Positions 1 through 64,000 of a stretch of 64,000 nucleotides of DNA are shown piece after piece. Made by a program: the position numbers and the translations under genes. Numbering within the stretch: position 1 is the first letter of the stretch; every line of letters begins with the position of its first letter. The DNA lies in IMG/VR virus record IMGVR_UViG_3300030107_003232, positions 1-64,000 of that record; one strand, written 5' to 3'. The DNA comes from a virus. The notes below the pieces were generated by a model. The model was not told where the DNA came from, ran no database searches, and saw only the letters and a list, made by a program, of their open reading frames with translations.

Positions 1-3000
1 TAAACTTTGTAAGTGTTGGTCTATTGGTATCTCAAATATCATAGCCAATTGCGGTCTTATTTCTATTGTGTCGCCTACAGCCCATGCTTGCGCTGTTCCA
101 TCAACAGTAGTTTGTTCCACTTCAATAGTAGTATTGTTTGTAACCTCAAGTATATTATGGTAAGTTACATCGCCACCAGCGACAGGAGTTCTTTCTAATA
201 CCATACCCTTTTTAATTCCGTTATCTTCGTAAGTTTCTCCTATGTTTTGTAAAACATAAGTTGCTACACCATCCACAGTTCCTGAGTTTATTGGGCTATC
301 TATACCGGAAGAACTACTATATATTGAATCTAATTTTCCATTCCATACAAAAAACCTATCGTTATTATTAGGGCTGTTATCTTCTCTATCATATACAGTA
401 ATAAGCCTACCCACCCCACTTTCAGCAAAGTTTGTAGTATCATCAATAGCCAAACCAATACTACCTAAAGGAAAACCGTTTGTTGCTGTTGTAACATCTG
501 ATATTAAGTGGTTTTGGTTTTGATGTTGTCTAAGAATACTACCTGTAGTTGAATAAGACGTAATAGATTCGGCCCAATAATTATCAATAAGAGCAGGGAA
601 CCCTTCTCTTTCTGCTACATAGTCTGATAAATCGGTTTTGCCGCCGCCAATCTGTCCGGTTCTGCCGTTATTTGCATGAGTATTAAGGTTAAAGAACTTA
701 GCGCAATCTATTACAATTAAAGAACCTGCTTTATTTTCCCAATCGTGAAATATATCAACTCTTTCTGCTTCACTACCGCCAGCCGGATAAGCAATTATTC
801 CACCGTCGTGTCCTGTAGTGGCGGAAAAATTAGTTGTTGTAGTCATCTGATTAGAAGTATTAGATGTTATTTCGTGTATTCCATCGTGGGCTGTGCTACC
901 TACTAAATGAACATAAGTGCCGAAGCCGCTTGAATCAGATACTGTTATTCTTAATTTACCCCCGTTATTATCAAGTGTTGCTGTATTGGGGCTTGTGTAA
1001 TCAGCGGGTTTTGAAAGCGGGGTTCCCGTAAACGGGTCAGATGTAGCATCCATATTCCATACTAAAAAGTCTTCACCGTTCCGTAACGAACCGAAATTGT
1101 CTAAATTACCTTCGGAATCTGTTTGGTCTGCAAAGTAAAGGTCAAAGGTATAATTTTCATCTATTGGGTATTGAAGACCGAATGATGTTTTTCTTTCTTC
1201 TCCATCAGCATTTGCATTACCGTTGTTTCTCATGTCGGACCAAAGAAGCCAAATGTGTTTGTAATCGTTATCTATATCTTGCACACGGAAATAGTATTGT
1301 CTATTTGCGGTATTGTTATCCGTAGGATATGTTCCCTGTATGTATTTAACTCCGGTTAAATAGTAATCAGAAGATACTTGTTGTTTGCCTTGATAAATAA
1401 ACTTTTCAAGATAGATTGCTCTTGTGCTATCCCAATATAAACCAAGACCTGCGGGCGGGTCCACAGCCCATATTTCGACTATGCCGGAGTTTGGAAAGTT
1501 CTCGTATGTTTTTTGTTCTATTTTAATACTCTTAGTGGTAGGAGAAAGACTTACACCGCCAACAGAAGTAGGCTTACTGTAATTTACTCTCGTTACACCA
1601 GAAGGTAAAGTATTATTTGTATAGTTATATTTAATTTTACCGAAATTGTATTGGAACCATAAAGACATAGGTAAATCTCTCATCCATTTGCTATGCAAAG
1701 CCCTATATTTAATATCAGAAGCGCTATTAGAATCGAATATATCTTCTATATATGCTGTATCTTTAGTCCAAGAAAACCTTGCTGTTCCGCTTAAGAAAGA
1801 ATCCGTTGTGTATGTTCCATGTGATTCAGACCCGCTATACGGAGTGTTTGTTTCAACCGACCAAAAATAACCTGCTGTGGTATAGTCGCTACCTGCATTA
1901 ACAGACAAATAAGACCTGATTTTTGAGATTTTTGTTACTCTATGTCTTACACGATAAGAAGCGGTTAGGTCAGCAGAAGCAGCATCATTTCTTCTATTAA
2001 TGTAAAAATAATCCCCAACTTTTAATTGCGGGTCTGATTCAAAAAATACATTTGTATAGAGAGGTGCATTACCGATGGGGTGGAATGCCGAAGGGCCAGC
2101 AGTATAAATATAATAAAATGCACTATCAAAATCCACACCATACCAAGAAAGATACAAAGCGGAATTAAGGCCCGGATATTTACCGATATAGAATATCTTA
2201 GAAGAATCATCAAAATTACTGTAAGCAAGGTCGCTTGCGTTAAAAGTTATTTCTCCTGTTGTTCCATCAACTGCTGTAGCACTAATAGTACTTGTGGTAG
2301 CATAATTATCTGCTGTAATATGAACATTAGCAAAATCACCTACTACTTTACCATGTGAAGCATTGTTAGGTATGGCTATAACTGTAGTGGCTGAACCTGT
2401 TGGTTCAGTAAAACCAAGAATGTTAAACGCTACATAATCATTTTCAACATTGTTTGGTCCATAATCATCTTCATTATTATACAATTGAATAGCATGACCC
2501 GAACCCAACTGCATTCTTTGGTCTGCTGTTTCTATGTAAGAGTTTTCTGTATCAAAGCCTATATTGTTATCAAGAAGTTTTAATTTGCCGCCACCAAGAT
2601 TCATAATATCTCTAAAGCCCTGCGCGCCATAACCCCAATAATCTGTAGGCTCACCGCTACTATCTTTATTTTTTTGTCCTATATCCCAAGTAGGAATTTG
2701 GTTATTTAGTTTTTCTATTGAATCTTTAGCGGAAATGGTTAATACTCTATTTCTATGTTTTTGTTTTATTGAAAATCTATCAACAAACCCACGCCATAAC
2801 GGACGGTCAATTCTTTCGTCTGTGTCGCCAAAGAATAACAAAGACCAATCAAGCGGGGCCGTTGCTACAAATAAACTTTGTAGGTTTAACACATAATCAG
2901 TTGCTGCTGCGCCTCTTACTCCGCCTGTTAAATCGGGGTCGTCTGCTATTTGCACTACACATGAAGAAATCCCGTTTGTTGGTTGTCTTAATTCTAAATT

Positions 3001-4296
3001 TGTAATGTGTGCGTCTGAACCTGTTATATCATCTGTAAGGTATCTAACTAAACCTACTCTATCAAGCATTAGATAAGATACCCACCCTTCGTCGTCGGTA
3101 TTAGTAGCATTATTTACTGTTATTTGATAACCATATAGATTTGATGCGGTAGTAGCACTATCTGATGTTCCGTCTTTAGCGGCATCAGTCATGGCTTGAT
3201 TTGTAGCGTGTGAACTTCCATTAATATAAACATCAAAGTTATTATCTGTGTAATTAAAAACAAAATCAACATCAATCCAAGCATTATCGTTTGTATAAGA
3301 TTGTAAAGAACCGGATGAATTGTAAAGTAAACCTTCTTCGTCATAAGAAATTGCGGATAAATCTAAGTTGTAGTCTATAGCGGGAGTTCCGGTATAACCA
3401 GCATCATTAAGAATACCCGCTTCGCTTGCTGGAAAACCTATTTCAAACTTAACTCTTGTATCATCCCATGCAGCATTTTCTGCTTTCATAGTTCTCACGG
3501 CTATTCTTGCCGTAAATATATCTCCATCAAGGCGTGTATTAAGAGGGCCGTCATAAATTATAGTGGGGGCTGTAGCAGAATCGCTTTCGGCTTTTCTCGA
3601 TGACTGCACACATAAAAACGGCATACCCGATGGCGACTTAACTTCTGCATAAAGTGTTAGGGGTGTAGTATTACCGCTAACTTGTTGTAGTTGTTCTCCG
3701 GTCCAAACGCCAGCAAGATGCGCTCGTTGCACGAAATCGCCCGTTGTATCAATTAAACCCGCTTCTTTGTTTGCATAATTAGTATTATCATAATCCTCCA
3801 TGTTTTTTCTTCCGAAGGATGCGTCGTTATCTCCTACAGGAACTAAGTAAGATGCGTCGCTGTTATGTCCGTTTATGAATCTATGATACTGTGTGCTGTA
3901 AGTTGAAGTGTCGTTGTTAAAGGCATAGCGGTTTGCTACATGGCCGTCGGGATATTGTAGTTGGGCTCTCCCTGCCCAATTATAATTATCAATCCGAGTA
4001 TCGTCAAATGATAACCATTCAAAAATACCATCGTTTTTTAACTCATTATTACTACTTGATGCAACTTTAGTGTTGCTTGTAAGACCGCTATGTATAACCC
4101 TATCTTCTAAAGAAAAGCGATATTTAGGATTTAGAAAAGCCTCTCCGTTCATTGGATTTCCAAAATGACTGTTAGAAATACTATAAGAAGCATCGCTTGG
4201 TTGGTTAAGGTCATCTGCTATGGCTCTCGCACCGTTAAAATCATCGTAATAGCCCGCAAGCCATATTTGATATTTCTTTTCAACTGTTCTTACCAT
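1..4296 (-). CDS. Large tail/baseplate-type structural protein, partial (C-terminus beyond the window)
   Basis: An uninterrupted minus-strand reading frame starts at ATG 4296 (MVRTVEKKYQIW) and is still open at base 1, giving at least 1432 codons. It follows the tape measure gene with an 8-nt gap, where long-tailed viruses encode distal tail, hub or adhesin proteins. Composition is that of a beta-rich structural protein: many Asp, Asn, Thr and Gly, few Cys, no membrane segment. Around residues 330-370 a stretch containing DVDFVFNYTDNNFDVYING resembles a LamG/concanavalin-like sandwich. No catalytic motif was recognised. Tail location is inferred from gene order; the exact role (tip, hub or receptor binding) is open. 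Confidence 0.75.
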   Translation of the reverse strand, partial: MVRTVEKKYQIWLAGYYDDFNGARAIADDLNQPSDASYSISNSHFGNPMNGEAFLNPKYRFSLEDRVIHSGLTSNTKVASSSNNELKNDGIFEWLSFDDTRIDNYNWAGRAQLQYPDGHVANRYAFNNDTSTYSTQYHRFINGHNSDASYLVPVGDNDASFGRKNMEDYDNTNYANKEAGLIDTTGDFVQRAHLAGVWTGEQLQQVSGNTTPLTLYAEVKSPSGMPFLCVQSSRKAESDSATAPTIIYDGPLNTRLDGDIFTARIAVRTMKAENAAWDDTRVKFEIGFPASEAGILNDAGYTGTPAIDYNLDLSAISYDEEGLLYNSSGSLQSYTNDNAWIDVDFVFNYTDNNFDVYINGSSHATNQAMTDAAKDGTSDSATTASNLYGYQITVNNATNTDDEGWVSYLMLDRVGLVRYLTDDITGSDAHITNLELRQPTNGISSCVVQIADDPDLTGGVRGAAATDYVLNLQSLFVATAPLDWSLLFFGDTDERIDRPLWRGFVDRFSIKQKHRNRVLTISAKDSIEKLNNQIPTWDIGQKNKDSSGEPTDYWGYGAQGFRDIMNLGGGKLKLLDNNIGFDTENSYIETADQRMQLGSGHAIQLYNNEDDYGPNNVENDYVAFNILGFTEPTGSATTVIAIPNNASHGKVVGDFANVHITADNYATTSTISATAVDGTTGEITFNASDLAYSNFDDSSKIFYIGKYPGLNSALYLSWYGVDFDSAFYYIYTAGPSAFHPIGNAPLYTNVFFESDPQLKVGDYFYINRRNDAASADLTASYRVRHRVTKISKIRSYLSVNAGSDYTTAGYFWSVETNTPYSGSESHGTYTTDSFLSGTARFSWTKDTAYIEDIFDSNSASDIKYRALHSKWMRDLPMSLWFQYNFGKIKYNYTNNTLPSGVTRVNYSKPTSVGGVSLSPTTKSIKIEQKTYENFPNSGIVEIWAVDPPAGLGLYWDSTRAIYLEKFIYQGKQQVSSDYYLTGVKYIQGTYPTDNNTANRQYYFRVQDIDNDYKHIWLLWSDMRNNGNANADGEERKTSFGLQYPIDENYTFDLYFADQTDSEGNLDNFGSLRNGEDFLVWNMDATSDPFTGTPLSKPADYTSPNTATLDNNGGKLRITVSDSSGFGTYVHLVGSTAHDGIHEITSNTSNQMTTTTNFSATTGHDGGIIAYPAGGSEAERVDIFHDWENKAGSLIVIDCAKFFNLNTHANNGRTGQIGGGKTDLSDYVAEREGFPALIDNYWAESITSYSTTGSILRQHQNQNHLISDVTTATNGFPLGSIGLAIDDTTNFAESGVGRLITVYDREDNSPNNNDRFFVWNGKLDSIYSSSSGIDSPINSGTVDGVATYVLQNIGETYEDNGIKKGMVLERTPVAGGDVTYHNILEVTNNTTIEVEQTTVDGTAQAWAVGDTIEIRPQLAMIFEIPIDQHLQSL

Positions 4297-4304
4297 ACAC
4301 TCAC

Positions 4305-7300
4305 CTAAGCAGTTAGCGGATTTCCAAAGTCATAACCCCTTCGTTCTAACTCATCCATCAATACATCAGCCATCTCCGGTATAGTCATACCGTTGAAAAT
4401 GTTAGTCATAATTACTTCGGTTGTTGTTATTAAGGTTTCGACTCCTTGTTGTTTAACCTGTTTTACAAGGTCGCCTGTAACATTTGATGCCGCAAAACCA
4501 TAGAACAATTCTTCTCTTTCATTAGCAAACTCATGCACCGCTTGTTTGGCTTCATCCATACCACCAACTAAAGTCTGTAAAGCATCCTTTTCTTTTTGGC
4601 TAAAGTTTTCTATTTCTTCACCAAATAATTGCATAGATACTCTCAAGTCATCTATATTAGTAATACCGTGCCTTTCAATATAATTTGCTAACATTTCAAA
4701 ATCTTCTTGGAAATACCCTATTTCTTGTCTTGTGTCCCTTAGCGTAGTTCTCCAATTATCTTCACCCATCATGTTTTTAGATAAATCAGTCATTCTCGGT
4801 GCAAGTTTATAAGGGTTGATTAAATCCAAATTCCAACCTTCTTCTCCATATTTTTTTAGTATCTCTCCTTCTCGCTTCAATAAATCAAAATATCTTTGTG
4901 TTTCATCTTCATTTGCTAACCCTAATTCTGTAAACTCTCTAATATCTCTTGCTTGTCGCAGATTTACAATTTCTTGTTGTAAGCCTTCTATGGTTGTTTG
5001 TGTTAAAGTGTCTTGGCTTTGTTCAATTTGCCCTAATAATATCTTTTTTCTTTCTAATTCCTCATTAAGTAATGCCGCAGTATTAAACTCTTGCATATAT
5101 GAGGCAACAGCCCCCGAATCAGCAACTGCTGTATTGTATTCTTCTTGTGCTTCTGCCGCATCTAATTGTAAGTACCCTAATTTTTCTATTACGGTTATTG
5201 CAGCATAAGCAATTACTAATCTTTTAGTTAAACGGTGAATTGCCGCCGACATTCTGGTTATATTTTTAGTGGTAAACATGGCTGTTTCACCGAAAAATAA
5301 GTTTGCTTTTGCTCCGCTATTTGTTGCTAAATTATTAGCATTTTGTGCTTTTGTATCTTCTTCTTTTGCTATAGTCATAGCAATTGTTTTATATATCTGA
5401 ACACCCATAGCAGCGATATTCAAAAGCATACCCATTCGTTGCGCTTTTTCTGATTTACCAAATATAGTTAAAGCCATACCGGCGGCAACTAATTCATATT
5501 GAAGTTGGTTATATTGCCTCGCCATCGCCATAGCAGTTTCTTTATTTCCCTCATTCTCCACGTTTCTTTGAATAGCCATTCCGGTCATGTTGCGAGCCCT
5601 TCTTTCATCATTTCTCGCTATAGTTTCTTTTAATTTATCTTCCATTATTAAGTTTTGTGTTGTTAAACCGCCTCTTACACTACCCGCTCTTTTTCCTTCA
5701 TGGTATTGAACGCCTTGTAATGAAATTATTAAATCGTTATTAGCGGCTATTCTATCTCTTATTGCTTGTTCTTCGGCCTTCATATCAGCAATTTCTTGTT
5801 CGGACAAAATATGACTTTCATAATTTTCAAAGGCTTCCATTTCTCTCGCGTTTTTAAGTTCATTGAGAGAGGCGGTATAAGCGTTTGCTATTGGTGTTGC
5901 TTCCATCATAACACCATTTACATTTGCTTGGGCCTGTGCGCCCGCTAACTGCTCATTGTTCAATGCTCGCGTGATTGCATGGTAAGTCTGCATAGATATT
6001 TGCACATTTTTAAGGGAGATAAGCATATTAAAAATTGGACCAGCAAACTTTTGAAATGCTTGTGCTGTTCCCATAATACCGCTAATTATGGGCCCAAAGA
6101 GTCCGCTTTGTGATAAGGCGGCAAGGTCGCGTGTGTATAACGCTTGTTGATTAGTTACCTTTGTTAAAGAGGGCAACAATGACTCACCAAGAACACCGCT
6201 GTATGTTTTGAGTCTTGCTTCTGCTTCATTTAGTTGGAACAGTTCGGTATCACGCCTTCTTTCTATCTCATCCATAGCAGGGAACTGTGCTAATATAGCC
6301 TCAAACTCAAGTTCTCTTACCCTATCAACATTTTCAAGTAATTTAATTAGACGGGTATAGTGTCTGTTTCCGGCGACAGATTGAGCAAGAGCCTGTTGTT
6401 CTGCACCATTCATAGTTTCGTATCTATCTGCTAACTCAACTAAGATTTGGCTAAATGGCCTCATATTACCTTCTGCATCTTTTAGAGATATACCTAACGC
6501 AGTTACAGCATCTGCCGCCCCGTTGGTATTAGCACCTAATCGAGCGTATATCATACGAAGGGCACGACCACCCTTACCCTGTTCTTCTCCGGCCTCAATC
6601 AATGTAGCCGACATAGCGGCCATCGCCGCAATACTTTCATTAGTTAGGTGGGCCTGTGAAGCAAACTGATTCATAACGAAAGTAATCTGCTGCATAGTAG
6701 CAGCCGACCTGTTTTCGACCGTGTTAAGTTGGTCGAGAACGCGAATAGAGTTTTGTCTAATTGCTTGCGCTCTTTCTTCGGCCTCCATATTATCTTCAAG
6801 ACCTTGAGTCATAAACTTTGTTTGTTGTTGTAAGTTAATCATTCGCTGCATAGCGGCTTCGGTTTCCATACCGCTTATCAAACCAAACTCCATACCCAAC
6901 CGAGTTCCAGCACTTACTGTTCCTTGACCGAGAACACCGGACAACTGAGCCATTCTTGCCGAAGCCATAAATGCTTCATCAGCGGCAAACCCATACTCTA
7001 TACCTATTCTTGATATGTCGTCTTGAACTGCCCTTGCCGCTTCTCCTGTAACATCTAAGAACTTTTCCATTTCAATTCTTGCTTCTTCTATTTCTCTTGT
7101 AGCCGGTATAACAGCATCCATTAGTTCATTAAATGGTGTTGCTATTTCTTGCGCCGCTTCTTGAATACCCATTATAGCATCCATATATAACGCTTCAAAA
7201 ACAGTAGCCGCTGCTCTTGTATCTTGAATAAGTTTAGTTGCTTGGAATGTTCCCACAATGTCGAAGAAAACTCTTGAAGCACCCGCACGAAGAACGACCA

Positions 7301-7370
7301 TCGCCACCGCACAGGCAAACATTACGAGAGGAGTAAATGTAAGAGAAGGAAGTAGCATTTCACCTATCAT
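4305..7370 (-). CDS. Phage-type tail tape measure protein
   Basis: The 1021-residue protein sets tail length in long-tailed viruses. A hydrophobic N-terminus is followed by a mostly helical, Ala/Gln/Glu-rich body. Around residues 270-350 it has the typical tape-measure core: GRALRMIYARLG, then A.TALGISLKDAEGNMRPFSQIL and ALAQSVAGNRHYTRLIKLL, as in the TP901 family. More hydrophobic segments lie in the second half. I chose ATG 7370 (MIGEMLLPS), which overlaps the preceding gene by 11 nt and has GAGAGG upstream; an upstream TTG at 7400 is possible. It lies between the tail-assembly genes and the large tail protein. About 1000 residues would fit a tail of roughly 150 nm by the usual rule of thumb. 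Confidence 0.92.
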   Translation of the reverse strand: MIGEMLLPSLTFTPLVMFACAVAMVVLRAGASRVFFDIVGTFQATKLIQDTRAAATVFEALYMDAIMGIQEAAQEIATPFNELMDAVIPATREIEEARIEMEKFLDVTGEAARAVQDDISRIGIEYGFAADEAFMASARMAQLSGVLGQGTVSAGTRLGMEFGLISGMETEAAMQRMINLQQQTKFMTQGLEDNMEAEERAQAIRQNSIRVLDQLNTVENRSAATMQQITFVMNQFASQAHLTNESIAAMAAMSATLIEAGEEQGKGGRALRMIYARLGANTNGAADAVTALGISLKDAEGNMRPFSQILVELADRYETMNGAEQQALAQSVAGNRHYTRLIKLLENVDRVRELEFEAILAQFPAMDEIERRRDTELFQLNEAEARLKTYSGVLGESLLPSLTKVTNQQALYTRDLAALSQSGLFGPIISGIMGTAQAFQKFAGPIFNMLISLKNVQISMQTYHAITRALNNEQLAGAQAQANVNGVMMEATPIANAYTASLNELKNAREMEAFENYESHILSEQEIADMKAEEQAIRDRIAANNDLIISLQGVQYHEGKRAGSVRGGLTTQNLIMEDKLKETIARNDERRARNMTGMAIQRNVENEGNKETAMAMARQYNQLQYELVAAGMALTIFGKSEKAQRMGMLLNIAAMGVQIYKTIAMTIAKEEDTKAQNANNLATNSGAKANLFFGETAMFTTKNITRMSAAIHRLTKRLVIAYAAITVIEKLGYLQLDAAEAQEEYNTAVADSGAVASYMQEFNTAALLNEELERKKILLGQIEQSQDTLTQTTIEGLQQEIVNLRQARDIREFTELGLANEDETQRYFDLLKREGEILKKYGEEGWNLDLINPYKLAPRMTDLSKNMMGEDNWRTTLRDTRQEIGYFQEDFEMLANYIERHGITNIDDLRVSMQLFGEEIENFSQKEKDALQTLVGGMDEAKQAVHEFANEREELFYGFAASNVTGDLVKQVKQQGVETLITTTEVIMTNIFNGMTIPEMADVLMDELERRGYDFGNPLTA

Positions 7371-7671
7371 CGCTTCCCTCTCCACTATGGGCCTCAACAA
7401 CAGGGACCCCGCTATCTCTCAGTATATCGAGAAGTTCGTTGTTGTTGTTTAATAGTTTGCGTTGCTCACGCTTTTGATTACGGCGGGCAACCATACCCTT
7501 AGCGTCCTTTTTAGACGCTTTATTAGTTGCTTCGGATATTTTATCATTGATGTCTGCGGCTATAAGCAGGTCTAATTCCATCAGACGGCGACCGCCCTCA
7601 ACAGAATACTTTAGCCATAAATCAGACGGTAATGTTCCTTTGAAGGCCATGCACAGGCTCGGTGCAACCAT
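7360..7671 (-). CDS. Possible second tail-assembly chaperone
   Basis: The 103-residue protein (MVAPSLCMAFKGTLPSDLW...) overlaps the preceding gene by ATGA and the tape measure gene by 11 nt. In long-tailed viruses two small overlapping genes between the major tail and tape measure genes encode tail-assembly chaperones, and the second often resembles this one: charged, helical, with a KxxKKDAKGMVARRNQKREQRK basic patch in the middle. I could not see a clear programmed frameshift site linking it to the upstream gene. Assigned by position; the sequence alone does not identify it. Confidence 0.6.
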   Translation of the reverse strand: MVAPSLCMAFKGTLPSDLWLKYSVEGGRRLMELDLLIAADINDKISEATNKASKKDAKGMVARRNQKREQRKLLNNNNELLDILRDSGVPVVEAHSGEGSDDR

Positions 7672-8021
7672 CAGGAACTCAGAAAAGGGACTGCTCCCTC
7701 CTCATCATCGCCACGCACGAACTGTAGTATTGTGTTTAGTTCTTCAAAGGTAAGCATATTAGGGTCTATATTTTCATCAAGAATGCACGCTGGGACCCAA
7801 TCTTTAATTTGGTCTTCAACGCTACCGCCCATTTCATCAAGTATATTAGCGAACTCCTCGTTCTGCTCATCAGTCCACTCCGACGGCTCGCCAGCGTGGC
7901 GCATCTTACGGAATGCCTTTCCTTGAATGTTTGTGATACGCAGTCGTTCCATTCCTGACGCTTGCCTAACCCAAATCTTTTTTCCATCATCTAATTCTAT
8001 TTCTTTCTTCATAACCGGCAT
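7671..8021 (-). CDS. Probable tail-assembly chaperone (first)
   Basis: The 116-residue acidic protein begins MPVMKKEIELDDGKKIWVRQASGMERLRI at ATG 8021. A GTG at 8078 overlapping the upstream stop (GTGA) would add 19 residues. The pattern of a short beta-rich start, a helical centre (EWTDEQNEEFANILDEMGG) and an acidic end (FVRGDDEEGAV) matches tail-assembly chaperones located between the major tail protein and the tape measure. It is joined by ATGA to the next gene. Function inferred mostly from order. Confidence 0.6.
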   Translation of the reverse strand: MPVMKKEIELDDGKKIWVRQASGMERLRITNIQGKAFRKMRHAGEPSEWTDEQNEEFANILDEMGGSVEDQIKDWVPACILDENIDPNMLTFEELNTILQFVRGDDEEGAVPFLSS

Positions 8022-8074
8022 GGTTTTCACTCTCGCTCTAATATAAGGCACGCCTTGCGGCCTTATTAAAGATT

Positions 8075-8269
8075 TCACTCATCTTTTTCAGTTTTTGTAG
8101 CCTTTGGTGCGGGTTTTTTTGCCGCTGGCTTAGGTTCTGCTTTCTTAGCATCGGGAAATCTTTTACAATATCGCATGACTACCTTTCTATCAGCCATTTT
8201 TTCAATGTCTTCTAAATACTTTTCCGGTATATCTTTACCCAAAGAAAGTGCGAATGCTTTTAAGTCCAT
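8075..8269 (-). CDS. Small basic protein with Lys/Pro/Ala-rich tail
   Basis: The 64-residue protein MDLKAFALSLG... has a short helical N-terminus and a low-complexity C-terminus rich in Lys, Pro and Ala (KPAAKKPAPKATK). It lies between the major tail protein gene (10 nt apart) and the tail chaperone gene. No family recognised. The tail looks disordered and could bind nucleic acid or act as a linker. Confidence 0.6.
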   Translation of the reverse strand: MDLKAFALSLGKDIPEKYLEDIEKMADRKVVMRYCKRFPDAKKAEPKPAAKKPAPKATKTEKDE

Positions 8270-8279
8270 CTAAAACACC

Positions 8280-9302
8280 TCAGTAGGCAGTTCCGTCAAG
8301 GAGAGAAGAACCGCTCATTTTAATTTGCATGGCTTTGTCTGCGCCGCCAGCATCATAAAGACCTACGAAATTAACAGTCATTGTGTTGGAATCTCGACCA
8401 CTTACGCTTGCTTCGGGTGCTTCAAACCTTACTTTGTAAAAAGATACTTCGATATAATCTGAGCCGCTTTCTTCATTAAGTGTTAGTTTGATAGCAGGTG
8501 TAGCCCCACTTGGGTTATACAAATCACCATCGGCTTTAATCAAATTGTCGTATGAAGGGTCATCGCCCGTTGGATTTGCACCATAAACAACCATGTTTAA
8601 TTCGATTGTTCCGGTAATTTCCCTACGTTGTGCCTGTGGTGCGCGACGGTATGTTGAATCGCCGAGAGCATAAGCGTTGTCTGTATCTCTATTCAAGTTT
8701 ATTTCAAAAGAAAAAGACTTTACGGTTGCCGAAGCAGTTGTGTTGCCGCTACCATCGTCAAAAACTATTGAACCGTTTGCGAAGTAAAGAGCATCGAGAG
8801 CATCACTAAATGTAGGTGTTTGTAGGGCTGCGCCCCCCGCTGTATGGCTTTCTGCACAACCTACGAAATCAGCAGATAGCATTACATATTCGCCTACACT
8901 TGCGCTCATAGAAAGTCTGTTGCCTACCATACCTGTGAACTCATTTTCAACGCTTTCACGGCCTACTTGAATTGTGAATGAAGGCAAAACATCTGTTCCG
9001 CTTGGCTCGGTAAAAGTATGAACTGTTCCCGAAGCACTATCTTTGAAAAAGGCACGCATTACATTTGCTGCGAATGGGTCTATTTGTGCCGCTGCATTAA
9101 AACCACCTTCTGCATATTCAGTTCCTGTTACTGACTTTGATGCAATAGAACGGCTCATATCTTGTCTTGTTAGTAAATCGTATCGGTGTGCAAAAGACTC
9201 ATCGTCTATCTCACCATATACTTCTGTTCCACCGCTACCTGTTGATTTGTAGGTGGAGCCTTCTTTCTGTATGGAAATATATCTGTTATTGAACTCAACC
9301 AT
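8280..9302 (-). CDS. Major tail tube protein (probable)
   Basis: A 340-residue beta-rich protein, with start ATG 9302 (MVEFNNRYISIQKEG) chosen over an upstream GTG because GAGGTG lies just before it. It shows features of tail tube proteins: repeated short beta segments, a region AQRREITGTIELNMVVYG typical of the tube beta-sandwich, and a C-terminal half ending with MTVNFVGLYDAGGADKAMQIKM. It is encoded directly upstream of the tail-assembly genes, the usual position of the major tail protein. No sheath gene is visible, so a non-contractile tail is more likely. Confidence 0.72.
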   Translation of the reverse strand: MVEFNNRYISIQKEGSTYKSTGSGGTEVYGEIDDESFAHRYDLLTRQDMSRSIASKSVTGTEYAEGGFNAAAQIDPFAANVMRAFFKDSASGTVHTFTEPSGTDVLPSFTIQVGRESVENEFTGMVGNRLSMSASVGEYVMLSADFVGCAESHTAGGAALQTPTFSDALDALYFANGSIVFDDGSGNTTASATVKSFSFEINLNRDTDNAYALGDSTYRRAPQAQRREITGTIELNMVVYGANPTGDDPSYDNLIKADGDLYNPSGATPAIKLTLNEESGSDYIEVSFYKVRFEAPEASVSGRDSNTMTVNFVGLYDAGGADKAMQIKMSGSSLLDGTAY

Positions 9303-9354
9303 AGTTAGCACCTCTATGTGATTGTTTTAGGCATCGGCTGTCCTATAAACATTA

Positions 9355-10410
9355 TCATCGGTGTCGCATATCAATCCTACGCATATATGTGAGCGTGAGA
9401 ACATGAACGCACACTACTTCGTCGTTATCCATTTTAGGGTCAAGGTCGGCAGTATAGTTTATAATACTATCCGTAGTGCCCTCCACGCCCGTTTGAGTGT
9501 ATAATTCATCAAATACTTCTCCCATAAGATTAAGTCCTTTACGATAAGCATTCTCATAATTAGTTCCTTTTACGCTAATAAAAACCTTTACATCATATTC
9601 TTGCGTAATTTTAGCGCCTCCGAGTGATTCAAAGGTGGGTGATGATAAGCCCTCAACTAAAACATGAATACTCGGTGAGGCTATACGGTTAAGCATCTGT
9701 GAAGATATATCATACCCATAAACAATAGATGAGTCATCAACTTGTGTTTTTAAGTATGGTCTGTTTGCATTCTTGATTTGCTCGACAATACCCAAACCCA
9801 TGCGGCCCAATGTATCTTGCGCGAAATCGGACACCAATAGTTCTTCGGGGGTAAATGCACCAAACTTACTGTAATAAACAGATGCCCACTTTACATTACC
9901 GGTAGTATTACCCCACCTAACAGTCTTACCGGACCCCGAACTACCGGTTACACTTAAAAATGCGTCATTAGCGTCATCATCGTCAATAATTTCATGTTTA
10001 TATAGTTTGGCTGTACCGTCTGCCGCAAGAGTTAATCTTAGCATAAGACTAACGGGCTCGTCTTCGGCCAGCGTTAGGTCAAGGTCTGTTAGTGTAGCGG
10101 TTGTAGCGCCTACGAGTGAAAGGCTTGTGTTTGTGCCTGTGGATTGAACCTCGACCTTGTGTGTGCCGTTATCTAACCTCATCAAGACTTCGCCGCTATT
10201 AGGCGCTGTAGTGTATTCTAAGCACGCAAATAGCGTATAGGCACTTGTGGTAGGGGTGATGGTAAATGTGCTGTTAGTAATGACCCAATAGCCATTAGAG
10301 GCACTACCGCCGCTACCGGACCAACTGTCGTTAAATGTTCCCGTTAAAGCAGACGGGTCTGTTCCGTTCATTCGGCTATTCCAATACTGAGTCTTTGTTG
10401 CTATCGCCAT
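9355..10410 (-). CDS. Tail terminator-like protein with an N-terminal LamG-like domain
   Basis: The 351-residue protein appears to be a fusion. Residues about 20-190 form a beta-rich Thr/Ser/Gly region (TLFACLEYTTAPNSGEVLMRLDNGTHKVEV) like a concanavalin/LamG sandwich. Residues about 200-351 resemble tail completion or terminator proteins (YDVKVFISVKG...VFDELYTQTGVEG...VCVHVLTLTYMRRID), encoded just before the major tail protein in many tailed viruses. ATG 10410 has GGGGTGG upstream. The lectin-like addition is unusual for a terminator and could decorate the neck. Confidence 0.55.
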   Translation of the reverse strand: MAIATKTQYWNSRMNGTDPSALTGTFNDSWSGSGGSASNGYWVITNSTFTITPTTSAYTLFACLEYTTAPNSGEVLMRLDNGTHKVEVQSTGTNTSLSLVGATTATLTDLDLTLAEDEPVSLMLRLTLAADGTAKLYKHEIIDDDDANDAFLSVTGSSGSGKTVRWGNTTGNVKWASVYYSKFGAFTPEELLVSDFAQDTLGRMGLGIVEQIKNANRPYLKTQVDDSSIVYGYDISSQMLNRIASPSIHVLVEGLSSPTFESLGGAKITQEYDVKVFISVKGTNYENAYRKGLNLMGEVFDELYTQTGVEGTTDSIINYTADLDPKMDNDEVVCVHVLTLTYMRRIDMRHR

Positions 10411-11109
10411 CTAACCACCCCTCATTCTCGCGGCAGGGTTTTCTCTAATCCTTCTGTAATATGCGCCTATTTTACTTATTTCAAATGGTCCTGTTCCGCT
10501 TTCTGTTAATTCGACTAAAGATTCATCTCCACTTCTCATTCTCCTACCCTTAACCCCGCCGGTATCTAATTCACCCATATACATATTTTCTCTTGAGCCA
10601 GCAATATACGACACAAATCTTCCGGCTGATGACCCATATTTTTCACCCCACGTTTCTTCGTAATCTAAGGAATCTGCTATTGTTTCGTAAAGGTCGCCAT
10701 CTGCTTCTTTGTTGGGATGTAAACGGCTTTTGAAGTTTCTTCTCATGTTTTTTACATCTCTTTGAGTTTCATCTCTTGCTTCTTCTAAAGCATAGTCTAA
10801 TGTTCGTTTTCCAATTTCCATTACTTCTCTATTTATGTTTTCGTTTATTTGTCTATACCCTGCTTTATCAAAAAATGCTTGAAATTGTAATGTGTCTTTA
10901 TCTGATTGCCTAACTCTAAAAGCGTTTTGCTGATTTCTGGGAAAATCCCCTGCTCCAAATAAACCATATTTATTTTCGTTAGACATAGCCTGTAATTCTC
11001 TTTCAAAATAACGCTGTGCGTCATTTAATTGGCTTTGCACATTAGCACGAAATATATCTATCGCGCCTATTTCAGGAAAACCCGGATGGAGTGCAAGATT
11101 TCTCGCCAT
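10411..11109 (-). CDS. Neck / HK97 gp10-like head-tail joining protein (probable)
   Basis: The 232-residue charged, mostly helical protein MARNLALHPGFPEIG... sits between the head-tail adaptor-like gene and the terminator-like gene. That is the place of HK97 gp10-type proteins. It is rich in Arg, Glu and Asn and has no membrane segment. The C-terminal stretch TGPFEISKIGAYYRRIRENPAARM resembles the end of such proteins. The next gene follows directly at 10410. Assignment rests mainly on gene order. Confidence 0.5.
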   Translation of the reverse strand: MARNLALHPGFPEIGAIDIFRANVQSQLNDAQRYFERELQAMSNENKYGLFGAGDFPRNQQNAFRVRQSDKDTLQFQAFFDKAGYRQINENINREVMEIGKRTLDYALEEARDETQRDVKNMRRNFKSRLHPNKEADGDLYETIADSLDYEETWGEKYGSSAGRFVSYIAGSRENMYMGELDTGGVKGRRMRSGDESLVELTESGTGPFEISKIGAYYRRIRENPAARMRGG

Positions 11110-11117
11110 TATTACAC

Positions 11118-11654
11118 CTAATCCACACTACCCAAGTGAGCCAACCTTTTTAAGTTCATCTCGCCTCGTTCTCTCAATACTGTTCCGCGCAACGAGCCTT
11201 CGGGTCCTGTAGTCTGAAATAGGCTTTCATCCTCAAGATAATATGATGCCGCAAGGTCCGCGCATATCTCTCTTAATACATGGGCGAACTCGCCCTCTTG
11301 AACTGCTACATCATCAGCGTGGTCGAAAGAAAGACCGCTGACCCCTGTAAGGGTATGAGTTGATTTACCGGTCCATTTGAAAGAATCTCCATCCACATTA
11401 CCATTACCCGCAGAACTAAATCCTGTGCCGCTGGTAAGGACTATAGAAGTAGCACCTGCTACTACTGCGCCGTCAAGTGTAGTGTCTTTAATACTCTTGC
11501 TCGGAACATCTCGCCCATAATCACGGAATGTTTGGTCTATGTCTATGGTTGAGCGGCGTATTGCGCTGGTAAGTTTTGTGTTAGCACGGGTGCGTTGTGC
11601 GCTATCAAGGCCCAATCGAGAGCCAACATCAGATATAGAACAATAGTAAGTCAA
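11118..11654 (-). CDS. Head-tail adaptor (connector)-like protein
   Basis: The 178-residue protein has the helical layout of head-tail adaptors: an N-terminal helical part (SISDVGSRLGLDSAQRTRANTKLTSAIRRSTIDIDQTF) and a C-terminal helical part (FAHVLREICADLAASYYLEDES). A Gly/Ser/Thr-rich beta insertion separates them (residues about 60-120). It starts the neck-tail cluster running leftward to the tape measure. The role is inferred from this pattern and gene order. Confidence 0.6.
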   Translation of the reverse strand: MTYYCSISDVGSRLGLDSAQRTRANTKLTSAIRRSTIDIDQTFRDYGRDVPSKSIKDTTLDGAVVAGATSIVLTSGTGFSSAGNGNVDGDSFKWTGKSTHTLTGVSGLSFDHADDVAVQEGEFAHVLREICADLAASYYLEDESLFQTTGPEGSLRGTVLRERGEMNLKRLAHLGSVD

Positions 11655-11796
11655 TTATAAGCACCGCCGTAAATCCAAACGTTATTAGCCAAAGCATCCG
11701 CTTCTGTAGCCTGTTATAAGCAGCGAGTGTCTTTTCAACATTTGTAATGCGTTTTACCACATCACGACACCATGCGTTCCATTGTCGCTCATCCAT
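11629..11796 (-). CDS. Small membrane protein
   Basis: A 55-residue protein from ATG 11796 (MDERQWNAWCRDVVKRIT). An amphipathic N-terminal helix is followed by one strong transmembrane segment (MLWLITFGFTAVLIIDLLLFYI) at the C-terminus. It overlaps the adaptor gene by 26 nt. With the two genes upstream it forms a cluster of three small membrane proteins. A holin or envelope role is possible but unproven. Confidence 0.6.
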   Translation of the reverse strand: MDERQWNAWCRDVVKRITNVEKTLAAYNRLQKRMLWLITFGFTAVLIIDLLLFYI

Positions 11797-11800
11797 ACTA

Positions 11801-12052
11801 TCACATCTGAGTTGAGATACCCATAGCACCTGCGACAATAGCAATTAAGGCTAAAGTAATCTTTTGGGTGTTAGACATATATGATGCAATAAGACCGTTA
11901 GTTATCTCTAATTCAGTAGCAACTTGAGCCAAACCGGTTTTCATATCCATGTTAGACTGAACCAATTGTTCAATGAGTCTTTCATGTCTTTTTGCCGTTT
12001 CTTCTAAATTATCTAATCTTAAATCTATTACACTATCTTTTTCATTCAACAT
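11801..12052 (-). CDS. Coiled-coil protein with a C-terminal membrane segment
   Basis: The 83-residue protein starts at ATG 12052 (MLNEKDSVIDLRLDNLEETAKRHERLIEQL), overlapping the upstream stop. The first 60 residues look like an amphipathic coiled coil, and the C-terminus is a single transmembrane segment (ITLALIAIVAGAMGIST). The layout resembles the XhlA-type cell-lysis or haemolysin-like phage proteins, but only the architecture is shared. Neighbours are also membrane proteins. Confidence 0.6.
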   Translation of the reverse strand: MLNEKDSVIDLRLDNLEETAKRHERLIEQLVQSNMDMKTGLAQVATELEITNGLIASYMSNTQKITLALIAIVAGAMGISTQM

Positions 12053-12419
12053 CTTCACCCATGCTTGCTTCAAGTCGGGCTATTAGGTCGGCCTTCTTGC
12101 CCGATACGGCAAGGCCCTTTTCCTTTAGCATAGCCCTCAATTCAGCAACATTTCGGGATTCCAATGTATCTTCGATAGTTTTTAATTCCGATTTTGCTTC
12201 TGCTACTTTCTCTTTGACTTCTCCCATAGAATCAATAACTTCGTCAAGGGTTATCTTACCGTCAGCATTCAATTCCTGATACTTTTTGTAAGCCCATGCG
12301 CCAATAGCCAAAAGAGCGGCTACCGCAACCAAAATCATTTCTATGTCGTCAAGGAGAGAAGAAGATTCACTCACGCAATCTAAACAGTCCTCGATTATTG
12401 TTGTATTATTTCCCTGCAT
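12042..12419 (-). CDS. Membrane-anchored SAP-domain protein
   Basis: Start ATG 12419 (MQGNNTTIIEDCLDC) has GAGGTG just upstream. Around residues 20-40 there is one membrane segment (DIEMILVAVAALLAIGAWAYKKY), then a helical linker, and at the C-terminus a SAP-type helix-turn-helix (NVAELRAMLKEKGLAVSGKKADLIARL). SAP motifs usually bind DNA or mediate protein contacts. A membrane-anchored SAP protein in a virus could tether DNA or a capsid to the membrane; that is inference. Confidence 0.65.
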   Translation of the reverse strand: MQGNNTTIIEDCLDCVSESSSLLDDIEMILVAVAALLAIGAWAYKKYQELNADGKITLDEVIDSMGEVKEKVAEAKSELKTIEDTLESRNVAELRAMLKEKGLAVSGKKADLIARLEASMGEDVE

Positions 12420-12420
12420 T

Positions 12421-12609
12421 TTATTCACCTCTATCGTAAATTATCTGCGTTACGGCTGAGAGCGGGATTACGCTAAATGGCTTGGCGGACCCTACCCTGT
12501 AAATCTTGTAGCCGTGGGGTGTTTCTTCAATGTTTACATTGGTATATGACTTTTCCGGTGGTCTATACACAATTTTACCTTTGCGTAGCACCCTGTCTTC
12601 GGCAGACAT
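12421..12609 (-). CDS. Small hypothetical protein
   Basis: The 62-residue protein MSAEDRVLRKGKIVYRPPEKS... looks like a compact beta barrel (IVYRPP, YKIYRVGS, FSVIPLSAVTQIIY). No family recognised. It is the first gene after an internal TATA box (12628-12637), so it probably heads a transcript covering the membrane-protein cluster. The start codon lies 19-28 nt after the TATA box, suggesting a leaderless message. Confidence 0.6.
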   Translation of the reverse strand: MSAEDRVLRKGKIVYRPPEKSYTNVNIEETPHGYKIYRVGSAKPFSVIPLSAVTQIIYDRGE

Positions 12610-12627
12610 ACTACACGATAAATCGTA

Positions 12628-12637
12628 GTATATTTAA
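12628..12637 (-). promoter_or_regulatory. Internal late-type TATA promoter
   Basis: On the minus strand the sequence is TTAAATATAC, 28 nt before the ATG at 12609. The identical decamer at 13589-13598 precedes the oxygenase gene at nearly the same distance. This is the expected position of an archaeal TATA box for a leaderless transcript. Confidence 0.6.
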
Positions 12638-12987
12638 GTAGTGGGTATCAATATACCGACATTTTTTAGTTCTTCAAACTGATTTATTATTTCTTCCCAT
12701 TCGACAATATCGCAGACTACTTGCGAATAAGAATCGCCTATTTCGTATGCGTGATAGGTTGCATTAGATACCCATATTTTATAACCTTCAAGACTGTTTA
12801 CAGATATTTCGACATAAATTCTGTGTCCTTCTTCGTCATGTATTTTATCAACAACATTACCTTGAATTTCCCTACACTCAAAGGGATTTACTATTCCGCT
12901 ATTGGGATAAGGTGGGACATACGGCGCGGCTATAAATATAGTCAATATAATAGCCACCAACATACCGGCTCTATCTTGATACCCCAT
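12634..12987 (-). CDS. Hypothetical secreted or membrane-anchored protein
   Basis: The 117-residue protein has an N-terminal hydrophobic segment (MLVAIILTIFIAAPYVPPYP, residues about 9-28) that could be a signal peptide or anchor. An extracellular-looking beta-rich domain follows (IYVEISVNSLEGYKIWVSNATYHAYEIGDSY) with an N-glycosylation sequon. Cys 38 and Cys 90 may pair. The string DKIHDEEGHRIYVEI resembles NKIYDEEGNKSFVI in the protein at 26127-26432, so the two may share a fold. Function unknown. Confidence 0.65.
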   Translation of the reverse strand: MGYQDRAGMLVAIILTIFIAAPYVPPYPNSGIVNPFECREIQGNVVDKIHDEEGHRIYVEISVNSLEGYKIWVSNATYHAYEIGDSYSQVVCDIVEWEEIINQFEELKNVGILIPTT

Positions 12988-13017
12988 AATTATTAAGGGT
13001 ATGAGTCGTTAGTTAAA

Positions 13018-13569
13018 TCATCGCCAACGTGGGCCTTCAAACCACCCAACAAGGCTCGTTCTTGAGCCGGAAGTGATAGGAGATACGCCATGTTCTAAAT
13101 ATGACGGAAAGCAGATAATGGACCCGCGCTTTATCAAACTATCGGGGTCGGGATTCTGTGTGTGTGCAAACGATAATAAACCACCTTCGTAATCATCGGG
13201 GTCGGTCAGTTGCACAACAATACTCAACTTTCTGTGCTTGCCGTCTTGCCTGTTAAAATCAACATCATGGTGCATATCATACTTATGGCCTACGTCTGCA
13301 TACTCAGTAAATTGCAGGGGCGGTAAATCTGTAAGCGTAAGGTTAAATTGTTTGTTAGCATCCATAGCAACCTTCATTAAAAAGTCGTGCATCTCGTTGT
13401 ATGGCCCAACATTAGGGAGCCACCTAATGTCTGTTTTACGGTGAGTATCATGCCCACCAAAGGTTTTCGCGTCTTCAATAGGTGCTTGGCGACCTAATTC
13501 AATCCATCGCTCGCAATCTTCTTCGCTAAGGACTTCTTCGTATAATAACCAATTAGGGTATTGCATCAT
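13018..13569 (-). CDS. 2-oxoglutarate/Fe(II)-dependent oxygenase, prolyl 4-hydroxylase type
   Basis: The 183-residue protein starts at ATG 13569 (MMQYPNWLLYEEVLS). It has the full oxygenase signature: YDMHHDVDF supplies the iron-binding H100-x-D102, CFPSYLEHGVSPI supplies distal H160, and R170 in TSGSRTSLVGW would bind 2-oxoglutarate. KLSIVVQLTDPDDYEGGLL is typical of PKHD/P4H-like hydroxylases. Many tailed viruses encode this family; substrates are mostly unknown. The collagen-like fibre gene lies about 1.2 kb upstream, so fibre prolines are an obvious candidate substrate (inference). An upstream in-frame TTG at 13617 is less likely because a TATA box (13589-13598) lies in that extension. 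Confidence 0.9.
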   Translation of the reverse strand: MMQYPNWLLYEEVLSEEDCERWIELGRQAPIEDAKTFGGHDTHRKTDIRWLPNVGPYNEMHDFLMKVAMDANKQFNLTLTDLPPLQFTEYADVGHKYDMHHDVDFNRQDGKHRKLSIVVQLTDPDDYEGGLLSFAHTQNPDPDSLIKRGSIICFPSYLEHGVSPITSGSRTSLVGWFEGPRWR

Positions 13570-13588
13570 GTGTAATACAACCCATGAA

Positions 13589-13598
13589 GTATATTTAA
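13589..13598 (-). promoter_or_regulatory. Internal TATA promoter for the oxygenase gene
   Basis: Minus-strand TTAAATATAC lies 29 nt before ATG 13569, identical to the box at 12628-12637. It lies inside the start region of the longer open frame, which supports the shorter gene model and an independent transcript for the oxygenase. Confidence 0.6.
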
Positions 13599-13604
13599 TG
13601 GGTT

Positions 13605-14141
13605 TTACCAACACCAACCATTTATTTCTGTAATATAAGGACCATATTTTTCTTTCATGTTAGTTTTATATTCGCCCCAATCACCATCTGAAATCCATGT
13701 ATCAAACCAACCAATATCCCAATGACTATCAACAGGTATCTCCCATGTGTTTATGTCTGCGTGGATTAAATTAAAGCGTTCATCTTTAACGCAGTTATCC
13801 CATACTAAATCTATCACATCTTGATATTTTTCAATAATGGTAATTGATGTAATGTTTGGGTTTTCTATTAAAATGTGGTGAGTCATACCTATTCCCAAAC
13901 CACCAATCAATACATCTCCTTTTGCATTATCCCATAACCATTTGTGGTCGTTGTATTCTGCTTCTGAGTCTTGCATTAACGGCATACTGTGGCCCCTTTT
14001 TAATAACACAGTATAATTATCATAAGCCTCATTGGTATGAAGTAAATAAAGAGGCCACCTATTATCGGTCGTGTCTTTAGTGTAGTGGGCTATTTCAAAA
14101 TCACCCGATACACCAACAGGGATATTAACATTTAATTTCAT
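13605..14141 (-). CDS. SAM-binding methyltransferase / spermidine synthase-like protein
   Basis: The 178-residue protein carries a Rossmann-type glycine loop (GDVLIGGLGIGMTHHIL, residues 76-90). Next comes an acidic residue ending the second strand (SITIIEKYQDVIDLVW) and a later FNLIHADINTWEI that would form motif III. This resembles the spermidine synthase-like methyltransferase fold. No target motif identifies the substrate. It lies between a fibre-associated gene and the oxygenase gene, so it may take part in fibre modification; that is inferred from context. Confidence 0.72.
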   Translation of the reverse strand: MKLNVNIPVGVSGDFEIAHYTKDTTDNRWPLYLLHTNEAYDNYTVLLKRGHSMPLMQDSEAEYNDHKWLWDNAKGDVLIGGLGIGMTHHILIENPNITSITIIEKYQDVIDLVWDNCVKDERFNLIHADINTWEIPVDSHWDIGWFDTWISDGDWGEYKTNMKEKYGPYITEINGWCW

Positions 14142-14145
14142 GTTA

Positions 14146-14718
14146 TCATCCTGTAAAGTTATACTTCAAGTATAAATCGGCGGTTGTGTCGCCACCTGAA
14201 TTAGTAGCCGTTCCTGTTAATTTGAAAATAACATTATTTCCATTTGCAGGCCAAACGTTTCCGCCGCCCCTGCCCGAACCGGGGGTTATTATAAACCTAA
14301 TACCAACACCACTTGTTCCGTCTTGACCGCCACCACCCGCACCAGATATACTCGCGCTTGGGTTCCCGCTACCACCACCAAAACCACTACTTGAATAAAC
14401 CGAACCGGACCACGAAAAGGATGTAGCCCCTGTTGCTCTCAAATAAGCATAAGCGTCCATATTTATAACTCCGGCAGAATCAAAATCCCCTAAATCACCC
14501 TCGCTAACATCTTTTTGGTATTGCGTTCCGAAAGATTCGCTCGTTGCGCTCGACCAATCGGAATAATCAACGGTCATTATATCTTCTCCCGAATCAGCAA
14601 TCCTAAACGCATTATTTTGACCGCTACTTGCGGCTTCTGCAATACTTACTGCGGTTGGTGGTGTGCCCCCCGCGCTTGCGGCTATACAACCAACAACACC
14701 TAAGTTAATTGAGGCCAT
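14146..14718 (-). CDS. Gly/Ser-rich structural protein (fibre-associated)
   Basis: The 190-residue protein MASINLGVVGCIAASAGG... has low-complexity Gly/Ser runs (SSSGFGGGSGNPSASISGAGGGGQDG) between beta-rich ends. It directly follows the collagen-like fibre gene (4-nt gap) and looks like a fibre tip, chaperone or head-fibre partner. No family recognised. Confidence 0.65.
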   Translation of the reverse strand: MASINLGVVGCIAASAGGTPPTAVSIAEAASSGQNNAFRIADSGEDIMTVDYSDWSSATSESFGTQYQKDVSEGDLGDFDSAGVINMDAYAYLRATGATSFSWSGSVYSSSGFGGGSGNPSASISGAGGGGQDGTSGVGIRFIITPGSGRGGGNVWPANGNNVIFKLTGTATNSGGDTTADLYLKYNFTG

Positions 14719-14722
14719 TTAA

Positions 14723-17700
14723 TCACCCCACAAAGAACCATGTATTCGCGGCAACCGCAACATAGGTTCTTGCCTTATCGTCAGATATAGCGGTGTGGCT
14801 ACTTGGAACGGTGCTATTGCTTGTTCCCAATCCGGGTGTTAAATCTGAACCTGTGTTGTTAATAATAGTGTATTGCTGGCCTATTTCTGCTGTTGCAGGT
14901 AGGGTAGGCGCACCGCTACTTGTGCAATACACATACGAGCCGGATTGTGCGTCTGTTAATGTTGTTGAGCCTGTTACTGCTACTACACTTATTTTGTTTG
15001 CTACTAATCCGTTAGCATCTCCCTTAAACCAAGTTACTCCACCATCGCCGGAAGTTATCAATAATTGGTCATCACCTGTGGCGGAATCAACATCACCACT
15101 ACCAATTACAAGGTTATTTGACCCCGAAGTGATGTTATCGCCCGATTCTGTTCCAATGCAGATATTCTTATCCCCGCTACTAACCAAGTAAGCGGCTCGG
15201 TAGCCTATGCCTGTGTTGTAGTCTGAACCATCATCGGGTGTATAGAGGGACTGTCTTCCGATGGCTATGTTATAATTAGCACTCCCATTGATTGCGTAAA
15301 GTGCGCTATCTCCAATACCGATATTGTAATCTCCCTCAAATGTTCCATCGCCACCATAAGTCGGATTATCTCCTATAAATACATTTTTTGTAGCATTAGC
15401 CGTTCCTCTTGCACCAGCCCCATAACCAATACAAACTGAGTTAGTAGCCAAAGACCAAATTCCAGACCAAAAACCAATTGCGGTTGAACCGTACCCTAAG
15501 TTTTTACCAGCATTAGAACCAACGGCAACAACCCTGCTATCTGTGCTATTAGTGGTTCCGGCCTGTTTTCCGATAAACACACTATCTGTTGCTGTTGATA
15601 TTGCCGTTCCAGCGGCCCACCCCATCGCGGTGTTATTAGTTCCGCTCGATAAAGCATCTAAAGTGGTAATACCAACACCTGTGTTATACACCGCACTACT
15701 TAATGTTCCTGTGGTTTGGTGGCCTAATAACAAACTCCCTGTAAAATCTGTTCCGCCGGATTTTCCATCCGATAAATCATCTATGCCGCCCGCAACCCCA
15801 CTTGGTCCTGTAGGTCCGGTAGGGCCAGCAGGTCCGGTTGGCCCCGTAGGTCCTGTTCCACCATCCGAGCCGTCATCTCCGTCTGAACCCGCAGGTCCGG
15901 TGGGTCCAGCAGGTCCGGTCGGTCCTGTAGGTCCGGTCGGTCCTGTTGCGCCTGACGGAATACTAAAGGCGAAAACCTTTGCCGTAGCCGGACCGGATGC
16001 GGTTACACCAATTGGACCTGTGCTGGCGGTCGGCGTTCCAAACCCTGCCGCCGCACCTGCTGAACCATCGCTACCGTCTGACCCATCTGAGCCAGCAGGT
16101 CCTGTAGGTCCGGTGGGTCCTGTAGGACCCGTTGGGCCGGTTGGTCCTGTTGGTCCTGTCGCACCAGCAGGTATTGAGAATGCGAAAACTTTTGCGGTGT
16201 CCGGTCCGCTTGCCGTTACACCTATTGGTCCTGTGCTTGCTGATGGCGTTCCAAAGCCCGCAGCAGCGCCCGTGCTACCTGTGGGTCCTGTAGGCCCCGT
16301 AGGACCTGTTGGTCCTGTCGGCCCACTTGGACCTGTTGGTCCTGTAGCACCAGCAGGGATAGTAAAGGCAAACACCTTTGCCGTAGCAGGGCCGCTTGCC
16401 GTTACGCCTATTGGTCCTGTTGAAGCGGTTGGGGTTCCAAATCCAGCGGCAGTTCCTGTAGGTCCGGTAGGACCTGTTGGACCGGTAGGGCCTGTTCCTC
16501 CATCTGAACCATCCGAACCGTCGCTACCAGCAGGTCCGGTAGGTCCTGTCGGACCCGTAGGCCCTGTTGGGCCTGTTGGACCTGTTGCCCCCGCCGGAAT
16601 ACTAAACGCGAATACCTTAGCGGTGTCGGGCCCGGATGCGGTAATACCGATAGGTCCGGTGCTTGCAGTAGGTGTGTCGAATCCAGCCGCCGCACCAGCG
16701 GGTCCGGTTGAGCCACCCGGACCTGTAGGTCCCGTAGGACCCGTAGGGCCAGCAGGGCCTGTGGGGCCTGTTGAACCATCCGAACCATCAGACCCGTCTG
16801 AACCAGCAGGTCCCGACGGACCCGTAGGACCTTGAGAGCCTGTGGGTCCCGTAGGCCCCGTGGGTCCCGTAGGCCCTGTGGAGCCCGTATCTCCCTTATC
16901 ACCTGTTCGTGCAAAGGTTACGGCTATATCTTCACCGTCTGAAAACGGGGAAGAAGCCGATGAATCAACGGTGCTTACTGTAATATCGAAATAACCGCTT
17001 TCTTCTGTAAGCGAAGAAATAGTGCATAGAATAAATTGGCTTGAGTCGGTTAAATTGCTAATTTTAACATGGCCCTTGATGGTTGAAGTTGAATCATCAA
17101 TAGTGCGAAGGAAAGATTGAATATCTGTTCCATCTAAATCGCTATCATCAAGATATATTCCGGTTGCCGAGTTCTGAGTACCATTGTCTAAACGCAATTT
17201 CCCTGCTCCGGGGTCGGACTTTGTGGTTGTAGTGCTAAAATCATATTTGAAAGTTGCACCACCAAAAGAGCCTTGAGGTCCGGTAGGTCCGGTAGGTCCG
17301 GTTGAACCAGCCGGGCCTGATGGCCCCGTTGGTCCTGTCGGCCCTGTCGGTCCCGTTGAACCATCCGAACCATCGCTACCATCGCTACCCGCCGGACCAC
17401 TTGGTCCGGTAGGTCCTGTAGGCCCGGCCGGACCGCTTGGTCCTGTTCCGCCATCTGAACCATCACTACCCGCTGGCCCTGACGGTCCTGTGGGTCCTGT
17501 GGGTCCTGTGGGTCCGGTCGGACCCGCTGCACCAGCAGGTATGCTAAACGCAAAAACTTTAGCGGTGTCCGGCCCACTACCTGTTACCCCGATAGGGCCT
17601 GTAGTTGCGGTGGGAGTCCCAAATCCTGCGGCAGAACCCGTCGGTCCTGTGGGGCCCGTAGGACCTGTTGAACCGTCGGACCCATCACTACCGGAGGGGC

Positions 17701-19495
17701 CTGTAGGGCCGCTCGGCCCTGTAGGACCTGTAGGACCCGTTGGTCCAGCCGCACCAGCGGGTATTGTGAAGGCAAATACTTTAGCAGTATCGGGTCCACT
17801 ACCCGTTACGCCTATAGGTCCCGTTGAGGCAGTAGGTGTCCCAAATCCGGCAGCAGTTCCTGTAGGCCCTGTAGGCCCACTTGGTCCTGTAGGCCCACTT
17901 GGTCCTGTTGAACCATCGCTACCGTCGCTACCATCCGACCCTGCTGGCCCCGATGGCCCCGTAGGACCCGTAGGACCCGACGGTCCGGTTGGGCCTGTAG
18001 GCCCTGTTGGTCCAGCAGCACCTGCTGGGATAGAGAAAGCGAATACTTTTGCTGTGGCCGGACCACTTGCTGTAACACCAATAGGGCCTGTTGAGGCGGT
18101 AGGTGTGTCGAATCCGGCTGCTGCCCCTGTTGGTCCTGTGGGGCCTGTTGGTCCTGTGGGACCTGTTGACCCGTCATCTCCGTCTGAACCGGAAGGACCG
18201 GAGGGGCCCGTTGGACCTGTCGGCCCGGTTGGACCCGTAGGACCTGTTGGGCCAGCCACAGTTGAGTCTGCCCCTGTTGGGCCTGTTGGGCCGGAAGGTC
18301 CGGTTGGACCTGTTGGTCCTGTAGCACCGGATGGAATAGAAAAAGCGAATACTTTGGCTGTAGCGGGACCGCTTGCAGTAACGCCAATAGGTCCGGTTGA
18401 AGCAGTAGGTGTATCAAAGCCCGCCGCTGTTCCGGTCGGTCCGGTCGGACCTGTTGGTCCGGTAGGACCTGTGGAACCATCGCTACCATCAGAACCAGCG
18501 GGACCCGTTGGTCCTGTTGGTCCAGCGGGACCCGTAGGTCCGGTTGGGCCGCCCGCGCCCGTTGGTCCTGTCGGACCTGTTGGTCCTCCGGGTCCGGTTG
18601 GACCTGTGGGTCCGGTATCTCCGGCAGACGCTAAAAGACTCCAATAAGAAGCGTTGGTTGGTAAAATAGAGCCGGATGATGTATGCGCTTGCACACAAAT
18701 ATAAGAAGATTCGTTAGTAGTGTAATATACTGCGTCGTCCACAGAATATGATGTTGATGTGGCCCAATTACCTTCCCAAACTAAACCTTCGGGTCCTGTG
18801 CTACCAGCAGGGCCGGTAGGCCCGGTAGGGCCTGTTGGTCCCGTAAGACCAATAGAGCCTGTTGGACCCGTTGGACCCGTTGGGCCCTCCGGTCCGGTTG
18901 GCCCACCTGCTCCCGTTGTGCCTGTTGGGCCTGTAGGTCCAGCCGGGCCTGTTGAGCCCGAAGGGCCCGTTGGTCCTGTTGGTCCGGTGGCCCCTGTTGG
19001 GCCTTGAGCGCCTGTCGGTCCTGTAGGACCTGCTGGCCCTGTAACACCAACAGAAGAAAATATCATCCATGTGTCCGTGCCTATCTTTCGTATAACTGCT
19101 GTGCTATACTGTGAAATAGTAGTCGAACCACTAAGCGTAACCCCTACAGCGCCAGCAAGAGTCAAATTACCCGCGCCCTTATTCATAACCTTTAGTTCGG
19201 TTTTATCAGTAGGGAATGCAACAGTAGCGTTTGTAGGAATTGTAAATGTAATAGTCGAGCCTTTGTTAGCCATTACTACGCGGCCCTCATCAGTTCTTGT
19301 GAAAGTATAATCACCTGTTTTATCAACAACGGGTCTTACATCAGCCGATTGACCGGCCACAGTAGTTCCGTCGCCGAAGAAGACGAAGCCGCTATCTGCA
19401 TCCTTGAATAACTGTGCGGCGTGAGGGGTAACAGTAAGCCTATCTGCTTGTGTAGTAAAGATAAGATTCTTATTGTCTGTTAGAACATCAACCAT
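14723..19495 (-). CDS. Collagen-like fibre protein, 1590 residues
   Basis: Residues about 1-150 form a beta-rich head. A very long Gly-X-Y tract follows, dominated by GPT, GPS and GPA triplets, with GSD-rich patches. Eight copies of a non-collagen module are interspersed, running from GF(D/G)[12 protein letters not shown] to AKVFAF(S/T)IPAGA. The C-terminal 300 residues ([23 protein letters not shown] and similar IGxxAGxx repeats) resemble the head repeats of trimeric adhesins, fitting a trimeric fibre. Pro is mostly at X and Thr at Y, so Thr glycosylation and X-position hydroxylation are both possible. Neighbouring genes encode an oxygenase and a methyltransferase-like protein. The tract is prone to length variation and to assembly error. 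Confidence 0.92.
14990..15790 (-). repeat. Short trimeric-adhesin-like repeats in the C-terminal fibre head
   Basis: The protein encoded here repeats short units such as [36 protein letters not shown] and [11 protein letters not shown], spaced by about 15-25 residues. These resemble left-handed parallel beta-roll repeats of trimeric adhesin heads. They would form a distal binding domain after the collagen stalk. Confidence 0.6.
15793..18630 (-). repeat. Collagen Gly-X-Y repeat tract with eight interspersed modules
   Basis: At DNA level the tract is a degenerate 9-nt repeat encoding Gly-Pro-Thr, in which every third codon varies (GGT, GGA, GGC, GGG). This codon diversity limits exact repeats. 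One interruption (about 16910-17265) encodes a non-collagen domain of roughly 120 residues. The tract gives long antisense open frames on the plus strand that are shadows of the periodic sequence. Confidence 0.85.
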
Positions 19496-19551
19496 GCTAC
19501 TCGCTCCCTGCTTTCAAAGAATATCCTTTGTCCTATTAACATTTTTAACCC

Positions 19552-20751
19552 TCACGGCGTTTCCCATCTCGGTTTAAGTACACCACCGCCGGAATCATAT
19601 ACTGTTAATACTTGACCGACAGTACCTATTGCTAATAATTCTATTGTTCCATTACCATTACCATAAAGTATAGAGCCAACAGGTATTGTTTGTAATCCTG
19701 TGCCTCCATAGTAAACAGAAAGGTTGCTAAAATCGTTAATGCTTTCATAAATACCATCAGTTATTTGTCTAAAGTTCCAATCGCCCCGCACCGTTGGTCG
19801 TTTTACAGTTTTAATGGTTGCGGCTTTTGTTCCGCTTGATGGGCCATACAAACGCCCGCCGTCGTTAATTACGAGTTCATTACAGTCAAGAGTTAGCCCC
19901 GCGCTAATAATCCAATAATTACTGCTACCCCCATTTTCAATAACTATTTTATGATATTCCGTATAAAGTGTTTTTGCGGTATCATTACCATAAGCATTAG
20001 AGTTTAATTCACCATTTACAGGTAGTTTGTTTCCTGTTCCCTGCGCTTTTAATCGGGCGGTAGTATGCCCGAACTTAAATGTATCACCAATAGCCGTTAG
20101 TGCGCCCTCAAAATAAAACTCTTTATCATAATCATAAATGTTGTAAGCATTTGATACTACCGCGATACCGTTTATAGCCAGCATATCAACCGAGCCGTAA
20201 GTATTATGTAGTGTTCTTGATGCGTCGCTATAGATACTTTTAGCGTAAAGTATTCCTGTGCCTGTAATGTTAGGATAAACACCATCAATCATAGTAAAGT
20301 TTTCTGAACCAAAATTAAAAGTAGTATTTGCTCTTGAATCACTATCAACAAAAACAGAATCAGTCATACCACTACTAAATACTACAAACGGTTTAACAGA
20401 ATAAGATGAGCCGCCGCCTTCATAAACAGTAGTTGATGACGCGGTATTAAAATCAAAGGTAAGAGAATGGTCCGCGTCTATACAGGCGGTTTTGTTAATA
20501 GTCATTACTCCTTCTAAGTTAATTGTGCTTGTGCCGCCTGTTTTTATTAGTTCTTTGAACTCAGAAGATATAGTAATAGAATTTAAGTTGCCGGAAGCAG
20601 GAAATGTCCCGTTAAAAATACAATTATTAGCACCAAGGGATGTTGCATCAAATACCACATCGTCATTTGCTTCAGGAACCGCCCCTGTGGACCAATTCGC
20701 AGCAGCAGTAGGGTCTGTGCTTGCTGACCCGTCCCATCTAACTGTAGTCAT
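19552..20751 (-). CDS. Fibre/adhesin-like beta-rich protein
   Basis: The 399-residue protein begins MTTVRWDGSASTDPTAAANWSTGAVPEANDDVVFDAT, a pattern seen in autotransporter-like and fibre proteins where a GxxxxPxxxDxVxF start precedes beta-helix rungs. The C-terminus (GTGLQTIPVGSILYGNGNGTIELLAIGTVGQVLTV) resembles the short repeats of phage tail fibres. It is encoded just upstream of the collagen-like fibre, so the two may form one appendage. Receptor binding is inferred. Confidence 0.65.
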   Translation of the reverse strand: MTTVRWDGSASTDPTAAANWSTGAVPEANDDVVFDATSLGANNCIFNGTFPASGNLNSITISSEFKELIKTGGTSTINLEGVMTINKTACIDADHSLTFDFNTASSTTVYEGGGSSYSVKPFVVFSSGMTDSVFVDSDSRANTTFNFGSENFTMIDGVYPNITGTGILYAKSIYSDASRTLHNTYGSVDMLAINGIAVVSNAYNIYDYDKEFYFEGALTAIGDTFKFGHTTARLKAQGTGNKLPVNGELNSNAYGNDTAKTLYTEYHKIVIENGGSSNYWIISAGLTLDCNELVINDGGRLYGPSSGTKAATIKTVKRPTVRGDWNFRQITDGIYESINDFSNLSVYYGGTGLQTIPVGSILYGNGNGTIELLAIGTVGQVLTVYDSGGGVLKPRWETP

Positions 20752-20761
20752 TTAACTCGCC

Positions 20762-21247
20762 TCACTTTTCAGTAAGAGAGCCGGACAATTCTGCTGATGT
20801 GGTTCCACTTACTCTTGAGGTAGTGGCCTTCTTATAGAATGCCGTAGCCCCCTTCTCCTCTATTACCGCCAAAGCATCTTCGGCTTGCTTTTCAAAAGAA
20901 GCCAATTGCTTATTGAATCTGATGTCTGATGTGCCTTGTTCCTTTTCGGGAACTACAGCAGGTATAGTATCAATGAGAACGCGAAGACAATCAACGCACA
21001 CCTGTAGTTTTACAGCAGTTTCGACTTCGGCTGTTGTAGGTGCATTCGTGGAATTAACGCCTACATAATTAGCCTTACGAGATACTTTGTTAAACTGAGT
21101 ATTGCGAAGATTCACATACTCGATAATAGTTCCACTATTCAAGCCTCTCGGCCTGTTTAACAAATCTCGGATTGTATTAACCGTAATGTTAGTATCGAAA
21201 AGCGTATCGCCGTCTTCAATTACTAAATCACCCATTATAAAGCCCAT
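20762..21247 (-). CDS. Hypothetical structural-region protein
   Basis: The 161-residue protein from ATG 21247 has a good AGGTGGT ribosome site. It has an acidic N-terminus (MGDLVIEDGDTLFDTNITV), a centre with two Cys (VCVDCLRVLIDTIPAVV) and a Ser/Thr-rich end. No family recognised. Position between capsid-associated and fibre genes suggests a virion or assembly protein. Confidence 0.6.
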   Translation of the reverse strand: MGFIMGDLVIEDGDTLFDTNITVNTIRDLLNRPRGLNSGTIIEYVNLRNTQFNKVSRKANYVGVNSTNAPTTAEVETAVKLQVCVDCLRVLIDTIPAVVPEKEQGTSDIRFNKQLASFEKQAEDALAVIEEKGATAFYKKATTSRVSGTTSAELSGSLTEK

Positions 21248-21256
21248 TTAACCACC

Positions 21257-21697
21257 TTACGCACCGAATCGCTGTTCATAGTCCGATGGAACATCAATAA
21301 CAACCATGTTAGATGAAGGTTTCGCAACTCGGCCTATTACAACAACCCTGCGCGTAGCGAGAATCTTATCAGTCATCTCGCTTGCTGGTAGCCAATAAAG
21401 GGCTTTTCTTGGGGCATTTAATAGTGAAAGTGGATGGTCTGCATATTTTTTACCCGCGTTGCGGTGTATTCTTAGCATATAACCCATTTCGCCTTCTTTC
21501 CAATGGCGCAATCGGTGTTCCATATCTGCCGCTTCGCCGGATTCGGGCAAAGGAATGCCTTTATCCTTCAAAGCAGAAGCCATAGCCGCCTTAGTAGGAC
21601 CCTTTGGGGCTGCCGCCTTCTTAGGGGCAGCCTTTTTGGGTGCTGCTTTCTTCTTAGCAGAAGTCTTTTTAGTAGTTGCCTTTTTCTTTTCCGGCAT
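21257..21697 (-). CDS. Lys/Ala/Pro-rich protein with SAP-like helix motif
   Basis: The first 35 residues are a histone H1-like tail of KKA, PKK and AAP repeats. KAAMASALKDKGIPLPESGEAADMEHRLRHW follows, similar to a SAP DNA-binding motif, then a beta-rich C-terminal half. It is encoded directly after the major capsid protein. The basic tail may contact packaged DNA or the inner capsid wall. The tail resembles that of the small protein at 8075-8269. Confidence 0.65.
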   Translation of the reverse strand: MPEKKKATTKKTSAKKKAAPKKAAPKKAAAPKGPTKAAMASALKDKGIPLPESGEAADMEHRLRHWKEGEMGYMLRIHRNAGKKYADHPLSLLNAPRKALYWLPASEMTDKILATRRVVVIGRVAKPSSNMVVIDVPSDYEQRFGA

Positions 21698-21708
21698 CTA
21701 ATCACCAA

Positions 21709-22626
21709 TCAGGAGCGGACTCCGGTTAGTTTGACTATTCTGTGAGTCTTATCAGCACTTGCACCATCTTGGTGTTCGTGGATAACGCTACCCATGTAGC
21801 CGGTTAGAAGCCAATCATAACCAACGCCCGGTAGGCGGGTTAGTTCAGTTTCTTGGAATCCCGGTCCGTTGTAGGTAAAGAACTCAGCAGTTTCTGCGCC
21901 CGGAACCATCATAATAGCGTCGTTGCCCAAAGCACCACCGCTGCCGTAATCACGGGTATAGTAAATGCTTAGGTTTGCGATTCTCGCCAAATGGTCGCCC
22001 AATGACTCAACTACGTTTCCGTAAAGAGTTGTGTTGAGGATTGCGCTTCTCTTATCTGCTGGTAGGACAAGAGCCAATGGCTCGTTTCCGCTAACCTTTG
22101 CGTTAGCGAAGATGTCGTCCATACAGGATAGAAGGTCGCCTTCTTCGTCAGCGGAGCCGCTACCGAATACAGCAGTTGCTGCTACGGAGTTATCTGCTCC
22201 TGCTACTAATGTTGTTAGAATGTGGTTGTCTATTGTATCTGCGCGAGCGCGAACAATTCCCAACTGCTGTCGGTCAATGTTCTCAAAGGACTCTCCTCGT
22301 AGCCTTACAGCGTCAAGGAATGTTACGCGTCCTTGACCCTTCTCTAACTTGGTGCTGTAGTTAGCAGTTCCAATGTTGGTTGGGTCGGTTAGCGCGACAT
22401 CATCCAATGGGTAATCGAATGTACCGATTACTCCGGTGTACCAAGTAAAGGATAGCCAGCCGACTGAGCGGACACCCACAAGGTCTGTTGCGATAGCAAT
22501 TGTGTTAGATTGTAGTTGTATAAAGTCGCGGAGGGTTTGCTCAAGGACTGCATCGCCCGGTGCAAAAGGTCCAACTGCGGCTTCGACGTTTAAGATTTGT
22601 TCTAATGTCTGATTCATATTTTTCAT
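21709..22626 (-). CDS. Major capsid protein, HK97 fold
   Basis: The 305-residue protein (MKNMNQTLEQILNVEAAVGPF...) has the layout of HK97-type capsid proteins lacking a long scaffold domain. The helical N-arm is followed by an E-loop region (LSFTWYTGVIGTFDYPLDDVALTDP). A spine-helix-like region comes next (DRQQLGIVRARADTIDNHILTTLVAG), and an A-domain with NDAIMMVPGAETAEFFTYNGPGFQETE ends it. AGGAGATG lies 5-10 nt before the ATG. It follows the protease/scaffold and decoration genes, the usual order. Confidence 0.85.
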   Translation of the reverse strand: MKNMNQTLEQILNVEAAVGPFAPGDAVLEQTLRDFIQLQSNTIAIATDLVGVRSVGWLSFTWYTGVIGTFDYPLDDVALTDPTNIGTANYSTKLEKGQGRVTFLDAVRLRGESFENIDRQQLGIVRARADTIDNHILTTLVAGADNSVAATAVFGSGSADEEGDLLSCMDDIFANAKVSGNEPLALVLPADKRSAILNTTLYGNVVESLGDHLARIANLSIYYTRDYGSGGALGNDAIMMVPGAETAEFFTYNGPGFQETELTRLPGVGYDWLLTGYMGSVIHEHQDGASADKTHRIVKLTGVRS

Positions 22627-22650
22627 CTCCTTAATTTATCCTGTGATTAC

Positions 22651-23076
22651 TCACTCGACTACTCCCGCCATCAAGACCGGAATTAGTGCCCCGGCTGCTG
22701 GTGTTAGTCCATCTTCACCCATATAAACTCCAACGAATGTCGCTGAGTTTGATGAAGTAGTGTGAACGTGTCCGTCTGCTTCTGCTGTTTGAGAAGTGTA
22801 TAGCCTCTCTCCTGTCTTTAGAACTCCGCCACCGACACACTTTACCAATTGCACACCACTTAGGGGTATGATTGCTACTGTTCCTGTGCCCGCAGCCTCT
22901 AATTCTTGGTCCTCTCCTCTTGAGGACTCAGCAGCAGTAAGACCAATAGGCTTATCTGTTACTGAGGCTGTTATCATTATTCCGCTTGCGTCGTATTTTA
23001 CTAATAGGCCCTTACTTGCGAATGTGTTTTGAATATCCGCGCAATTTACAGGGTCTAATGCTCCGTATTGTACCAT
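22651..23076 (-). CDS. Capsid decoration / stabilisation protein (probable)
   Basis: The 141-residue beta-rich protein lies between protease and major capsid genes, where decoration proteins are encoded. The stretch GTVAIIPLSGVQLVKCVGGGVLKTGERLYTSQTAEADGHV is like the DUF2190-type and gpD-like capsid cement proteins (a beta barrel with a GxxVxxG...D.GR pattern). Close coupling to the capsid gene supports this. Not verified by search. Confidence 0.68.
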   Translation of the reverse strand: MVQYGALDPVNCADIQNTFASKGLLVKYDASGIMITASVTDKPIGLTAAESSRGEDQELEAAGTGTVAIIPLSGVQLVKCVGGGVLKTGERLYTSQTAEADGHVHTTSSNSATFVGVYMGEDGLTPAAGALIPVLMAGVVE

Positions 23077-23077
23077 C

Positions 23078-24538
23078 TTAAATCATCTCCTTCTTTGCTT
23101 CGTAACTGATTGCAGACATTCGTGCCTTCTCATCAGTTGCGAGTGTTTGGTTCCATGCTGATGCCCATGCGTTCCATGCTTTTGCATAAACGCGCTCATC
23201 ATTACTAACCATCTTACCGTTTAGGTAATTGGCTACAGTTGGGATTTCTTCTGATGCAACAGCGGAAGCCTCAACAGGCTTCTCGACTGACTCAACAGGA
23301 GTCATCTCCACAGGGGAAGGTTCCGGGTGGGAACTTTCCCACGATGCAATCAGGGTTTCAAGAGTTTCTGACTTTAGGTCATCGTGGCCGGACATACCGA
23401 GTTCGGTTGCCTTCTCCACAAGCGCCATTCTGTCGTCTTCAATTCTTTGTGCCTCGACTGCTTCGTATTCAGCAATTCGGCTTGTCGCCAAAACGAGGTC
23501 TGCCTTAAGCGACTCCATCTCGGCCTCATAATCAATTTCATTTGTTTCTTCGGTCATAGCAATCACCGTTGGTTGATTCTCCTCAGATACAGACTGACTT
23601 ATAATACTTTCTTCTTCTGCGATACTTGGGAGTTTAACTTGTTTCTTTGTTGCTCTTTCGACATTAGCCCTCTCATACGCTGGTTTTCGCACTAAAGCGA
23701 GGTGGTCAAAGGTAAAATCTTCACCAAAGATAAGACCATTCTCGTCCGCTTCAACAGGCACACCGGACCCGCCGATACTCACGCCGTAGCCATCTCGCAT
23801 CCATAGTCCTTCGTCAAATGTTCCAAAGAGTTCTTCGCGTGTAACATGGGCTACATATCTAACTTCGTAGCCATCATCAGTAGTAAAGAAGTTAGCGCCT
23901 ATAATATATCCGACTACTGCCTCCTCCATTCCGCCATCCATGTTTCGTGTAAATCCAGCGCCGTTCTCGTCAGCCTTTGGATGAAGAAGTGTTAAATCAG
24001 CACCGGACATTTGTTCAACAACGGCTTTTGCGCCCTGTGGAGTCAAAGACCATTTATTCTTATTCATGCCTTCGTGGAATGCAATGCCGCTAATCTCAAT
24101 AACAGTCTTACCTGTTTCTGCAACAACTACTGCTTTACTTTCGTCAATTTCTAACTCAAGAGATACAGATATTACCTTACACTTACCATCAACCATTTCT
24201 TCTCCGGGTGGGCAAGTGTTGTAGGCGGCTTCTGCTTTACAGACCCCTTCTTCGGCGCACGCTTCTTGTGTTTCGCAAGTATCGCATACATCGTAGTCTG
24301 CTTCAACAACGGCCTTTTCGCCTTTACAACCGCAACCGCAATCTTCTGCCGCCTTCTTTTTCTTTTTCTCGTCATCATCATAATAGCCTTCAACTTCAAA
24401 GTCATGCCCTTCATGTGCTTTCATGCACTCATCTTCGGTATAACCCATTTCCATACACCTATTCATGTATTCTTCATGGCTTTCGCCATCTTTCGGTGTA
24501 GGTTCAGCCGCTACTTCTGCGCTACAGTCGCAACTCAT
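23078..24538 (-). CDS. Prohead protease fused to a scaffold-like coiled coil, with Cys-rich N-terminus
   Basis: The 486-residue protein has three parts. Residues 1-130 are acidic and Cys-rich (DCGCGCKG, DVCDTCETQEACAEEGVC, NTCPPGEEMVDGKC), which is unusual for this family. Residues about 130-310 look like a herpesvirus/HK97-type prohead protease: GMNKNKWSLTPQGAKAVVEQM, a candidate catalytic His in LTLLHPKADENG, and VSIGGSGVPVEADENG...FDHLALVRKPAY. Residues about 330-400 form a coiled coil (YEAEMESLKADLVLATSRIAEYEAVEAQR) suited to a scaffold. Ser catalysis is assumed from the family. Confidence 0.78.
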   Translation of the reverse strand: MSCDCSAEVAAEPTPKDGESHEEYMNRCMEMGYTEDECMKAHEGHDFEVEGYYDDDEKKKKKAAEDCGCGCKGEKAVVEADYDVCDTCETQEACAEEGVCKAEAAYNTCPPGEEMVDGKCKVISVSLELEIDESKAVVVAETGKTVIEISGIAFHEGMNKNKWSLTPQGAKAVVEQMSGADLTLLHPKADENGAGFTRNMDGGMEEAVVGYIIGANFFTTDDGYEVRYVAHVTREELFGTFDEGLWMRDGYGVSIGGSGVPVEADENGLIFGEDFTFDHLALVRKPAYERANVERATKKQVKLPSIAEEESIISQSVSEENQPTVIAMTEETNEIDYEAEMESLKADLVLATSRIAEYEAVEAQRIEDDRMALVEKATELGMSGHDDLKSETLETLIASWESSHPEPSPVEMTPVESVEKPVEASAVASEEIPTVANYLNGKMVSNDERVYAKAWNAWASAWNQTLATDEKARMSAISYEAKKEMI

Positions 24539-24575
24539 ACCATAGCGACATTAAGGTTGATTTATTAAAGTTTTA

Positions 24576-24803
24576 TTATTTATTCTTTAACATCAAATTT
24601 AATTGTGTTTTAATTTCAGCAAGTTGTAGTTTAACGTCTTGCATATCATCTTTGGCTTTGCGGTGGTGAGCGCCAAACTCGTTTTTTACTTCATAGAGAG
24701 CAAAAACCATAAACCTATACAATGCGTAAATTGAGCCTAAGAGAAGAACAAGGGGTAGCCCGTAGTCTTCAACCATTGAAAGTGTCGAAAGAGCATCACT
24801 CAT
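24576..24803 (-). CDS. Small membrane protein, holin-like
   Basis: The 75-residue protein starts at ATG 24803 (MSDALSTLSMVEDYG) overlapping the upstream stop. It has one N-terminal membrane segment (LPLVLLLGSIYALYRFMVFALYEV) followed by a charged amphipathic helix. This topology resembles small phage holins or spanin-type proteins. No catalytic residues. Role inferred only from topology. Confidence 0.55.
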   Translation of the reverse strand: MSDALSTLSMVEDYGLPLVLLLGSIYALYRFMVFALYEVKNEFGAHHRKAKDDMQDVKLQLAEIKTQLNLMLKNK

Positions 24804-25621
24804 TATATCTCCACTCCATACCAATCAACGGCTCTTGTGTAATCACCGTGTATTTCAAAAGTAGCGAATATATCATATTTACCACTAACTAATGACTCAT
24901 TTATAGTAAGATTCACATAATCCCAATCTTGATAATAAGTTTCATAAGTCAAACCATCTTGTATTCCGGTCCAATTGCCGGTTTCGTTTTCATAGATAGT
25001 CCAAATCACCGTAAGGTTGTGTGGTTCGTTATCACAGATTAGGTCTGCATCCCAATGAAAAGTAATTGTAGTATTGTTATATTCAAAGTAAGCGTCATAC
25101 ATTTCAGGGTCGCATGGTTGCCCTTCTCTAAACTCGCAGGACCCATCGTCATAATCTGCGTATGGGTCATAGTTTGTTGCGTCGGGGTCTGTGCAACCGC
25201 CTGTTTCTTCGGGTTCTTCTTCGTATTCGCAGGACCCATCGTCTTCTATGGCCTGTTCATTGTAGTTTAGGGCTTCATCATCTGTGCATCCTTTAACCAC
25301 TTCGCCATCCGGCTCGTCATCGGTTTCAGGTTCGTCTGAACCATCCCGACAATTTTTGTAGCCGTCATTTACAAGAGAGGCTTCGATAACCGAGCCATCT
25401 CCACAAGTAAAGTCATCTCCCATTTCCCAATCATCGTCAGTAACCCATTCGTCATCACCTTGTCCGTAAGGTGTAAAATCAAGAATACCTACTGCTTCAA
25501 GTCCGGGCATTAGAAGGGCGACAATAGACGCAAGAGTAATCATAAGTGAGCGTATTTCTTGCGCTCGCTCATTTACGGTTTCGATAATTGATTCAACTTC
25601 TGATTCAGACAACCCACTCAC
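24803..25621 (-). CDS. Membrane-anchored acidic protein with GCTD...DDGSC repeats
   Basis: The 272-residue protein has an N-terminal membrane segment (LMITLASIVALLMPGLEAVG) and an acidic region. Two Cys-containing repeats follow: GCTDDEALNYNEQAIEDDGSCEY and GCTDPDATNYDPYADYDDGSCEF. The Asp/Asn pattern suggests calcium binding. The C-terminal beta-rich domain has at least five N-glycosylation sequons (NNTT, NLT, NET, NWT, NES). Such repeats are frequent in surface proteins of marine planktonic archaea and Bacteroidota, which argues for capture from, or adaptation to, such a host. Likely on the virion surface or host envelope. Confidence 0.72.
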   Translation of the reverse strand: MSGLSESEVESIIETVNERAQEIRSLMITLASIVALLMPGLEAVGILDFTPYGQGDDEWVTDDDWEMGDDFTCGDGSVIEASLVNDGYKNCRDGSDEPETDDEPDGEVVKGCTDDEALNYNEQAIEDDGSCEYEEEPEETGGCTDPDATNYDPYADYDDGSCEFREGQPCDPEMYDAYFEYNNTTITFHWDADLICDNEPHNLTVIWTIYENETGNWTGIQDGLTYETYYQDWDYVNLTINESLVSGKYDIFATFEIHGDYTRAVDWYGVEI

Positions 25622-25956
25622 CTTTTCCCACCGAAATATGCTGTAGCATGACCTTCTTTAAGGAGTTGTGCGTTTACGTTGGTCGAACCAACGGTTATTT
25701 CGCCTAAGCACCTACCAAACTTACCTACACCGTGTGATTTAATTATTACTGTTTTACCGCCGACCAATTGGTCTAACCTTTCTTTTGCGGCAAGTCCACG
25801 AATCTTCTCCTCTTTATCGCGGGTGCGAGATTCGGGCGCGTTTATTCCATGTAGCCGCACACGAACATTAAAATGAACTTTGAATCCTAAATCAACGCGA
25901 GCATCCACCGTGTCGCCATCAACGACTCGTAAGACTTCTGCTTGATATTCCCACAT
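25618..25956 (-). CDS. Staphylococcal nuclease-like (SNase) nuclease
   Basis: The 112-residue protein starts at ATG 25956 (MWEYQAEVLRVVDG) with GGGGTGG upstream. It carries the SNase signature: VDGDTVDARVDLG, RVRLHGINAPESR (catalytic Arg and Glu) and GKFGRCLGEITV (second Arg). SNases cut DNA and RNA non-specifically with Ca2+. No signal peptide is seen. Within a late operon it may take part in genome ejection, host DNA breakdown or packaging; unknown which. Confidence 0.88.
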   Translation of the reverse strand: MWEYQAEVLRVVDGDTVDARVDLGFKVHFNVRVRLHGINAPESRTRDKEEKIRGLAAKERLDQLVGGKTVIIKSHGVGKFGRCLGEITVGSTNVNAQLLKEGHATAYFGGKR

Positions 25957-26048
25957 TAGATAACCACCCCTATTTTTTGTAAAATCCATCCCCAAATAGG
26001 AGATGTTTCAAGACAGACTCCTAAAGAGTCGTCTTCCATATCACTCAT
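25956..26048 (-). CDS. Very small hypothetical protein
   Basis: A 30-codon frame, MSDMEDDSLGVCLETSPIWG..., starts at ATG 26048 and ends in TAA overlapping the SNase ATG (TAATG). The tight junction is typical of real genes in this operon. It is too short to assign; coding is plausible but not certain. Confidence 0.4.
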   Translation of the reverse strand: MSDMEDDSLGVCLETSPIWGWILQKIGVVI

Positions 26049-26053
26049 CCCTT

Positions 26054-26134
26054 CTAAAATACAAATCTGCGTAATAGGTCTGCGATGAGTCCAACGAAAA
26101 CGAGATACATGAAGTATTCATACATTTCACGCAT
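26054..26134 (-). CDS. Very small membrane protein
   Basis: A 26-residue frame, MREMYEYFMYLVFVGLIADLL..., overlaps the preceding stop (ATGCGTGA). It is almost entirely one hydrophobic helix with a basic end (RRF). Operon context and overlap support it, but its size limits certainty. Confidence 0.4.
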   Translation of the reverse strand: MREMYEYFMYLVFVGLIADLLRRFVF

Positions 26135-26432
26135 CCACACCTTCTGTAAAACCATCTTGAGTTTTAAGGTGTGTATAACATTGTCTTAGAAGGTTAGTTT
26201 GGTCTGCTTCATCCGTTACATCAAGAGAAAATTGGTAATTAAACCCACCCACAGGTGATTTATTCGCTGTATATTTTGACGCATCCACATAGACTAAGCC
26301 ACTATATGTAATAACGAATGATTTATTCCCTTCTTCGTCATATATTTTGTTCATTACAAAATCTGTTATTACTGCGTGTGCAGTATTAAACGATACACCA
26401 AATCCGGTATCAAGACTAATTGTAAGAGCCAT
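26127..26432 (-). CDS. Small beta-rich hypothetical protein
   Basis: The 101-residue protein from ATG 26432 (MALTISLDTGFGVSFNTAH). It has the pattern HAVITDFVMNKIYDEEGNKSFVITYSGLVYVDASKYTANKSPVGGFNYQFSLDV, typical of small tail or decoration proteins with a beta sandwich. One segment resembles the protein at 12634-12987. It overlaps the gene upstream by ATGA-type coupling. Function unknown. Confidence 0.6.
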   Translation of the reverse strand: MALTISLDTGFGVSFNTAHAVITDFVMNKIYDEEGNKSFVITYSGLVYVDASKYTANKSPVGGFNYQFSLDVTDEADQTNLLRQCYTHLKTQDGFTEGVDA

Positions 26433-26434
26433 AA

Positions 26435-26944
26435 TCACTCACCCTTCTTTGCGCCCTTCTTACCGTTAGTAATTTGAAATGCCTCCATATCGAGGCTGTG
26501 TTGCTTCTGCATCCTTTCCATTTCTAAGTCGTGCTTCATCTTATATTCTTCTAACAGCCTTACATGGCTCTTTTCAGCATCTGCGGCGGCCACATCAGAA
26601 GATAGTTGGTCCGGCAATACATTTATTTTTGCGGTTTCTTTACCCTTGAATAAATCAAGGACTGATGTAATAATAAGAAGCGCAGGACCACCAAGTAGCC
26701 CGATAACTGTTAATTGACTGTCGGATATTTCTCTTTGCTCAACAATACTAAAGTAGGATGCGGTGGCGGCAATAACTACCCACGCCATGACTACGCCCAT
26801 ACCGAAAGTTAGCATTAACGCTTCATTGGGATTTCCCATTCTCATTCGACTCATAACTTTTTCACCCATCAGTTGTTTTATCAATGTTTTACTTATTATG
26901 CCTATTATCACAAGAATTATTAGGATTGGACTAATCCATAACAT
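26435..26944 (-). CDS. Membrane protein with C-terminal coiled coil
   Basis: From ATG 26944 (MLWISPILIILVIIGIISK) the protein has about 169 residues. There are three likely membrane segments (residues about 1-18, 45-65, 82-100) and a charged helix at the C-terminus (EKSHVRLLEEYKMKHDLEMERMQKQHSLDMEAFQ). The start overlaps the portal stop by 14 nt. Inner virion, holin or host membrane role is possible; no homologue recognised. Confidence 0.62.
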   Translation of the reverse strand: MLWISPILIILVIIGIISKTLIKQLMGEKVMSRMRMGNPNEALMLTFGMGVVMAWVVIAATASYFSIVEQREISDSQLTVIGLLGGPALLIITSVLDLFKGKETAKINVLPDQLSSDVAAADAEKSHVRLLEEYKMKHDLEMERMQKQHSLDMEAFQITNGKKGAKKGE

Positions 26945-28322
26945 CTGACGCGCCATCCTGTGAGTCTTCACGCGGCAGTTCGCCGGTGTTTGCGTTTTGA
27001 CTTACCCTTTCCTCGCCTTCTTTACCCGCTGTTGGTAAGTTTAGCATCTCAAGAGTTTGGTTGAGTGTAAGAACTCCCGCGTTGTAGCCCATAGTAGCGC
27101 GTTGCATCACATTTAGTGGTGTTTCGCTATCCATAGCCTCAAATTTAATTGTAGGTAAATCTTGCTTTCGGTATTCGATACCGAGAAGGTCAAGGTGCAT
27201 CATAAACATACGAGTTGCAGACTCGGCAATAATGCGGTGCATCCTTGAGATTGCTTGCACGGCCCACAGGTTAGCGTTGTATGTTGCTGCAAAGGTTGAG
27301 CCGCGCTCTTGACCTGCGGCTACTCTCGGCACTTGCAGAACAGCGGCAATATCGCCGTTAATCGTGTCGAGGAAATCAGTATTGTTAGGCACGCTGTTTC
27401 CAACATCAACGTGATGTAATTCGACATAGTGCGGTAGCACAGGGATTTGGTCGCCACGCAGACCTTCAAATAACGAGATAACTTCATCCATGATGTGCTG
27501 TAGGCGTTGGTTTTGCTCGGCAGGGTCTTGGATATGCTCGATAGCAGATTTGTCTATTGTAATAAATTGCTTAGTCATCGAGTCTTCAAGACTAATACGG
27601 TTATTCATGCTGTTATACTTCATGCGTATAGGCTGCTTGAGTGAAGTAAATCGGGATGCACCCCACACACCGTAGGTTTTACGGCCTTTGTTGTCGGTAA
27701 ACCAATTACTTCGGTAATCAATTCGTATGTGCATGATTTCTCGGCGTGGTATTGCTCTCTCGTAAGATGTTGCTTCACGCACCATGTATGTTACGGGGTT
27801 TATGATTGGGTTATCCTCATCGGCTACGAAGTAAGAACCAAGCCCCCCGCGCTCATCAACGATTGTGATTTGCTTTACGGGTAGGCTTTGTATGTCTGTG
27901 ATACCCACACCTTCTCGCCCAACAATTTTATTTATGTCGTTCCCATAGACCATGAGATTTCGCATAGCGTTAATCATAATGTCGTCAAAGTCAATTGTTT
28001 CTTCAATGAGTTCTCGTATGGCGTTGCGTATGGTTGCGTTGCGCCCGCGACTATAGTTAATGTCGTAATTGTTGGCTGTGAGGCTAACTGCCCTTACAGC
28101 ACCGTTGAGTTCGGGGTCCAACTTTAGCATATTATCGAATAGGTCAAATTCATTATCAAAATTACTATCACTTCGCAAACTTTCAGTATTGCGAACAATA
28201 TCGGGTATTCCTGCTACCGCATTAAACGGTTCATTCATCATCCCGACTCGCTCTATAATCGGATTTTTCACTTCTTCTTTCGCTTTTGTGCGAAATAGAT
28301 TCCATCGCCTACGCTCGGACAT
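26931..28322 (-). CDS. Portal protein
   Basis: The 463-residue protein starts at ATG 28322 (MSERRRWNLFRTKAKEEVK). A TATA box at 28344-28351 lies about 29 nt before it, so I prefer it to ATG 28355. It shows the portal pattern: FDNMLKLDPELNGAVRAVSL, then DFDDIMINAMRNLMVYGNDINKI, a wing-type beta region, and a clip/stem segment with PRREIMHIRIDYRSNWFTDN. VPNNTDFLDTINGDIAAVLQVPRVAAGQE closes the pattern. The terminase gene is divergent on the other side of the intergenic region at 28.4 kb. Confidence 0.88.
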   Translation of the reverse strand: MSERRRWNLFRTKAKEEVKNPIIERVGMMNEPFNAVAGIPDIVRNTESLRSDSNFDNEFDLFDNMLKLDPELNGAVRAVSLTANNYDINYSRGRNATIRNAIRELIEETIDFDDIMINAMRNLMVYGNDINKIVGREGVGITDIQSLPVKQITIVDERGGLGSYFVADEDNPIINPVTYMVREATSYERAIPRREIMHIRIDYRSNWFTDNKGRKTYGVWGASRFTSLKQPIRMKYNSMNNRISLEDSMTKQFITIDKSAIEHIQDPAEQNQRLQHIMDEVISLFEGLRGDQIPVLPHYVELHHVDVGNSVPNNTDFLDTINGDIAAVLQVPRVAAGQERGSTFAATYNANLWAVQAISRMHRIIAESATRMFMMHLDLLGIEYRKQDLPTIKFEAMDSETPLNVMQRATMGYNAGVLTLNQTLEMLNLPTAGKEGEERVSQNANTGELPREDSQDGASDVMD

Positions 28323-28343
28323 ATTATTACGAGTCTTAGGGCG

Positions 28344-28351
28344 GTTTATAA
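28344..28351 (-). promoter_or_regulatory. TATA box for the structural operon
   Basis: Minus-strand TTATAAAC begins 29 nt before the ATG at 28322. This matches the spacing seen before other genes in the window and predicts a leaderless transcript for the portal gene. Confidence 0.65.
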
Positions 28352-28387
28352 TCATTCGTTAATTAATTTTATTATTTTGGAGTTTTT

Positions 28388-28571
28388 CTGAAAGAATTAA
28401 ACGCTTTACTGCGGATTTATTTCTTATTTCTTCAATTTTTTCTATAGTATAGAGAAGTTCCCTACGGGAACTATAGTAGTTACAGTAATAGATAGAGTAA
28501 GGTAAGGCGCTTTACCAAACATACTATTGAAGAAATTGAAATAATTACAAAGTGGCTCGCAGTATCACACT
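28388..28571. repeat. Inverted-repeat element, copy A
   Basis: This non-coding element lies between the divergent portal and phosphoesterase genes. Nested inverted repeats: outer ACTGCG (28408-28413) with CGCAGT (28558-28563), inner ATTTCTTCAAT (28426-28436) with ATTGAAGAAAT (28526-28536). The interior has a local hairpin AGTTCC/GGAACT (28456-28472) and GGTAAG/CTTTACC (28501-28516). Copy B at 47742-47873 shares both arms, the flank GAAAGAAT and the 12-mer GGCTCGCAGTAT. Possible origin, terminus, insulator or structured RNA. Confidence 0.7.
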
Positions 28572-28626
28572 TTATTTTTTTTGTAAATTGTAAAAACAAT
28601 AGAATTAATTAGTCGTGCCGTAATTA

Positions 28627-28633
28627 TTATAAC
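28627..28633 (+). promoter_or_regulatory. TATA box for the phosphoesterase-terminase operon
   Basis: TTATAAC begins 29 nt before the ATG at 28656. It drives the rightward operon of phosphoesterase, zinc ribbon and terminase, opposite the leftward structural promoter. Confidence 0.6.
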
Positions 28634-28655
28634 ACTCATTACTTAGGGTTATTAT

Positions 28656-30092
28656 ATGGGGAACTACTACTCAGGCGGAACTGAATTAATAGAAAAGTTT
28701 GCTAATGACCGACATTTTGGTTCAACAATGGAATTTGCTGAGTTCTTACATACTATAGAGCCAAAGCGCAGCGTTCAAGCATGGCGCACAGCAATTACCC
28801 GATGGGTTAAGGCTGGTAATGACTTTAGGAACTATGAAGGCATTGAAGATAACACTCTTACTACTACTAAGTCATACTACGATAAAGCCAACGATAACTA
28901 TATTGTAATGTTAGAGATAACAGATGGTATGGTTGTTATTGATGGCGAAAAGCACCGTGCTATGAAAGAGGCATATTCAGATGTGGGCGGTGGCTTAACT
29001 ATTGATGAGATGGCGCGCGAGTTTGAAATGCCCGCTGCTATGATTAGCGAGTATGTAAGGGCGAATAAGTGGAAACATGGTATGCAGCCATTTACTGACG
29101 AAGAAGTGGTTGTGAATACTCTTGATGATATGGTCGAGAAATTCCTTGATATACGCAAGTTAGAGATTCTAAAGAAGGCCGAAAAGAAAAAGTGGCGGCA
29201 AATTGAAAAGGATGCCGAGCAATATACATACTTACGCGAAAGCCTCGCTGATACATTTTTTGAAGTGTTGGCCGACCATAAACCCGCACCTGTAAAAGCG
29301 CGTAAAATGGATATTGGAACGGAGTATGCTGTTGTTATCTCACCTACCGACCTACACTTTGGTAAATACGGATGGGTTGATGAAGTAGGCGAATCATACG
29401 ATATGCAAGAGGCGAGCGATAGAGTTCTTACAAAGACAGAAGAACTAATTGCGAGATTGCCGAGCAAGCCGGATAAATTCTTTGTTGGCGTTGGGTCTGA
29501 TTGGTTCCACGTTGATAACGACATCGGAACTACTACTAAAGGAACAGCGCAAGACATGGCTGGAACTCCCGCGCAGATTCTTATGCAGGGATGCGAGTTA
29601 GCAAGGCAACACATTGACCTTTTGCGAACTGTAAGCGATGTCGAACTTATCTTCATGGGCGGTAATCACGATAGGCATACATCAATTATGCTTATGCTTT
29701 ACTTAGAGGCATACTACAAAGAATGCGAAGATGTATCAGTTGTAGTTAGCCCGCACATCAGACAGTATGTGTCCTACGGTAATAACCTTCTCGGATTTAC
29801 ACACGGCGATGGTAAAGTAATGAACAAACTATCTCCTCTTATGGCGCATGAAGCGCGTAAGGAATGGGGTAATACTGTAAACCACTTATGGTTCCACGGA
29901 CACTTACACCATCAACAAATGCGTGAGATGGGCGGTTGCATAATTGTGCAATTACCGAGTCTTGCTGGTGAAGACCGATACCACAGCCGCAACGGATATT
30001 CGATGAGCCGTGCTGGTTTATCTGCTTATATGATAGACAAAGAGGCAGGTCTTATCGGTAGTTTATTTGCTCCGGTGATACATGATGAATAA
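28656..30092 (+). CDS. Calcineurin-like metallophosphoesterase with N-terminal helix-turn-helix region
   Basis: The 478-residue protein has two parts. Residues about 1-200 are helical with a possible HTH (GLTIDEMAREFEMPAAMISEYVRANKW) and a charged linker. The C-terminal half has all metallophosphoesterase motifs: SPTDLHFGKYG (DxH), GVGSDWFHVDND, FMGGNHDRH (GNHD), FTHGDGK and WFHGHLHHQQ (GHxH). Similar phage proteins lie next to terminases and may act as nucleases or phosphatases on DNA ends. Substrate not evident. Confidence 0.82.
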   Translation: MGNYYSGGTELIEKFANDRHFGSTMEFAEFLHTIEPKRSVQAWRTAITRWVKAGNDFRNYEGIEDNTLTTTKSYYDKANDNYIVMLEITDGMVVIDGEKHRAMKEAYSDVGGGLTIDEMAREFEMPAAMISEYVRANKWKHGMQPFTDEEVVVNTLDDMVEKFLDIRKLEILKKAEKKKWRQIEKDAEQYTYLRESLADTFFEVLADHKPAPVKARKMDIGTEYAVVISPTDLHFGKYGWVDEVGESYDMQEASDRVLTKTEELIARLPSKPDKFFVGVGSDWFHVDNDIGTTTKGTAQDMAGTPAQILMQGCELARQHIDLLRTVSDVELIFMGGNHDRHTSIMLMLYLEAYYKECEDVSVVVSPHIRQYVSYGNNLLGFTHGDGKVMNKLSPLMAHEARKEWGNTVNHLWFHGHLHHQQMREMGGCIIVQLPSLAGEDRYHSRNGYSMSRAGLSAYMIDKEAGLIGSLFAPVIHDE

Positions 30093-30207
30093 ATGGACTG
30101 CGGCTAAGTGTAATTGGTGCGGGTGGGAGGCCCCCCGCATGATGTTATCTAAGGCCGAGTCAAGAGTTTGTCCTCATTGTGGAAAAAAAGAGTTGAGGCC
30201 GATATGA
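30085..30207 (+). CDS. Small zinc-ribbon protein
   Basis: The 40-residue frame MNKWTAAKCNWCGWEAPRM...RVCPHCGKKELRPI has two CxxC knuckles (CNWC, CPHC). It begins inside the end of the phosphoesterase gene and its TGA overlaps the terminase ATG at 30204 (ATGA). This close coupling argues that it is real and that the terminase starts at 30204. Confidence 0.65.
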   Translation: MNKWTAAKCNWCGWEAPRMMLSKAESRVCPHCGKKELRPI

Positions 30208-31709
30208 GTTTTAAGCAAGACTTAGCGATGGAACGGTCGCGTAGGTCGGTTAAGTATTTCTATGAATGGTTGGGCTACACATGGGGAGAGCATATCGAAG
30301 AATGGATGGATATTTACAGCGACCGCAAAGGCGCAGAAGTTCATAGGGTCTGTGTGATTGCACCGAGAGGCCATAGTAAATCAACTACTCTTAGGGTTAA
30401 ACTACTTCATCAATGTCTTTTTGAAAAGTGGAATAACGATAGACCCTTTACCTGCTGGTTAATATCTGCGAGTAAAGACACAGCGATTCGCCGTCTGCAA
30501 GAAATAAGGGATGACCTAAAGCGACACCCGCAGTTATCACGATACCTTGACCCGAAGAAGGGTAATAAAACCGAGATTCACTTTACCAACGGTGCGTGGA
30601 TTATGGCGACATCTGTTGGGTCTGCAATTCGTGGTGAGCATCCCGCGTGCGTAGCATTCGATGATGTGTTGGTTGATTCTGACGAAATGAACCCAAAGGT
30701 TCTGCAACAATGGTTTAGAAAGGCTATCACACCTATGCTTGACCCTAACTCATCTCTCTATGTTGTCGGCACGCCAATGTCTATGACTGACTTATACCAC
30801 ACCGAAATGCTCGATAACTCCACATGGAAAAAGGGAGTTTGGTCTGCGATAAAAAACTATGACGAATGGAAAGCATCGGGTGAAACAATACAACCCGTGC
30901 CGCTGTGGCCCGAACATCGCAGTCTTAACTATCTAATGGAACAGAAGCAAGCGATTGGTGAGTTGGAGTTTGCACAGGAGTTCTTATGCCGCGTGGTTGA
31001 TGACGACTCATCCGTTTTTCCAAACAATCTAATTCGTAAGAATCTCGACTTAGACATTACACTTCAAACAGAAATACTACCTAACAATAGGTATGTTCTC
31101 GGCTTCGACCCATCACAGGGTTTGGGTCAAGACTACACAGTCATTGTGGTTCTTAGACAGGATGAACAGGGCTTCGTGCATTTTGTAAATATGTGGAGAA
31201 GAAATGATTTCCCACCGGACAAGCAAGCAGATATGCTCATCGAGATGTCTAAAAGATATTCAGCGCCTATTGCCGCAGAAGACGTGGGGTTCCAGCAATT
31301 ATATGACGCTCTAATACAACAGAAAGGCGCAGTAGTGGATTACAGACCGAGTAAGGTTAGTAATAGGACACTCAAGCAAGGACTTCTTAACCGTCTGCGT
31401 GTTTGGTTTGAGCGGGAGTTAGTCTGCTTTCCTTACGGCAACGATGAAACACGAAGAATGATTGAGATTATTCTTGACGAACTATCAACACACGCATGGC
31501 GCGATGGCCTTATCGTTGATTTAGGCCGACATAACGACACAGTAATGGCGTTTGCACACGCCATAGACCAATTCACCTACAGGACACCTGATATGCCCGT
31601 TGTAATGAAAACAATGAAGGGCGGAGAATGGATGGGCGGCAGCACACGCGGTTTGCCCCGTCAAAAGTCCGGTGTAGGTGGAAAAGTAATCAATAGGAGA
31701 GGATTTTAA
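30204..31709 (+). CDS. terL: Terminase large subunit
   Basis: The 501-residue packaging motor has both domains. The ATPase shows Walker A-like VCVIAPRGHSKSTT, with an Arg-Gly-His-Ser form common in viral terminases, and Walker B CVAFDDVLV. The C-terminal RNase H-like nuclease shows YVLGFDPSQGLGQDYTVIVVL (first Asp) and LGRHNDTVMAFAHAID (last Asp). Start ATG 30204 (MSFKQDLAMERSR) is preferred to an upstream TTG at 30168 because it overlaps the zinc ribbon stop. The downstream gene begins at its stop (TAATG). Confidence 0.93.
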   Translation: MSFKQDLAMERSRRSVKYFYEWLGYTWGEHIEEWMDIYSDRKGAEVHRVCVIAPRGHSKSTTLRVKLLHQCLFEKWNNDRPFTCWLISASKDTAIRRLQEIRDDLKRHPQLSRYLDPKKGNKTEIHFTNGAWIMATSVGSAIRGEHPACVAFDDVLVDSDEMNPKVLQQWFRKAITPMLDPNSSLYVVGTPMSMTDLYHTEMLDNSTWKKGVWSAIKNYDEWKASGETIQPVPLWPEHRSLNYLMEQKQAIGELEFAQEFLCRVVDDDSSVFPNNLIRKNLDLDITLQTEILPNNRYVLGFDPSQGLGQDYTVIVVLRQDEQGFVHFVNMWRRNDFPPDKQADMLIEMSKRYSAPIAAEDVGFQQLYDALIQQKGAVVDYRPSKVSNRTLKQGLLNRLRVWFERELVCFPYGNDETRRMIEIILDELSTHAWRDGLIVDLGRHNDTVMAFAHAIDQFTYRTPDMPVVMKTMKGGEWMGGSTRGLPRQKSGVGGKVINRRGF

Positions 31710-31957
31710 TGGCCGGACCAATGCCGAGAAAAAAAATGTATAGACATCTAATCGAAAAGTTAATCGCAAATAATTATTTTGACGATTGGAAAGCATCAAC
31801 AGAAGTATGCACGCAAGTTAATGAGAGAGTGCCTGTGCGATGGACCCAACTTAACCCATCAGCAGTTCATAGGATTCTGCGAGAGTATGAATTAGAAGAA
31901 AGGTTCATCTGGAATAACGGAGTAAAAAGTATGCTTCGTGAATGGAAAAAAATTTGA
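31709..31957 (+). CDS. Small hypothetical protein downstream of terminase
   Basis: The 82-residue basic protein (MAGPMPRKKMYRHLIEKLIANNYFDDW) begins in the terminase stop codon (TAATG). It has a helical pattern with ALNPSAVHRIL-type turn (TQLNPSAVHRILREYELEERF), which looks like a winged-helix or HTH DNA-binding fold. Position suggests a packaging accessory protein, possibly the small terminase analogue. No family recognised. Confidence 0.6.
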   Translation: MAGPMPRKKMYRHLIEKLIANNYFDDWKASTEVCTQVNERVPVRWTQLNPSAVHRILREYELEERFIWNNGVKSMLREWKKI

Positions 31958-32099
31958 AAAAAAATTTCTAAAATTCCGTGTGGTGGTGGGCTTCACTCCG
32001 TCGTGCATCAAAGAAATTTATGGCGGCTTAAAATCCAAAAATTCCTATGCTTAGACGTGATTTCAAACCTCTAAGGTAGGTATGCCGCCCAAGAGGGCG

Positions 32100-32121
32100 A
32101 AGGGTGGCCGGAGCCACCCTT
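32100..32121. terminator. Strong hairpin between convergent genes
   Basis: AAGGGTGGC (32100-32108) and GCCACCCTT (32113-32121) form a perfect 9-bp stem with a CGGA loop. It lies between the convergent 31709-31957 and 32141-33004 genes, 20 nt from the latter's stop. It could terminate transcription from both sides or protect RNA 3' ends. Confidence 0.55.
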
Positions 32122-32140
32122 CAAAGGGCTGGAATTGCTA

Positions 32141-33004
32141 TCATAGCATCGGGTTCACCCCGACCCAAGTGGTTGAATTGAATAATTCAATTATCTCCGC
32201 GAAATTTTCAGACCTTGGGTCAACTCCACAGACAGTTAAACCGATTTCGTCAATCTCAGGAATCACGAATCGAATACGGCTTTCATCTCCGTCTTTGATT
32301 GCTGGGCATTCTTTGTCTGCCCAACCGCCCCAACAATTTCGGCGACCACAAGCACACTTGCCGTTGCTCTTGTTGTATCGGTATGCGATAGGTAGCGAGT
32401 TCTTTGAACGCTGGCTCAATGTTCTCAAGTGGCTAATGTATAACTCGCCACGATAGTTCAAGCCGAGCATTGGAACTTTAGCACCTAAGCCAAGACCAAC
32501 ATCAAGTTGAGGCCAATACTGAGGGGCTATGTTTGCGGTGATTACAGGGTTTGAGTAATCAAGCGGATATTCAGCGCCACAGATACCAGCGCGGCGAATT
32601 GGTCTTAGTGGGTGGTAATTACTGACCAAACAGTTTGGAACTCCGCAAGAAGGAGATGTGCAAGCATCTCTAACGCCTTCGGTTGGTGCTGTGTATCGGT
32701 GGTTCACTTCAATATCAGCGGATAGGCTTAGGTTAGTGTTTCGACCTGCTGAGTCAATCCCAAATGAGCGCTGTTGATAGTTAGTCAATTTTGCCGACTG
32801 CTCATATATTGGGTGGCCTGTTGCTGGCTGGGTCTTATTTCCGAGTTTGCCCCTTTGGACTAAGAGAGAAGGCCACCCTTCTTTTCTTAGCCTCTTTGTG
32901 GCGTTGCCTATGGTTGTATAACCATAGGTCGCCATCAATCGCTGTGCAAGTTGCACAACGACGCGTTCGTCATCAATCGTCGTATAGGTTGCTGTTGCCT
33001 CCAT
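32141..33004 (-). CDS. Hypothetical protein with Cys-rich insert
   Basis: The 287-residue protein from ATG 33004 (MEATATYTTIDDERVVVQLAQRLM) is preferred to ATG 33025 because a TATA-like TTTAAGG lies about 31 nt upstream. Residues 1-60 are helical with HTH-like spacing (LAQRLMATYGYTTIGNATKRLRKEGW). Cys clusters (ACTSPSCGVPNCLV; GKCACGRRNCWGGWADKEC) could bind zinc. No family recognised. It is the downstream-most gene of the leftward small-gene region. Confidence 0.65.
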   Translation of the reverse strand: MEATATYTTIDDERVVVQLAQRLMATYGYTTIGNATKRLRKEGWPSLLVQRGKLGNKTQPATGHPIYEQSAKLTNYQQRSFGIDSAGRNTNLSLSADIEVNHRYTAPTEGVRDACTSPSCGVPNCLVSNYHPLRPIRRAGICGAEYPLDYSNPVITANIAPQYWPQLDVGLGLGAKVPMLGLNYRGELYISHLRTLSQRSKNSLPIAYRYNKSNGKCACGRRNCWGGWADKECPAIKDGDESRIRFVIPEIDEIGLTVCGVDPRSENFAEIIELFNSTTWVGVNPML

Positions 33005-33179
33005 ATCCCTACGGGGGTTCAACATCCACCTTAAACATATCGTGATTTTTTGCTGGAATCGCAGGTTTTGAGTGGCCGCCGGACACGTTCTGACGCACTT
33101 TTGACGCGGCGAAATCGCCGTTTTTGGGCTAATTTCGCAGGTGCAATTATGGAAGTCATTTTAGGGGCCACCGCTCTTT

Positions 33180-33221
33180 TACTACAAATTATTCAATACA
33201 AATTATTCAATATAAATTAAA
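33180..33221. repeat. TACTACAAATTA-type repeats (array 1)
   Basis: One exact TACTACAAATTA (33180-33191) is followed by two degenerate copies (AATACAAATTA, AATATAAATTA). It is the leftmost of the arrays and lies 3' of the gene at 33278-33496. Confidence 0.7.
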
Positions 33222-33245
33222 AACAAAAAAAAGAAAATTGCCCCA

Positions 33246-33262
33246 CCGCCAAAAAGCGGCGG
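33246..33262 (-). terminator. Hairpin after gene 33278-33496
   Basis: CCGCC (33246-33250) pairs with GGCGG (33258-33262). On the minus strand the stem is followed by a T-rich run. It lies just after the gene's stop codon. Confidence 0.5.
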
Positions 33263-33277
33263 CGAGGACTTTTTCTT

Positions 33278-33496
33278 TCATTCGTCAATATGCGGGAATT
33301 GTTCCGCTATCTCCGGCTCAACCCATGTTGAACTCAGGCAATCATAACAGGTGATGAGGGTCTTGCCGCCAATAACGGTATCAGTCCTCAACCAATAGTG
33401 AAGCCCTGTCGCATTGAAGCGACTAAGGACAACACCCCTGTTCAGGTCGGGATGCCCGACCAATTTTAGGCACTCAGTTTCAATTATCTCAGTCAT
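33278..33496 (-). CDS. Small hypothetical protein with CxxC
   Basis: The 72-residue protein (MTEIIETECLKLVGHPDLN) starts at ATG 33496, with GGAGG 8 nt before. It ends with a CYDCLSSTWV motif and an acidic tail. One CxxC only. Function unknown; one of the leftward small genes. Confidence 0.6.
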   Translation of the reverse strand: MTEIIETECLKLVGHPDLNRGVVLSRFNATGLHYWLRTDTVIGGKTLITCYDCLSSTWVEPEIAEQFPHIDE

Positions 33497-33535
33497 TCTT
33501 TTTTCCTCCATTTTTTTCTTTAGCCTCGCCCCGCA

Positions 33536-33556
33536 TAGTGGGGCATAGCCCCACTA
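33536..33556. other. Perfect hairpin upstream of gene 33278-33496
   Basis: TAGTGGGGC (33536-33544) and GCCCCACTA (33548-33556) form a 9-bp stem with an ATA loop. It sits 40-60 nt before the start codon, in the likely leader or promoter region; regulatory role possible. Confidence 0.5.
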
Positions 33557-33619
33557 TAGAGGGCATCGCATTTAGACCTGTCGACTCCCTGACCTTACCG
33601 TGCATCATCGGTTTTGTTT

Positions 33620-33792
33620 TACTACAAATTAAATACTACAAATTATTTACATCTATTTACTACAAAATAAAAAATACTACAAATTAAAAATCCAAAAAAC
33701 AAAAATACTACAAATTAAAGAATACAAATCCTGCACGGCTTACACCATAGGATGCGTGCGGAGGATTACTACAAATTAGATACTACAAATCA
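33620..33792. repeat. TACTACAAATTA array 2
   Basis: Five exact TACTACAAATTA copies (for example 33620-33631 and 33634-33645) and variants such as TACTACAAAATA lie between the stop of gene 33790-34050 and the promoter region of gene 33278-33496. On the transcribed (minus) strand this is T-rich, so it may also act as a terminator. Confidence 0.75.
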
Positions 33793-34050
33793 TTCTGCTT
33801 CTATATTGAGAAGTTCAAGGTGCATCAATTTTTCATCAACGACCCAACCCGCATAATCGAAAGTATCGTCGTTGATATAGAAAGGGTCTGATTCGCCCAA
33901 CATCTCAATGAATCTGTTGCGTGGATATTCAACCACAGCGCCAACCACGCCGTCGCCGTTGATGTAGCGCATAAGGGAGGCTATCACCTCATCCTTGCTA
34001 TCCACGGTATCGAATAGAGAGCCGTCAATGAAGACGTTGTAGTTCCCCAT
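33790..34050 (-). CDS. Small acidic hypothetical protein
   Basis: The 86-residue protein starts at ATG 34050 (MGNYNVFIDGSLFDTVDSKDEV), whose ATG overlaps the upstream gene's TGA. It has an alpha/beta pattern with SLMRYINGDGVVGAVVEYPRNRFIEML. No family recognised. Confidence 0.62.
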   Translation of the reverse strand: MGNYNVFIDGSLFDTVDSKDEVIASLMRYINGDGVVGAVVEYPRNRFIEMLGESDPFYINDDTFDYAGWVVDEKLMHLELLNIEAE

Positions 34051-34169
34051 CAAGCCACCCCCGCCGCGCATTCGCAGACGATAAGCACGGCATCTGTGCC
34101 GTTCTCGCCGCCTCCATCATAGAAGTCAATCATCATTAGGGCCTTGTTTGGGTCGCAGTCGCAAGCCAT
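34050..34169 (-). CDS. Very small Cys-rich protein
   Basis: The 39-residue frame MACDCDPNKALMMIDFYDGGGENG...LIVCECAAGVA has two CxC motifs that could bind a metal. Its stop overlaps the next ATG, and a TATA box (TATAATAAG) lies 29 nt before its start with a class I box further upstream. These support it as the first gene of the pair. Confidence 0.6.
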   Translation of the reverse strand: MACDCDPNKALMMIDFYDGGGENGTDAVLIVCECAAGVA

Positions 34170-34221
34170 GATGCTGAGATAGTACCCCCCTTATTATAGT
34201 CTTCGGTCTGCGATGCTGATT

Positions 34222-34316
34222 TACTACAAATTAATTACTACAAATTATTTAGATGTATTTACTACAATTTATTTACTACAAAGTTTTTACTACAAATTAT
34301 TCAAAACTACAAAATT
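34222..34316. repeat. TACTACAAATTA array 3 with promoter box
   Basis: Exact copies at 34222-34233 and nearby, plus variants. The first copy lies 53-64 nt before the ATG at 34169, with TATA at -29, so it is also the candidate promoter box of the 34169 operon. Confidence 0.72.
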
Positions 34317-34321
34317 TGCCC

Positions 34322-34341
34322 CGCCCCAAAAATTTGGGGCG
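34322..34341 (-). terminator. Hairpin after gene 34362-34538
   Basis: CGCCCCAAA (34322-34330) pairs perfectly with TTTGGGGCG (34333-34341). It is just downstream of the minus-strand gene and followed by a T-rich array, fitting a terminator. Confidence 0.55.
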
Positions 34342-34361
34342 AGGACTTGGGCTTTCAGATT

Positions 34362-34538
34362 TCAATATAGTTCGTCAATTGAAGACGAGTAAGTGTAGGA
34401 GTCAAGATTGATTTCAAACACATGGTTTTCGTTATCTTCTGTGAATATGGATACATACATTGTCCTGTCTTGAATCCATACTGCTGTTTTTCGGTCGTCT
34501 ATATCGTCGTCAGTTATGTCGTGCTTGTTGTCCGTCAT
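34362..34538 (-). CDS. Small acidic hypothetical protein
   Basis: The 58-residue frame MTDNKHDITDDDIDDRKTAVWIQDRTMYVSIFTEDNENHVFEINLD... looks like a small beta-rich domain after an acidic start. TATA-like CTATAAG lies about 27 nt upstream of ATG 34538, and the class I box at 34582-34593 is at -44 to -55. Promoter, frame and terminator are all in place. Confidence 0.62.
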   Translation of the reverse strand: MTDNKHDITDDDIDDRKTAVWIQDRTMYVSIFTEDNENHVFEINLDSYTYSSSIDELY

Positions 34539-34581
34539 ATTAGTTGCTCGTCATGGTCGGCTTATAGTCTTTGTGTTTCCT

Positions 34582-34682
34582 TACTACAAATTATTTACTA
34601 CAATTTATCTAATACAAATTAATTACTACAAATTATTCACTACAAAAAAAGAAAAAATACTACAAATTAAAAAATACAAAAA
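34582..34682. repeat. TACTACAAATTA array 4 with promoter box
   Basis: Three exact copies plus variants. The copy at 34582-34593 lies 44-55 nt before ATG 34538. The array also follows the hairpin downstream of gene 34727-34900. Confidence 0.72.
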
Positions 34683-34687
34683 AGTTC

Positions 34688-34717
34688 GGGGAGGTAGGAG
34701 TTCGACCCCTACCCCCC
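34688..34717 (-). terminator. GC-rich hairpin after gene 34727-34900
   Basis: GGGGAGGTAGG pairs with CCCTACCCCC around a TTCGA loop. It lies 10 nt after the minus-strand stop codon and before a T-rich stretch. Confidence 0.5.
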
Positions 34718-34726
34718 TTTACGTAA

Positions 34727-34900
34727 TCATGCCTCATCGCATTCGGGGCATATATCCCCTTCTTTCCATGTATAGTTCGGGTGTAAGATTTGGTTTCCGT
34801 CATCAAGATGAACTAAATACACTATTGATTTGTTGCATATACTACACGGGTTAATAGTTCCGTATTTCCACATCATCAAATTAAACAGCAACTCGTTCAT
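34727..34900 (-). CDS. Small zinc-finger protein
   Basis: The 57-residue frame MNELLFNLMMWKYGTINPCSICNKSIVYLVH...GDICPECDEA has two CxxC pairs (CSIC, CPEC). GGCGGTGAG precedes ATG 34900, 11 nt after the upstream stop. It is the last gene of the 35675-34727 operon. Confidence 0.65.
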   Translation of the reverse strand: MNELLFNLMMWKYGTINPCSICNKSIVYLVHLDDGNQILHPNYTWKEGDICPECDEA

Positions 34901-34911
34901 TTTCTCACCGC

Positions 34912-35163
34912 CTAATAATACCGTTCTTCATCGTATAGTAAATCCCAATCGTGATGCGTGCGCGGCTCTTTGTAGGCCGAGCAATTGCGACAAGTCCAAC
35001 AGGGGAAATGCTCTTTGGTTTCAAAACCTGTTTCGCCGACCCAATCCCACTCAACGCTCGTTTCCCATGAGTGTTTGTGGTCTGCACAATAGGCTTTTAC
35101 GTCATAGATAACCTTCCACGACACGCCCTCATTATCCGTGTAAATGTGTTGTTTCTCGACCAT
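34912..35163 (-). CDS. Zinc-binding hypothetical protein
   Basis: The 83-residue protein MVEKQHIYTDNEGVSWKVIYDVKAYCADHKHSWETS has a Cys/His pattern (YCADHKH, HFPCWTCRNCSAYKEP) that could form a treble-clef or zinc ribbon. Many aromatic residues follow. It is translationally linked to neighbours in one operon. No family recognised. Confidence 0.65.
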   Translation of the reverse strand: MVEKQHIYTDNEGVSWKVIYDVKAYCADHKHSWETSVEWDWVGETGFETKEHFPCWTCRNCSAYKEPRTHHDWDLLYDEERYY

Positions 35164-35174
35164 GTTCTCACCTC

Positions 35175-35675
35175 CTAATAGTAAGGGCGGAATAGCCCCT
35201 CGGATGGGTAGTATGTCCGGTAGCCGTCTGCATCGGTTGAGAAGTCATGGAAGCCGCATTCAGCCGCCATTAACGCAATATCTGCGTTGCGCTCCTCTCT
35301 CTCCCTATTAACGCGGTAATTGCGCGCATACTCGCGCTGCTTACGGTTCCTATGCTCTCTCAAGACTTCATCGTAAGAGAAGCCGTTAGCATAGCACCAT
35401 AGCCACTCTTTAGCCTGTCTGAGCGTATATACTTCAGATGTTTTGATGGAGCCTGTGTAACCGCCCTTTTGCGGGCCTTTTATGCGGAGATAATAACCCC
35501 CATGTTTACCCGCTATTTTCGCATAACCCCTCTTAGTGGTGTCGGATTTACCCGCCACCTTTGCGCGCGCATACGCGGCCGCAAGGCTCATTTTTTCTTC
35601 GCTTTCAACTTCTGCTGGTCCTGTTAGAAGTAGGGGCAACAGAACCCCTACAAGTAGCAATATGCCTACCTCCAT
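35175..35675 (-). CDS. Secreted or membrane protein with AP2/integrase-like DNA-binding-type repeat
   Basis: The 166-residue protein from ATG 35675 (MEVGILLLVGVLLPLLLTGPAEV) has a hydrophobic N-terminus. A basic domain follows with KRGYAKIAGKHGGYYLRIKGPQKGGYTGSIKTSEVYTLRQAKEW, a three-strand pattern like AP2 or arm-type domains. A Tyr/Arg-rich end closes it. A signal peptide before a DNA-binding-like fold is odd. TTCTTATAC is at -30 and a class I box at -44 to -55. Confidence 0.55.
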   Translation of the reverse strand: MEVGILLLVGVLLPLLLTGPAEVESEEKMSLAAAYARAKVAGKSDTTKRGYAKIAGKHGGYYLRIKGPQKGGYTGSIKTSEVYTLRQAKEWLWCYANGFSYDEVLREHRNRKQREYARNYRVNREREERNADIALMAAECGFHDFSTDADGYRTYYPSEGLFRPYY

Positions 35676-35718
35676 ACGTCGGCGTAGGTCGTTCAAGTAT
35701 AAGAAGGCATCGTCAATT

Positions 35719-35967
35719 TAATTTGTAGTATTTGTTTTGTAGTAAGCAGACGAGCGAAGCGATTTTACTACAAATTATTTACTACAATTTATTCTCGGTT
35801 TACTACAAATTAATTACTACAAATTAAAAACTTACTACAAATTAAAAACTACAAAATAAAAAAGAATCCAAAAAATACTACAAATGATTTACTACAAATA
35901 CGGGCGCGGAGGGGATTTACCCCCCCGCCCCTTACGTATCACCCTACTACAAAGAATTTACTACAAA
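35719..35967. repeat. TACTACAAATTA array 5 with promoter box
   Basis: A reverse-oriented TAATTTGTAGTA (35719-35730) lies at -44 to -55 before ATG 35675. About four exact forward copies follow. A GC-rich hairpin (about 35903-35932) lies within the array, after gene 35968-36270. Confidence 0.72.
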
Positions 35968-36270
35968 TCACGCATAATTTTCTGCGTTGTGTACGATTTG
36001 CATTTTCGCCATTGATAGAATACACGACATAATCATGGGAACTTTAGCGCGTCGTGTGTTGCGCGCGATGCCCCACTCTCGCTTGATTGTAGCAATAGCA
36101 CCGTTGCCTTTGTTTGTAACCCTCATATTGGGCCACCGTGCTTCTTGCTCAACCATAGTGTGTATAAGCGAATAGCGCGCTGCTACGGTGTTTCCCTTGC
36201 TTGCTGCATCAACTACCATATCAACCGCCTTTCGCACACCATATACGCCGTCATTGAACTGCTGGCTCAA
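35968..36270 (-). CDS. Hypothetical protein, start uncertain
   Basis: The frame from TTG 36270 encodes 100 residues (MSQQFNDGVYGVRKAVDMVVDAASKGNTV), with a mainly helical middle and IATIKREWGIARNTRRAK, a possible HTH. In the same frame open sequence continues upstream with DFASPCGQGLCCTVEYEGKELVL, to about 36363, without an ATG, GTG or TTG. The promoter (TTCATAAG at 36383-36392, box 36404-36415) predicts a start near 36361-36363, where the in-frame codon is ATT. A non-standard start is possible. Confidence 0.5.
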   Translation of the reverse strand: MSQQFNDGVYGVRKAVDMVVDAASKGNTVAARYSLIHTMVEQEARWPNMRVTNKGNGAIATIKREWGIARNTRRAKVPMIMSCILSMAKMQIVHNAENYA

Positions 36271-36403
36271 TACGAGTTCTTTACCCTCGTATTCAACCGT
36301 ACAACATAGACCTTGACCGCATGGGCTCGCAAAATCAGTTATCTTCAGCCTCTCACCTCCAATCCTGCCTACTCCTGTTCTGCTTATGAACCCATCGTTA
36401 ATT

Positions 36404-36575
36404 TAATTTGTAGTAGGTATGATTCTTTTTACTACAAATTATTTTTACAGCACTAACTTAATACAAATTATTTACTACAAATTATTTACTACAAATTATT
36501 TACTACAAAAGAAAAAAACAAAAATACCATAAAACAAAAACTACAAAAAATACTACAACTCAAAAACTACAAACA
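36404..36575. repeat. TACTACAAATTA array 6 with promoter box
   Basis: A reverse-oriented box (36404-36415) lies just upstream of TTCATAAG. Three exact forward copies (about 36430, 36473, 36487) and several variants follow. The 307-nt gap between genes 35968-36270 and 36578-36784 holds this array and the promoter, and nothing else recognisable. Confidence 0.72.
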
Positions 36576-36577
36576 TT

Positions 36578-36784
36578 TCATTCTTCTTCGCTAATTTTTG
36601 TAGCGTATAAGTCAGCAAGTTTCGCCATTCTTATAATTTCGTTAATAGCCCAATCTCTCGATTTTTTGGTATGTCGTGTATCTGTTAACCAATCAATGAG
36701 TGCTGGAACTACATCAATCCACTTTGGTGTAATATCCACGTATTCAACAGTTCCGTCTTCGTCTTCGTAGGAGTCTTCATCCAT
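36578..36784 (-). CDS. Small acidic hypothetical protein
   Basis: The 68-residue protein (MDEDSYEDEDGTVEYVDITPKWIDVVPALIDWL) has an acidic start and a helical end (DWAINEIIRMAKLADLY). GGTTCATAAG begins 31 nt before ATG 36784 and a class I box lies at 36834-36845. Function unknown. Confidence 0.62.
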   Translation of the reverse strand: MDEDSYEDEDGTVEYVDITPKWIDVVPALIDWLTDTRHTKKSRDWAINEIIRMAKLADLYATKISEEE

Positions 36785-36833
36785 ATTTGTCCGTATGCTG
36801 GTTTGCTTATGAACCTTTCGATTATGCCTTTTT

Positions 36834-36970
36834 TACTACAAATTATTTTCTTTACTACAAATTATTTACTACAAATTAATATCTTTACTACAAATTAAAA
36901 TTTACTACAAATTAAAAACTACAAAAAAGATAAGATTACAAAAATTACTACAAATTAAAAACTACAAAAA
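36834..36970. repeat. TACTACAAATTA array 7 with promoter box
   Basis: About six exact copies, spaced 11-40 nt, with A-rich spacers. The copy at 36834-36845 is 50-61 nt before ATG 36784. The others fill the space up to the terminator-like hairpin of the next gene. Confidence 0.75.
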
Positions 36971-36977
36971 AGAAGGA

Positions 36978-36991
36978 GGGGCCGAAGCCCC
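36978..36991 (-). terminator. GC hairpin after gene 37006-37437
   Basis: GGGGC (36978-36982) and GCCCC (36987-36991) enclose a CGAA tetraloop. It lies 15 nt past the stop codon and before a T-rich stretch on the minus strand. Confidence 0.55.
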
Positions 36992-37005
36992 CCCAACTTT
37001 TATGT

Positions 37006-37437
37006 TCACTCGTCGTCGTCGTAATTCCAAAGGACCGTTTCACCATCAGCGTCTTTGTAGCCGATGAAGTTCCGGTTTGTTCCGTCGTCGCCCTTTACTC
37101 TCCGGTCATCGAACTGATAGTTCATGCTAATGTTGATTCTCTTTGAGTACTTAGACTCAAACACCGTGTATTCGTAGCGTGGGTTGCCCATCCATACCCT
37201 CACATCTTCGATGTGGCGGTCGTGTTGTGCTAAGACTGAGCGCAGTTGCGTTAGTGTTACTTCTAACTTAAGGTCTGCACCGAAGACACCGCCATAGGTG
37301 TCCTTCATGTTTAGGATAATGGTAGGCCTCCTTGTCTTCATTCTGTCGTCGTTATCGTCGTAGTAGGTTTCGGTCATTTCTGCCCGAAGTCTATCCACAA
37401 GTCGCATTAGGTTTGTAGTTCCGCGAACTTCCTCCAT
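37006..37437 (-). CDS. Hypothetical protein
   Basis: The 143-residue protein starts at ATG 37437 (MEEVRGTTNLMRLVDRLRAEMTETYY). The start is fixed by TTCATAAG beginning 31 nt upstream (37459-37468 region) and a class I box (37490-37501). It has an alpha/beta pattern (PTIILNMKDTYGGVFGADLKLEVTLTQLRSVLAQHDRHIEDVRVWMG) and a polar acidic C-terminus. A longer ATG 37506 would run through the promoter and is less likely. Confidence 0.65.
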   Translation of the reverse strand: MEEVRGTTNLMRLVDRLRAEMTETYYDDNDDRMKTRRPTIILNMKDTYGGVFGADLKLEVTLTQLRSVLAQHDRHIEDVRVWMGNPRYEYTVFESKYSKRINISMNYQFDDRRVKGDDGTNRNFIGYKDADGETVLWNYDDDE

Positions 37438-37489
37438 GGTTGAGCCACCGCACCGACCCTTATGAACCCCACGCTTTCCGGTTCTGGAA

Positions 37490-37580
37490 TAATTTGTAGT
37501 AATCAATACATCACCGTTTTACTACAAATTAATTTGTAGTAATCTTTCCGCTGCGCTACTACAAATTAAAAACTACAAAA
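37490..37580. repeat. TACTACAAATTA array 8, palindromic
   Basis: TAATTTGTAGTA at 37490-37501 (class I box for ATG 37437), then a palindrome of TACTACAAATTA overlapping TAATTTGTAGTA (about 37519-37541), and another forward copy (about 37558). Confidence 0.75.
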
Positions 37581-37618
37581 AAAGTAAAAATCACCAAATC
37601 CAAAAATTACTCCGATTC

Positions 37619-37855
37619 TCAAAAATTCTTGGTTTCGTTAAGGTATAGCCAATCGGGGTCTTCGTTGTATTTATCTCTTGAAATTAGGTAGGTTGATAAT
37701 TCGCCAATGGTCTGAGATAGTTCATTTATCAACTCGTTAAGATAAGGCTTATCTGGACACATTTTTGCGTATATTCTATCAATCATCACATTATGTAATG
37801 CGTTTACATCATCTTCTTGTAGTATCTTCCAATCGGGTTCGGCTTCTTTGCTCAT
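37619..37855 (-). CDS. Small acidic hypothetical protein
   Basis: The 78-residue helical protein MSKEAEPDWKILQEDDVNALHNVMIDRIYAKM... has a high proportion of Leu, Glu and Asp and ends SRDKYNEDPDWLYLNETKNF. TTGATAAG lies 29 nt before ATG 37855, and a palindromic box is at 37908-37929. Unknown function. Confidence 0.6.
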   Translation of the reverse strand: MSKEAEPDWKILQEDDVNALHNVMIDRIYAKMCPDKPYLNELINELSQTIGELSTYLISRDKYNEDPDWLYLNETKNF

Positions 37856-37907
37856 ATAGGGTCGTGGGGGTTGCCCCTTATCAATGCAGCGGCAGCGGCG
37901 GCATATT

Positions 37908-37929
37908 TACTACAAATTAATTTGTAGCA
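37908..37929. promoter_or_regulatory. Palindromic class I box for gene 37619-37855
   Basis: TACTACAAATTA overlaps TAATTTGTAGCA here (one mismatch to perfect symmetry). It lies about 53 nt before the ATG, with TATA (TTGATAAG) between. Confidence 0.7.
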
Positions 37930-37944
37930 ATTTTTCCGCTGCAA

Positions 37945-38177
37945 AAAAACCCGCAACGCCCCCGCTTCATCACGGCGGGGTGCGCTTAGGAGGGGCGGTG
38001 ATGAACCGCGAGGGCCGAAGCCAGCACCCCGAAGGGCTTTCTCACCCAACACACCGGAAGGGCCTTACCTCCCACCTGCTAAGGTTCTGCTGGGGTCATC
38101 ACAGGCGCGGGGTCTGCACTTTGTGCTTTCCGTAGCCCCCCATGAGAGGCGTTGGTTGGCCCGCCGTTGCAGACAAA
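37945..38177 (-). ncRNA. Candidate structured non-coding RNA, GC-rich
   Basis: Minus-strand transcription would begin near 38175, about 30 nt after GTTTCTTAAG (38196-38205) and downstream of a palindromic class I box (38223-38244). The roughly 230-nt region is clearly GC-richer than its surroundings, carries several short inverted segments (for example CCTTCCGG, GCCCTTCGGGG, GGCTTCGGCC on the minus strand) and ends with a GC stretch followed by seven Ts (37945-37951). No reading frame longer than about 25 codons uses this promoter. A promoter plus terminator without a gene suggests an RNA product. RNA class unknown. Confidence 0.5.
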
Positions 38178-38195
38178 CCTCCGAGTTGTGGTTTG

Positions 38196-38244
38196 CTTAA
38201 GAAACTTTCGATTGTATCTTTTTACTACAAATTAATTTGTAGTA
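38196..38244 (-). promoter_or_regulatory. Promoter of the candidate ncRNA
   Basis: A perfect palindromic box (38223-38244, TACTACAAATTA overlapping TAATTTGTAGTA) is followed on the minus strand by the TATA element GTTTCTTAAG (38196-38205), the same arrangement as before protein genes in this region. Confidence 0.65.
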
Positions 38245-38352
38245 TGTTTGCATCTGTATTTTTACTACAAATCTTTTACTACAAATCTCAGAAGGACTTA
38301 CACCCTCGGCAACGCTTCGCGCGCCTCTCGATGCCTTCGGAGGTTTTGATTT

Positions 38353-38676
38353 TCACTTTATGCCGTATCTCTTGCGCATTTCTTTCTTAGTGTGGCCCAT
38401 AGCACCAACGATTTGAATAATCAATCTTAATTTTTCGTTAGCCTCGCGCCGACTCCATCCAACATAAGAGCCACTTGAACCCGTTGCAGGGTGTCGGTGT
38501 TGCCCGTATGACTTAGGGGGTGAAGCGTATATGTTCCAGCCCCGTCCGTAAGTGGGCGAACCTTCTTCAAGAATGGTTCTCCACCCTTTAGGCATTAAGC
38601 CCGCATCTATTGTTAAGGCGTGTATGCGTTCAACAATCGCCTCTGTGTCTTTTTTCGTTTCTCTCATTTTATTCAT
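38353..38676 (-). CDS. Hypothetical basic protein
   Basis: The 107-residue protein from ATG 38676 (MNKMRETKKDTEAIVERIHALTID) has AGGAG just upstream; ATG 38667 is another possible start. The centre contains GWRTILEEGSPTYGRGWNIYASPPKSYGQHRHPATGSSGSYVGWSRREANEKL, a pattern of a small nucleic-acid-binding-like domain. The TATA box (about 38725-38740) predicts a leader of about 30 nt, unlike most neighbours. Function unknown. Confidence 0.6.
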   Translation of the reverse strand: MNKMRETKKDTEAIVERIHALTIDAGLMPKGWRTILEEGSPTYGRGWNIYASPPKSYGQHRHPATGSSGSYVGWSRREANEKLRLIIQIVGAMGHTKKEMRKRYGIK

Positions 38677-38753
38677 TCTCCTGTTGCGCCTTTTTGCGCT
38701 ATTCTGACCGAACAAGCGGCGGCATATATACTTAACGGCTTTTGAGGTGTATT

Positions 38754-38775
38754 TACTACAAATTAATTTGTAGTA
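38754..38775. promoter_or_regulatory. Palindromic class I box for gene 38353-38676
   Basis: A perfect palindrome of TACTACAAATTA and TAATTTGTAGTA lies upstream of a GTTAAGTATATA-type TATA region. Confidence 0.65.
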
Positions 38776-38828
38776 GTAGTTTTTCGGTTATTTTACTACA
38801 AAATATGTAATACAAAATAGAATCCAAA

Positions 38829-39017
38829 TTATTCTTCGTCTTCGTATTTGTATATTTCAACGAACTCGCCGCACATAGGACAATAATATGTGGGGCTTAG
38901 TCCTGAATCGCCCATCGCGTCAATAAGTCTATCGAGTTCTTCCGATGGGGTGCAGCATTCGTAAAACGGTGATGTACCGCTGTGTAGCAAATAATAGCGT
39001 GGTGTGTATTTCGCCAT
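38829..39017 (-). CDS. Small zinc-ribbon protein
   Basis: The 62-residue protein MAKYTPRYYLLHSGTSPFYECCTPSEELDRLID... contains CC and, near the end, TYYCPMCGEFVEIYK (CxxC). The promoter is clear: CCTTAAATAC begins 31 nt before ATG 39017 and a palindromic box sits at 39060-39081. It is the rightmost leftward gene. Confidence 0.65.
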   Translation of the reverse strand: MAKYTPRYYLLHSGTSPFYECCTPSEELDRLIDAMGDSGLSPTYYCPMCGEFVEIYKYEDEE

Positions 39018-39059
39018 GAATCGCAGACATGGTAGGGGTATTTAAGGCTGTCGTTTCAT

Positions 39060-39081
39060 TACTACAAATTAATTTGTAGTA
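39060..39081. promoter_or_regulatory. Palindromic class I box for gene 38829-39017
   Basis: A perfect palindrome (TACTACAAATTA overlapping TAATTTGTAGTA). The near half-site lies 43-54 nt before the ATG, with TATA CCTTAAATAC between. Confidence 0.72.
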
Positions 39082-39430
39082 TTGGTCGGGGCCGTTTTAC
39101 TACAAATTAAAAACTACAAAATACTTACTACAAATTAAAATCCAAAAATCAAAATCCGAAAAATTACTACAAATTATTTACTACAAATTAAACTTAGTGC
39201 AAAAAGTAAAGCGGGTGTTGTGAATTACATCGAGTGCAAAAACAAAAGTGGGTGCAAAAAGTGCAGCAGGTGCGAATGACGCAGTAGGTATCTGACGCTT
39301 TACTACAAATTATTCGGGAGAGTGCTGTTTCCAAACTATTATATAGTATGACTACCTCACGCATGGGTCGCGTAATATCGCGGCTATATATTTTTCTTAT
39401 TTTACTACAAAATACTTACTACAAAACATG
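39082..39430. repeat. Divergence region with repeats
   Basis: This non-coding stretch separates leftward and rightward small genes. It holds about four exact TACTACAAATTA copies at 39097-39190 and single copies near 39299 and 39416. Imperfect GTGCAAAAAG-type repeats lie at about 39200-39275, GAGAGTGCT occurs twice (about 39317 and 39442), and there is an AT-rich TATTATATAG. Only a weak 35-codon frame (ATG 39363) is present. A replication origin or bidirectional control region is possible. Confidence 0.5.
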
Positions 39431-39492
39431 GTTGGAAATAAGAGAGTGCTACACCGTCGCATTGATATAGTAGTGGGTTGTCGGATGGTTTA

Positions 39493-39696
39493 ATGGCGAA
39501 CCGATACATCAACAACCTACCCGACCTATGCACCGACATTCTCAACGAGATGTATGAGAATGGATTGAGAGAGATTAACAGCACTTGCGGCGACGAGAAT
39601 GCCTGTAATCTCACCGTGAATCAACTTCACTTTATCCGCAAGATACTCTATAAGCGTGGCTTCGTCGTGAGAGATATTGAGGAGGTGGTCGCATAG
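39493..39696 (+). CDS. Small hypothetical protein
   Basis: The 67-residue protein (MANRYINNLPDLCTDILNEMYENGLREINSTCGDENACNL) starts at ATG 39493; GATATAG lies about 30 nt before it. Helical with two or three Cys, and FIRKILYKRGFVVRDIEEVV near the end. First gene of the rightward region and without a visible class II box. No family recognised. Confidence 0.6.
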   Translation: MANRYINNLPDLCTDILNEMYENGLREINSTCGDENACNLTVNQLHFIRKILYKRGFVVRDIEEVVA

Positions 39697-39731
39697 ACCT
39701 ACACGCACGCATCGAACAGAAGAAGGCCGAC

Positions 39732-40304
39732 ATGGAGAATGCCCGTTTAGGCATGGCTCAAGGCATCAAATACTCATCGAGGTCATTGGGGGGCCACACC
39801 ACCCAATACCGCCGTCTATGCCGCCTTGCAGGTATCAAAATTGACCTGCCCGAAATCAAGGCCATAAAGCCCATCGGCAAGCCTTGCCGCTACAAAGCCT
39901 GTAAGGGCCGCAATCATGCCCTTCACGGTGAAAAATGCCCTATCGCATCAGCGCGAGGCAAGACCGGAGGCAAGTCCGGCGAAGGCGATTCAAAGAGGCG
40001 CAACGGTGAAGCAAATGGCCGCTACATTGACGGGCGTAAAAATGCCGTCAAGAAGCAATTGATTTCTCAAGTTATTGTCGGTCAAAAAATCAACAAGACC
40101 GCCCGCGAAATCCTCAACATCAATCCGATTACATGGCTCGATTCAGCCATCACAACCGCCGCAGTAGCGGGTATGCTCGGTGGCGTGCGTGGTGTCTGTT
40201 CCGGTTGCTCTCAATCAATCCCTGCGATTCAGGCACGCAAGATTCACCGTGCCGACATCACACAGAATCCGGCAAGGGTGATATGCGACGCTTGCGAAGC
40301 ATGA
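39732..40304 (+). CDS. Basic Cys-containing hypothetical protein
   Basis: The 190-residue protein has a basic Gly/Lys-rich middle (SARGKTGGKSGEGDSKRRNG). Possible zinc sites are CRYKACKGRNHALHGEKC and CSGCSQS...ICDACEA, and a helical segment KKQLISQVIVGQKINKTAREI lies between. The zinc-knuckle and basic pattern suggests RNA or DNA binding. The final codons overlap the first class II box, which serves the next gene. Not recognised as a known family. Confidence 0.6.
   Translation: MENARLGMAQGIKYSSRSLGGHTTQYRRLCRLAGIKIDLPEIKAIKPIGKPCRYKACKGRNHALHGEKCPIASARGKTGGKSGEGDSKRRNGEANGRYIDGRKNAVKKQLISQVIVGQKINKTAREILNINPITWLDSAITTAAVAGMLGGVRGVCSGCSQSIPAIQARKIHRADITQNPARVICDACEA
40287..40297 (+). promoter_or_regulatory. 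Class II promoter box 1
   Basis: GACGCTTGCGA begins exactly 55 nt before ATG 40342; TTATAAA lies at about -28. It overlaps the last codons of the upstream gene. Confidence 0.8.
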
Positions 40305-40341
40305 TAAAAAAACTTATAAAAAAAACAGGAGAGGACAAAAT

Positions 40342-40602
40342 ATGAACAAAAAGCAAATGAGCGCCGATGAAGACTTTTTACAGTATGCTCGCAATGATAT
40401 CGAGAGGCAGATTGCGCTCGGTCAAATGTATGCTATTGATGAAGACCCAAAGCCCGAACATTGTAGTGAAGATGGGCATTGGAACGATGGAGAGAACTTC
40501 TATACTATACTCAATCTATGGGGGCAATACCACTACGATGAAACAAAGGCAGAAGAATTACTCTATAAAATGTTCAAAGAGGAATATCCTCAATACTTAT
40601 GA
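40342..40602 (+). CDS. Small acidic hypothetical protein
   Basis: The 86-residue protein MNKKQMSADEDFLQYARNDIERQIALGQM... is acidic and aromatic (WNDGENFYTILNLWGQYHYDE). AGGAGAGG lies before the ATG. Class II promoter. Function unknown. Confidence 0.62.
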   Translation: MNKKQMSADEDFLQYARNDIERQIALGQMYAIDEDPKPEHCSEDGHWNDGENFYTILNLWGQYHYDETKAEELLYKMFKEEYPQYL

Positions 40603-40620
40603 AATGACGGCAAAGAAGAT

Positions 40621-40631
40621 GACGCTTGCGA
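40621..40631 (+). promoter_or_regulatory. Class II promoter box 2
   Basis: GACGCTTGCGA, non-coding here, begins exactly 55 nt before ATG 40676. TTCATAAAA is at -29. Confidence 0.82.
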
Positions 40632-40675
40632 GGAATAAACGATAGATTCATAAAAAAAAGAAAAGAGGAATAAAT

Positions 40676-41095
40676 ATGACGAGAAGACAAATGGGCGCAC
40701 ACGGAGAAATCTGTAAGCGCGTAAGTGGAAAAATAATGATGACTGTTAGGCCACAGCCCGAAGTATTAACGGCTGAGGATTGCGCGATGATACTCGGCTA
40801 TCGGTGTTTAGGTGGTTGCGGTGGCGGATTCATAGGCGAGCCTAAAACGACCGAACACGGCTTTAGAAGCCCCATAACTCAAGATGCGGTCGAGGCCATA
40901 GCATACTACGAGCGTAAGGGCAAATTAACGCAGAAAAAAGCCCTGCGTTTGTTATCCGACTCATGGGTGCTAACCAATTACACAAATTACACCGACATGA
41001 TAGAGCAGTTCGATGAAGACAATTGGAATCACCGAGCCATTCGGGCATGGGTGCTTAGGGTTTTCCCGAAGTTCTCAACAGGGGTGATTGAATGA
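40676..41095 (+). CDS. Hypothetical protein
   Basis: The 139-residue protein has a Gly-rich loop (YRCLGGCGGGFIGEPKT) and a helical C-terminal half. GAGG lies before ATG 40676. It is the first gene of an operon with the next two genes, which follow by ATGA overlap. No family recognised. Confidence 0.62.
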   Translation: MTRRQMGAHGEICKRVSGKIMMTVRPQPEVLTAEDCAMILGYRCLGGCGGGFIGEPKTTEHGFRSPITQDAVEAIAYYERKGKLTQKKALRLLSDSWVLTNYTNYTDMIEQFDEDNWNHRAIRAWVLRVFPKFSTGVIE

Positions 41096-41286
41096 AAGTA
41101 TTAGAGAATGGAATGTATAATGGCGCGTGCTTTGACGGCGAGCGATTTAATGCCGAGCATGATTGGTATGTCGAATCATCGGAGATTGATTTTGACGGCA
41201 CTAATTGGGTTCATGTTGCAGTTATATTGTGTTGCTCGGATTGCGACAAAAAAATAGAAACGGATTATTCGTGGGATGTGGAATGA
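41092..41286 (+). CDS. Small hypothetical protein with CCxxC
   Basis: The 64-residue protein MKVLENGMYNGACFDGERFNAEH... ends with VILCCSDCDKKIETDYSWD, a single zinc-type knuckle. It overlaps its upstream neighbour by ATGA. Confidence 0.6.
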   Translation: MKVLENGMYNGACFDGERFNAEHDWYVESSEIDFDGTNWVHVAVILCCSDCDKKIETDYSWDVE

Positions 41287-41547
41287 ATGAGAAGCGAAGA
41301 TGTATGGTATGGTTCAGACCCATGTATTGATGAGGACGAATTGCCCTCAAGGGTTTTCGACCACGATGTATGCCCCGAATGCGACAAGGCCATGCCCGAC
41401 CAAGACTTAGCGGAGTTTGGTATCGAGGAGTGCGATTGTGTCGAATGCGATGGCTGCGGCGAATGGAAATCCTTTGAAGACTTCTGTAATGTATCAAATA
41501 TATGCGATTCATGTTATGAACACGATGACGCTTGCGAGGGCGAATGA
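41287..41547 (+). CDS. Zinc-ribbon-rich hypothetical protein
   Basis: The 86-residue acidic protein has many Cys: CPECDKAMPDQ, CDCVECDGCGEWKSFEDFCNVSNICDSC. This could form two zinc sites. It starts right after the preceding stop. Its last codons hold class II box 3. Confidence 0.65.
   Translation: MRSEDVWYGSDPCIDEDELPSRVFDHDVCPECDKAMPDQDLAEFGIEECDCVECDGCGEWKSFEDFCNVSNICDSCYEHDDACEGE
41527..41537 (+). promoter_or_regulatory. Class II promoter box 3
   Basis: GACGCTTGCGA begins exactly 55 nt before ATG 41582; TTTAAGAG is at -29. It is read as DACE in the upstream gene. Confidence 0.82.
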
Positions 41548-41581
41548 AAGGATTTAAGAGTCAAGGATAGGTGGAGAAAAT

Positions 41582-41806
41582 ATGGGCAATACATGGAAAA
41601 GCCGACAACCCGCAAGGGATAAAGACGCACTAAAAAGAATACAGGCACGTTATGACGAGTGGAAATCACAGTTTAGCGATGCTATTCCTAATCGTGTAGG
41701 TACGACCTACAAATGGAATGAGGCTAAGGTCAAGAATTGGTTTGAATCGTTGCCTCGCACAATTGCAGACCGAGAGAAGGCATTTGTAAAGGAGATGAAA
41801 GAATGA
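41582..41806 (+). CDS. Small basic hypothetical protein
   Basis: The 74-residue protein MGNTWKSRQPARDKDALKRIQARYDEW... is helical and basic. First gene of an operon of four. GGTGGAG lies before the ATG. Function unknown. Confidence 0.62.
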   Translation: MGNTWKSRQPARDKDALKRIQARYDEWKSQFSDAIPNRVGTTYKWNEAKVKNWFESLPRTIADREKAFVKEMKE

Positions 41807-41976
41807 GCAAGAAGAAGTTTATTTATCGTAAAATTAAAGTCTTTGAATTAGAGTTTGAAGCATGGTCGAGAGCGCACGCAGAAGAAATGCTTGAAGATGG
41901 TTATTTGATTTACCACGACTATGAAATGGAATGTAAAGAGGATAAAGAAGTGATTGTGTCGAAGGTGATTCGATGA
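41803..41976 (+). CDS. Small hypothetical protein
   Basis: A 57-residue frame MSKKKFIYRKIKVFELEFEAWSRAHAEEMLEDGYLIYHDYEMEC... linked by ATGA to the previous gene. Beta-alpha-beta pattern, ending VIVSKVIR. No family recognised. Confidence 0.6.
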   Translation: MSKKKFIYRKIKVFELEFEAWSRAHAEEMLEDGYLIYHDYEMECKEDKEVIVSKVIR

Positions 41977-42131
41977 GCAACATGAGTTATATTAGATTTG
42001 AAAATACCTTTAGCGACCTTGAGGATTGTTATTACAATTGGGATGATGACGACATATCAGAAAGAGAAGAAAGGTGGCGAAAGAGATTGTTGGAATTATG
42101 CGAGTCAATCGTTCAATCTTATGGGGAGTGA
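41973..42131 (+). CDS. Small acidic hypothetical protein
   Basis: The 52-residue frame MSNMSYIRFENTFSDLEDCYYNWDDDDISEREERWRKRLLELCESI... overlaps the upstream stop by ATGA. A run of Asp precedes an amphipathic helix. Confidence 0.58.
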   Translation: MSNMSYIRFENTFSDLEDCYYNWDDDDISEREERWRKRLLELCESIVQSYGE

Positions 42132-42137
42132 TGAAGA

Positions 42138-42281
42138 ATGGATGAATATACGAAAGTATTTGATGATGTCGTTCAAGCATTGGTTGGTTTGAGAGATTCA
42201 AGGTTCATTACGCCGCTGCTAACAGAAGAAAAAACTATTCAAGGTTGGATAGACTTTTGTATTGACGCTTGCGAGGACTAA
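42138..42281 (+). CDS. Very small hypothetical protein
   Basis: The 47-residue frame MDEYTKVFDDVVQALVGLRDSRFITPLLTEEKTIQGWIDFCIDACED has a continuous helical pattern. It follows the previous gene by 6 nt and its end carries class II box 4. Confidence 0.58.
   Translation: MDEYTKVFDDVVQALVGLRDSRFITPLLTEEKTIQGWIDFCIDACED
42264..42274 (+). promoter_or_regulatory. Class II promoter box 4
   Basis: GACGCTTGCGA begins exactly 55 nt before ATG 42319; TTAAAAG lies at about -28. Confidence 0.82.
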
Positions 42282-42318
42282 ACAATAACCTTAAAAGAAA
42301 ACACGGAGAGGAGTAAAT

Positions 42319-42528
42319 ATGAGCAAAGGCACATACAACAAAGAATGGACAGCATACTACGAATACCTTGAGTTCTTGAGGCAATCGGGCGCGACTAATA
42401 TGTTCGGCGCAGCACCTTATCTTCAAGACCACTATGGCCTTGAGAAGCGCGAAGCAGAACTTGTTTTGCATTCGTGGATGAAGAACTACAATGCACTATT
42501 AGAAGACGGGGTGATTTCAAATGATTGA
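42319..42528 (+). CDS. Small hypothetical protein
   Basis: The 69-residue protein MSKGTYNKEWTAYYEYLEFLRQSGATNMFGAAPYLQDHYGL is helical and aromatic. GGAGAGGAG lies before the ATG. The centre matches a helical fold seen in small phage proteins (FGAAPYLQDHYGLEKREAELVLHSWMKNY). It overlaps the next gene by 8 nt. Confidence 0.62.
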   Translation: MSKGTYNKEWTAYYEYLEFLRQSGATNMFGAAPYLQDHYGLEKREAELVLHSWMKNYNALLEDGVISND

Positions 42529-42805
42529 ACCAATAATTACAGTAAGTAAAGAGATGAAAGAAGCACTACAATATGCTCTTTCAGATATGAGAAGCCCAAA
42601 GATAATGTGTAATTATTTGATTGAGAGATTTCAAGACCAAGCGATAAATGAATGCTCATGGAAATGTCTTTACATATCAAAGAATTACATAGACATAATC
42701 AAAAATTATGAGGTCATTGAGAGGCGGTTTGGGTGCGACGGCGAGTTCAGAAGTAAATTAAACGAACTTCTCAGACAGGAAACATTAGAAGATTGGGGGT
42801 TTTGA
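42521..42805 (+). CDS. Hypothetical protein
   Basis: The 94-residue protein MIEPIITVSKEMKEALQYALSDMRSPKIMC... has mixed helical structure and a single CxxxC. Within the operon begun at 42319. No family recognised. Confidence 0.6.
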   Translation: MIEPIITVSKEMKEALQYALSDMRSPKIMCNYLIERFQDQAINECSWKCLYISKNYIDIIKNYEVIERRFGCDGEFRSKLNELLRQETLEDWGF

Positions 42806-42806
42806 A

Positions 42807-43244
42807 ATGAGCGAACCGAAATTATATCGAGATAAAATATCAACAGATAGCAGCACACCAACCCACCAATTGCGATATGCAACAGGCTGGCTAACCGATT
42901 ATATGCACCACGATAATAACGGGATTAGATACTATACCCCCGAAACTGTGAAGGCTGTAATCAAGAACCTACACGCCGATGTGTCCGATGCACAGGCCGC
43001 CATATTGAACGACAAATCAACGACGCAAGTTATCTTTGAGATAGGCCGAATGAAGCCCGAAGACGAAAAGCCGATTTGGGCTCATTCATCCGATAGGGGT
43101 TTTTGGATAGGCGACAGAACTAATCTTAACCTAAAAATACTTCAGATGCGAAAGGGGTCGGTTGATGCTATACATTGGCCGAAAGCCCGCGACGCTTGCG
43201 ACGACAATTCCCAAACTTTATTAGAGAGGTTTGAGGAGGAATAA
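42807..43244 (+). CDS. Hypothetical protein
   Basis: The 145-residue protein has an alpha/beta pattern with YYTPETVKAVIKNLHADVSDAQAAILN. Two codons near the C-terminal end form class II box 5. Follows the previous gene by 1 nt. Possible partner of the DUF932-like protein encoded next. Unknown function. Confidence 0.6.
   Translation: MSEPKLYRDKISTDSSTPTHQLRYATGWLTDYMHHDNNGIRYYTPETVKAVIKNLHADVSDAQAAILNDKSTTQVIFEIGRMKPEDEKPIWAHSSDRGFWIGDRTNLNLKILQMRKGSVDAIHWPKARDACDDNSQTLLERFEEE
43191..43201 (+). promoter_or_regulatory. Class II promoter box 5
   Basis: GACGCTTGCGA begins 56 nt before ATG 43247; TTTATTAG lies near -29. The gene downstream encodes a DUF932-like protein. Confidence 0.78.
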
Positions 43245-43246
43245 AC

Positions 43247-44236
43247 ATGACGAGCAGAAACTTGCTACCATCATACGCCCTCTTAGGGCAAGAAGCCAAA
43301 GGAACGACCGCCGAAGAAGTCCTTGCTAACGCAGGGCTTGACTTTGAGGTGAAGAAAGCCCCATCGGGCTACATGAACCCTCAAGGGGATTTCGTAAGAC
43401 ATAGAGGACATACCATTACCTACCGTGCCGATACAGGCGCAGCATTGGGTAGCGTATCATCCTCATACGAGGTATTTCAGAACCATGACGCATTGAAAGT
43501 CTTTGACCGATTAGTAGGCGAAGGCCGAGCCGAATACGACCGCATCGGTATGATTGACGGCGGGCGAAAGATGTTTGCGAGCATGAAGATGCCCGAAGGA
43601 TTCACCGTAGCGGGTTGGGATGATATAGACCAATACCTATACATGATTACATCTCACGATGGTTCAACAGGCGTGCGATATATCCCTGCGAATGTCCGTG
43701 TAGGATGCACTAATCAATTCGCTTATCTTGACTCTATGCTAAAGCAAGCGGGCATCAATCCTCGCGTGCTATCAAGCCGCCACTCAAGGTACATTGAAGG
43801 TCGCATAGAGCAAGCAATTCAGGCGTTGAATGTCGTTGATGTCCTCAACGAGCAATTCGCTAACACAGCGGGCGAACTCATGCAGGTCGAACTCGATGTA
43901 GCGGGTCGAACCGAATTTTACATCGACGCTATGGGCCTCAAGACTGACGAGAAGTTGGTTGATAAGGTGGAGAATCCGTTTGGTCTAACCACACGCGGCA
44001 ACAACACCCTCACACGGCTTCAAGAGTTAGAAGATACCGCTCTCGGATTCGATGACGGCGACATCAACAGCGCATGGGGCGCATTCAATGTGATTAGCGA
44101 ATATCTCGACCACGCATGGGTCTATGACCGCAAGGGCGAGAAGGTCAATCAAAAGAGAGTCGAATCGGCCCTACTCGGAACAGGAGCAAGGCAGAAGGAC
44201 AAAGCATGGGCGGCAGCCGCACGGTTGGTCGCCTAA
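43247..44236 (+). CDS. DUF932-family phage/plasmid protein
   Basis: The 329-residue protein has clear DUF932 features: AGLDFEVKKAPSGY, ITYRADTGAALGSVSSSYEVFQNHDALKVFDRLVGEG, KMFASMKMPEGFTV and GSTGVRYIPANVRVGCTNQFAYL. The N-terminal half is beta-rich, the C-terminal half helical. Members are encoded by many phages and plasmids and are thought to act in DNA metabolism, but the biochemical role is unclear. GAGGAGG precedes the ATG. Confidence 0.85.
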   Translation: MTSRNLLPSYALLGQEAKGTTAEEVLANAGLDFEVKKAPSGYMNPQGDFVRHRGHTITYRADTGAALGSVSSSYEVFQNHDALKVFDRLVGEGRAEYDRIGMIDGGRKMFASMKMPEGFTVAGWDDIDQYLYMITSHDGSTGVRYIPANVRVGCTNQFAYLDSMLKQAGINPRVLSSRHSRYIEGRIEQAIQALNVVDVLNEQFANTAGELMQVELDVAGRTEFYIDAMGLKTDEKLVDKVENPFGLTTRGNNTLTRLQELEDTALGFDDGDINSAWGAFNVISEYLDHAWVYDRKGEKVNQKRVESALLGTGARQKDKAWAAAARLVA

Positions 44237-44485
44237 GATTCACATAAGGGAGTAGGGGGGTTCAAGTAGGTTCGATAAGAAGGCTCAACGTATATGCAGC
44301 CGACTATTCATCGTTCCCACCCCCTCTCCCACCATCAGATTCACATAAGCAGGGAGGGGAGTTCAACAGTCTTTTACAGGTTGTGTTCGTCATTTCATAC
44401 CTCCATTCTCCCCTCCTTGCACCTATACAATTACAGTAAAAATAACTCAACAACATAAGGGGGTGTAGTGGGAACGAAGGCGAGG
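44237..44485 (+). ncRNA. Candidate structured non-coding region
   Basis: This gene-free stretch has nested inverted repeats. TCGTTCCCAC (44311-44320) pairs with GTGGGAACGA (44468-44477, perfect 10 bp), and inside it GGAGGGGAG (44353-44361) pairs with CTCCCCTCC (44408-44416, perfect 9 bp). AGATTCACATAAG occurs twice (44236-44248, 44337-44349) and looks like the TTCATAAG TATA boxes. Strand is uncertain. Could be a structured RNA, DNA origin or attenuator. The rest up to 44621 holds nothing I recognise. Confidence 0.4.
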
Positions 44486-44621
44486 CTATACATTTGGGGT
44501 AGTCCAAACCGTTATCCAATCGTCTTTACGAGAGCCGTCGGATAAGCCATCATGGTCGGAGAGAGATAAGATAATTACGCCATGCCCACGCACCCCCACC
44601 TTACAATCAAGAGATGATAAA

Positions 44622-44717
44622 ATGAAGCAAGCAAGAAGACATAGATACATACAGAAATTCAAGGCCCGCGTAAAGTCGGGTGAGAAGAATAGCCGCATGA
44701 AGAAAGGGGATGAATGA
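44622..44717 (+). CDS. Very small basic protein
   Basis: A 31-residue frame MKQARRHRYIQKFKARVKSGEKNSRMKKGDE. Strongly basic, likely nucleic-acid binding if made. Start 1 nt away from overlapping genes downstream; promoter not seen. Confidence 0.4.
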   Translation: MKQARRHRYIQKFKARVKSGEKNSRMKKGDE

Positions 44718-44843
44718 ATGATTCGTGAGGCCATGAGCGAAATATACGATAACGAGTATGACGCAGTAGTAGCGACCGTGCGCGTGTATGCAATCGGATT
44801 CATGGCTATTATTACGCTAATAGTAAGTGCGGTGTTCCTTTGA
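44718..44843 (+). CDS. Very small membrane protein
   Basis: A 41-residue frame MIREAMSEIYDNEYDAVVATVRVYAIGFMAIITLIVSAVFL with one membrane segment at the C-terminus. Immediately follows the stop of the basic frame. Confidence 0.45.
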   Translation: MIREAMSEIYDNEYDAVVATVRVYAIGFMAIITLIVSAVFL

Positions 44844-44926
44844 AGTGCAACGACCCGACTCATCCAAAAGTAGTAGGCGAGTCCTATTGCCGTGTGTGCA
44901 AGCGAAAGAGCGAAGAAGAAGAATGA
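44840..44926 (+). CDS. Very small zinc-knuckle protein
   Basis: From a TTG at 44840 overlapping the previous stop, a 28-residue frame reads MKCNDPTHPKVVGESYCRVCKRKS followed by Glu residues. Its C...CRVC pattern resembles other zinc ribbons here. Its stop overlaps class II box 6. Low certainty because of size and start codon. Confidence 0.4.
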   Translation: MKCNDPTHPKVVGESYCRVCKRKSEEEE

Positions 44927-44935
44927 CGCTTGCGA
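44925..44935 (+). promoter_or_regulatory. Class II promoter box 6
   Basis: GACGCTTGCGA begins exactly 55 nt before ATG 44980 and overlaps the TGA of the previous frame; TTCTTAAG is at -29. The region from box to ATG resembles the class I promoter before ATG 36784 (GGCxTAATCGAAxGGTTC then TAAGCAAAC). Confidence 0.8.
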
Positions 44936-44979
44936 GGCGTAATCGAAGGGTTCTTAAGCAAACATCCCTACGACAAATC

Positions 44980-45135
44980 ATGGCGAAGGACACAGAAGCC
45001 AACGAGGACACAACGCAGAAAGAGGCTATTGAATGGCTTGAGAAGAACGAACACTTATCGTTCTTAGGGCATGGAACACAGGCCCGACATGAGTGGATGG
45101 TTGAATACATGAGAAGGATAGCAAAGGGTGAGTGA
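44980..45135 (+). CDS. Small hypothetical protein
   Basis: The 51-residue frame MAKDTEANEDTTQKEAIEWLEKNEHLSFLGHG... is helical and acidic. The class II promoter fixes the start at 44980 although the frame is open further upstream. First gene of an operon. Confidence 0.6.
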   Translation: MAKDTEANEDTTQKEAIEWLEKNEHLSFLGHGTQARHEWMVEYMRRIAKGE

Positions 45136-45138
45136 GAA

Positions 45139-45369
45139 TTGAGAGCAAAGACAATCCCTCATGTGGAATACGAGATATTCCAGCATATACTTGACGAGAT
45201 AGATATTTCTATCGTAAAAGAAAGTCTTGTTCCACGCGGAGATAAAATCGCCGAAGAACGATTTGAGAAGGGCGCGGCATCGGCAACGAATCTGATTGAG
45301 AATCTGATTGAGCGTCGCCTACACAGGCTGCCGCACGACCACCCCGACTTCAAGGAGAGAGAGGCATGA
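45139..45369 (+). CDS. Small hypothetical protein (TTG start)
   Basis: The 76-residue protein starts at TTG 45139 (MRAKTIPHVEYEIFQHILDEIDISIVKESL); no ATG is available. Mixed helical pattern with IENLIERRLHRLPHDHPDF. It overlaps the next gene by ATGA. Confidence 0.55.
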   Translation: MRAKTIPHVEYEIFQHILDEIDISIVKESLVPRGDKIAEERFEKGAASATNLIENLIERRLHRLPHDHPDFKEREA

Positions 45370-45590
45370 AGCACATTAGAGAGGGATTCGATAGAATCTG
45401 TGGAACACCTGTACCGGAACAAGGCGGCTACATCAGCGATGCTGAATGGCGCAAGTTGCCGGAGTGTCCGGTATGCTTCGCCAAATACCAGCCCACGCTT
45501 GCGAAGCAAGAACGACAGACTCAAAAGCAAACTGCCCCACCAAAGACTGTAAGACAGGGGCTATACCTGCGACAATATACGAGGCGATGA
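45366..45590 (+). CDS. Small basic protein with CxxC
   Basis: The 74-residue protein MKHIREGFDRICGTPVPEQGGYISDAEWRKLPECPVCFAKY... has one CPVC knuckle and a basic Gln/Lys-rich C-terminus. The codons PTLAK contain an additional CACGCTTGCGA (45494-45504) without a start codon at the expected distance. Confidence 0.6.
   Translation: MKHIREGFDRICGTPVPEQGGYISDAEWRKLPECPVCFAKYQPTLAKQERQTQKQTAPPKTVRQGLYLRQYTRR
45494..45504 (+). promoter_or_regulatory. Class II-like box 7 (orphan)
   Basis: CACGCTTGCGA lies inside gene 45366-45590 and 100 nt before ATG 45594; there is no start codon 54-56 nt downstream. It may be inactive, or may serve the next gene with a longer leader. Confidence 0.45.
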
Positions 45591-45593
45591 AGA

Positions 45594-45905
45594 ATGAAAC
45601 CAATTAGTAATATCTCAAAAGTAAGTGGTAAAACCACACGGGTAAAGAACGGCTGGATGATAAAGGCGATAGCACGCTACCTTGACGAAGTAGGAGAGGC
45701 GACGGCTACGCAAATAAAAAACCACGCAAGGAGTAAGGGTAGTAAGCGCAAGGCCAGCGGGTCGAGGCTCACAGGACTAAATGCTCAACAGATAAGCGGT
45801 CGTCTAAGGATTCACAAATCATTCGCGGCTGAGAAGAAGTTTTGCACTCACTCAAGAAAGGAAATTAACTATTGGAGATTAGTAAATAGGGAGTTAATTG
45901 AATGA
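45594..45905 (+). CDS. Small winged-helix-like protein
   Basis: The 103-residue basic protein has the repeated architecture of this virus's winged-helix proteins: MIKAIARYLDEVGEATATQIKNHA (helix 1, turn, helix 2), GLNAQQISGRLRIHKSFAAEKKF (recognition helix and wing), then a YWRLVNREL strand. Similar layout in proteins at 46293, 47944, 50438 and 53211. Probably binds DNA; may be a transcription regulator. Confidence 0.6.
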   Translation: MKPISNISKVSGKTTRVKNGWMIKAIARYLDEVGEATATQIKNHARSKGSKRKASGSRLTGLNAQQISGRLRIHKSFAAEKKFCTHSRKEINYWRLVNRELIE

Positions 45906-46018
45906 GATGCGAAGTATGCAAGGGCAGGGGCTTTACCATAGGATTCAGCGTCGTTGCTATGGAGAGAGAGATGGAACGATGTTGGGCGTGCAACGGTTGC
46001 GGTAAGGTGATTGAATGA
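45902..46018 (+). CDS. Small DnaJ-type zinc-finger protein
   Basis: The 38-residue frame MRCEVCKGRGFTIGF...ERCWACNGCGKVIE has the CxxCxGxG pattern of the DnaJ central zinc domain and a second CxxC pair. It overlaps both neighbours by ATGA. Such mini zinc fingers are common in phages. Confidence 0.62.
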   Translation: MRCEVCKGRGFTIGFSVVAMEREMERCWACNGCGKVIE

Positions 46019-46254
46019 GTAAATTTGAGGAAAAAGTAATTGATAAGATTCGTAGCCGAGCAGAAGTCGGTAAGAAAAAATACGGCACGACAATGGAACG
46101 CGAAGACCTTTCATTGATTGAGTGGCTGACCCATCTTCAAGAGGAACTGCTGGACGCAAGTGTATATGTCGAGCGGCTCATCGAAGATACACAATGTCCG
46201 ATTCATGGTCTTGAGGATGCGGGTTGCCCGTATTGCAGACGCTTGCGAAGATGA
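46015..46254 (+). CDS. Hypothetical protein, MazG-like nucleotide pyrophosphohydrolase pattern
   Basis: The 79-residue protein has KVIDKIRSRAEVGKKKYGTTMEREDLSLIEWLTHLQEELLDASVYVERLIED, which matches the small DUF550/dATP-dUTP pyrophosphohydrolase-like phage proteins (helical with EELLDAxxY). After it come CPIHGLEDAGCPYC, a zinc-like knuckle. The family hydrolyses or binds nucleotides. Its last codons contain class II box 8. Confidence 0.6.
   Translation: MSKFEEKVIDKIRSRAEVGKKKYGTTMEREDLSLIEWLTHLQEELLDASVYVERLIEDTQCPIHGLEDAGCPYCRRLRR
46238..46248 (+). promoter_or_regulatory. Class II promoter box 8
   Basis: GACGCTTGCGA begins exactly 55 nt before ATG 46293; CTTAAAAC is at -29. It decides between the possible starts 46278 and 46293. 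Confidence 0.8.
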
Positions 46255-46292
46255 ATAGAAACCCTTAAAACAGACTGATGCGTGGGATTTTT

Positions 46293-46562
46293 ATGAGAAA
46301 AAAGCGAGTTAGACGGCAGATTGTGGACACCCTGCGAGCGAATCCCGATGGGCTTACGGCAGGTCAAATACTTGACCGACTACCCTCACAAAGAAATGTG
46401 AGCGATGCAAGGCATTTAGCGAACCTGCTACGAGGGATGAAGAACATAAAGAAAAGAAAGGTAAAATTGGGCCATCAACCATTCTATGCCGCAAAGAAGA
46501 ATCACGTTGCTACATGGTATGTAAATGAATACTATTACGATGAAGAAGGGGCAGAAATATGA
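46293..46562 (+). CDS. Small winged-helix protein
   Basis: The 89-residue basic protein from ATG 46293 (MRKKRVRRQIVDTLRANPDGLTAGQILDRLPSQRNVSDARHLANLLRGMK) has a clear winged-helix pattern with a basic wing and an aromatic C-terminal strand. A longer start at 46278 is possible but is not at the expected distance from box 8. Candidate DNA-binding regulator. Confidence 0.68.
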   Translation: MRKKRVRRQIVDTLRANPDGLTAGQILDRLPSQRNVSDARHLANLLRGMKNIKKRKVKLGHQPFYAAKKNHVATWYVNEYYYDEEGAEI

Positions 46563-46807
46563 AGAAATACAAAGATTATTTAGCGGAAAAAGAAAGAGCG
46601 GTGAAAGAAGACGACCCTGTGTTTGAATACACAGACAACCATGACTTGAATGAGATGCGGCAGTTGGTCGAAGACATGACGAGATGGATGAGCGTTGGTT
46701 CAAATGCCGTCAAGACTTCACAGAAGATGTTGCACGACTTCAAAGATGTTATGAAGCGAGCAAACGCAATAGTGCGTGATAACAAACTCAAGCGGGGCGA
46801 TTACTGA
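46559..46807 (+). CDS. Helical hypothetical protein
   Basis: The 82-residue charged protein MKKYKDYLAEKERAVKEDDPVFEYTD... has long amphipathic helices (LVEDMTRWMSVGSNAVKTSQKML), suggesting a coiled-coil partner. It overlaps both neighbours by ATGA-type junctions. Confidence 0.6.
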   Translation: MKKYKDYLAEKERAVKEDDPVFEYTDNHDLNEMRQLVEDMTRWMSVGSNAVKTSQKMLHDFKDVMKRANAIVRDNKLKRGDY

Positions 46808-47745
46808 TGGCGAAGCGATTTGTGGAATTAGTAGTGGCTGACTTAGAGGTGCAAGAGGCGAGAGAGTATCACGATAAGGGAACGAAGGCGCAGAAGCACC
46901 CTTACGTCAGATTGCGACACTTAAGAAAGGGTGGGGGTAAATCATTTCCGAACTACGAAATCAAAGATAGATATGTAATGTATCGCCTGTTGAAATCGTG
47001 CGACCCGTCATTGGCCTATGATATGATGATGCAGACCCTGTATCATGTATCTATCGAGGACAGGCCGCCGATGCAAGACATATTGCAGGGCTACATAGAC
47101 CATGCTGAAACCGACCGCATAGGCGTTTGGGTTGAGTACGCAAATAAAAAACCACGCGAGGTTGAGGTATGGTATTCATCTGACGACTCGATAATCCTTG
47201 CCGTTGATAACACCGACTTTACCATGAGCCACTACTTCAACAGCACTTGTAGTTTTATACGGGCTAATTACCTGCCGGACTACACAGAAAGCAGTAGGAC
47301 AATGACTATGCAAGGAAAGCAATATCCCGTGATGCAATTTACAAAGAAAGAAGAAGATATTAGTTGGATAACACCGGATAAAAAAATATACACGGCAATA
47401 GAAATACTATCCTGTAATAATAAGACTTACATTAAGGGTAAAGTATCTGTTTTCCCTGTACCCTCTAATAGTAGGCATAACTTACAATTCACACCAATGA
47501 AGGTCTTTGACGGCTTCGCGCATACACTTAATGCGGCTGAGTTAGGGGCGTATCTATCCCGTCTAACTCGCACGCTTGAGTATGCCGCTACACTTAACCT
47601 AAACCCTATACTTGGTGAGTTCTCGGACAGTAATAGATTGATGGATTGGATGGAGAATAGCAGACTTGAATATGAAAATGCCCATAAAACTAAGTCGGGT
47701 ATTGACGGACTCGTTAATTCTTTCTATAATTCACTTACGGACTGA
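46807..47745 (+). CDS. Hypothetical protein, 312 residues
   Basis: An alpha/beta protein with basic start (MAKRFVELVVADLEVQEAREYHDKGTKAQKHPYVRLRHL), beta-rich centre (REVEVWYSSDDSIILAVDNTDFTMSHYF) and C-terminal helices. No catalytic motif recognised. Last gene of the operon begun at 46293; its stop is followed by inverted-repeat element B. Confidence 0.62.
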   Translation: MAKRFVELVVADLEVQEAREYHDKGTKAQKHPYVRLRHLRKGGGKSFPNYEIKDRYVMYRLLKSCDPSLAYDMMMQTLYHVSIEDRPPMQDILQGYIDHAETDRIGVWVEYANKKPREVEVWYSSDDSIILAVDNTDFTMSHYFNSTCSFIRANYLPDYTESSRTMTMQGKQYPVMQFTKKEEDISWITPDKKIYTAIEILSCNNKTYIKGKVSVFPVPSNSRHNLQFTPMKVFDGFAHTLNAAELGAYLSRLTRTLEYAATLNLNPILGEFSDSNRLMDWMENSRLEYENAHKTKSGIDGLVNSFYNSLTD

Positions 47746-47873
47746 AAGAATAAAACGCACTACTGCGCCCCTATTTCCTATTTCTTCAATTCTTTCAAAG
47801 GTATGTAAGGTATAGGTAAGGTCTTTACATATCTATGAAGAAATTAAAAAAATAAACAACAGGCTCGCAGTAT
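47742..47873. repeat. Inverted-repeat element, copy B
   Basis: Outer arms ACTGCG (47762-47767) and CGCAGT (47866-47871) and inner arms ATTTCTTC (47780-47787) and GAAGAAAT (47837-47844) match copy A at 28.4 kb. The interior hairpin differs: ATGTAA...TTACAT (47803-47829). The shared flank is GAAAGAAT...ACGC...ACTACTGCG on the left and GGCTCGCAGTAT on the right. Length between arms is 110 nt here against 156 nt in A. Confidence 0.7.
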
Positions 47874-47889
47874 AGCGATTTATTATTTC

Positions 47890-47900
47890 CACGCTTGCGA
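47890..47900 (+). promoter_or_regulatory. Class II promoter box 9
   Basis: CACGCTTGCGA, in non-coding DNA, begins 54 nt before ATG 47944; TTAAAAG lies at about -28. Confidence 0.78.
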
Positions 47901-47943
47901 GAAGAATAAAAATAATTAAAAGCGTAGTAGGAGAGGAGAAGAT

Positions 47944-48360
47944 ATGCCCCGACCACAGAATAAGCGATTGACGGAACGAGTCTATCATTACTTACGAGAA
48001 CAAGATAAACCTATGACCTCCCACGAAATCGTTTGGTGGTATATGGAGGAGTATGCGGCTGGGACTAAAGGGCCGGATGGATATTCCACGCGAAGCGGTA
48101 TGGGGAACAGCCCACCGACACCAAACGCTCTATCTAATCTTATGAGGCGTAGCCTTCTCTTTGAGTGCGTAGGTAAAGAGAATAAAAAGGGTAAGGCTAT
48201 TGATTATGAACGGAAAGATGGTAATAGTGTTAATCTATGGGTTGCGCGTCCACTTGATATTGTAGTTGAAAGGGCTATCGCAAGTAAAAGGCCCGTTAAA
48301 AAATATCCCGCATTTTTGCAAAAGGAAATGAGGAGGGTTTTAGATGCCGAAGATAATTGA
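47944..48360 (+). CDS. Winged-helix-like protein
   Basis: The 138-residue basic protein MPRPQNKRLTERVYHYLREQDKPMTSHEIVWWYMEEY... has a two-helix HTH followed by a conserved-looking loop (SPPTPNALSNLMRRSLLFECVG) and a wing. It is related in layout to other small winged-helix proteins here. GGAGAGGAG lies before the ATG. First gene of the operon leading to the AAA+ ATPase. Confidence 0.65.
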   Translation: MPRPQNKRLTERVYHYLREQDKPMTSHEIVWWYMEEYAAGTKGPDGYSTRSGMGNSPPTPNALSNLMRRSLLFECVGKENKKGKAIDYERKDGNSVNLWVARPLDIVVERAIASKRPVKKYPAFLQKEMRRVLDAEDN

Positions 48361-49114
48361 TAGTAGGGGCGATACAGACTTTGTATGGCTTGAAGACATA
48401 CACTACGAAGATAGCACATTAGTTGCGTTCTATCAGAACGAACAAGGCTTTGCCTCATTCATAGCAGGGGCAAGCATTGTAGGCGAGCATAAGCCCGTAT
48501 GTAGGATTCTATCTAAGTTGCATCAAGTCGAGGCCATGAACACTATCCCTGCGCCGATTGTTCCCGAATGGCGAATCTATGAAATGTATAACGAGGATGG
48601 TCGCCGTTATTTTATCCTAAGAATAAATCACGCATACATACCATCGAATACACGGAATAAAGCATGGCTTTACAATTATCCCGTATTCCGTGATATAGTT
48701 AGCGTGCTATCTGAAAAAGGAGTTAATGAATTAGTTTATCTTACGGCAAATATAATGCAAGACTTCATCTTTAGCGAGCAGGTGCAGATACCTTCTGATG
48801 AATTGATTGTCTATGACTATGATGAGAAGGATGATGCGCTACACTTCACGGATGGAACGGTCATGGCTATGACCGAATTACCTATACCGCCGCCATCGTG
48901 GATTCTATGTAGTGCCTTTGAAAACTTTTGCGCTAATACTATTCGTGGTAATTGGTTAGTGATTGCAGCAAATACAAATACCACTTTCATAAATGAAAGA
49001 GAGGCGGACAGATTGATAGAGTATCTTAGAGATACACACGCACTACTTCACAACGAAATGTATAAAGCCGAGTTAATGGAGGTTCTTTATGAAGCGGAGG
49101 GTGAGATGGTATGA
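48344..49114 (+). CDS. Hypothetical protein upstream of the AAA+ ATPase
   Basis: The 256-residue protein MPKIIDSRGDTDFVWLEDIHYEDSTLVAFYQNE... is beta-rich at both ends with a helical centre, acidic overall. It overlaps the upstream gene and the ATPase gene, so a joint function in DNA replication is possible. No motif recognised. Confidence 0.6.
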   Translation: MPKIIDSRGDTDFVWLEDIHYEDSTLVAFYQNEQGFASFIAGASIVGEHKPVCRILSKLHQVEAMNTIPAPIVPEWRIYEMYNEDGRRYFILRINHAYIPSNTRNKAWLYNYPVFRDIVSVLSEKGVNELVYLTANIMQDFIFSEQVQIPSDELIVYDYDEKDDALHFTDGTVMAMTELPIPPPSWILCSAFENFCANTIRGNWLVIAANTNTTFINEREADRLIEYLRDTHALLHNEMYKAELMEVLYEAEGEMV

Positions 49115-50448
49115 CGTTCAATGTATTCGATAAAACAAATGAGTTTGCGCGAAGAAATTATTTCATAGGTGTTGAGGATAAAATCCCCATCTTTCTATGT
49201 AGTGTGGGCGGACATATATTCAATGCGCTGAACAAATGTAGCCGCTGCGACTTCGACCCCGACAGCCCATTGGTGGATGAAGAAGAAGACTTCATCATCG
49301 AGAACTGTCCGCTACGGCACGACAACATACCGTTTTACACGCCGATGTCGCAGTTGCCGGACACGCGCATACACATACTAATGCGTGGCGCTAAGGGTTC
49401 GGGTAAATCTGTCTTAATACTAATGTTCCTTGCAGAAGGAACAGGTTTAGTCTATTCTTCTAATGCTGACTTAGGACAGGGTATGCGAACCATGATGGGC
49501 GCGAACTCTATCACAGAAGCAGGTATGTTCGGCTCGGTGGATGAAGAAGGCGAGATAGCAGGGCGACCTATCGCCCGTGAGATGTGCGGCGGATTCTTGG
49601 GCTTTGAGGAGTTTTCGTCTATGTCTGATGCGTCTAAAAAAGACCACAGTTTAGACATGAAGAATCAGTTGCTAACTTCTCTCGATAACGGCAGGGTGCA
49701 GAAGGCCATGCGTAATGGTTGGGTGAATTACACCACACGCTACACCGTATGGGCTGGAACGCAGCCAGCACGATTTGAATTGGATTCGGGGCTTGACCGA
49801 AGATTCTTCATCATAGATATTGAGATGACTCCCGAAAAGGAGAGGCAATACAAACTCGCACAGCACGCACAGGCAAACATGAGTGTGTCTGAGAGAACTG
49901 ATTTGGCTAATCTTAACATACAAATAAAAGATTGGATTCGCCAGCGAATGCACCAAGCGGTTGCTAACCCGCCAACAGGAATCATCTTCGACGACGACAT
50001 AATGGAGTGGATAGACCGCCCCGATGTTCGCTCTTTTGAGGCCGACCTGTTCCGCCGTATGTGTATTGGCTACGCCATGATGCAGCCGGAATATCGAGGG
50101 GGGCAACCGTTGATTATCCGACTTGATGATACTCTTAGGGAAATACTAAATCAATCGCTTGCTATGCGAAGGCGAGTCATGGATGCAGATGTCGAACTAA
50201 TCCGTGCGGCGTTTTGGATGAAAGATGTTCCGAAGTCGCAACTGCTCAAGGAGATTTCACGCATGATTACGCAAGGCGATTATCAGACCGCTAAGAGATG
50301 GCTCATAGAGAATCTTGAAGGACAGGGGTGGTATCAAGAGGTTGAACCAAGCGTTAAAAGGCGTGGTCGTAAGGGAGTTATATGCCGCTTCGGGCCGTTG
50401 TCTGAGGCGAGCGCACCCGTGAATTGGGGGGATAAAAATGCCGAATAG
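49111..50448 (+). CDS. AAA+ ATPase, possible replicative helicase (MCM-like)
   Basis: The 445-residue protein has an N-terminal Cys-containing region (HIFNALNKCSRCDFDPD, ENCPLRH) that could be a zinc site. An AAA+ core follows: Walker A RGAKGSGKSVLI, Walker B CGGFLGFEEFSS, sensor region TVWAGTQPARFELDSGLDRRFFIID with Arg finger candidates. The C-terminal part is helical with a winged-helix-like end (KGVICRFG). MCM proteins have a comparable order but this is shorter and lacks obvious N-terminal OB motifs. A replicative helicase is plausible because no other helicase is visible in the window; evidence is indirect. Confidence 0.72.
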   Translation: MTFNVFDKTNEFARRNYFIGVEDKIPIFLCSVGGHIFNALNKCSRCDFDPDSPLVDEEEDFIIENCPLRHDNIPFYTPMSQLPDTRIHILMRGAKGSGKSVLILMFLAEGTGLVYSSNADLGQGMRTMMGANSITEAGMFGSVDEEGEIAGRPIAREMCGGFLGFEEFSSMSDASKKDHSLDMKNQLLTSLDNGRVQKAMRNGWVNYTTRYTVWAGTQPARFELDSGLDRRFFIIDIEMTPEKERQYKLAQHAQANMSVSERTDLANLNIQIKDWIRQRMHQAVANPPTGIIFDDDIMEWIDRPDVRSFEADLFRRMCIGYAMMQPEYRGGQPLIIRLDDTLREILNQSLAMRRRVMDADVELIRAAFWMKDVPKSQLLKEISRMITQGDYQTAKRWLIENLEGQGWYQEVEPSVKRRGRKGVICRFGPLSEASAPVNWGDKNAE

Positions 50449-50806
50449 AAGATATAAAAACCGATTGACTAAGCGCGGTAAGTGGGATAGAAGCAAGGCT
50501 TTGGAGTGCGCCGCAAGACATCTCGTCAAAGAGGACAGACCATTGAGTGCCGCTACTGTGTATGATAACATGAGATTCAAGAACAACACGAAGACGGGTG
50601 CTATCGGCAATCTTTATAGAAGCCATAGAACCGCTCAAACATACGGGCAGGTTTTGGGGAGGATGCTACGATGCCCTGCTTTCAAGAAAGAGAAGCGGGA
50701 TGGAAAGGGTCCTTATGTTTTCTCTTGCGATAAAAATACTTATGATGAATGGTGGCCGACCGACCCACTAAGAGGTGAAGCCTATGCGAAGCAAAAGAGA
50801 GATTGA
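50438..50806 (+). CDS. Winged-helix-like basic protein
   Basis: The 122-residue basic protein has ALECAARHLVKEDRPLSAATVYDNMRFKNNTKTGAIGNLYRSH, the same winged-helix pattern as in 46293, 47944 and 53211, and a C-terminal aromatic segment. It overlaps the ATPase gene by 11 nt. Confidence 0.62.
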   Translation: MPNRRYKNRLTKRGKWDRSKALECAARHLVKEDRPLSAATVYDNMRFKNNTKTGAIGNLYRSHRTAQTYGQVLGRMLRCPAFKKEKRDGKGPYVFSCDKNTYDEWWPTDPLRGEAYAKQKRD

Positions 50807-51401
50807 AACGAGATTAGCCACCGAAAATGACGCATTCGCCATTGAGGTGTTGCGTTGGGTTCTTGCGGGCGGTTGTGAAATGTGCGACCATCCCGAAAAG
50901 CGCGAACTTGAGATGGAGGTTTATGGTGGAGATGTATCGCCGAGTTATCTTGAGGCTAAATATAATTGGCCGGATGGTTGCGTGATGAATCACATGGATG
51001 CACACCTTGACTATGACCCCAAAGAGGCGAAGCACATTGAGAATGCTCGCTCGCAAAGTATAAACACTTTAGATTCAGCCGAAGATATTGTGAATAGGAT
51101 TACGGCATACCTTGACGAGTTAGAAGAACTCAAGGAGGCGCAGGGCGGAATCACATCAGACTTCGTGGCTGATGCCTCTCGGCTTATCGCACAGGCTAAC
51201 ACATCTCTAAAGTTAGTAGGCACGCTCAAGCGTGAGATAGGCGTTGATTCTCAATTGCTGCTTGCACACACGCAGTTAAACCAAGTTAGCCGCATTCTCG
51301 TTGAGGTGCTTGCAGACCAGCCTAAACTGCTTGACGATGTGGAGAAGAAACTCAACCGTCTGTCCGCACCGATTGATGTTGATTACGAGGTGATTGAATA
51401 A
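50784..51401 (+). CDS. Hypothetical protein, possible small-terminase-like
   Basis: The 205-residue protein from ATG 50784 (MRSKREIETRLATENDAFAIEVL) has an HTH-like region with CEMCDHPEKRELEMEVYGGDVSPSYLEAKYNW and then long helices (LDELEELKEAQGG...LKLVGTLKREIG...LLLAHTQLNQVSRILVEVL) like the helical barrel part of small terminases. The zinc-like CxxC at the start is unusual for that family. Not close to the large terminase. Tentative. Confidence 0.45.
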   Translation: MRSKREIETRLATENDAFAIEVLRWVLAGGCEMCDHPEKRELEMEVYGGDVSPSYLEAKYNWPDGCVMNHMDAHLDYDPKEAKHIENARSQSINTLDSAEDIVNRITAYLDELEELKEAQGGITSDFVADASRLIAQANTSLKLVGTLKREIGVDSQLLLAHTQLNQVSRILVEVLADQPKLLDDVEKKLNRLSAPIDVDYEVIE

Positions 51402-51931
51402 TGGGACACCACGAAGGATTCGGGAGAGGCAAGGGCTTTACTGCGAAAGACCCGCAGCCACCTAATGATTTAGTAATGACCCCTATACCTGTCGCAATAC
51501 AGACTATCAATCTTTATGATATTCCGGCGGATTCAAAAATACTTGACCCATGTAGGGGAGAAGGGGCATTCTATGATAACTACCCCACTAATTGTGAAAA
51601 GGACTTTTGCGAGATAACAGAAGGCAAAGACTTCTTCGATTATGAAGGTCATGTTGATTGGATTATTACTAACCCACCATACAGTATTCTTGATGAGTTT
51701 TTACTAAAGTCATTTGAAGTTAGCGATAATGTAGTATTTCTAATACCATTAAGTAAAATGTTCTCAAGTTTTAGGCGAATTAGACAAATACTCGATTACG
51801 GAAATATAGTATCAATAGATTTAGTCAGCGCAAGTAAATGTGGTTTTCCGTTTGGTTTTCCCGCCTGTGCTTTTTACATGAAGCGGGGCTATGAGGGCGA
51901 AACCCTGATTACAGAATGGCGGGGTGATTGA
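51401..51931 (+). CDS. DNA N6-adenine methyltransferase-like protein
   Basis: The 176-residue protein has motif I SKILDPCRGEGAFY and motif IV DWIITNPPYSIL, the DPPY/NPPY catalytic loop of N6-adenine methylases. An FPACAFYMKRG end follows. The protein is short: no target-recognition domain is visible, so specificity is unclear. It starts in the stop codon of the preceding gene (TAATG). Phage methylases often protect DNA against host restriction. Confidence 0.82.
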   Translation: MGHHEGFGRGKGFTAKDPQPPNDLVMTPIPVAIQTINLYDIPADSKILDPCRGEGAFYDNYPTNCEKDFCEITEGKDFFDYEGHVDWIITNPPYSILDEFLLKSFEVSDNVVFLIPLSKMFSSFRRIRQILDYGNIVSIDLVSASKCGFPFGFPACAFYMKRGYEGETLITEWRGD

Positions 51932-52093
51932 ATGAAGAAGAATGAGATAACCTATCAAGAATGGACTTGGAAGCCGCGCGGCACTTGTTGGAAAGACTAC
52001 ATACGACTACAAAGAAAGATGCGTAGGTTAATCGTGGCTTCTCTAATATCTCTTACCGTAAATGTAGTTTTATTGGGGGTAATAATACTATGA
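51932..52093 (+). CDS. Small membrane protein
   Basis: The 53-residue frame MKKNEITYQEWTWKPRGTCWKDYIRLQRKMRRLIVASLISLTVNVVLLGVIIL has a basic N-terminus and one C-terminal membrane segment. It begins at the methylase stop and overlaps the next gene by ATGA. Confidence 0.55.
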   Translation: MKKNEITYQEWTWKPRGTCWKDYIRLQRKMRRLIVASLISLTVNVVLLGVIIL

Positions 52094-52341
52094 GAAAGTG
52101 GCGCAGTAAGCCGACTAAGTATCTCGCTACACGCGCGATAACTAAAGAGGAACTACCGCGCCTGTTTGATGCTATGAAAGAGGATGGTCTTATCGCAATA
52201 ATAACTGCGGAGGGCATCAAGTGGTATCATGGTGATTATAGAGTTAGTAAAAAAGTAGTTGGTGGTGTATGGTCTTTGAGTCCTTCGCAGATGAAGCGAG
52301 TAATAGATTACATTTACGCGCACGACCCATTCGTGGAGTGA
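52090..52341 (+). CDS. Small hypothetical protein
   Basis: The 83-residue protein MRKWRSKPTKYLATRAITKEELPRLFDAMKEDGLIAIITAEGIKWYHGDYRVSKK... has an alpha/beta pattern. No family recognised. ATGA overlap with upstream gene. Confidence 0.58.
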   Translation: MRKWRSKPTKYLATRAITKEELPRLFDAMKEDGLIAIITAEGIKWYHGDYRVSKKVVGGVWSLSPSQMKRVIDYIYAHDPFVE

Positions 52342-52345
52342 TAAG

Positions 52346-53005
52346 ATGATTATATTCACGGATGACGAATCTCCATTTAGGGACGATAACGAAGTGTTCA
52401 TGTATGGTTCAATTGATACTGTGCCGGATAGAAAGGACACTACATATTTCTTACAAAGCGATAAGTTCTCGTCCGAAGATGTGCTAAGTTGGTCGCCAAT
52501 TGTTCAGAATAGATTAGTAATCATTACACGCAAAGCCCCTAAGTTGAGTAAGGCCGCTAAACAATTGTGCGTTGTGCATGATAATCTTAAGGGTAAAAGT
52601 AATGATGATACCTTTCTTATTGTTAAGGCAATAATAAATTGGGCAGACCGTGAACGAGTTGCGTCTGTATTTAATAACTCACCCATTCCTCTTTTGTTGT
52701 GGTTCTTGAAAGGGAACGAAACCGACATAGATGTGTGGAGAAGGTTCGCTAAGGTGCAGTATATTTTACCGGAAAAGTATCTTGAGGCATCAATCATCTA
52801 TGGAATCACTCCGTCAAGAAAACGTGTATCGTGGCCTAAGAAGAAAGGTAAGATAAAAGAAAGACCGGAATTATTCAAAGCCGATGATAAGCATTGGGAA
52901 GTCATTTTAGAAAACTCTATAAGCGTGGCTAATAAAGTTAGGGAGTCAGGCGACATACCGAAGGGTATGACTCGCCGTAAGGTGGCTTCGCAAACATGGT
53001 TTTAG
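52346..53005 (+). CDS. Hypothetical protein, possibly clamp-loader related
   Basis: The 219-residue protein shows strands and helices (FMYGSIDTVPDRKDTTYFLQSDKFSSEDVLSW, NRLVIITRKAPKLSKAAKQLCVVHDNLKGKSNDDTFLIVKAIINWADRERV). In this region of similar viruses a delta-like or RFC-type partner could be encoded; the layout of a short Rossmann-like domain then helical collar is suggestive only. No Walker motifs. Function unassigned. Confidence 0.4.
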   Translation: MIIFTDDESPFRDDNEVFMYGSIDTVPDRKDTTYFLQSDKFSSEDVLSWSPIVQNRLVIITRKAPKLSKAAKQLCVVHDNLKGKSNDDTFLIVKAIINWADRERVASVFNNSPIPLLLWFLKGNETDIDVWRRFAKVQYILPEKYLEASIIYGITPSRKRVSWPKKKGKIKERPELFKADDKHWEVILENSISVANKVRESGDIPKGMTRRKVASQTWF

Positions 53006-53187
53006 TAGGATTTCTCGGTGGGGTTATTCTATTATATTTATTAGGGTACGTTTGTATTGTTTTGGATAAATACCTTTTCCCTAAAAATAACCATAATTTT
53101 TCGGCGCAAAATTCGACGCTTGCGAAGAATGATGATGATTCGTTTATAAACGGCATAATGTGGGCTGATGTAGGCAACGACTTATAA
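52996..53187 (+). CDS. Small membrane protein
   Basis: The 63-residue protein MVLVGFLGGVILLYLLGYVCIVLDKYLF... has one strong N-terminal membrane segment and an acidic tail. The codons STLAK carry the orphan class II-like box 10. It overlaps the upstream gene by 10 nt. Confidence 0.6.
   Translation: MVLVGFLGGVILLYLLGYVCIVLDKYLFPKNNHNFSAQNSTLAKNDDDSFINGIMWADVGNDL
53115..53125 (+). promoter_or_regulatory. Class II-like box 10 (orphan)
   Basis: GACGCTTGCGA occurs inside gene 52996-53187, followed at the expected distance by a TATA-like TTTATAAA (about 53143), but no start codon lies 54-56 nt downstream. It is 96 nt before ATG 53211. Could drive a transcript with a longer leader or be silent. 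Confidence 0.5.
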
Positions 53188-53210
53188 TACCTTAAGGCTA
53201 ACATTTATAC

Positions 53211-53609
53211 ATGAGCGCGAACAACAGGCGGGTTCGCCGAGCCATAGTTGAGATACTATGGGAACATGGTCCGCTTACGAAAGAGGGTGTGGCTGAGAAG
53301 TTATCCTCTTTGAAGAATGTTCGTGCTGTTCCATCGCCCCACAGTCTGTCGGCTCTCCTCTCTAAGAACTCACAGATTGTAGCGGTAGGTAGTGAGAAGG
53401 TGGAGAACGCAGTAGGTATCAAGGCATCTCATTTGTTGTATGATGTGGATAGAGAAGTTATGAAGTCTAAGGATGATATAGTTTATACCCGTAGTCCGAC
53501 CGTTATGACTCCAAAGCAGAAGCGCGAAGCGCGACAATGCACCTGTGGCCGAATGCGTATTTTTCCAACGGATTCGCAGGTCTGCATACATTGTCTTCGC
53601 AATACTTAA
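53211..53609 (+). CDS. Winged-helix protein with zinc ribbon
   Basis: The 132-residue protein MSANNRRVRRAIVEILWEHGPLTKEGVAEKLSSLKNVRAVPSPHSLSALLSKN is a winged-helix domain like that at 46293. The C-terminus has CTCGRMRIFPTDSQVCIHCLRNT, a zinc ribbon. The combined HTH/zinc ribbon suggests a transcription factor. A TATA-like stretch ACTTATAATACC (about 53179) precedes the ATG at -31. Heads the replication region. Confidence 0.7.
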   Translation: MSANNRRVRRAIVEILWEHGPLTKEGVAEKLSSLKNVRAVPSPHSLSALLSKNSQIVAVGSEKVENAVGIKASHLLYDVDREVMKSKDDIVYTRSPTVMTPKQKREARQCTCGRMRIFPTDSQVCIHCLRNT

Positions 53610-53632
53610 TACAACAGTAGGAGAATGAATAT

Positions 53633-53974
53633 ATGGGGCAAGAGATGCGCGAAGACATCAGTTCCTTAGTATCGAGTATGCTACATACAAATACGAGGAC
53701 AGACCTAAGTAATATACTCACACAAGAGAATATGTTTGATGCCTCACTACTACGCAGTTTTCTTTTAGATTTCCACGAAGACGAGAGCGAGTTTGAGGAG
53801 TTTTTCGTTGATGTCGAGATGGATGAATCTTTCTTACGGGGCTTTATGGCGGGCCTTGTTCAATCTATTATGATAGAGAGAGCGCACGGCGAAGTCATAG
53901 GCAGACTAAGCCACGCTGAGTTTGTTGAATTGTATGATGCCGCCTGTGCTTTCCTCATGGAGTCATCCGTTTAG
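53633..53974 (+). CDS. Acidic hypothetical protein
   Basis: The 113-residue helical acidic protein MGQEMREDISSLVSSMLHTNTRTDLSNIL... with EDESEFEEFFVDVEMDESFL. No family recognised; acidic character fits a regulator or DNA-mimic, which is speculation. Confidence 0.58.
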   Translation: MGQEMREDISSLVSSMLHTNTRTDLSNILTQENMFDASLLRSFLLDFHEDESEFEEFFVDVEMDESFLRGFMAGLVQSIMIERAHGEVIGRLSHAEFVELYDAACAFLMESSV

Positions 53975-53984
53975 TTTATATCCG
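53975..53984 (+). promoter_or_regulatory. Class III TATA box (clamp loader)
   Basis: TTTATATCCG begins 29 nt before ATG 54004, predicting a leaderless transcript for the clamp-loader gene. The same decamer occurs at 54885 and 57924, and TTTATATGCG at 62562. Confidence 0.75.
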
Positions 53985-54003
53985 TATTCTTTGACGGGTA
54001 ATC

Positions 54004-54882
54004 ATGCTTTGGGCGAACAAGTATAGACCTATGACCTTCAATCAGATGGTCGGTGGTGCAAGAAGTCTTGCTCACCTCAAAGAGAATATGCAACATCTTT
54101 TGTTGTATAGTAGGGGTGCGGGAACAGGTAAGACTACATTAGCCCATGTTCTCGCTAACGAGTTGGATTGTCCACTTCATGTATTCAACGCTTCTTCTAA
54201 GAAGACAAGAGGCATAGCATTTGTTGAGCAAGAACTAATACCCCTCACACGCGCAGGTATCAGAAACCAAATCATACTTCTTGATGAGGCAGACCAATTG
54301 ACTCACGAAGCACAGTCCGCTCTCAAGGGTGTTATCGAGAATGCCGACGGGTACTTTATTCTTACCTGTAATGATATTAAGAAGGTTAGTGCGTGGATTC
54401 AATCGCGCTGTTTGAAGATTGAGTTCCTACCAATCGCCAAAGGACCAATGATGGAACGCTTAGAGTATATCTGCGGTTCAGAAGGTGTTAATATCACCGA
54501 GAGTCAGTTGGGCGTTATCTGTGAAGCACACGAAGGCGACCTAAGAAATGCTATCAATGCGCTTCAAGCCTTCGCGTCATTCGATGACCCAAACAAGGCA
54601 ACCCAATTCATTAACAGTTTGACTGTGCAAGATTTCGACAGTAAACTTTTCCTAAAACTATGTGTGGCTGAAAGAGATTTGACGAATGCCTCGTCTATGC
54701 TTAACAGCCGAGATACGCGAGAGATAGTGCGTGCGGTGTTTGATTACGCCGTAAGCAGCACGGCCTCTCAAACAGCAAAACTTCAAGTCGTTGATGCGGC
54801 AATAACCGCTGAACGTGATGTCCTTAACGGTGTTGATGAAGACATAATTAAGGCAAACTTCGTGAGGATGCTGATAGGATAA
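54004..54882 (+). CDS. Replication factor C small subunit-like clamp loader ATPase
   Basis: The 292-residue protein has the AAA+ clamp loader order: WANKYRPMTFNQMVGG (RFC box II-like), Walker A SRGAGTGKTTLA, Walker B IILLDEADQLT, sensor 1 FILTCNDI and the SRC motif WIQSRCLKIEFL with the Arg finger. The C-terminal collar helices follow. Archaeal RFC small subunits are about 320 residues, so this is slightly short. No large subunit or delta is evident, so it could work with the host RFC-L. Directly supports loading of the PCNA-like clamp encoded at 58894. Confidence 0.9.
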   Translation: MLWANKYRPMTFNQMVGGARSLAHLKENMQHLLLYSRGAGTGKTTLAHVLANELDCPLHVFNASSKKTRGIAFVEQELIPLTRAGIRNQIILLDEADQLTHEAQSALKGVIENADGYFILTCNDIKKVSAWIQSRCLKIEFLPIAKGPMMERLEYICGSEGVNITESQLGVICEAHEGDLRNAINALQAFASFDDPNKATQFINSLTVQDFDSKLFLKLCVAERDLTNASSMLNSRDTREIVRAVFDYAVSSTASQTAKLQVVDAAITAERDVLNGVDEDIIKANFVRMLIG

Positions 54883-54884
54883 TC

Positions 54885-54894
54885 TTTATATCCG
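54885..54894 (+). promoter_or_regulatory. Class III TATA box (RPA-like gene)
   Basis: TTTATATCCG begins 48 nt before ATG 54933, predicting a leader of about 18 nt that includes AGGTGA. This is the exception among the class III genes, which are otherwise leaderless. Confidence 0.72.
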
Positions 54895-54932
54895 TAATCA
54901 TTTGACGACTTGATAGAACAAAGGTGAAATAG

Positions 54933-56096
54933 ATGTCTGATGAGATGCTAAACAATATCGCTAAAACATTGAATGTCGCACCCGAAACGGTGCGTGCGAG
55001 GGCTGATGAAGTCCTTGCAGAACAGGGAGCAGCATGGCGAAATGCTGGTCGTTCAGAAGAAGACTGTTTTATTCTCGCGTTGAGAGTAGCAGGTCGCAAC
55101 ATTACTTCTGAAAATGCACGACTACGCCGCGCCCGCGCTGATACATACGAAGGTATGTTCATTAGTGTCCCACGACCGAAGGAATGGGGTAAGATTCTAT
55201 ACAATAAGATGAAGAATCAATTGACTACCGCTTCTGCCGAAGTCCGGCAGACCTTCGTTGATAACGGCTCAGTAGTTCTCTTTGAGGATAACCACGACGG
55301 TTCATACACCCGCCTAAGCGCCGAGCAATACGGACAGGCAGAAAGCGATGTATCTTCACTACCGAAGCACACTATGCAGTTAGATTCTAATACACATTTC
55401 TATGTTGTATGGGATAAAAACAACCCGACTTTCCCGTCCGGCGATGCTAACTTCAAGTATGGACAGCCACGCCCACAGGATGAAAGAGAGCGAACCTGTC
55501 TATTCTATGGTCGCATGGTTGGTAGCAACGACCTACAATTGATTCAGGTTAGCGGTAGCGGAAAGGCGGCTGATAATCAGTTCCCTACCTTCACACCACT
55601 AACAATACCACTACGAACCGGAAAGAATGGTCGCGCTTATCTAAATGCTGATGTGTCTAAACCAACAATTAACTTAGACCTTGCTTCAATGTATGAAGGC
55701 TCTCCTTTGGATATGCTACCTGCTCTAATAGGCGAAGAAAACATCTTACCTTCGCTATCTGCGCTCGGTCAATACTACGACCAATACAACGGCACAGATG
55801 GTTGGTGGGATAGAATGTGTGCTACTGTTGTTGAAGTGAATCACATTGACCCGCGAGATAAAGGCGGTTGCATTTTGGTCTGTGGCGACACCGACCTAAT
55901 GTCTATGGCCGGAACAATAGACATCTATTGCGATGATATTCCCCCGCTCGGTGTTGGCTCACAATTGCTTGTCGTAGGACAGGCATGGCGAACCCGCGAA
56001 GACGAAGACCGTATGACCGTAAATGGTTGGTGGCCTTCTAATGTGGTTGAGCCTATGGTTGAGCCTTCTGCATCTGATGATGACGGGTGGGAGTGA
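54933..56096 (+). CDS. RPA-like single-stranded DNA-binding protein
   Basis: The 387-residue protein has an N-terminal helical region (LNNIAKTLNVAPETVRARADEVLAEQG) and OB-fold-like segments: ACATVVEVNHIDPRDKGGCILVCGD and TIDIYCDDIPPLGVGSQLLVVGQAW. It ends in an acidic tail (VEPSASDDDGWE), typical of SSB/RPA proteins that recruit partners. Encoded between clamp loader and chaperonin genes. The OB assignment is from pattern, not search. Confidence 0.68.
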   Translation: MSDEMLNNIAKTLNVAPETVRARADEVLAEQGAAWRNAGRSEEDCFILALRVAGRNITSENARLRRARADTYEGMFISVPRPKEWGKILYNKMKNQLTTASAEVRQTFVDNGSVVLFEDNHDGSYTRLSAEQYGQAESDVSSLPKHTMQLDSNTHFYVVWDKNNPTFPSGDANFKYGQPRPQDERERTCLFYGRMVGSNDLQLIQVSGSGKAADNQFPTFTPLTIPLRTGKNGRAYLNADVSKPTINLDLASMYEGSPLDMLPALIGEENILPSLSALGQYYDQYNGTDGWWDRMCATVVEVNHIDPRDKGGCILVCGDTDLMSMAGTIDIYCDDIPPLGVGSQLLVVGQAWRTREDEDRMTVNGWWPSNVVEPMVEPSASDDDGWE

Positions 56097-56099
56097 GTA

Positions 56100-56396
56100 A
56101 TGAGTGCGAGTTGGAGGGCCGTTGGCGAATTTGTCCTTCTAAAGAAGGATAATGTAGTTAATGAGATGGGACTTATCGTTGATACTAACTATTGTGTTAA
56201 AAGTATTGGTGATACAGTTCCTCTTAGGTTGAACAGAAACGACATGGTAGTCGTTAATGATGGTGCAGCCATAACTCCGCTAACGGCCTCCAACCGCCTC
56301 AATCTATTTATTGTGCATTACAAAGACATAGTGGCGAGAGATGTCGCCGAAGAAATATCTTATGTCGGTGATGCTATGCACGATGATTTTATCTGA
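56100..56396 (+). CDS. GroES-like 10 kDa co-chaperonin
   Basis: The 98-residue protein has the co-chaperonin beta barrel pattern: VGEFVLLKKDNVVNEMGLIVD at the N-terminus, VPLRLNRNDMVVVNDG and the C-terminal FIVHYKDIVARDVAEE, like the dome strands of GroES. The mobile loop (residues about 20-35) is not clearly conserved. It lies just before the GroEL-like gene, as in groESL operons. TGAGTAATGAG junction with the upstream gene. Confidence 0.75.
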   Translation: MSASWRAVGEFVLLKKDNVVNEMGLIVDTNYCVKSIGDTVPLRLNRNDMVVVNDGAAITPLTASNRLNLFIVHYKDIVARDVAEEISYVGDAMHDDFI

Positions 56397-56405
56397 GGTA
56401 TATTT

Positions 56406-57923
56406 ATGGAAACTATACTAACGGGGGCAGAAGCCCGCTCAAAACTCTTAGTCGGTGTGAATAAGTTAGCGAACTCTATCAAGGGAACGCTCGGCCCAAA
56501 CGCACGGACTGTTGTAATACAGAACCCTATGGGTGGTATGCCCGTCATAATCAATGACGGTGTATCTATTGCCCGTATGGTGAATGATAAAGACCCGTAT
56601 GTGCAGATGGGGATTGACCTATTGAAAGAGGTTGCATCCGAAGCACAGCAGAAGTCGGGCGATGGAACTACGAGCGCGACTCTCATAGCACAGGCGCTAT
56701 GTAATGGTTCGCTAACTTTGATGGAGAACGGCACATCGCCTCTCGTCATTAGGGATGCTTTGAAGTCCTACTTAGCGGCCACAGAAGAATATGTGCGTGA
56801 GTCAGCAATAGAGGACTTTGACCTAAAGGATGTCGCTACTATCGCGGCTAACAATGACGCGGAACTCGGAGAGTTGATTGCGGGTGTCGTCAAGAGAGGA
56901 CACGGTATAACAATCGAGCGGTCGCCTACGAGCGAAACCTATGTTAAGAAAGCAAGTGGTTTTGAGATGAACGCGGGTTATGCGCACGCATTGATGGCGA
57001 ATGCGCCGCGCGCTAAATGTGAGTTTGAGAACCCTATGGTTCTAACTACTACCGAAAAAATATCCACATTCAATGCTTTAGTTCCGGCGCTTGAAGGCGC
57101 AGTAAAGCAGAACAAACCTTTGGTTGTCTTCTGTTCCGATTTCAACGGACAGATGTTGCAGAATCTTTTGGTAAATATAGTTCAAGGTAAGGTATCTGTA
57201 TGTATGATTAAGCCCGCAGGTATGCCCGAACAACAGCAAGCATGGCTTGAAGATGTGGCGGCGGCTACGGGTGCTAAACTATTCAAGGTATCTCTCAATG
57301 AATCTATCGTAAATATAACTTCTGATGATTTGGGTTCGTGTGAAAAGTTCGTATCTTCTCAGACCGATACTATTCTTACCTTAAAATCAACACATGAGTT
57401 AGAAAAATATGTTGATGGGTTAGAAGACTTAGGACTTGAAGCCGAGAATGATTGGCTCGCGGAACAGTATTCCAACCGAGCAAAAAGACTCGGTAAGGGC
57501 ATCTCCACAATTTATGTTGGAGGTGCTTCTGAAATAGAACAGGTTGAAACTAAAGAGAGGGTTGATGACGCAGTTAATGCGTGCAAACTCGCTCTTAGTT
57601 CCGGTGTAGTCATCGGCGGGGGCGCAACATTATATGGGGCGGCTAACGAACTCGATGAACACGGAGATGTAGCAGACCTGTTTAGGGATGCGTTGAAGAC
57701 ACCGCTTAGAACTATTATAAGCAACACGGGTGATGAACCAAACTTAGGCTTAATTTTAAGTGGGGAAAATTATGTGTGTGGTAAAACCGCCGAAACCCGT
57801 AATGCTATCGAGGATGGCGTGCTTGACCCTATGCAGGTAGTCTTGAACAGCCTTGAAAGCGCAGTATCAATCGCGGCATTGGTCTTGATGACCGATGCGG
57901 CTATCATCGCACCGAGCGATTAG
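56406..57923 (+). CDS. groEL: Group I chaperonin (GroEL/Hsp60-like)
   Basis: The 505-residue protein matches group I, not the archaeal thermosome. It has GARSKLLVGVNKLANSIKGTLGPNARTVVI, the ATP-binding KSGDGTTSATLIAQAL (Asp of GDGTT kept), RVDDAVNACKLALSSGVVIGGGATL (catalytic Asp kept) and GVLDPMQVVLNSLESAVSIAALVLMTDAAI. Bacterial GroEL has about 548 residues, so the apical domain is shortened. Together with the GroES-like protein it would form a virus-encoded folding chamber, perhaps for capsid or replication proteins. Group I chaperonins are rare in archaea, so the origin is of interest. Confidence 0.92.
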   Translation: METILTGAEARSKLLVGVNKLANSIKGTLGPNARTVVIQNPMGGMPVIINDGVSIARMVNDKDPYVQMGIDLLKEVASEAQQKSGDGTTSATLIAQALCNGSLTLMENGTSPLVIRDALKSYLAATEEYVRESAIEDFDLKDVATIAANNDAELGELIAGVVKRGHGITIERSPTSETYVKKASGFEMNAGYAHALMANAPRAKCEFENPMVLTTTEKISTFNALVPALEGAVKQNKPLVVFCSDFNGQMLQNLLVNIVQGKVSVCMIKPAGMPEQQQAWLEDVAAATGAKLFKVSLNESIVNITSDDLGSCEKFVSSQTDTILTLKSTHELEKYVDGLEDLGLEAENDWLAEQYSNRAKRLGKGISTIYVGGASEIEQVETKERVDDAVNACKLALSSGVVIGGGATLYGAANELDEHGDVADLFRDALKTPLRTIISNTGDEPNLGLILSGENYVCGKTAETRNAIEDGVLDPMQVVLNSLESAVSIAALVLMTDAAIIAPSD

Positions 57924-57933
57924 TTTATATCCG
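57924..57933 (+). promoter_or_regulatory. Class III TATA box (RecA-like gene)
   Basis: TTTATATCCG begins 29 nt before ATG 57953, predicting a leaderless transcript of the RecA-like, PCNA and polymerase genes. Confidence 0.75.
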
Positions 57934-57952
57934 TAATAGATGAGGGAATAAT

Positions 57953-58897
57953 ATGAGTTGGGGAACGCAAGCACCACAGCAGAAAGCAGAAACAAAGACC
58001 GCAGAACCGAAGATGCAGTTCGATGAGAACTACTATCGGAATCTGTTTGATAATAACCGTGTGAATACTATTCAGCACCGCATGGCTTTTGTCGGGCATG
58101 AGAATACTCTCAAGACCGGACTCGCCCTGTCGTTGTTAGAAGAAGAAATCAATGCGGGTAAAACCGTGTATCTTTTCGATATAGATAACTCGGCTAAATC
58201 AACCGTTGATGTTGTTTATCCTAACAACCCGAACATTGTAGTGCTACCACTACATGATGAAACCGATGACTCTATCTTCGATGAGGATAACAATGTGGAT
58301 TTCAAAGCCTTGCTCGATAAGACTTCGTGGTATGTAAATATACTTGCTGATAAAGTCAATGCCGACCCCGAATCAATTGGTGGTATCATCTTTGACGGAG
58401 GCTCGACATTCCTTAAGTGGTGTGAACACGCCATGCGTAAGTCGTTGCTATCACGGGGTATCATTGAAACCGAAGACGGCACATTCAATCAGAAGGAATG
58501 GAGAGAGCGCAACAGGCTTTATCGAAATGTCCTGACCCGCCTACACAGCCTCAATGTGGCTAAGGTGTATTTCACTTTCCACCTAAAGGCCGTGTCCGAG
58601 TATTTAGATGACGGCACAGGTAAGAAGGTTCTAATGACTGTCGGCCACAGGCCGGAGTGGGAGAAGGGAACTATGAGAAAATTCTCACAACAGATATTCC
58701 TATCACGATACCAAAAGAAGGCTGACTTAGCCGCAGGTGTCGAAGGCGATAGAAACCTCAAGGATGGCGAGTGGGTTGTCCGAGCAAAGATTGAGGAGAT
58801 GAAGGGCGAACACATCGAAAAGGTTGGTTCTATTCACGACATCGCACGAATCAAGGATGGAAAGTTTGAGTTCGTTGGTCTTGAGTGGTTGAAGTGA
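57953..58897 (+). CDS. RecA/RadA-like (Sak4-type) recombination ATPase
   Basis: The 314-residue protein has a RecA-fold core with RMAFVGHENTLKTGLALSLL (P-loop; the usual second Gly of GxxxxGK is Leu), VYLFDIDNSAKSTVDVV, Walker B-like GGIIFDGGSTFLKW and AKVYFTFHLKAV. This is the layout of phage Sak4/RadA-like single-strand annealing ATPases. The altered P-loop may slow or change ATP use. It is probably a recombination mediator working with the RPA-like protein. Confidence 0.78.
   Translation: MSWGTQAPQQKAETKTAEPKMQFDENYYRNLFDNNRVNTIQHRMAFVGHENTLKTGLALSLLEEEINAGKTVYLFDIDNSAKSTVDVVYPNNPNIVVLPLHDETDDSIFDEDNNVDFKALLDKTSWYVNILADKVNADPESIGGIIFDGGSTFLKWCEHAMRKSLLSRGIIETEDGTFNQKEWRERNRLYRNVLTRLHSLNVAKVYFTFHLKAVSEYLDDGTGKKVLMTVGHRPEWEKGTMRKFSQQIFLSRYQKKADLAAGVEGDRNLKDGEWVVRAKIEEMKGEHIEKVGSIHDIARIKDGKFEFVGLEWLK

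Positions 58898-64000: not shown

Follow-up and report, generated by a model that had tools for sequence, protein, structure and literature searches.

The window analysed here is the whole stretch of 64,000 nucleotides, taken from a viral record of 68,491 bp. It contains ten exact copies of the pattern SACGCTTGCGA (hereafter, the box), all on the plus strand, which are listed below with the associated TATA-like elements and four of the downstream genes.

40287..40297, plus strand: box 1, GACGCTTGCGA; ATG 40342 at +55; within the 3' end of ORF 39732-40304
40314..40320, plus strand: TATA element of promoter 1, TTATAAA (PWM 16.6, p<0.001)
40621..40631, plus strand: box 2; ATG 40676 at +55; box present in 10/10 homologs of the downstream gene
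40648..40654, plus strand: TATA element of promoter 2, TCATAAA (PWM 14.7)
41527..41537, plus strand: box 3; ATG 41582 at +55; within the 3' end of ORF 41287-41547
41554..41560, plus strand: TATA element of promoter 3, inside TTTAAGAG (PWM 11.3)
42264..42274, plus strand: box 4; ATG 42319 at +55
42291..42297, plus strand: TATA element of promoter 4, inside CTTAAAAG (PWM 18.3)
43191..43201, plus strand: box 5; ATG 43247 (DUF932 gene) at +56; inside the end of ORF 42807-43244
43218..43224, plus strand: TATA element of promoter 5, inside TTTATTAG (PWM 9.4)
43247..44236, plus strand: DUF932 gene (329 aa), predicted to be box-controlled; canonical box in 8/12 homologs
44925..44935, plus strand: box 6; ATG 44980 at +55
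44952..44958, plus strand: TATA element of promoter 6, inside TTCTTAAG (PWM 10.6)
45494..45504, plus strand: box 7, CACGCTTGCGA; spacing atypical, the following gene starting at 45594 (+100); a +99/100 layout also in four relatives
46238..46248, plus strand: box 8; ATG 46293 (winged-helix, wHTH, gene) at +55
46265..46271, plus strand: TATA element of promoter 8, inside CTTAAAAC (PWM 13.4)
46293..46562, plus strand: small winged-helix protein, candidate box-binding regulator; its own gene usually has a box
47890..47900, plus strand: box 9, CACGCTTGCGA; ATG 47944 (predicted wHTH gene) at +54
47917..47923, plus strand: TATA element of promoter 9, inside ATTAAAAG (PWM 17.2)
47944..48360, plus strand: predicted winged-helix gene (from sequence only), predicted to be box-controlled; canonical box in 9/14 homologs
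53115..53125, plus strand: box 10; atypical, ATG 53211 lies 96 nt downstream
53211..53609, plus strand: winged-helix protein with a C-terminal Cys4 zinc ribbon; a candidate for the regulator that binds the box; TFIIE-alpha is its best fold match in the PDB

The ten copies compare with 0.06 expected from 100 shuffles, in line with the initial annotation, which had placed the 11-mer at well under one chance occurrence and whose ten coordinates were all exact. No further copies were found in the remainder of the 68,491-bp record, and a reversed-letter control pattern gave 0 matches. As that annotation had also stated, eight of the ten boxes lie 54-56 nt upstream of an ATG (P for at least 8/10, ~2e-11, given that 2.9% of plus-strand positions in the region have an ATG at such a spacing). 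The distance is 55 nt for the boxes at 40287, 40621, 41527, 42264 and 44925, 56 nt for 43191 and 54 nt for 47890; for the box at 46238 it is 55 nt if the start is 46293, an alternative in-frame ATG (46278) being at +40. The exceptions are boxes 7 (45494) and 10 (53115), with the next genes beginning 100 and 96 nt downstream, respectively. TATA-like elements were located at about box+27..33, that is, at the proposed distance of 16 nt after the box. Because the boxes in the window occupy different reading frames as well as non-coding DNA, and the stop codons upstream have no set position with respect to the box, conservation at the protein level was rejected, and the proposal that the box is conserved as DNA was confirmed. 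The frame of the box-10 site likewise differs between relatives.

We found 105 exact boxes in 28 related viral records, 79 of which were located 54-57 nt before an ATG. A similar rate without a fixed distance to starts in relatives had been set beforehand as grounds for refutation, and the opposite was observed. The 79 canonical boxes precede 33 unrelated protein families (38 when degenerate boxes are included), and exact boxes numbered 12.8 per offset at canonical offsets versus 0.34 at control offsets. In addition, 32 related records yielded 52 exact matches versus 0 for the reversed pattern, and unbiased k-mer counting recovered the box as the top fixed-offset signal (8-mers) in seven records. 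Some records were recruited by box-plus-TATA patterns, so that their seeding match is not independent, and no viral genome in the comparison is certified complete. A chance origin of the box was ruled out by the shuffles, the reversed-pattern controls, the control offsets and the probability of the ATG spacing. The idea of a regulon of small accessory genes was upheld in part: the genes are mostly small, most of the families have no Pfam match (with exceptions such as DUF932) and core replication genes have no box at the canonical position (0 of 16-20), but the set also takes in several genes for winged-helix proteins and the DUF932 gene of 329 aa. The box-10 site is retained at -92 to -129 (0-1 mismatch) in 10/13 distinct homologs of the 53211 gene from the box-carrying clade.

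The aligned promoters have the order box, BRE-like AAA, archaeal TATA and ATG, with the A run at box+21..23, TTAWAAR at box+27..33 and a nearly invariant ACGCTT; the box core, ACGC-TT-GCG, is near-palindromic. The box-to-TATA spacing is single-valued in 53/61 promoters of relatives. The box is thus phased more tightly to TATA than to the ATG, and the 54-57 nt spread arises mostly because the TATA-to-ATG distance varies. An A-rich BRE directly upstream of a TATA ~25 nt before the start satisfies the criterion for an archaeal BRE/TATA promoter, and starts in host genomes also exhibited TATA enrichment, at -34 to -29 (small sample). A Shine-Dalgarno-like GAGGA is conserved at -11 to -7. The sharing of box, orientation and spacing among relatives ahead of 33-38 unrelated families, together with the BRE-plus-TATA logo, the de novo recovery and the lack of canonical boxes at core replication genes, bears out the promoter element that had been proposed.

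The source is a tailed virus of archaea, probably magrovirus-like and with a Poseidoniales host. The viral GroEL is 36-39% identical to Poseidoniales GroEL, and RFC-like, ERCC4-HhH and weak primase matches were found. For PolB, haloviruses were nearest among the matches listed (best at 25%), and no magrovirus reference was among the nearest matches listed. The traits of Magrovirales are satisfied (oppositely directed replication and morphogenesis modules, PolB, a clamp loader, a chaperonin and tailed-virus genes), without placement against reference magroviruses, and an archaeal, MGII host is consistent with PMC5332604 and PMC10768690. A search of 319 Poseidoniales genomes with a 445-aa protein revealed no viral contig or provirus; this absence alone shows nothing.

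Taken as a whole, the reading of GACGCTTGCGA as an upstream element in the promoters of an archaeal virus is in our judgment very probable, whereas the factor, the sign of regulation, the timing and the start sites are only inferred. The comparative alignments establish a box 16 bp upstream of TATA, just beyond the BRE, in one orientation and spacing, before more than 30 unrelated families across a viral clade. A sequence-specific factor, most likely a viral winged-helix protein of the 46293 or 53211 family, may bind the ACGC-TT-GCG core and would then help host TBP/TFB to assemble on the adjacent TATA, such that dispersed small accessory and wHTH genes might be switched together. Since the TATA centre lies ~25 nt before the ATG, transcripts are predicted to begin at or a few nucleotides from the ATG and to be largely leaderless, in the absence of transcript data. 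The conserved Shine-Dalgarno sequence at -11 to -7 is at odds with mRNA that is leaderless throughout; GAGGA could serve read-through transcripts from upstream genes. Boxes 7 and 10 also count against the model, as they violate the spacing rule.

The identity of the factor is unproven. The 46293 family is present in box-carrying records that span the region, including the divergent G359-G362, and was not found in the box-less G023/G024, where divergence or fragment ends could explain its absence. Homologs of 53211 also occur in G023/G024, which counts against that candidate. A viral TFB or TFE was rejected as the factor, no Pfam TFIIB or TFIIE_alpha match having been obtained in nine records.

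The possibility that the box is instead an operator for a viral, Aca8-like repressor is less likely but deserves serious attention; a strong promoter would fire at entry and be shut off as a box-controlled wHTH protein accumulates. Autorepression predicts boxes before wHTH genes, as observed for the 46293 family (10/15 homologs) and the 47944 family (9/14), as well as the conserved box upstream of 53211, and the shared early promoter sequence of SIRV2 is thought to be repressed by the wHTH protein Aca8 (PMC11065993). Moreover, the BRE/TATA appears good unaided and, the BRE being reasonably good, an activator is not obviously needed. However, the box overlaps neither BRE, TATA nor the start that is predicted, and a site kept at one rigid spacing and in one orientation relative to TATA suits contact with TBP/TFB better than it suits an operator. 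On balance, we favor positive action of the box over an operator, without regarding the matter as settled.

Among unrelated genes, units from box to ATG resembled each other more when they came from one virus than when they came from different viruses (0.49 versus 0.44 and 0.53 versus 0.45, P <= 0.001), and no such homogenisation was detected in the 30 nt preceding the box (0.26 versus 0.27). This pattern and the high variability of the genes downstream of boxes would suit a mobile regulatory cassette, in which the box is a homologous seed for shuffling promoter-gene units in a hypervariable arm, along the lines suggested for T4 PeSLs, and regulation is secondary. We consider this rather unlikely, because strict TATA phasing and a near-invariant core require a protein-DNA explanation and an 11-bp box by itself is a poor recombination seed. 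A cassette and a promoter element can coexist. A broader scheme, which is speculative and probably incorrect as a whole, posits several promoter classes on the host RNA polymerase: a box class forming the dispersed regulon of accessory genes, a TTTATATCCGTA class serving the replication genes, and further classes. A viral TFIIE-alpha-like winged-helix/zinc-ribbon factor would select the box class in a sigma-like manner, and box-to-ATG units would be promoter cassettes that spread to genes the virus has newly gained.

Binding of the box by a transcription factor of the host, with the virus exploiting a host regulon, seems improbable. Host factors must assemble on TATA, and two Poseidoniales genomes (G317 and G101) contain a box and, roughly where it would be expected, an AT-rich element. 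Nevertheless, the ~59 matches in 293 Poseidoniales genomes otherwise lack a TATA in the canonical position and are mostly coding-like. The spaced 11-mer, sought in viruses and putative host alike, was found in related viral records but not as any clear host promoter case in these 293 genomes, with G317 and G101 left undecided. Finally, a bacterial promoter, with TTGCGA as the -35 element, the AT-rich element as -10 and a bacterial host, is scarcely credible: the 16-bp spacer and ~16-nt leader with a Shine-Dalgarno sequence would fit, but the BRE-like A run suits an archaeal promoter, PolB, RFC, ERCC4-HhH and GroEL indicate MGII archaea, and the nearly invariant last T of the -10 hexamer was present in 0/47 (at -22), which ruled out a sigma-70 promoter.

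A promoter element of this kind is already known from SIRV2, in which a regulatory sequence of early and anti-defense genes has been described together with Aca8 (PMC11065993); what appears to be new is the box itself, the way it is phased and the host group. As in SIRV2, a virus-specific consensus around TATA/BRE is common to many small, mostly unique genes, with wHTH genes among the targets. The corresponding criteria are satisfied, namely a TATA/BRE consensus common to several genes of one genome and targets that are mostly small, uncharacterised and poorly conserved. In contrast to SIRV2, the present element is a GC-rich 11-mer, 16 bp from TATA, shared by a broad clade of viruses that probably infect Poseidoniales, and the box genes are not shown to be early, to include an Aca8 homolog or to act in anti-defense. 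The Sulfolobus acidocaldarius ups/UV-inducible hexanucleotide is likewise a short motif upstream of the BRE before many genes, situated at -44 to -39 from the start and required for promoter activity (PMC5817253); it is a non-palindromic, AT-rich host element, whereas the box is viral, near-palindromic and at about -55 to -45 from the predicted start. According to PMC5569661, the GTC element of SIRV1/2 (Kessler et al. 2004) is also a cis element specific to its archaeal virus and recurs at a constant position in many of the promoters, but it comprises 3 nt downstream of TATA, a position not satisfied by an 11-nt box upstream of the BRE and 16 bp upstream of TATA. The same paper describes Ptr2 and TFB-RF1 as archaeal activators that stimulate by recruiting TBP or TFB, as proposed here; they are cellular factors and have no known link to the present viral proteins. 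The promoter early stem-loops (PeSL) of T4-like phages (Arbiol 2010, as cited in PMC4503421) are promoter units repeated ahead of variable small genes and tied to gene shuffling, but they belong to bacterial phages and contain a stem-loop. No open paper combining 'magrovirus' and 'promoter' was found; mention in Philosof et al. 2017 or Prabhu et al. 2025 is not excluded.

In this group of marine viruses the box is apparently a virus-specific switch beside an ordinary archaeal promoter, through which a single regulator would control an entire gene set at once. Its near-invariant core and rigid geometry provide a sequence handle that flags a regulon made up of small, mostly unknown genes, aids the finding of related viruses in metagenomes and points to a few winged-helix proteins for which binding is directly testable in vitro. 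In Sulfolobus viruses, anti-defense genes are believed to be abundant in the comparable gene set.

Exact matches to the box, SACGCTTGCGA, numbered 10 in the window, all on the plus strand at the positions reported in the initial annotation (boxes 1–10 at 40287, 40621, 41527, 42264, 43191, 44925, 45494, 46238, 47890 and 53115), and the claimed rarity by chance was confirmed by a mean of 0.06 in 100 dinucleotide shuffles of the window. The remaining 4.5 kb of the 68,491-bp virus record outside the 64-kb window contained no copy. The spacing claimed to the start codon held for eight boxes, with an ATG at 54–56 nt (P ~ 2e-11, against a background of 2.9% of plus-strand positions in the region), and failed for boxes 7 (45494) and 10 (53115). 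For box 8, the start matching the spacing is 46293, and the earlier ATG at 46278 does not match.

Related viral records were gathered by PolB and DUF932 searches (PolB identity from about 95% down to 51%), and further records, including G033 (61 kb, 11 boxes), G034, G035, G359 and G360/G361, were obtained from box-plus-TATA scans, where the seeding match is not independent and the other boxes are. All records are metagenomic or fragmentary, and the gene starts are inferred. The exact 10-mer had 52 matches in 32 related records, nearly all on one strand within any one record, and the reversed pattern had none. In 28 records, an ATG at 54–57 nt opening an ORF of at least 28 aa followed 79 of 105 exact boxes, representing 33 protein families; when up to two mismatches were permitted, 106 box promoters and 38 families were obtained. 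A fixed distance in relatives, on which the initial annotation had staked the element, was thus found: exact boxes occurred 12.8 times per canonical offset versus 0.34 elsewhere (about 40-fold), and one-mismatch boxes 5.2 times versus 0.46 at other offsets (about 11-fold). The box was also the top signal in a box-blind count of 8-mers at fixed offsets before starts in G000, G028, G029, G033, G034, G035 and G039. G023 and G024, two divergent records with partial coverage of the region, lacked canonical boxes.

In box-aligned promoters (n = 90), ACGCTT was nearly invariant, owing in part to selection through the mismatch limit, and was followed by G, C, G and A (with an invariant G at +9) and a weaker RGCA extension; A residues run from +21 to +23 (the BRE position), and TTAWAAR occupies +27 to +33. 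ATG-aligned promoters (n = 47) showed TATA at about –28 to –22, a conserved GAGGA at –11 to –7 and a conserved A-rich stretch at –5 to –2. Because the box-to-TATA spacing took a single value in 53 of 61 promoters and one less in 6, the box is phased to the core promoter. The ACGC-TT-GCGT dyad seen in variants such as TACGCTTGCGTA has an asymmetric centre and, judged from sequence alone, would suit a dimeric HTH protein while retaining direction.

The proposed regulon of small accessory genes was supported in that small genes of unknown function follow boxes in the window, and proved too narrow in that a DUF932 gene and predicted winged-helix genes do so as well.

Homologs of window genes (named by start coordinate) with the box at the canonical place
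40676: 10 of 10
43247 (DUF932): 8 of 12
46293: 10 of 15
47944: 9 of 14

No homolog of 46015, 46559, 48344, 50775, 52090, 52346, 53211, 54933 or 57953 had the box at this place. Directly upstream of the box region, the 39732–40304 family is kept in box-carrying records (37–94%); it has several CxxC motifs, no canonical box of its own and no known function. A box-controlled 138-aa gene in G033 (box at L152:11981, minus strand) matches the Pfam family Kyano_Gp96 (E 1.7e-11), which takes its name from Kyanoviridae.

A second promoter-like signature, TTTATATCCGTA, lies 29–48 nt before replication genes.

53975–53986: TTTATATCCGTA site, gene 54004
54885–54896: TTTATATCCGTA site, gene 54933
57924–57935: TTTATATCCGTA site, gene 57953
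59943–59954: TTTATATCCGTA site, gene 59990
62562–62573: TTTATATCCGTA site, gene 62592

Relatives have similar sites (e.g. TTTATAACCGTA in G034). No GACGCTTGCGA box was present at these five sites, and the TTTATATCCGTA count with two mismatches was not significant in the window alone. A further repeat, TACTACAAA (33180–39425), has 60 copies in the window versus 0.86 expected, nearly all in gaps separating minus-strand small genes, and is accompanied by five copies of the palindrome ACTACAAATTAATTTGTAGT; G030 and G029 carry the same 8-mers and G031 a different version, ACTACATAA. These copies are possibly terminators or a repeat system.

The virus encodes portal, terminase, tail tube and tape-measure-type proteins, PolB, an RFC-like AAA protein, a GroEL-type chaperonin, and ERCC4-HhH and PD-(D/E)XK proteins, with replication and structural modules running in opposite directions. 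Among the matches listed, PolB was closest to haloarchaeal tailed viruses (25%); the viral GroEL was 36–39% identical to GroEL of 10 of 60 Poseidoniales genomes and, at best among the matches listed, 33–34% to phage records. GroEL encoded by MGII viruses of clades 2–4 groups with MGII GroEL (PMC5332604), and Aoguangviridae have the same layout as the present virus (PMC10768690). Taken together, these features indicate that the host is probably, though not provenly, Poseidoniales.

A host regulon is unlikely, since the box-plus-ATG pattern gave about 59 matches in 293 Poseidoniales genomes, mostly without TATA at the right place. Two related Poseidoniales genomes (G317:C41:14991-15048 and G101:C13:728-785) have a box, an AT-rich ATATATTAC near the canonical TATA place and then an ATG. 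As for the box-binding factor, without binding data the 46293 and 53211 families both remain candidates. The former is a winged helix by the secondary structure of its model (pLDDT 77) without a significant PDB match; box-carrying records spanning the region contain it, and the search of G023/G024 found no member. The latter combines a winged helix with a Cys4 ribbon (model pLDDT 90); its top PDB match was TFIIE-alpha (E 2.8e-4) but with a low TM-score, and homologs also occur in box-less G023/G024. Across nine viral records, no match to the TFIIB and TFIIE_alpha Pfam families was found. Box 10 starts the interval 53115–53211 that precedes gene 53211; in the box clade, 10 of 13 distinct homologs keep it, at distances varying from –92 to –129, and it overlaps the upstream gene in differing reading frames.

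The box system resembles the common regulatory sequence around TATA/BRE of SIRV2 early genes, which is probably repressed by the wHTH Aca8 and served to find anti-defense genes (PMC11065993), and the essential hexamer upstream of BRE in Sulfolobus UV promoters (PMC5817253). Other known kinds are the GTC element that SIRV promoters carry downstream of TATA (PMC5569661) and the promoter stem-loop cassettes of T4-like phages (cited in PMC4503421). We did not assign the box system to any of these kinds because its timing, factor and function are untested.

Between unrelated genes, similarity was higher within a virus than between viruses from box to TATA (0.493 versus 0.444) and from TATA to ATG (0.526 versus 0.453; permutation P ≤ 0.001 for both), and no higher in the 30 nt preceding the box (0.264 versus 0.271). 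The homogenised unit therefore begins at the box, a pattern that suggests, on sequence comparison only, duplication or conversion of promoter units starting there.

Since archaeal TATA elements lie about 26–30 bp before the transcription start (PMC5817253), box-promoter transcripts are predicted, without transcript data, to be leaderless, starting at or near the ATG. Among 117 Poseidoniales starts with free upstream DNA, TATA-like sites were enriched at –34 to –29 (11 versus 2 in shuffles). The strong GAGGA Shine-Dalgarno sequence in box promoters would be puzzling if their transcripts are leaderless; it may serve read-through messages from tightly packed upstream genes, and its presence hints at two modes of translation.
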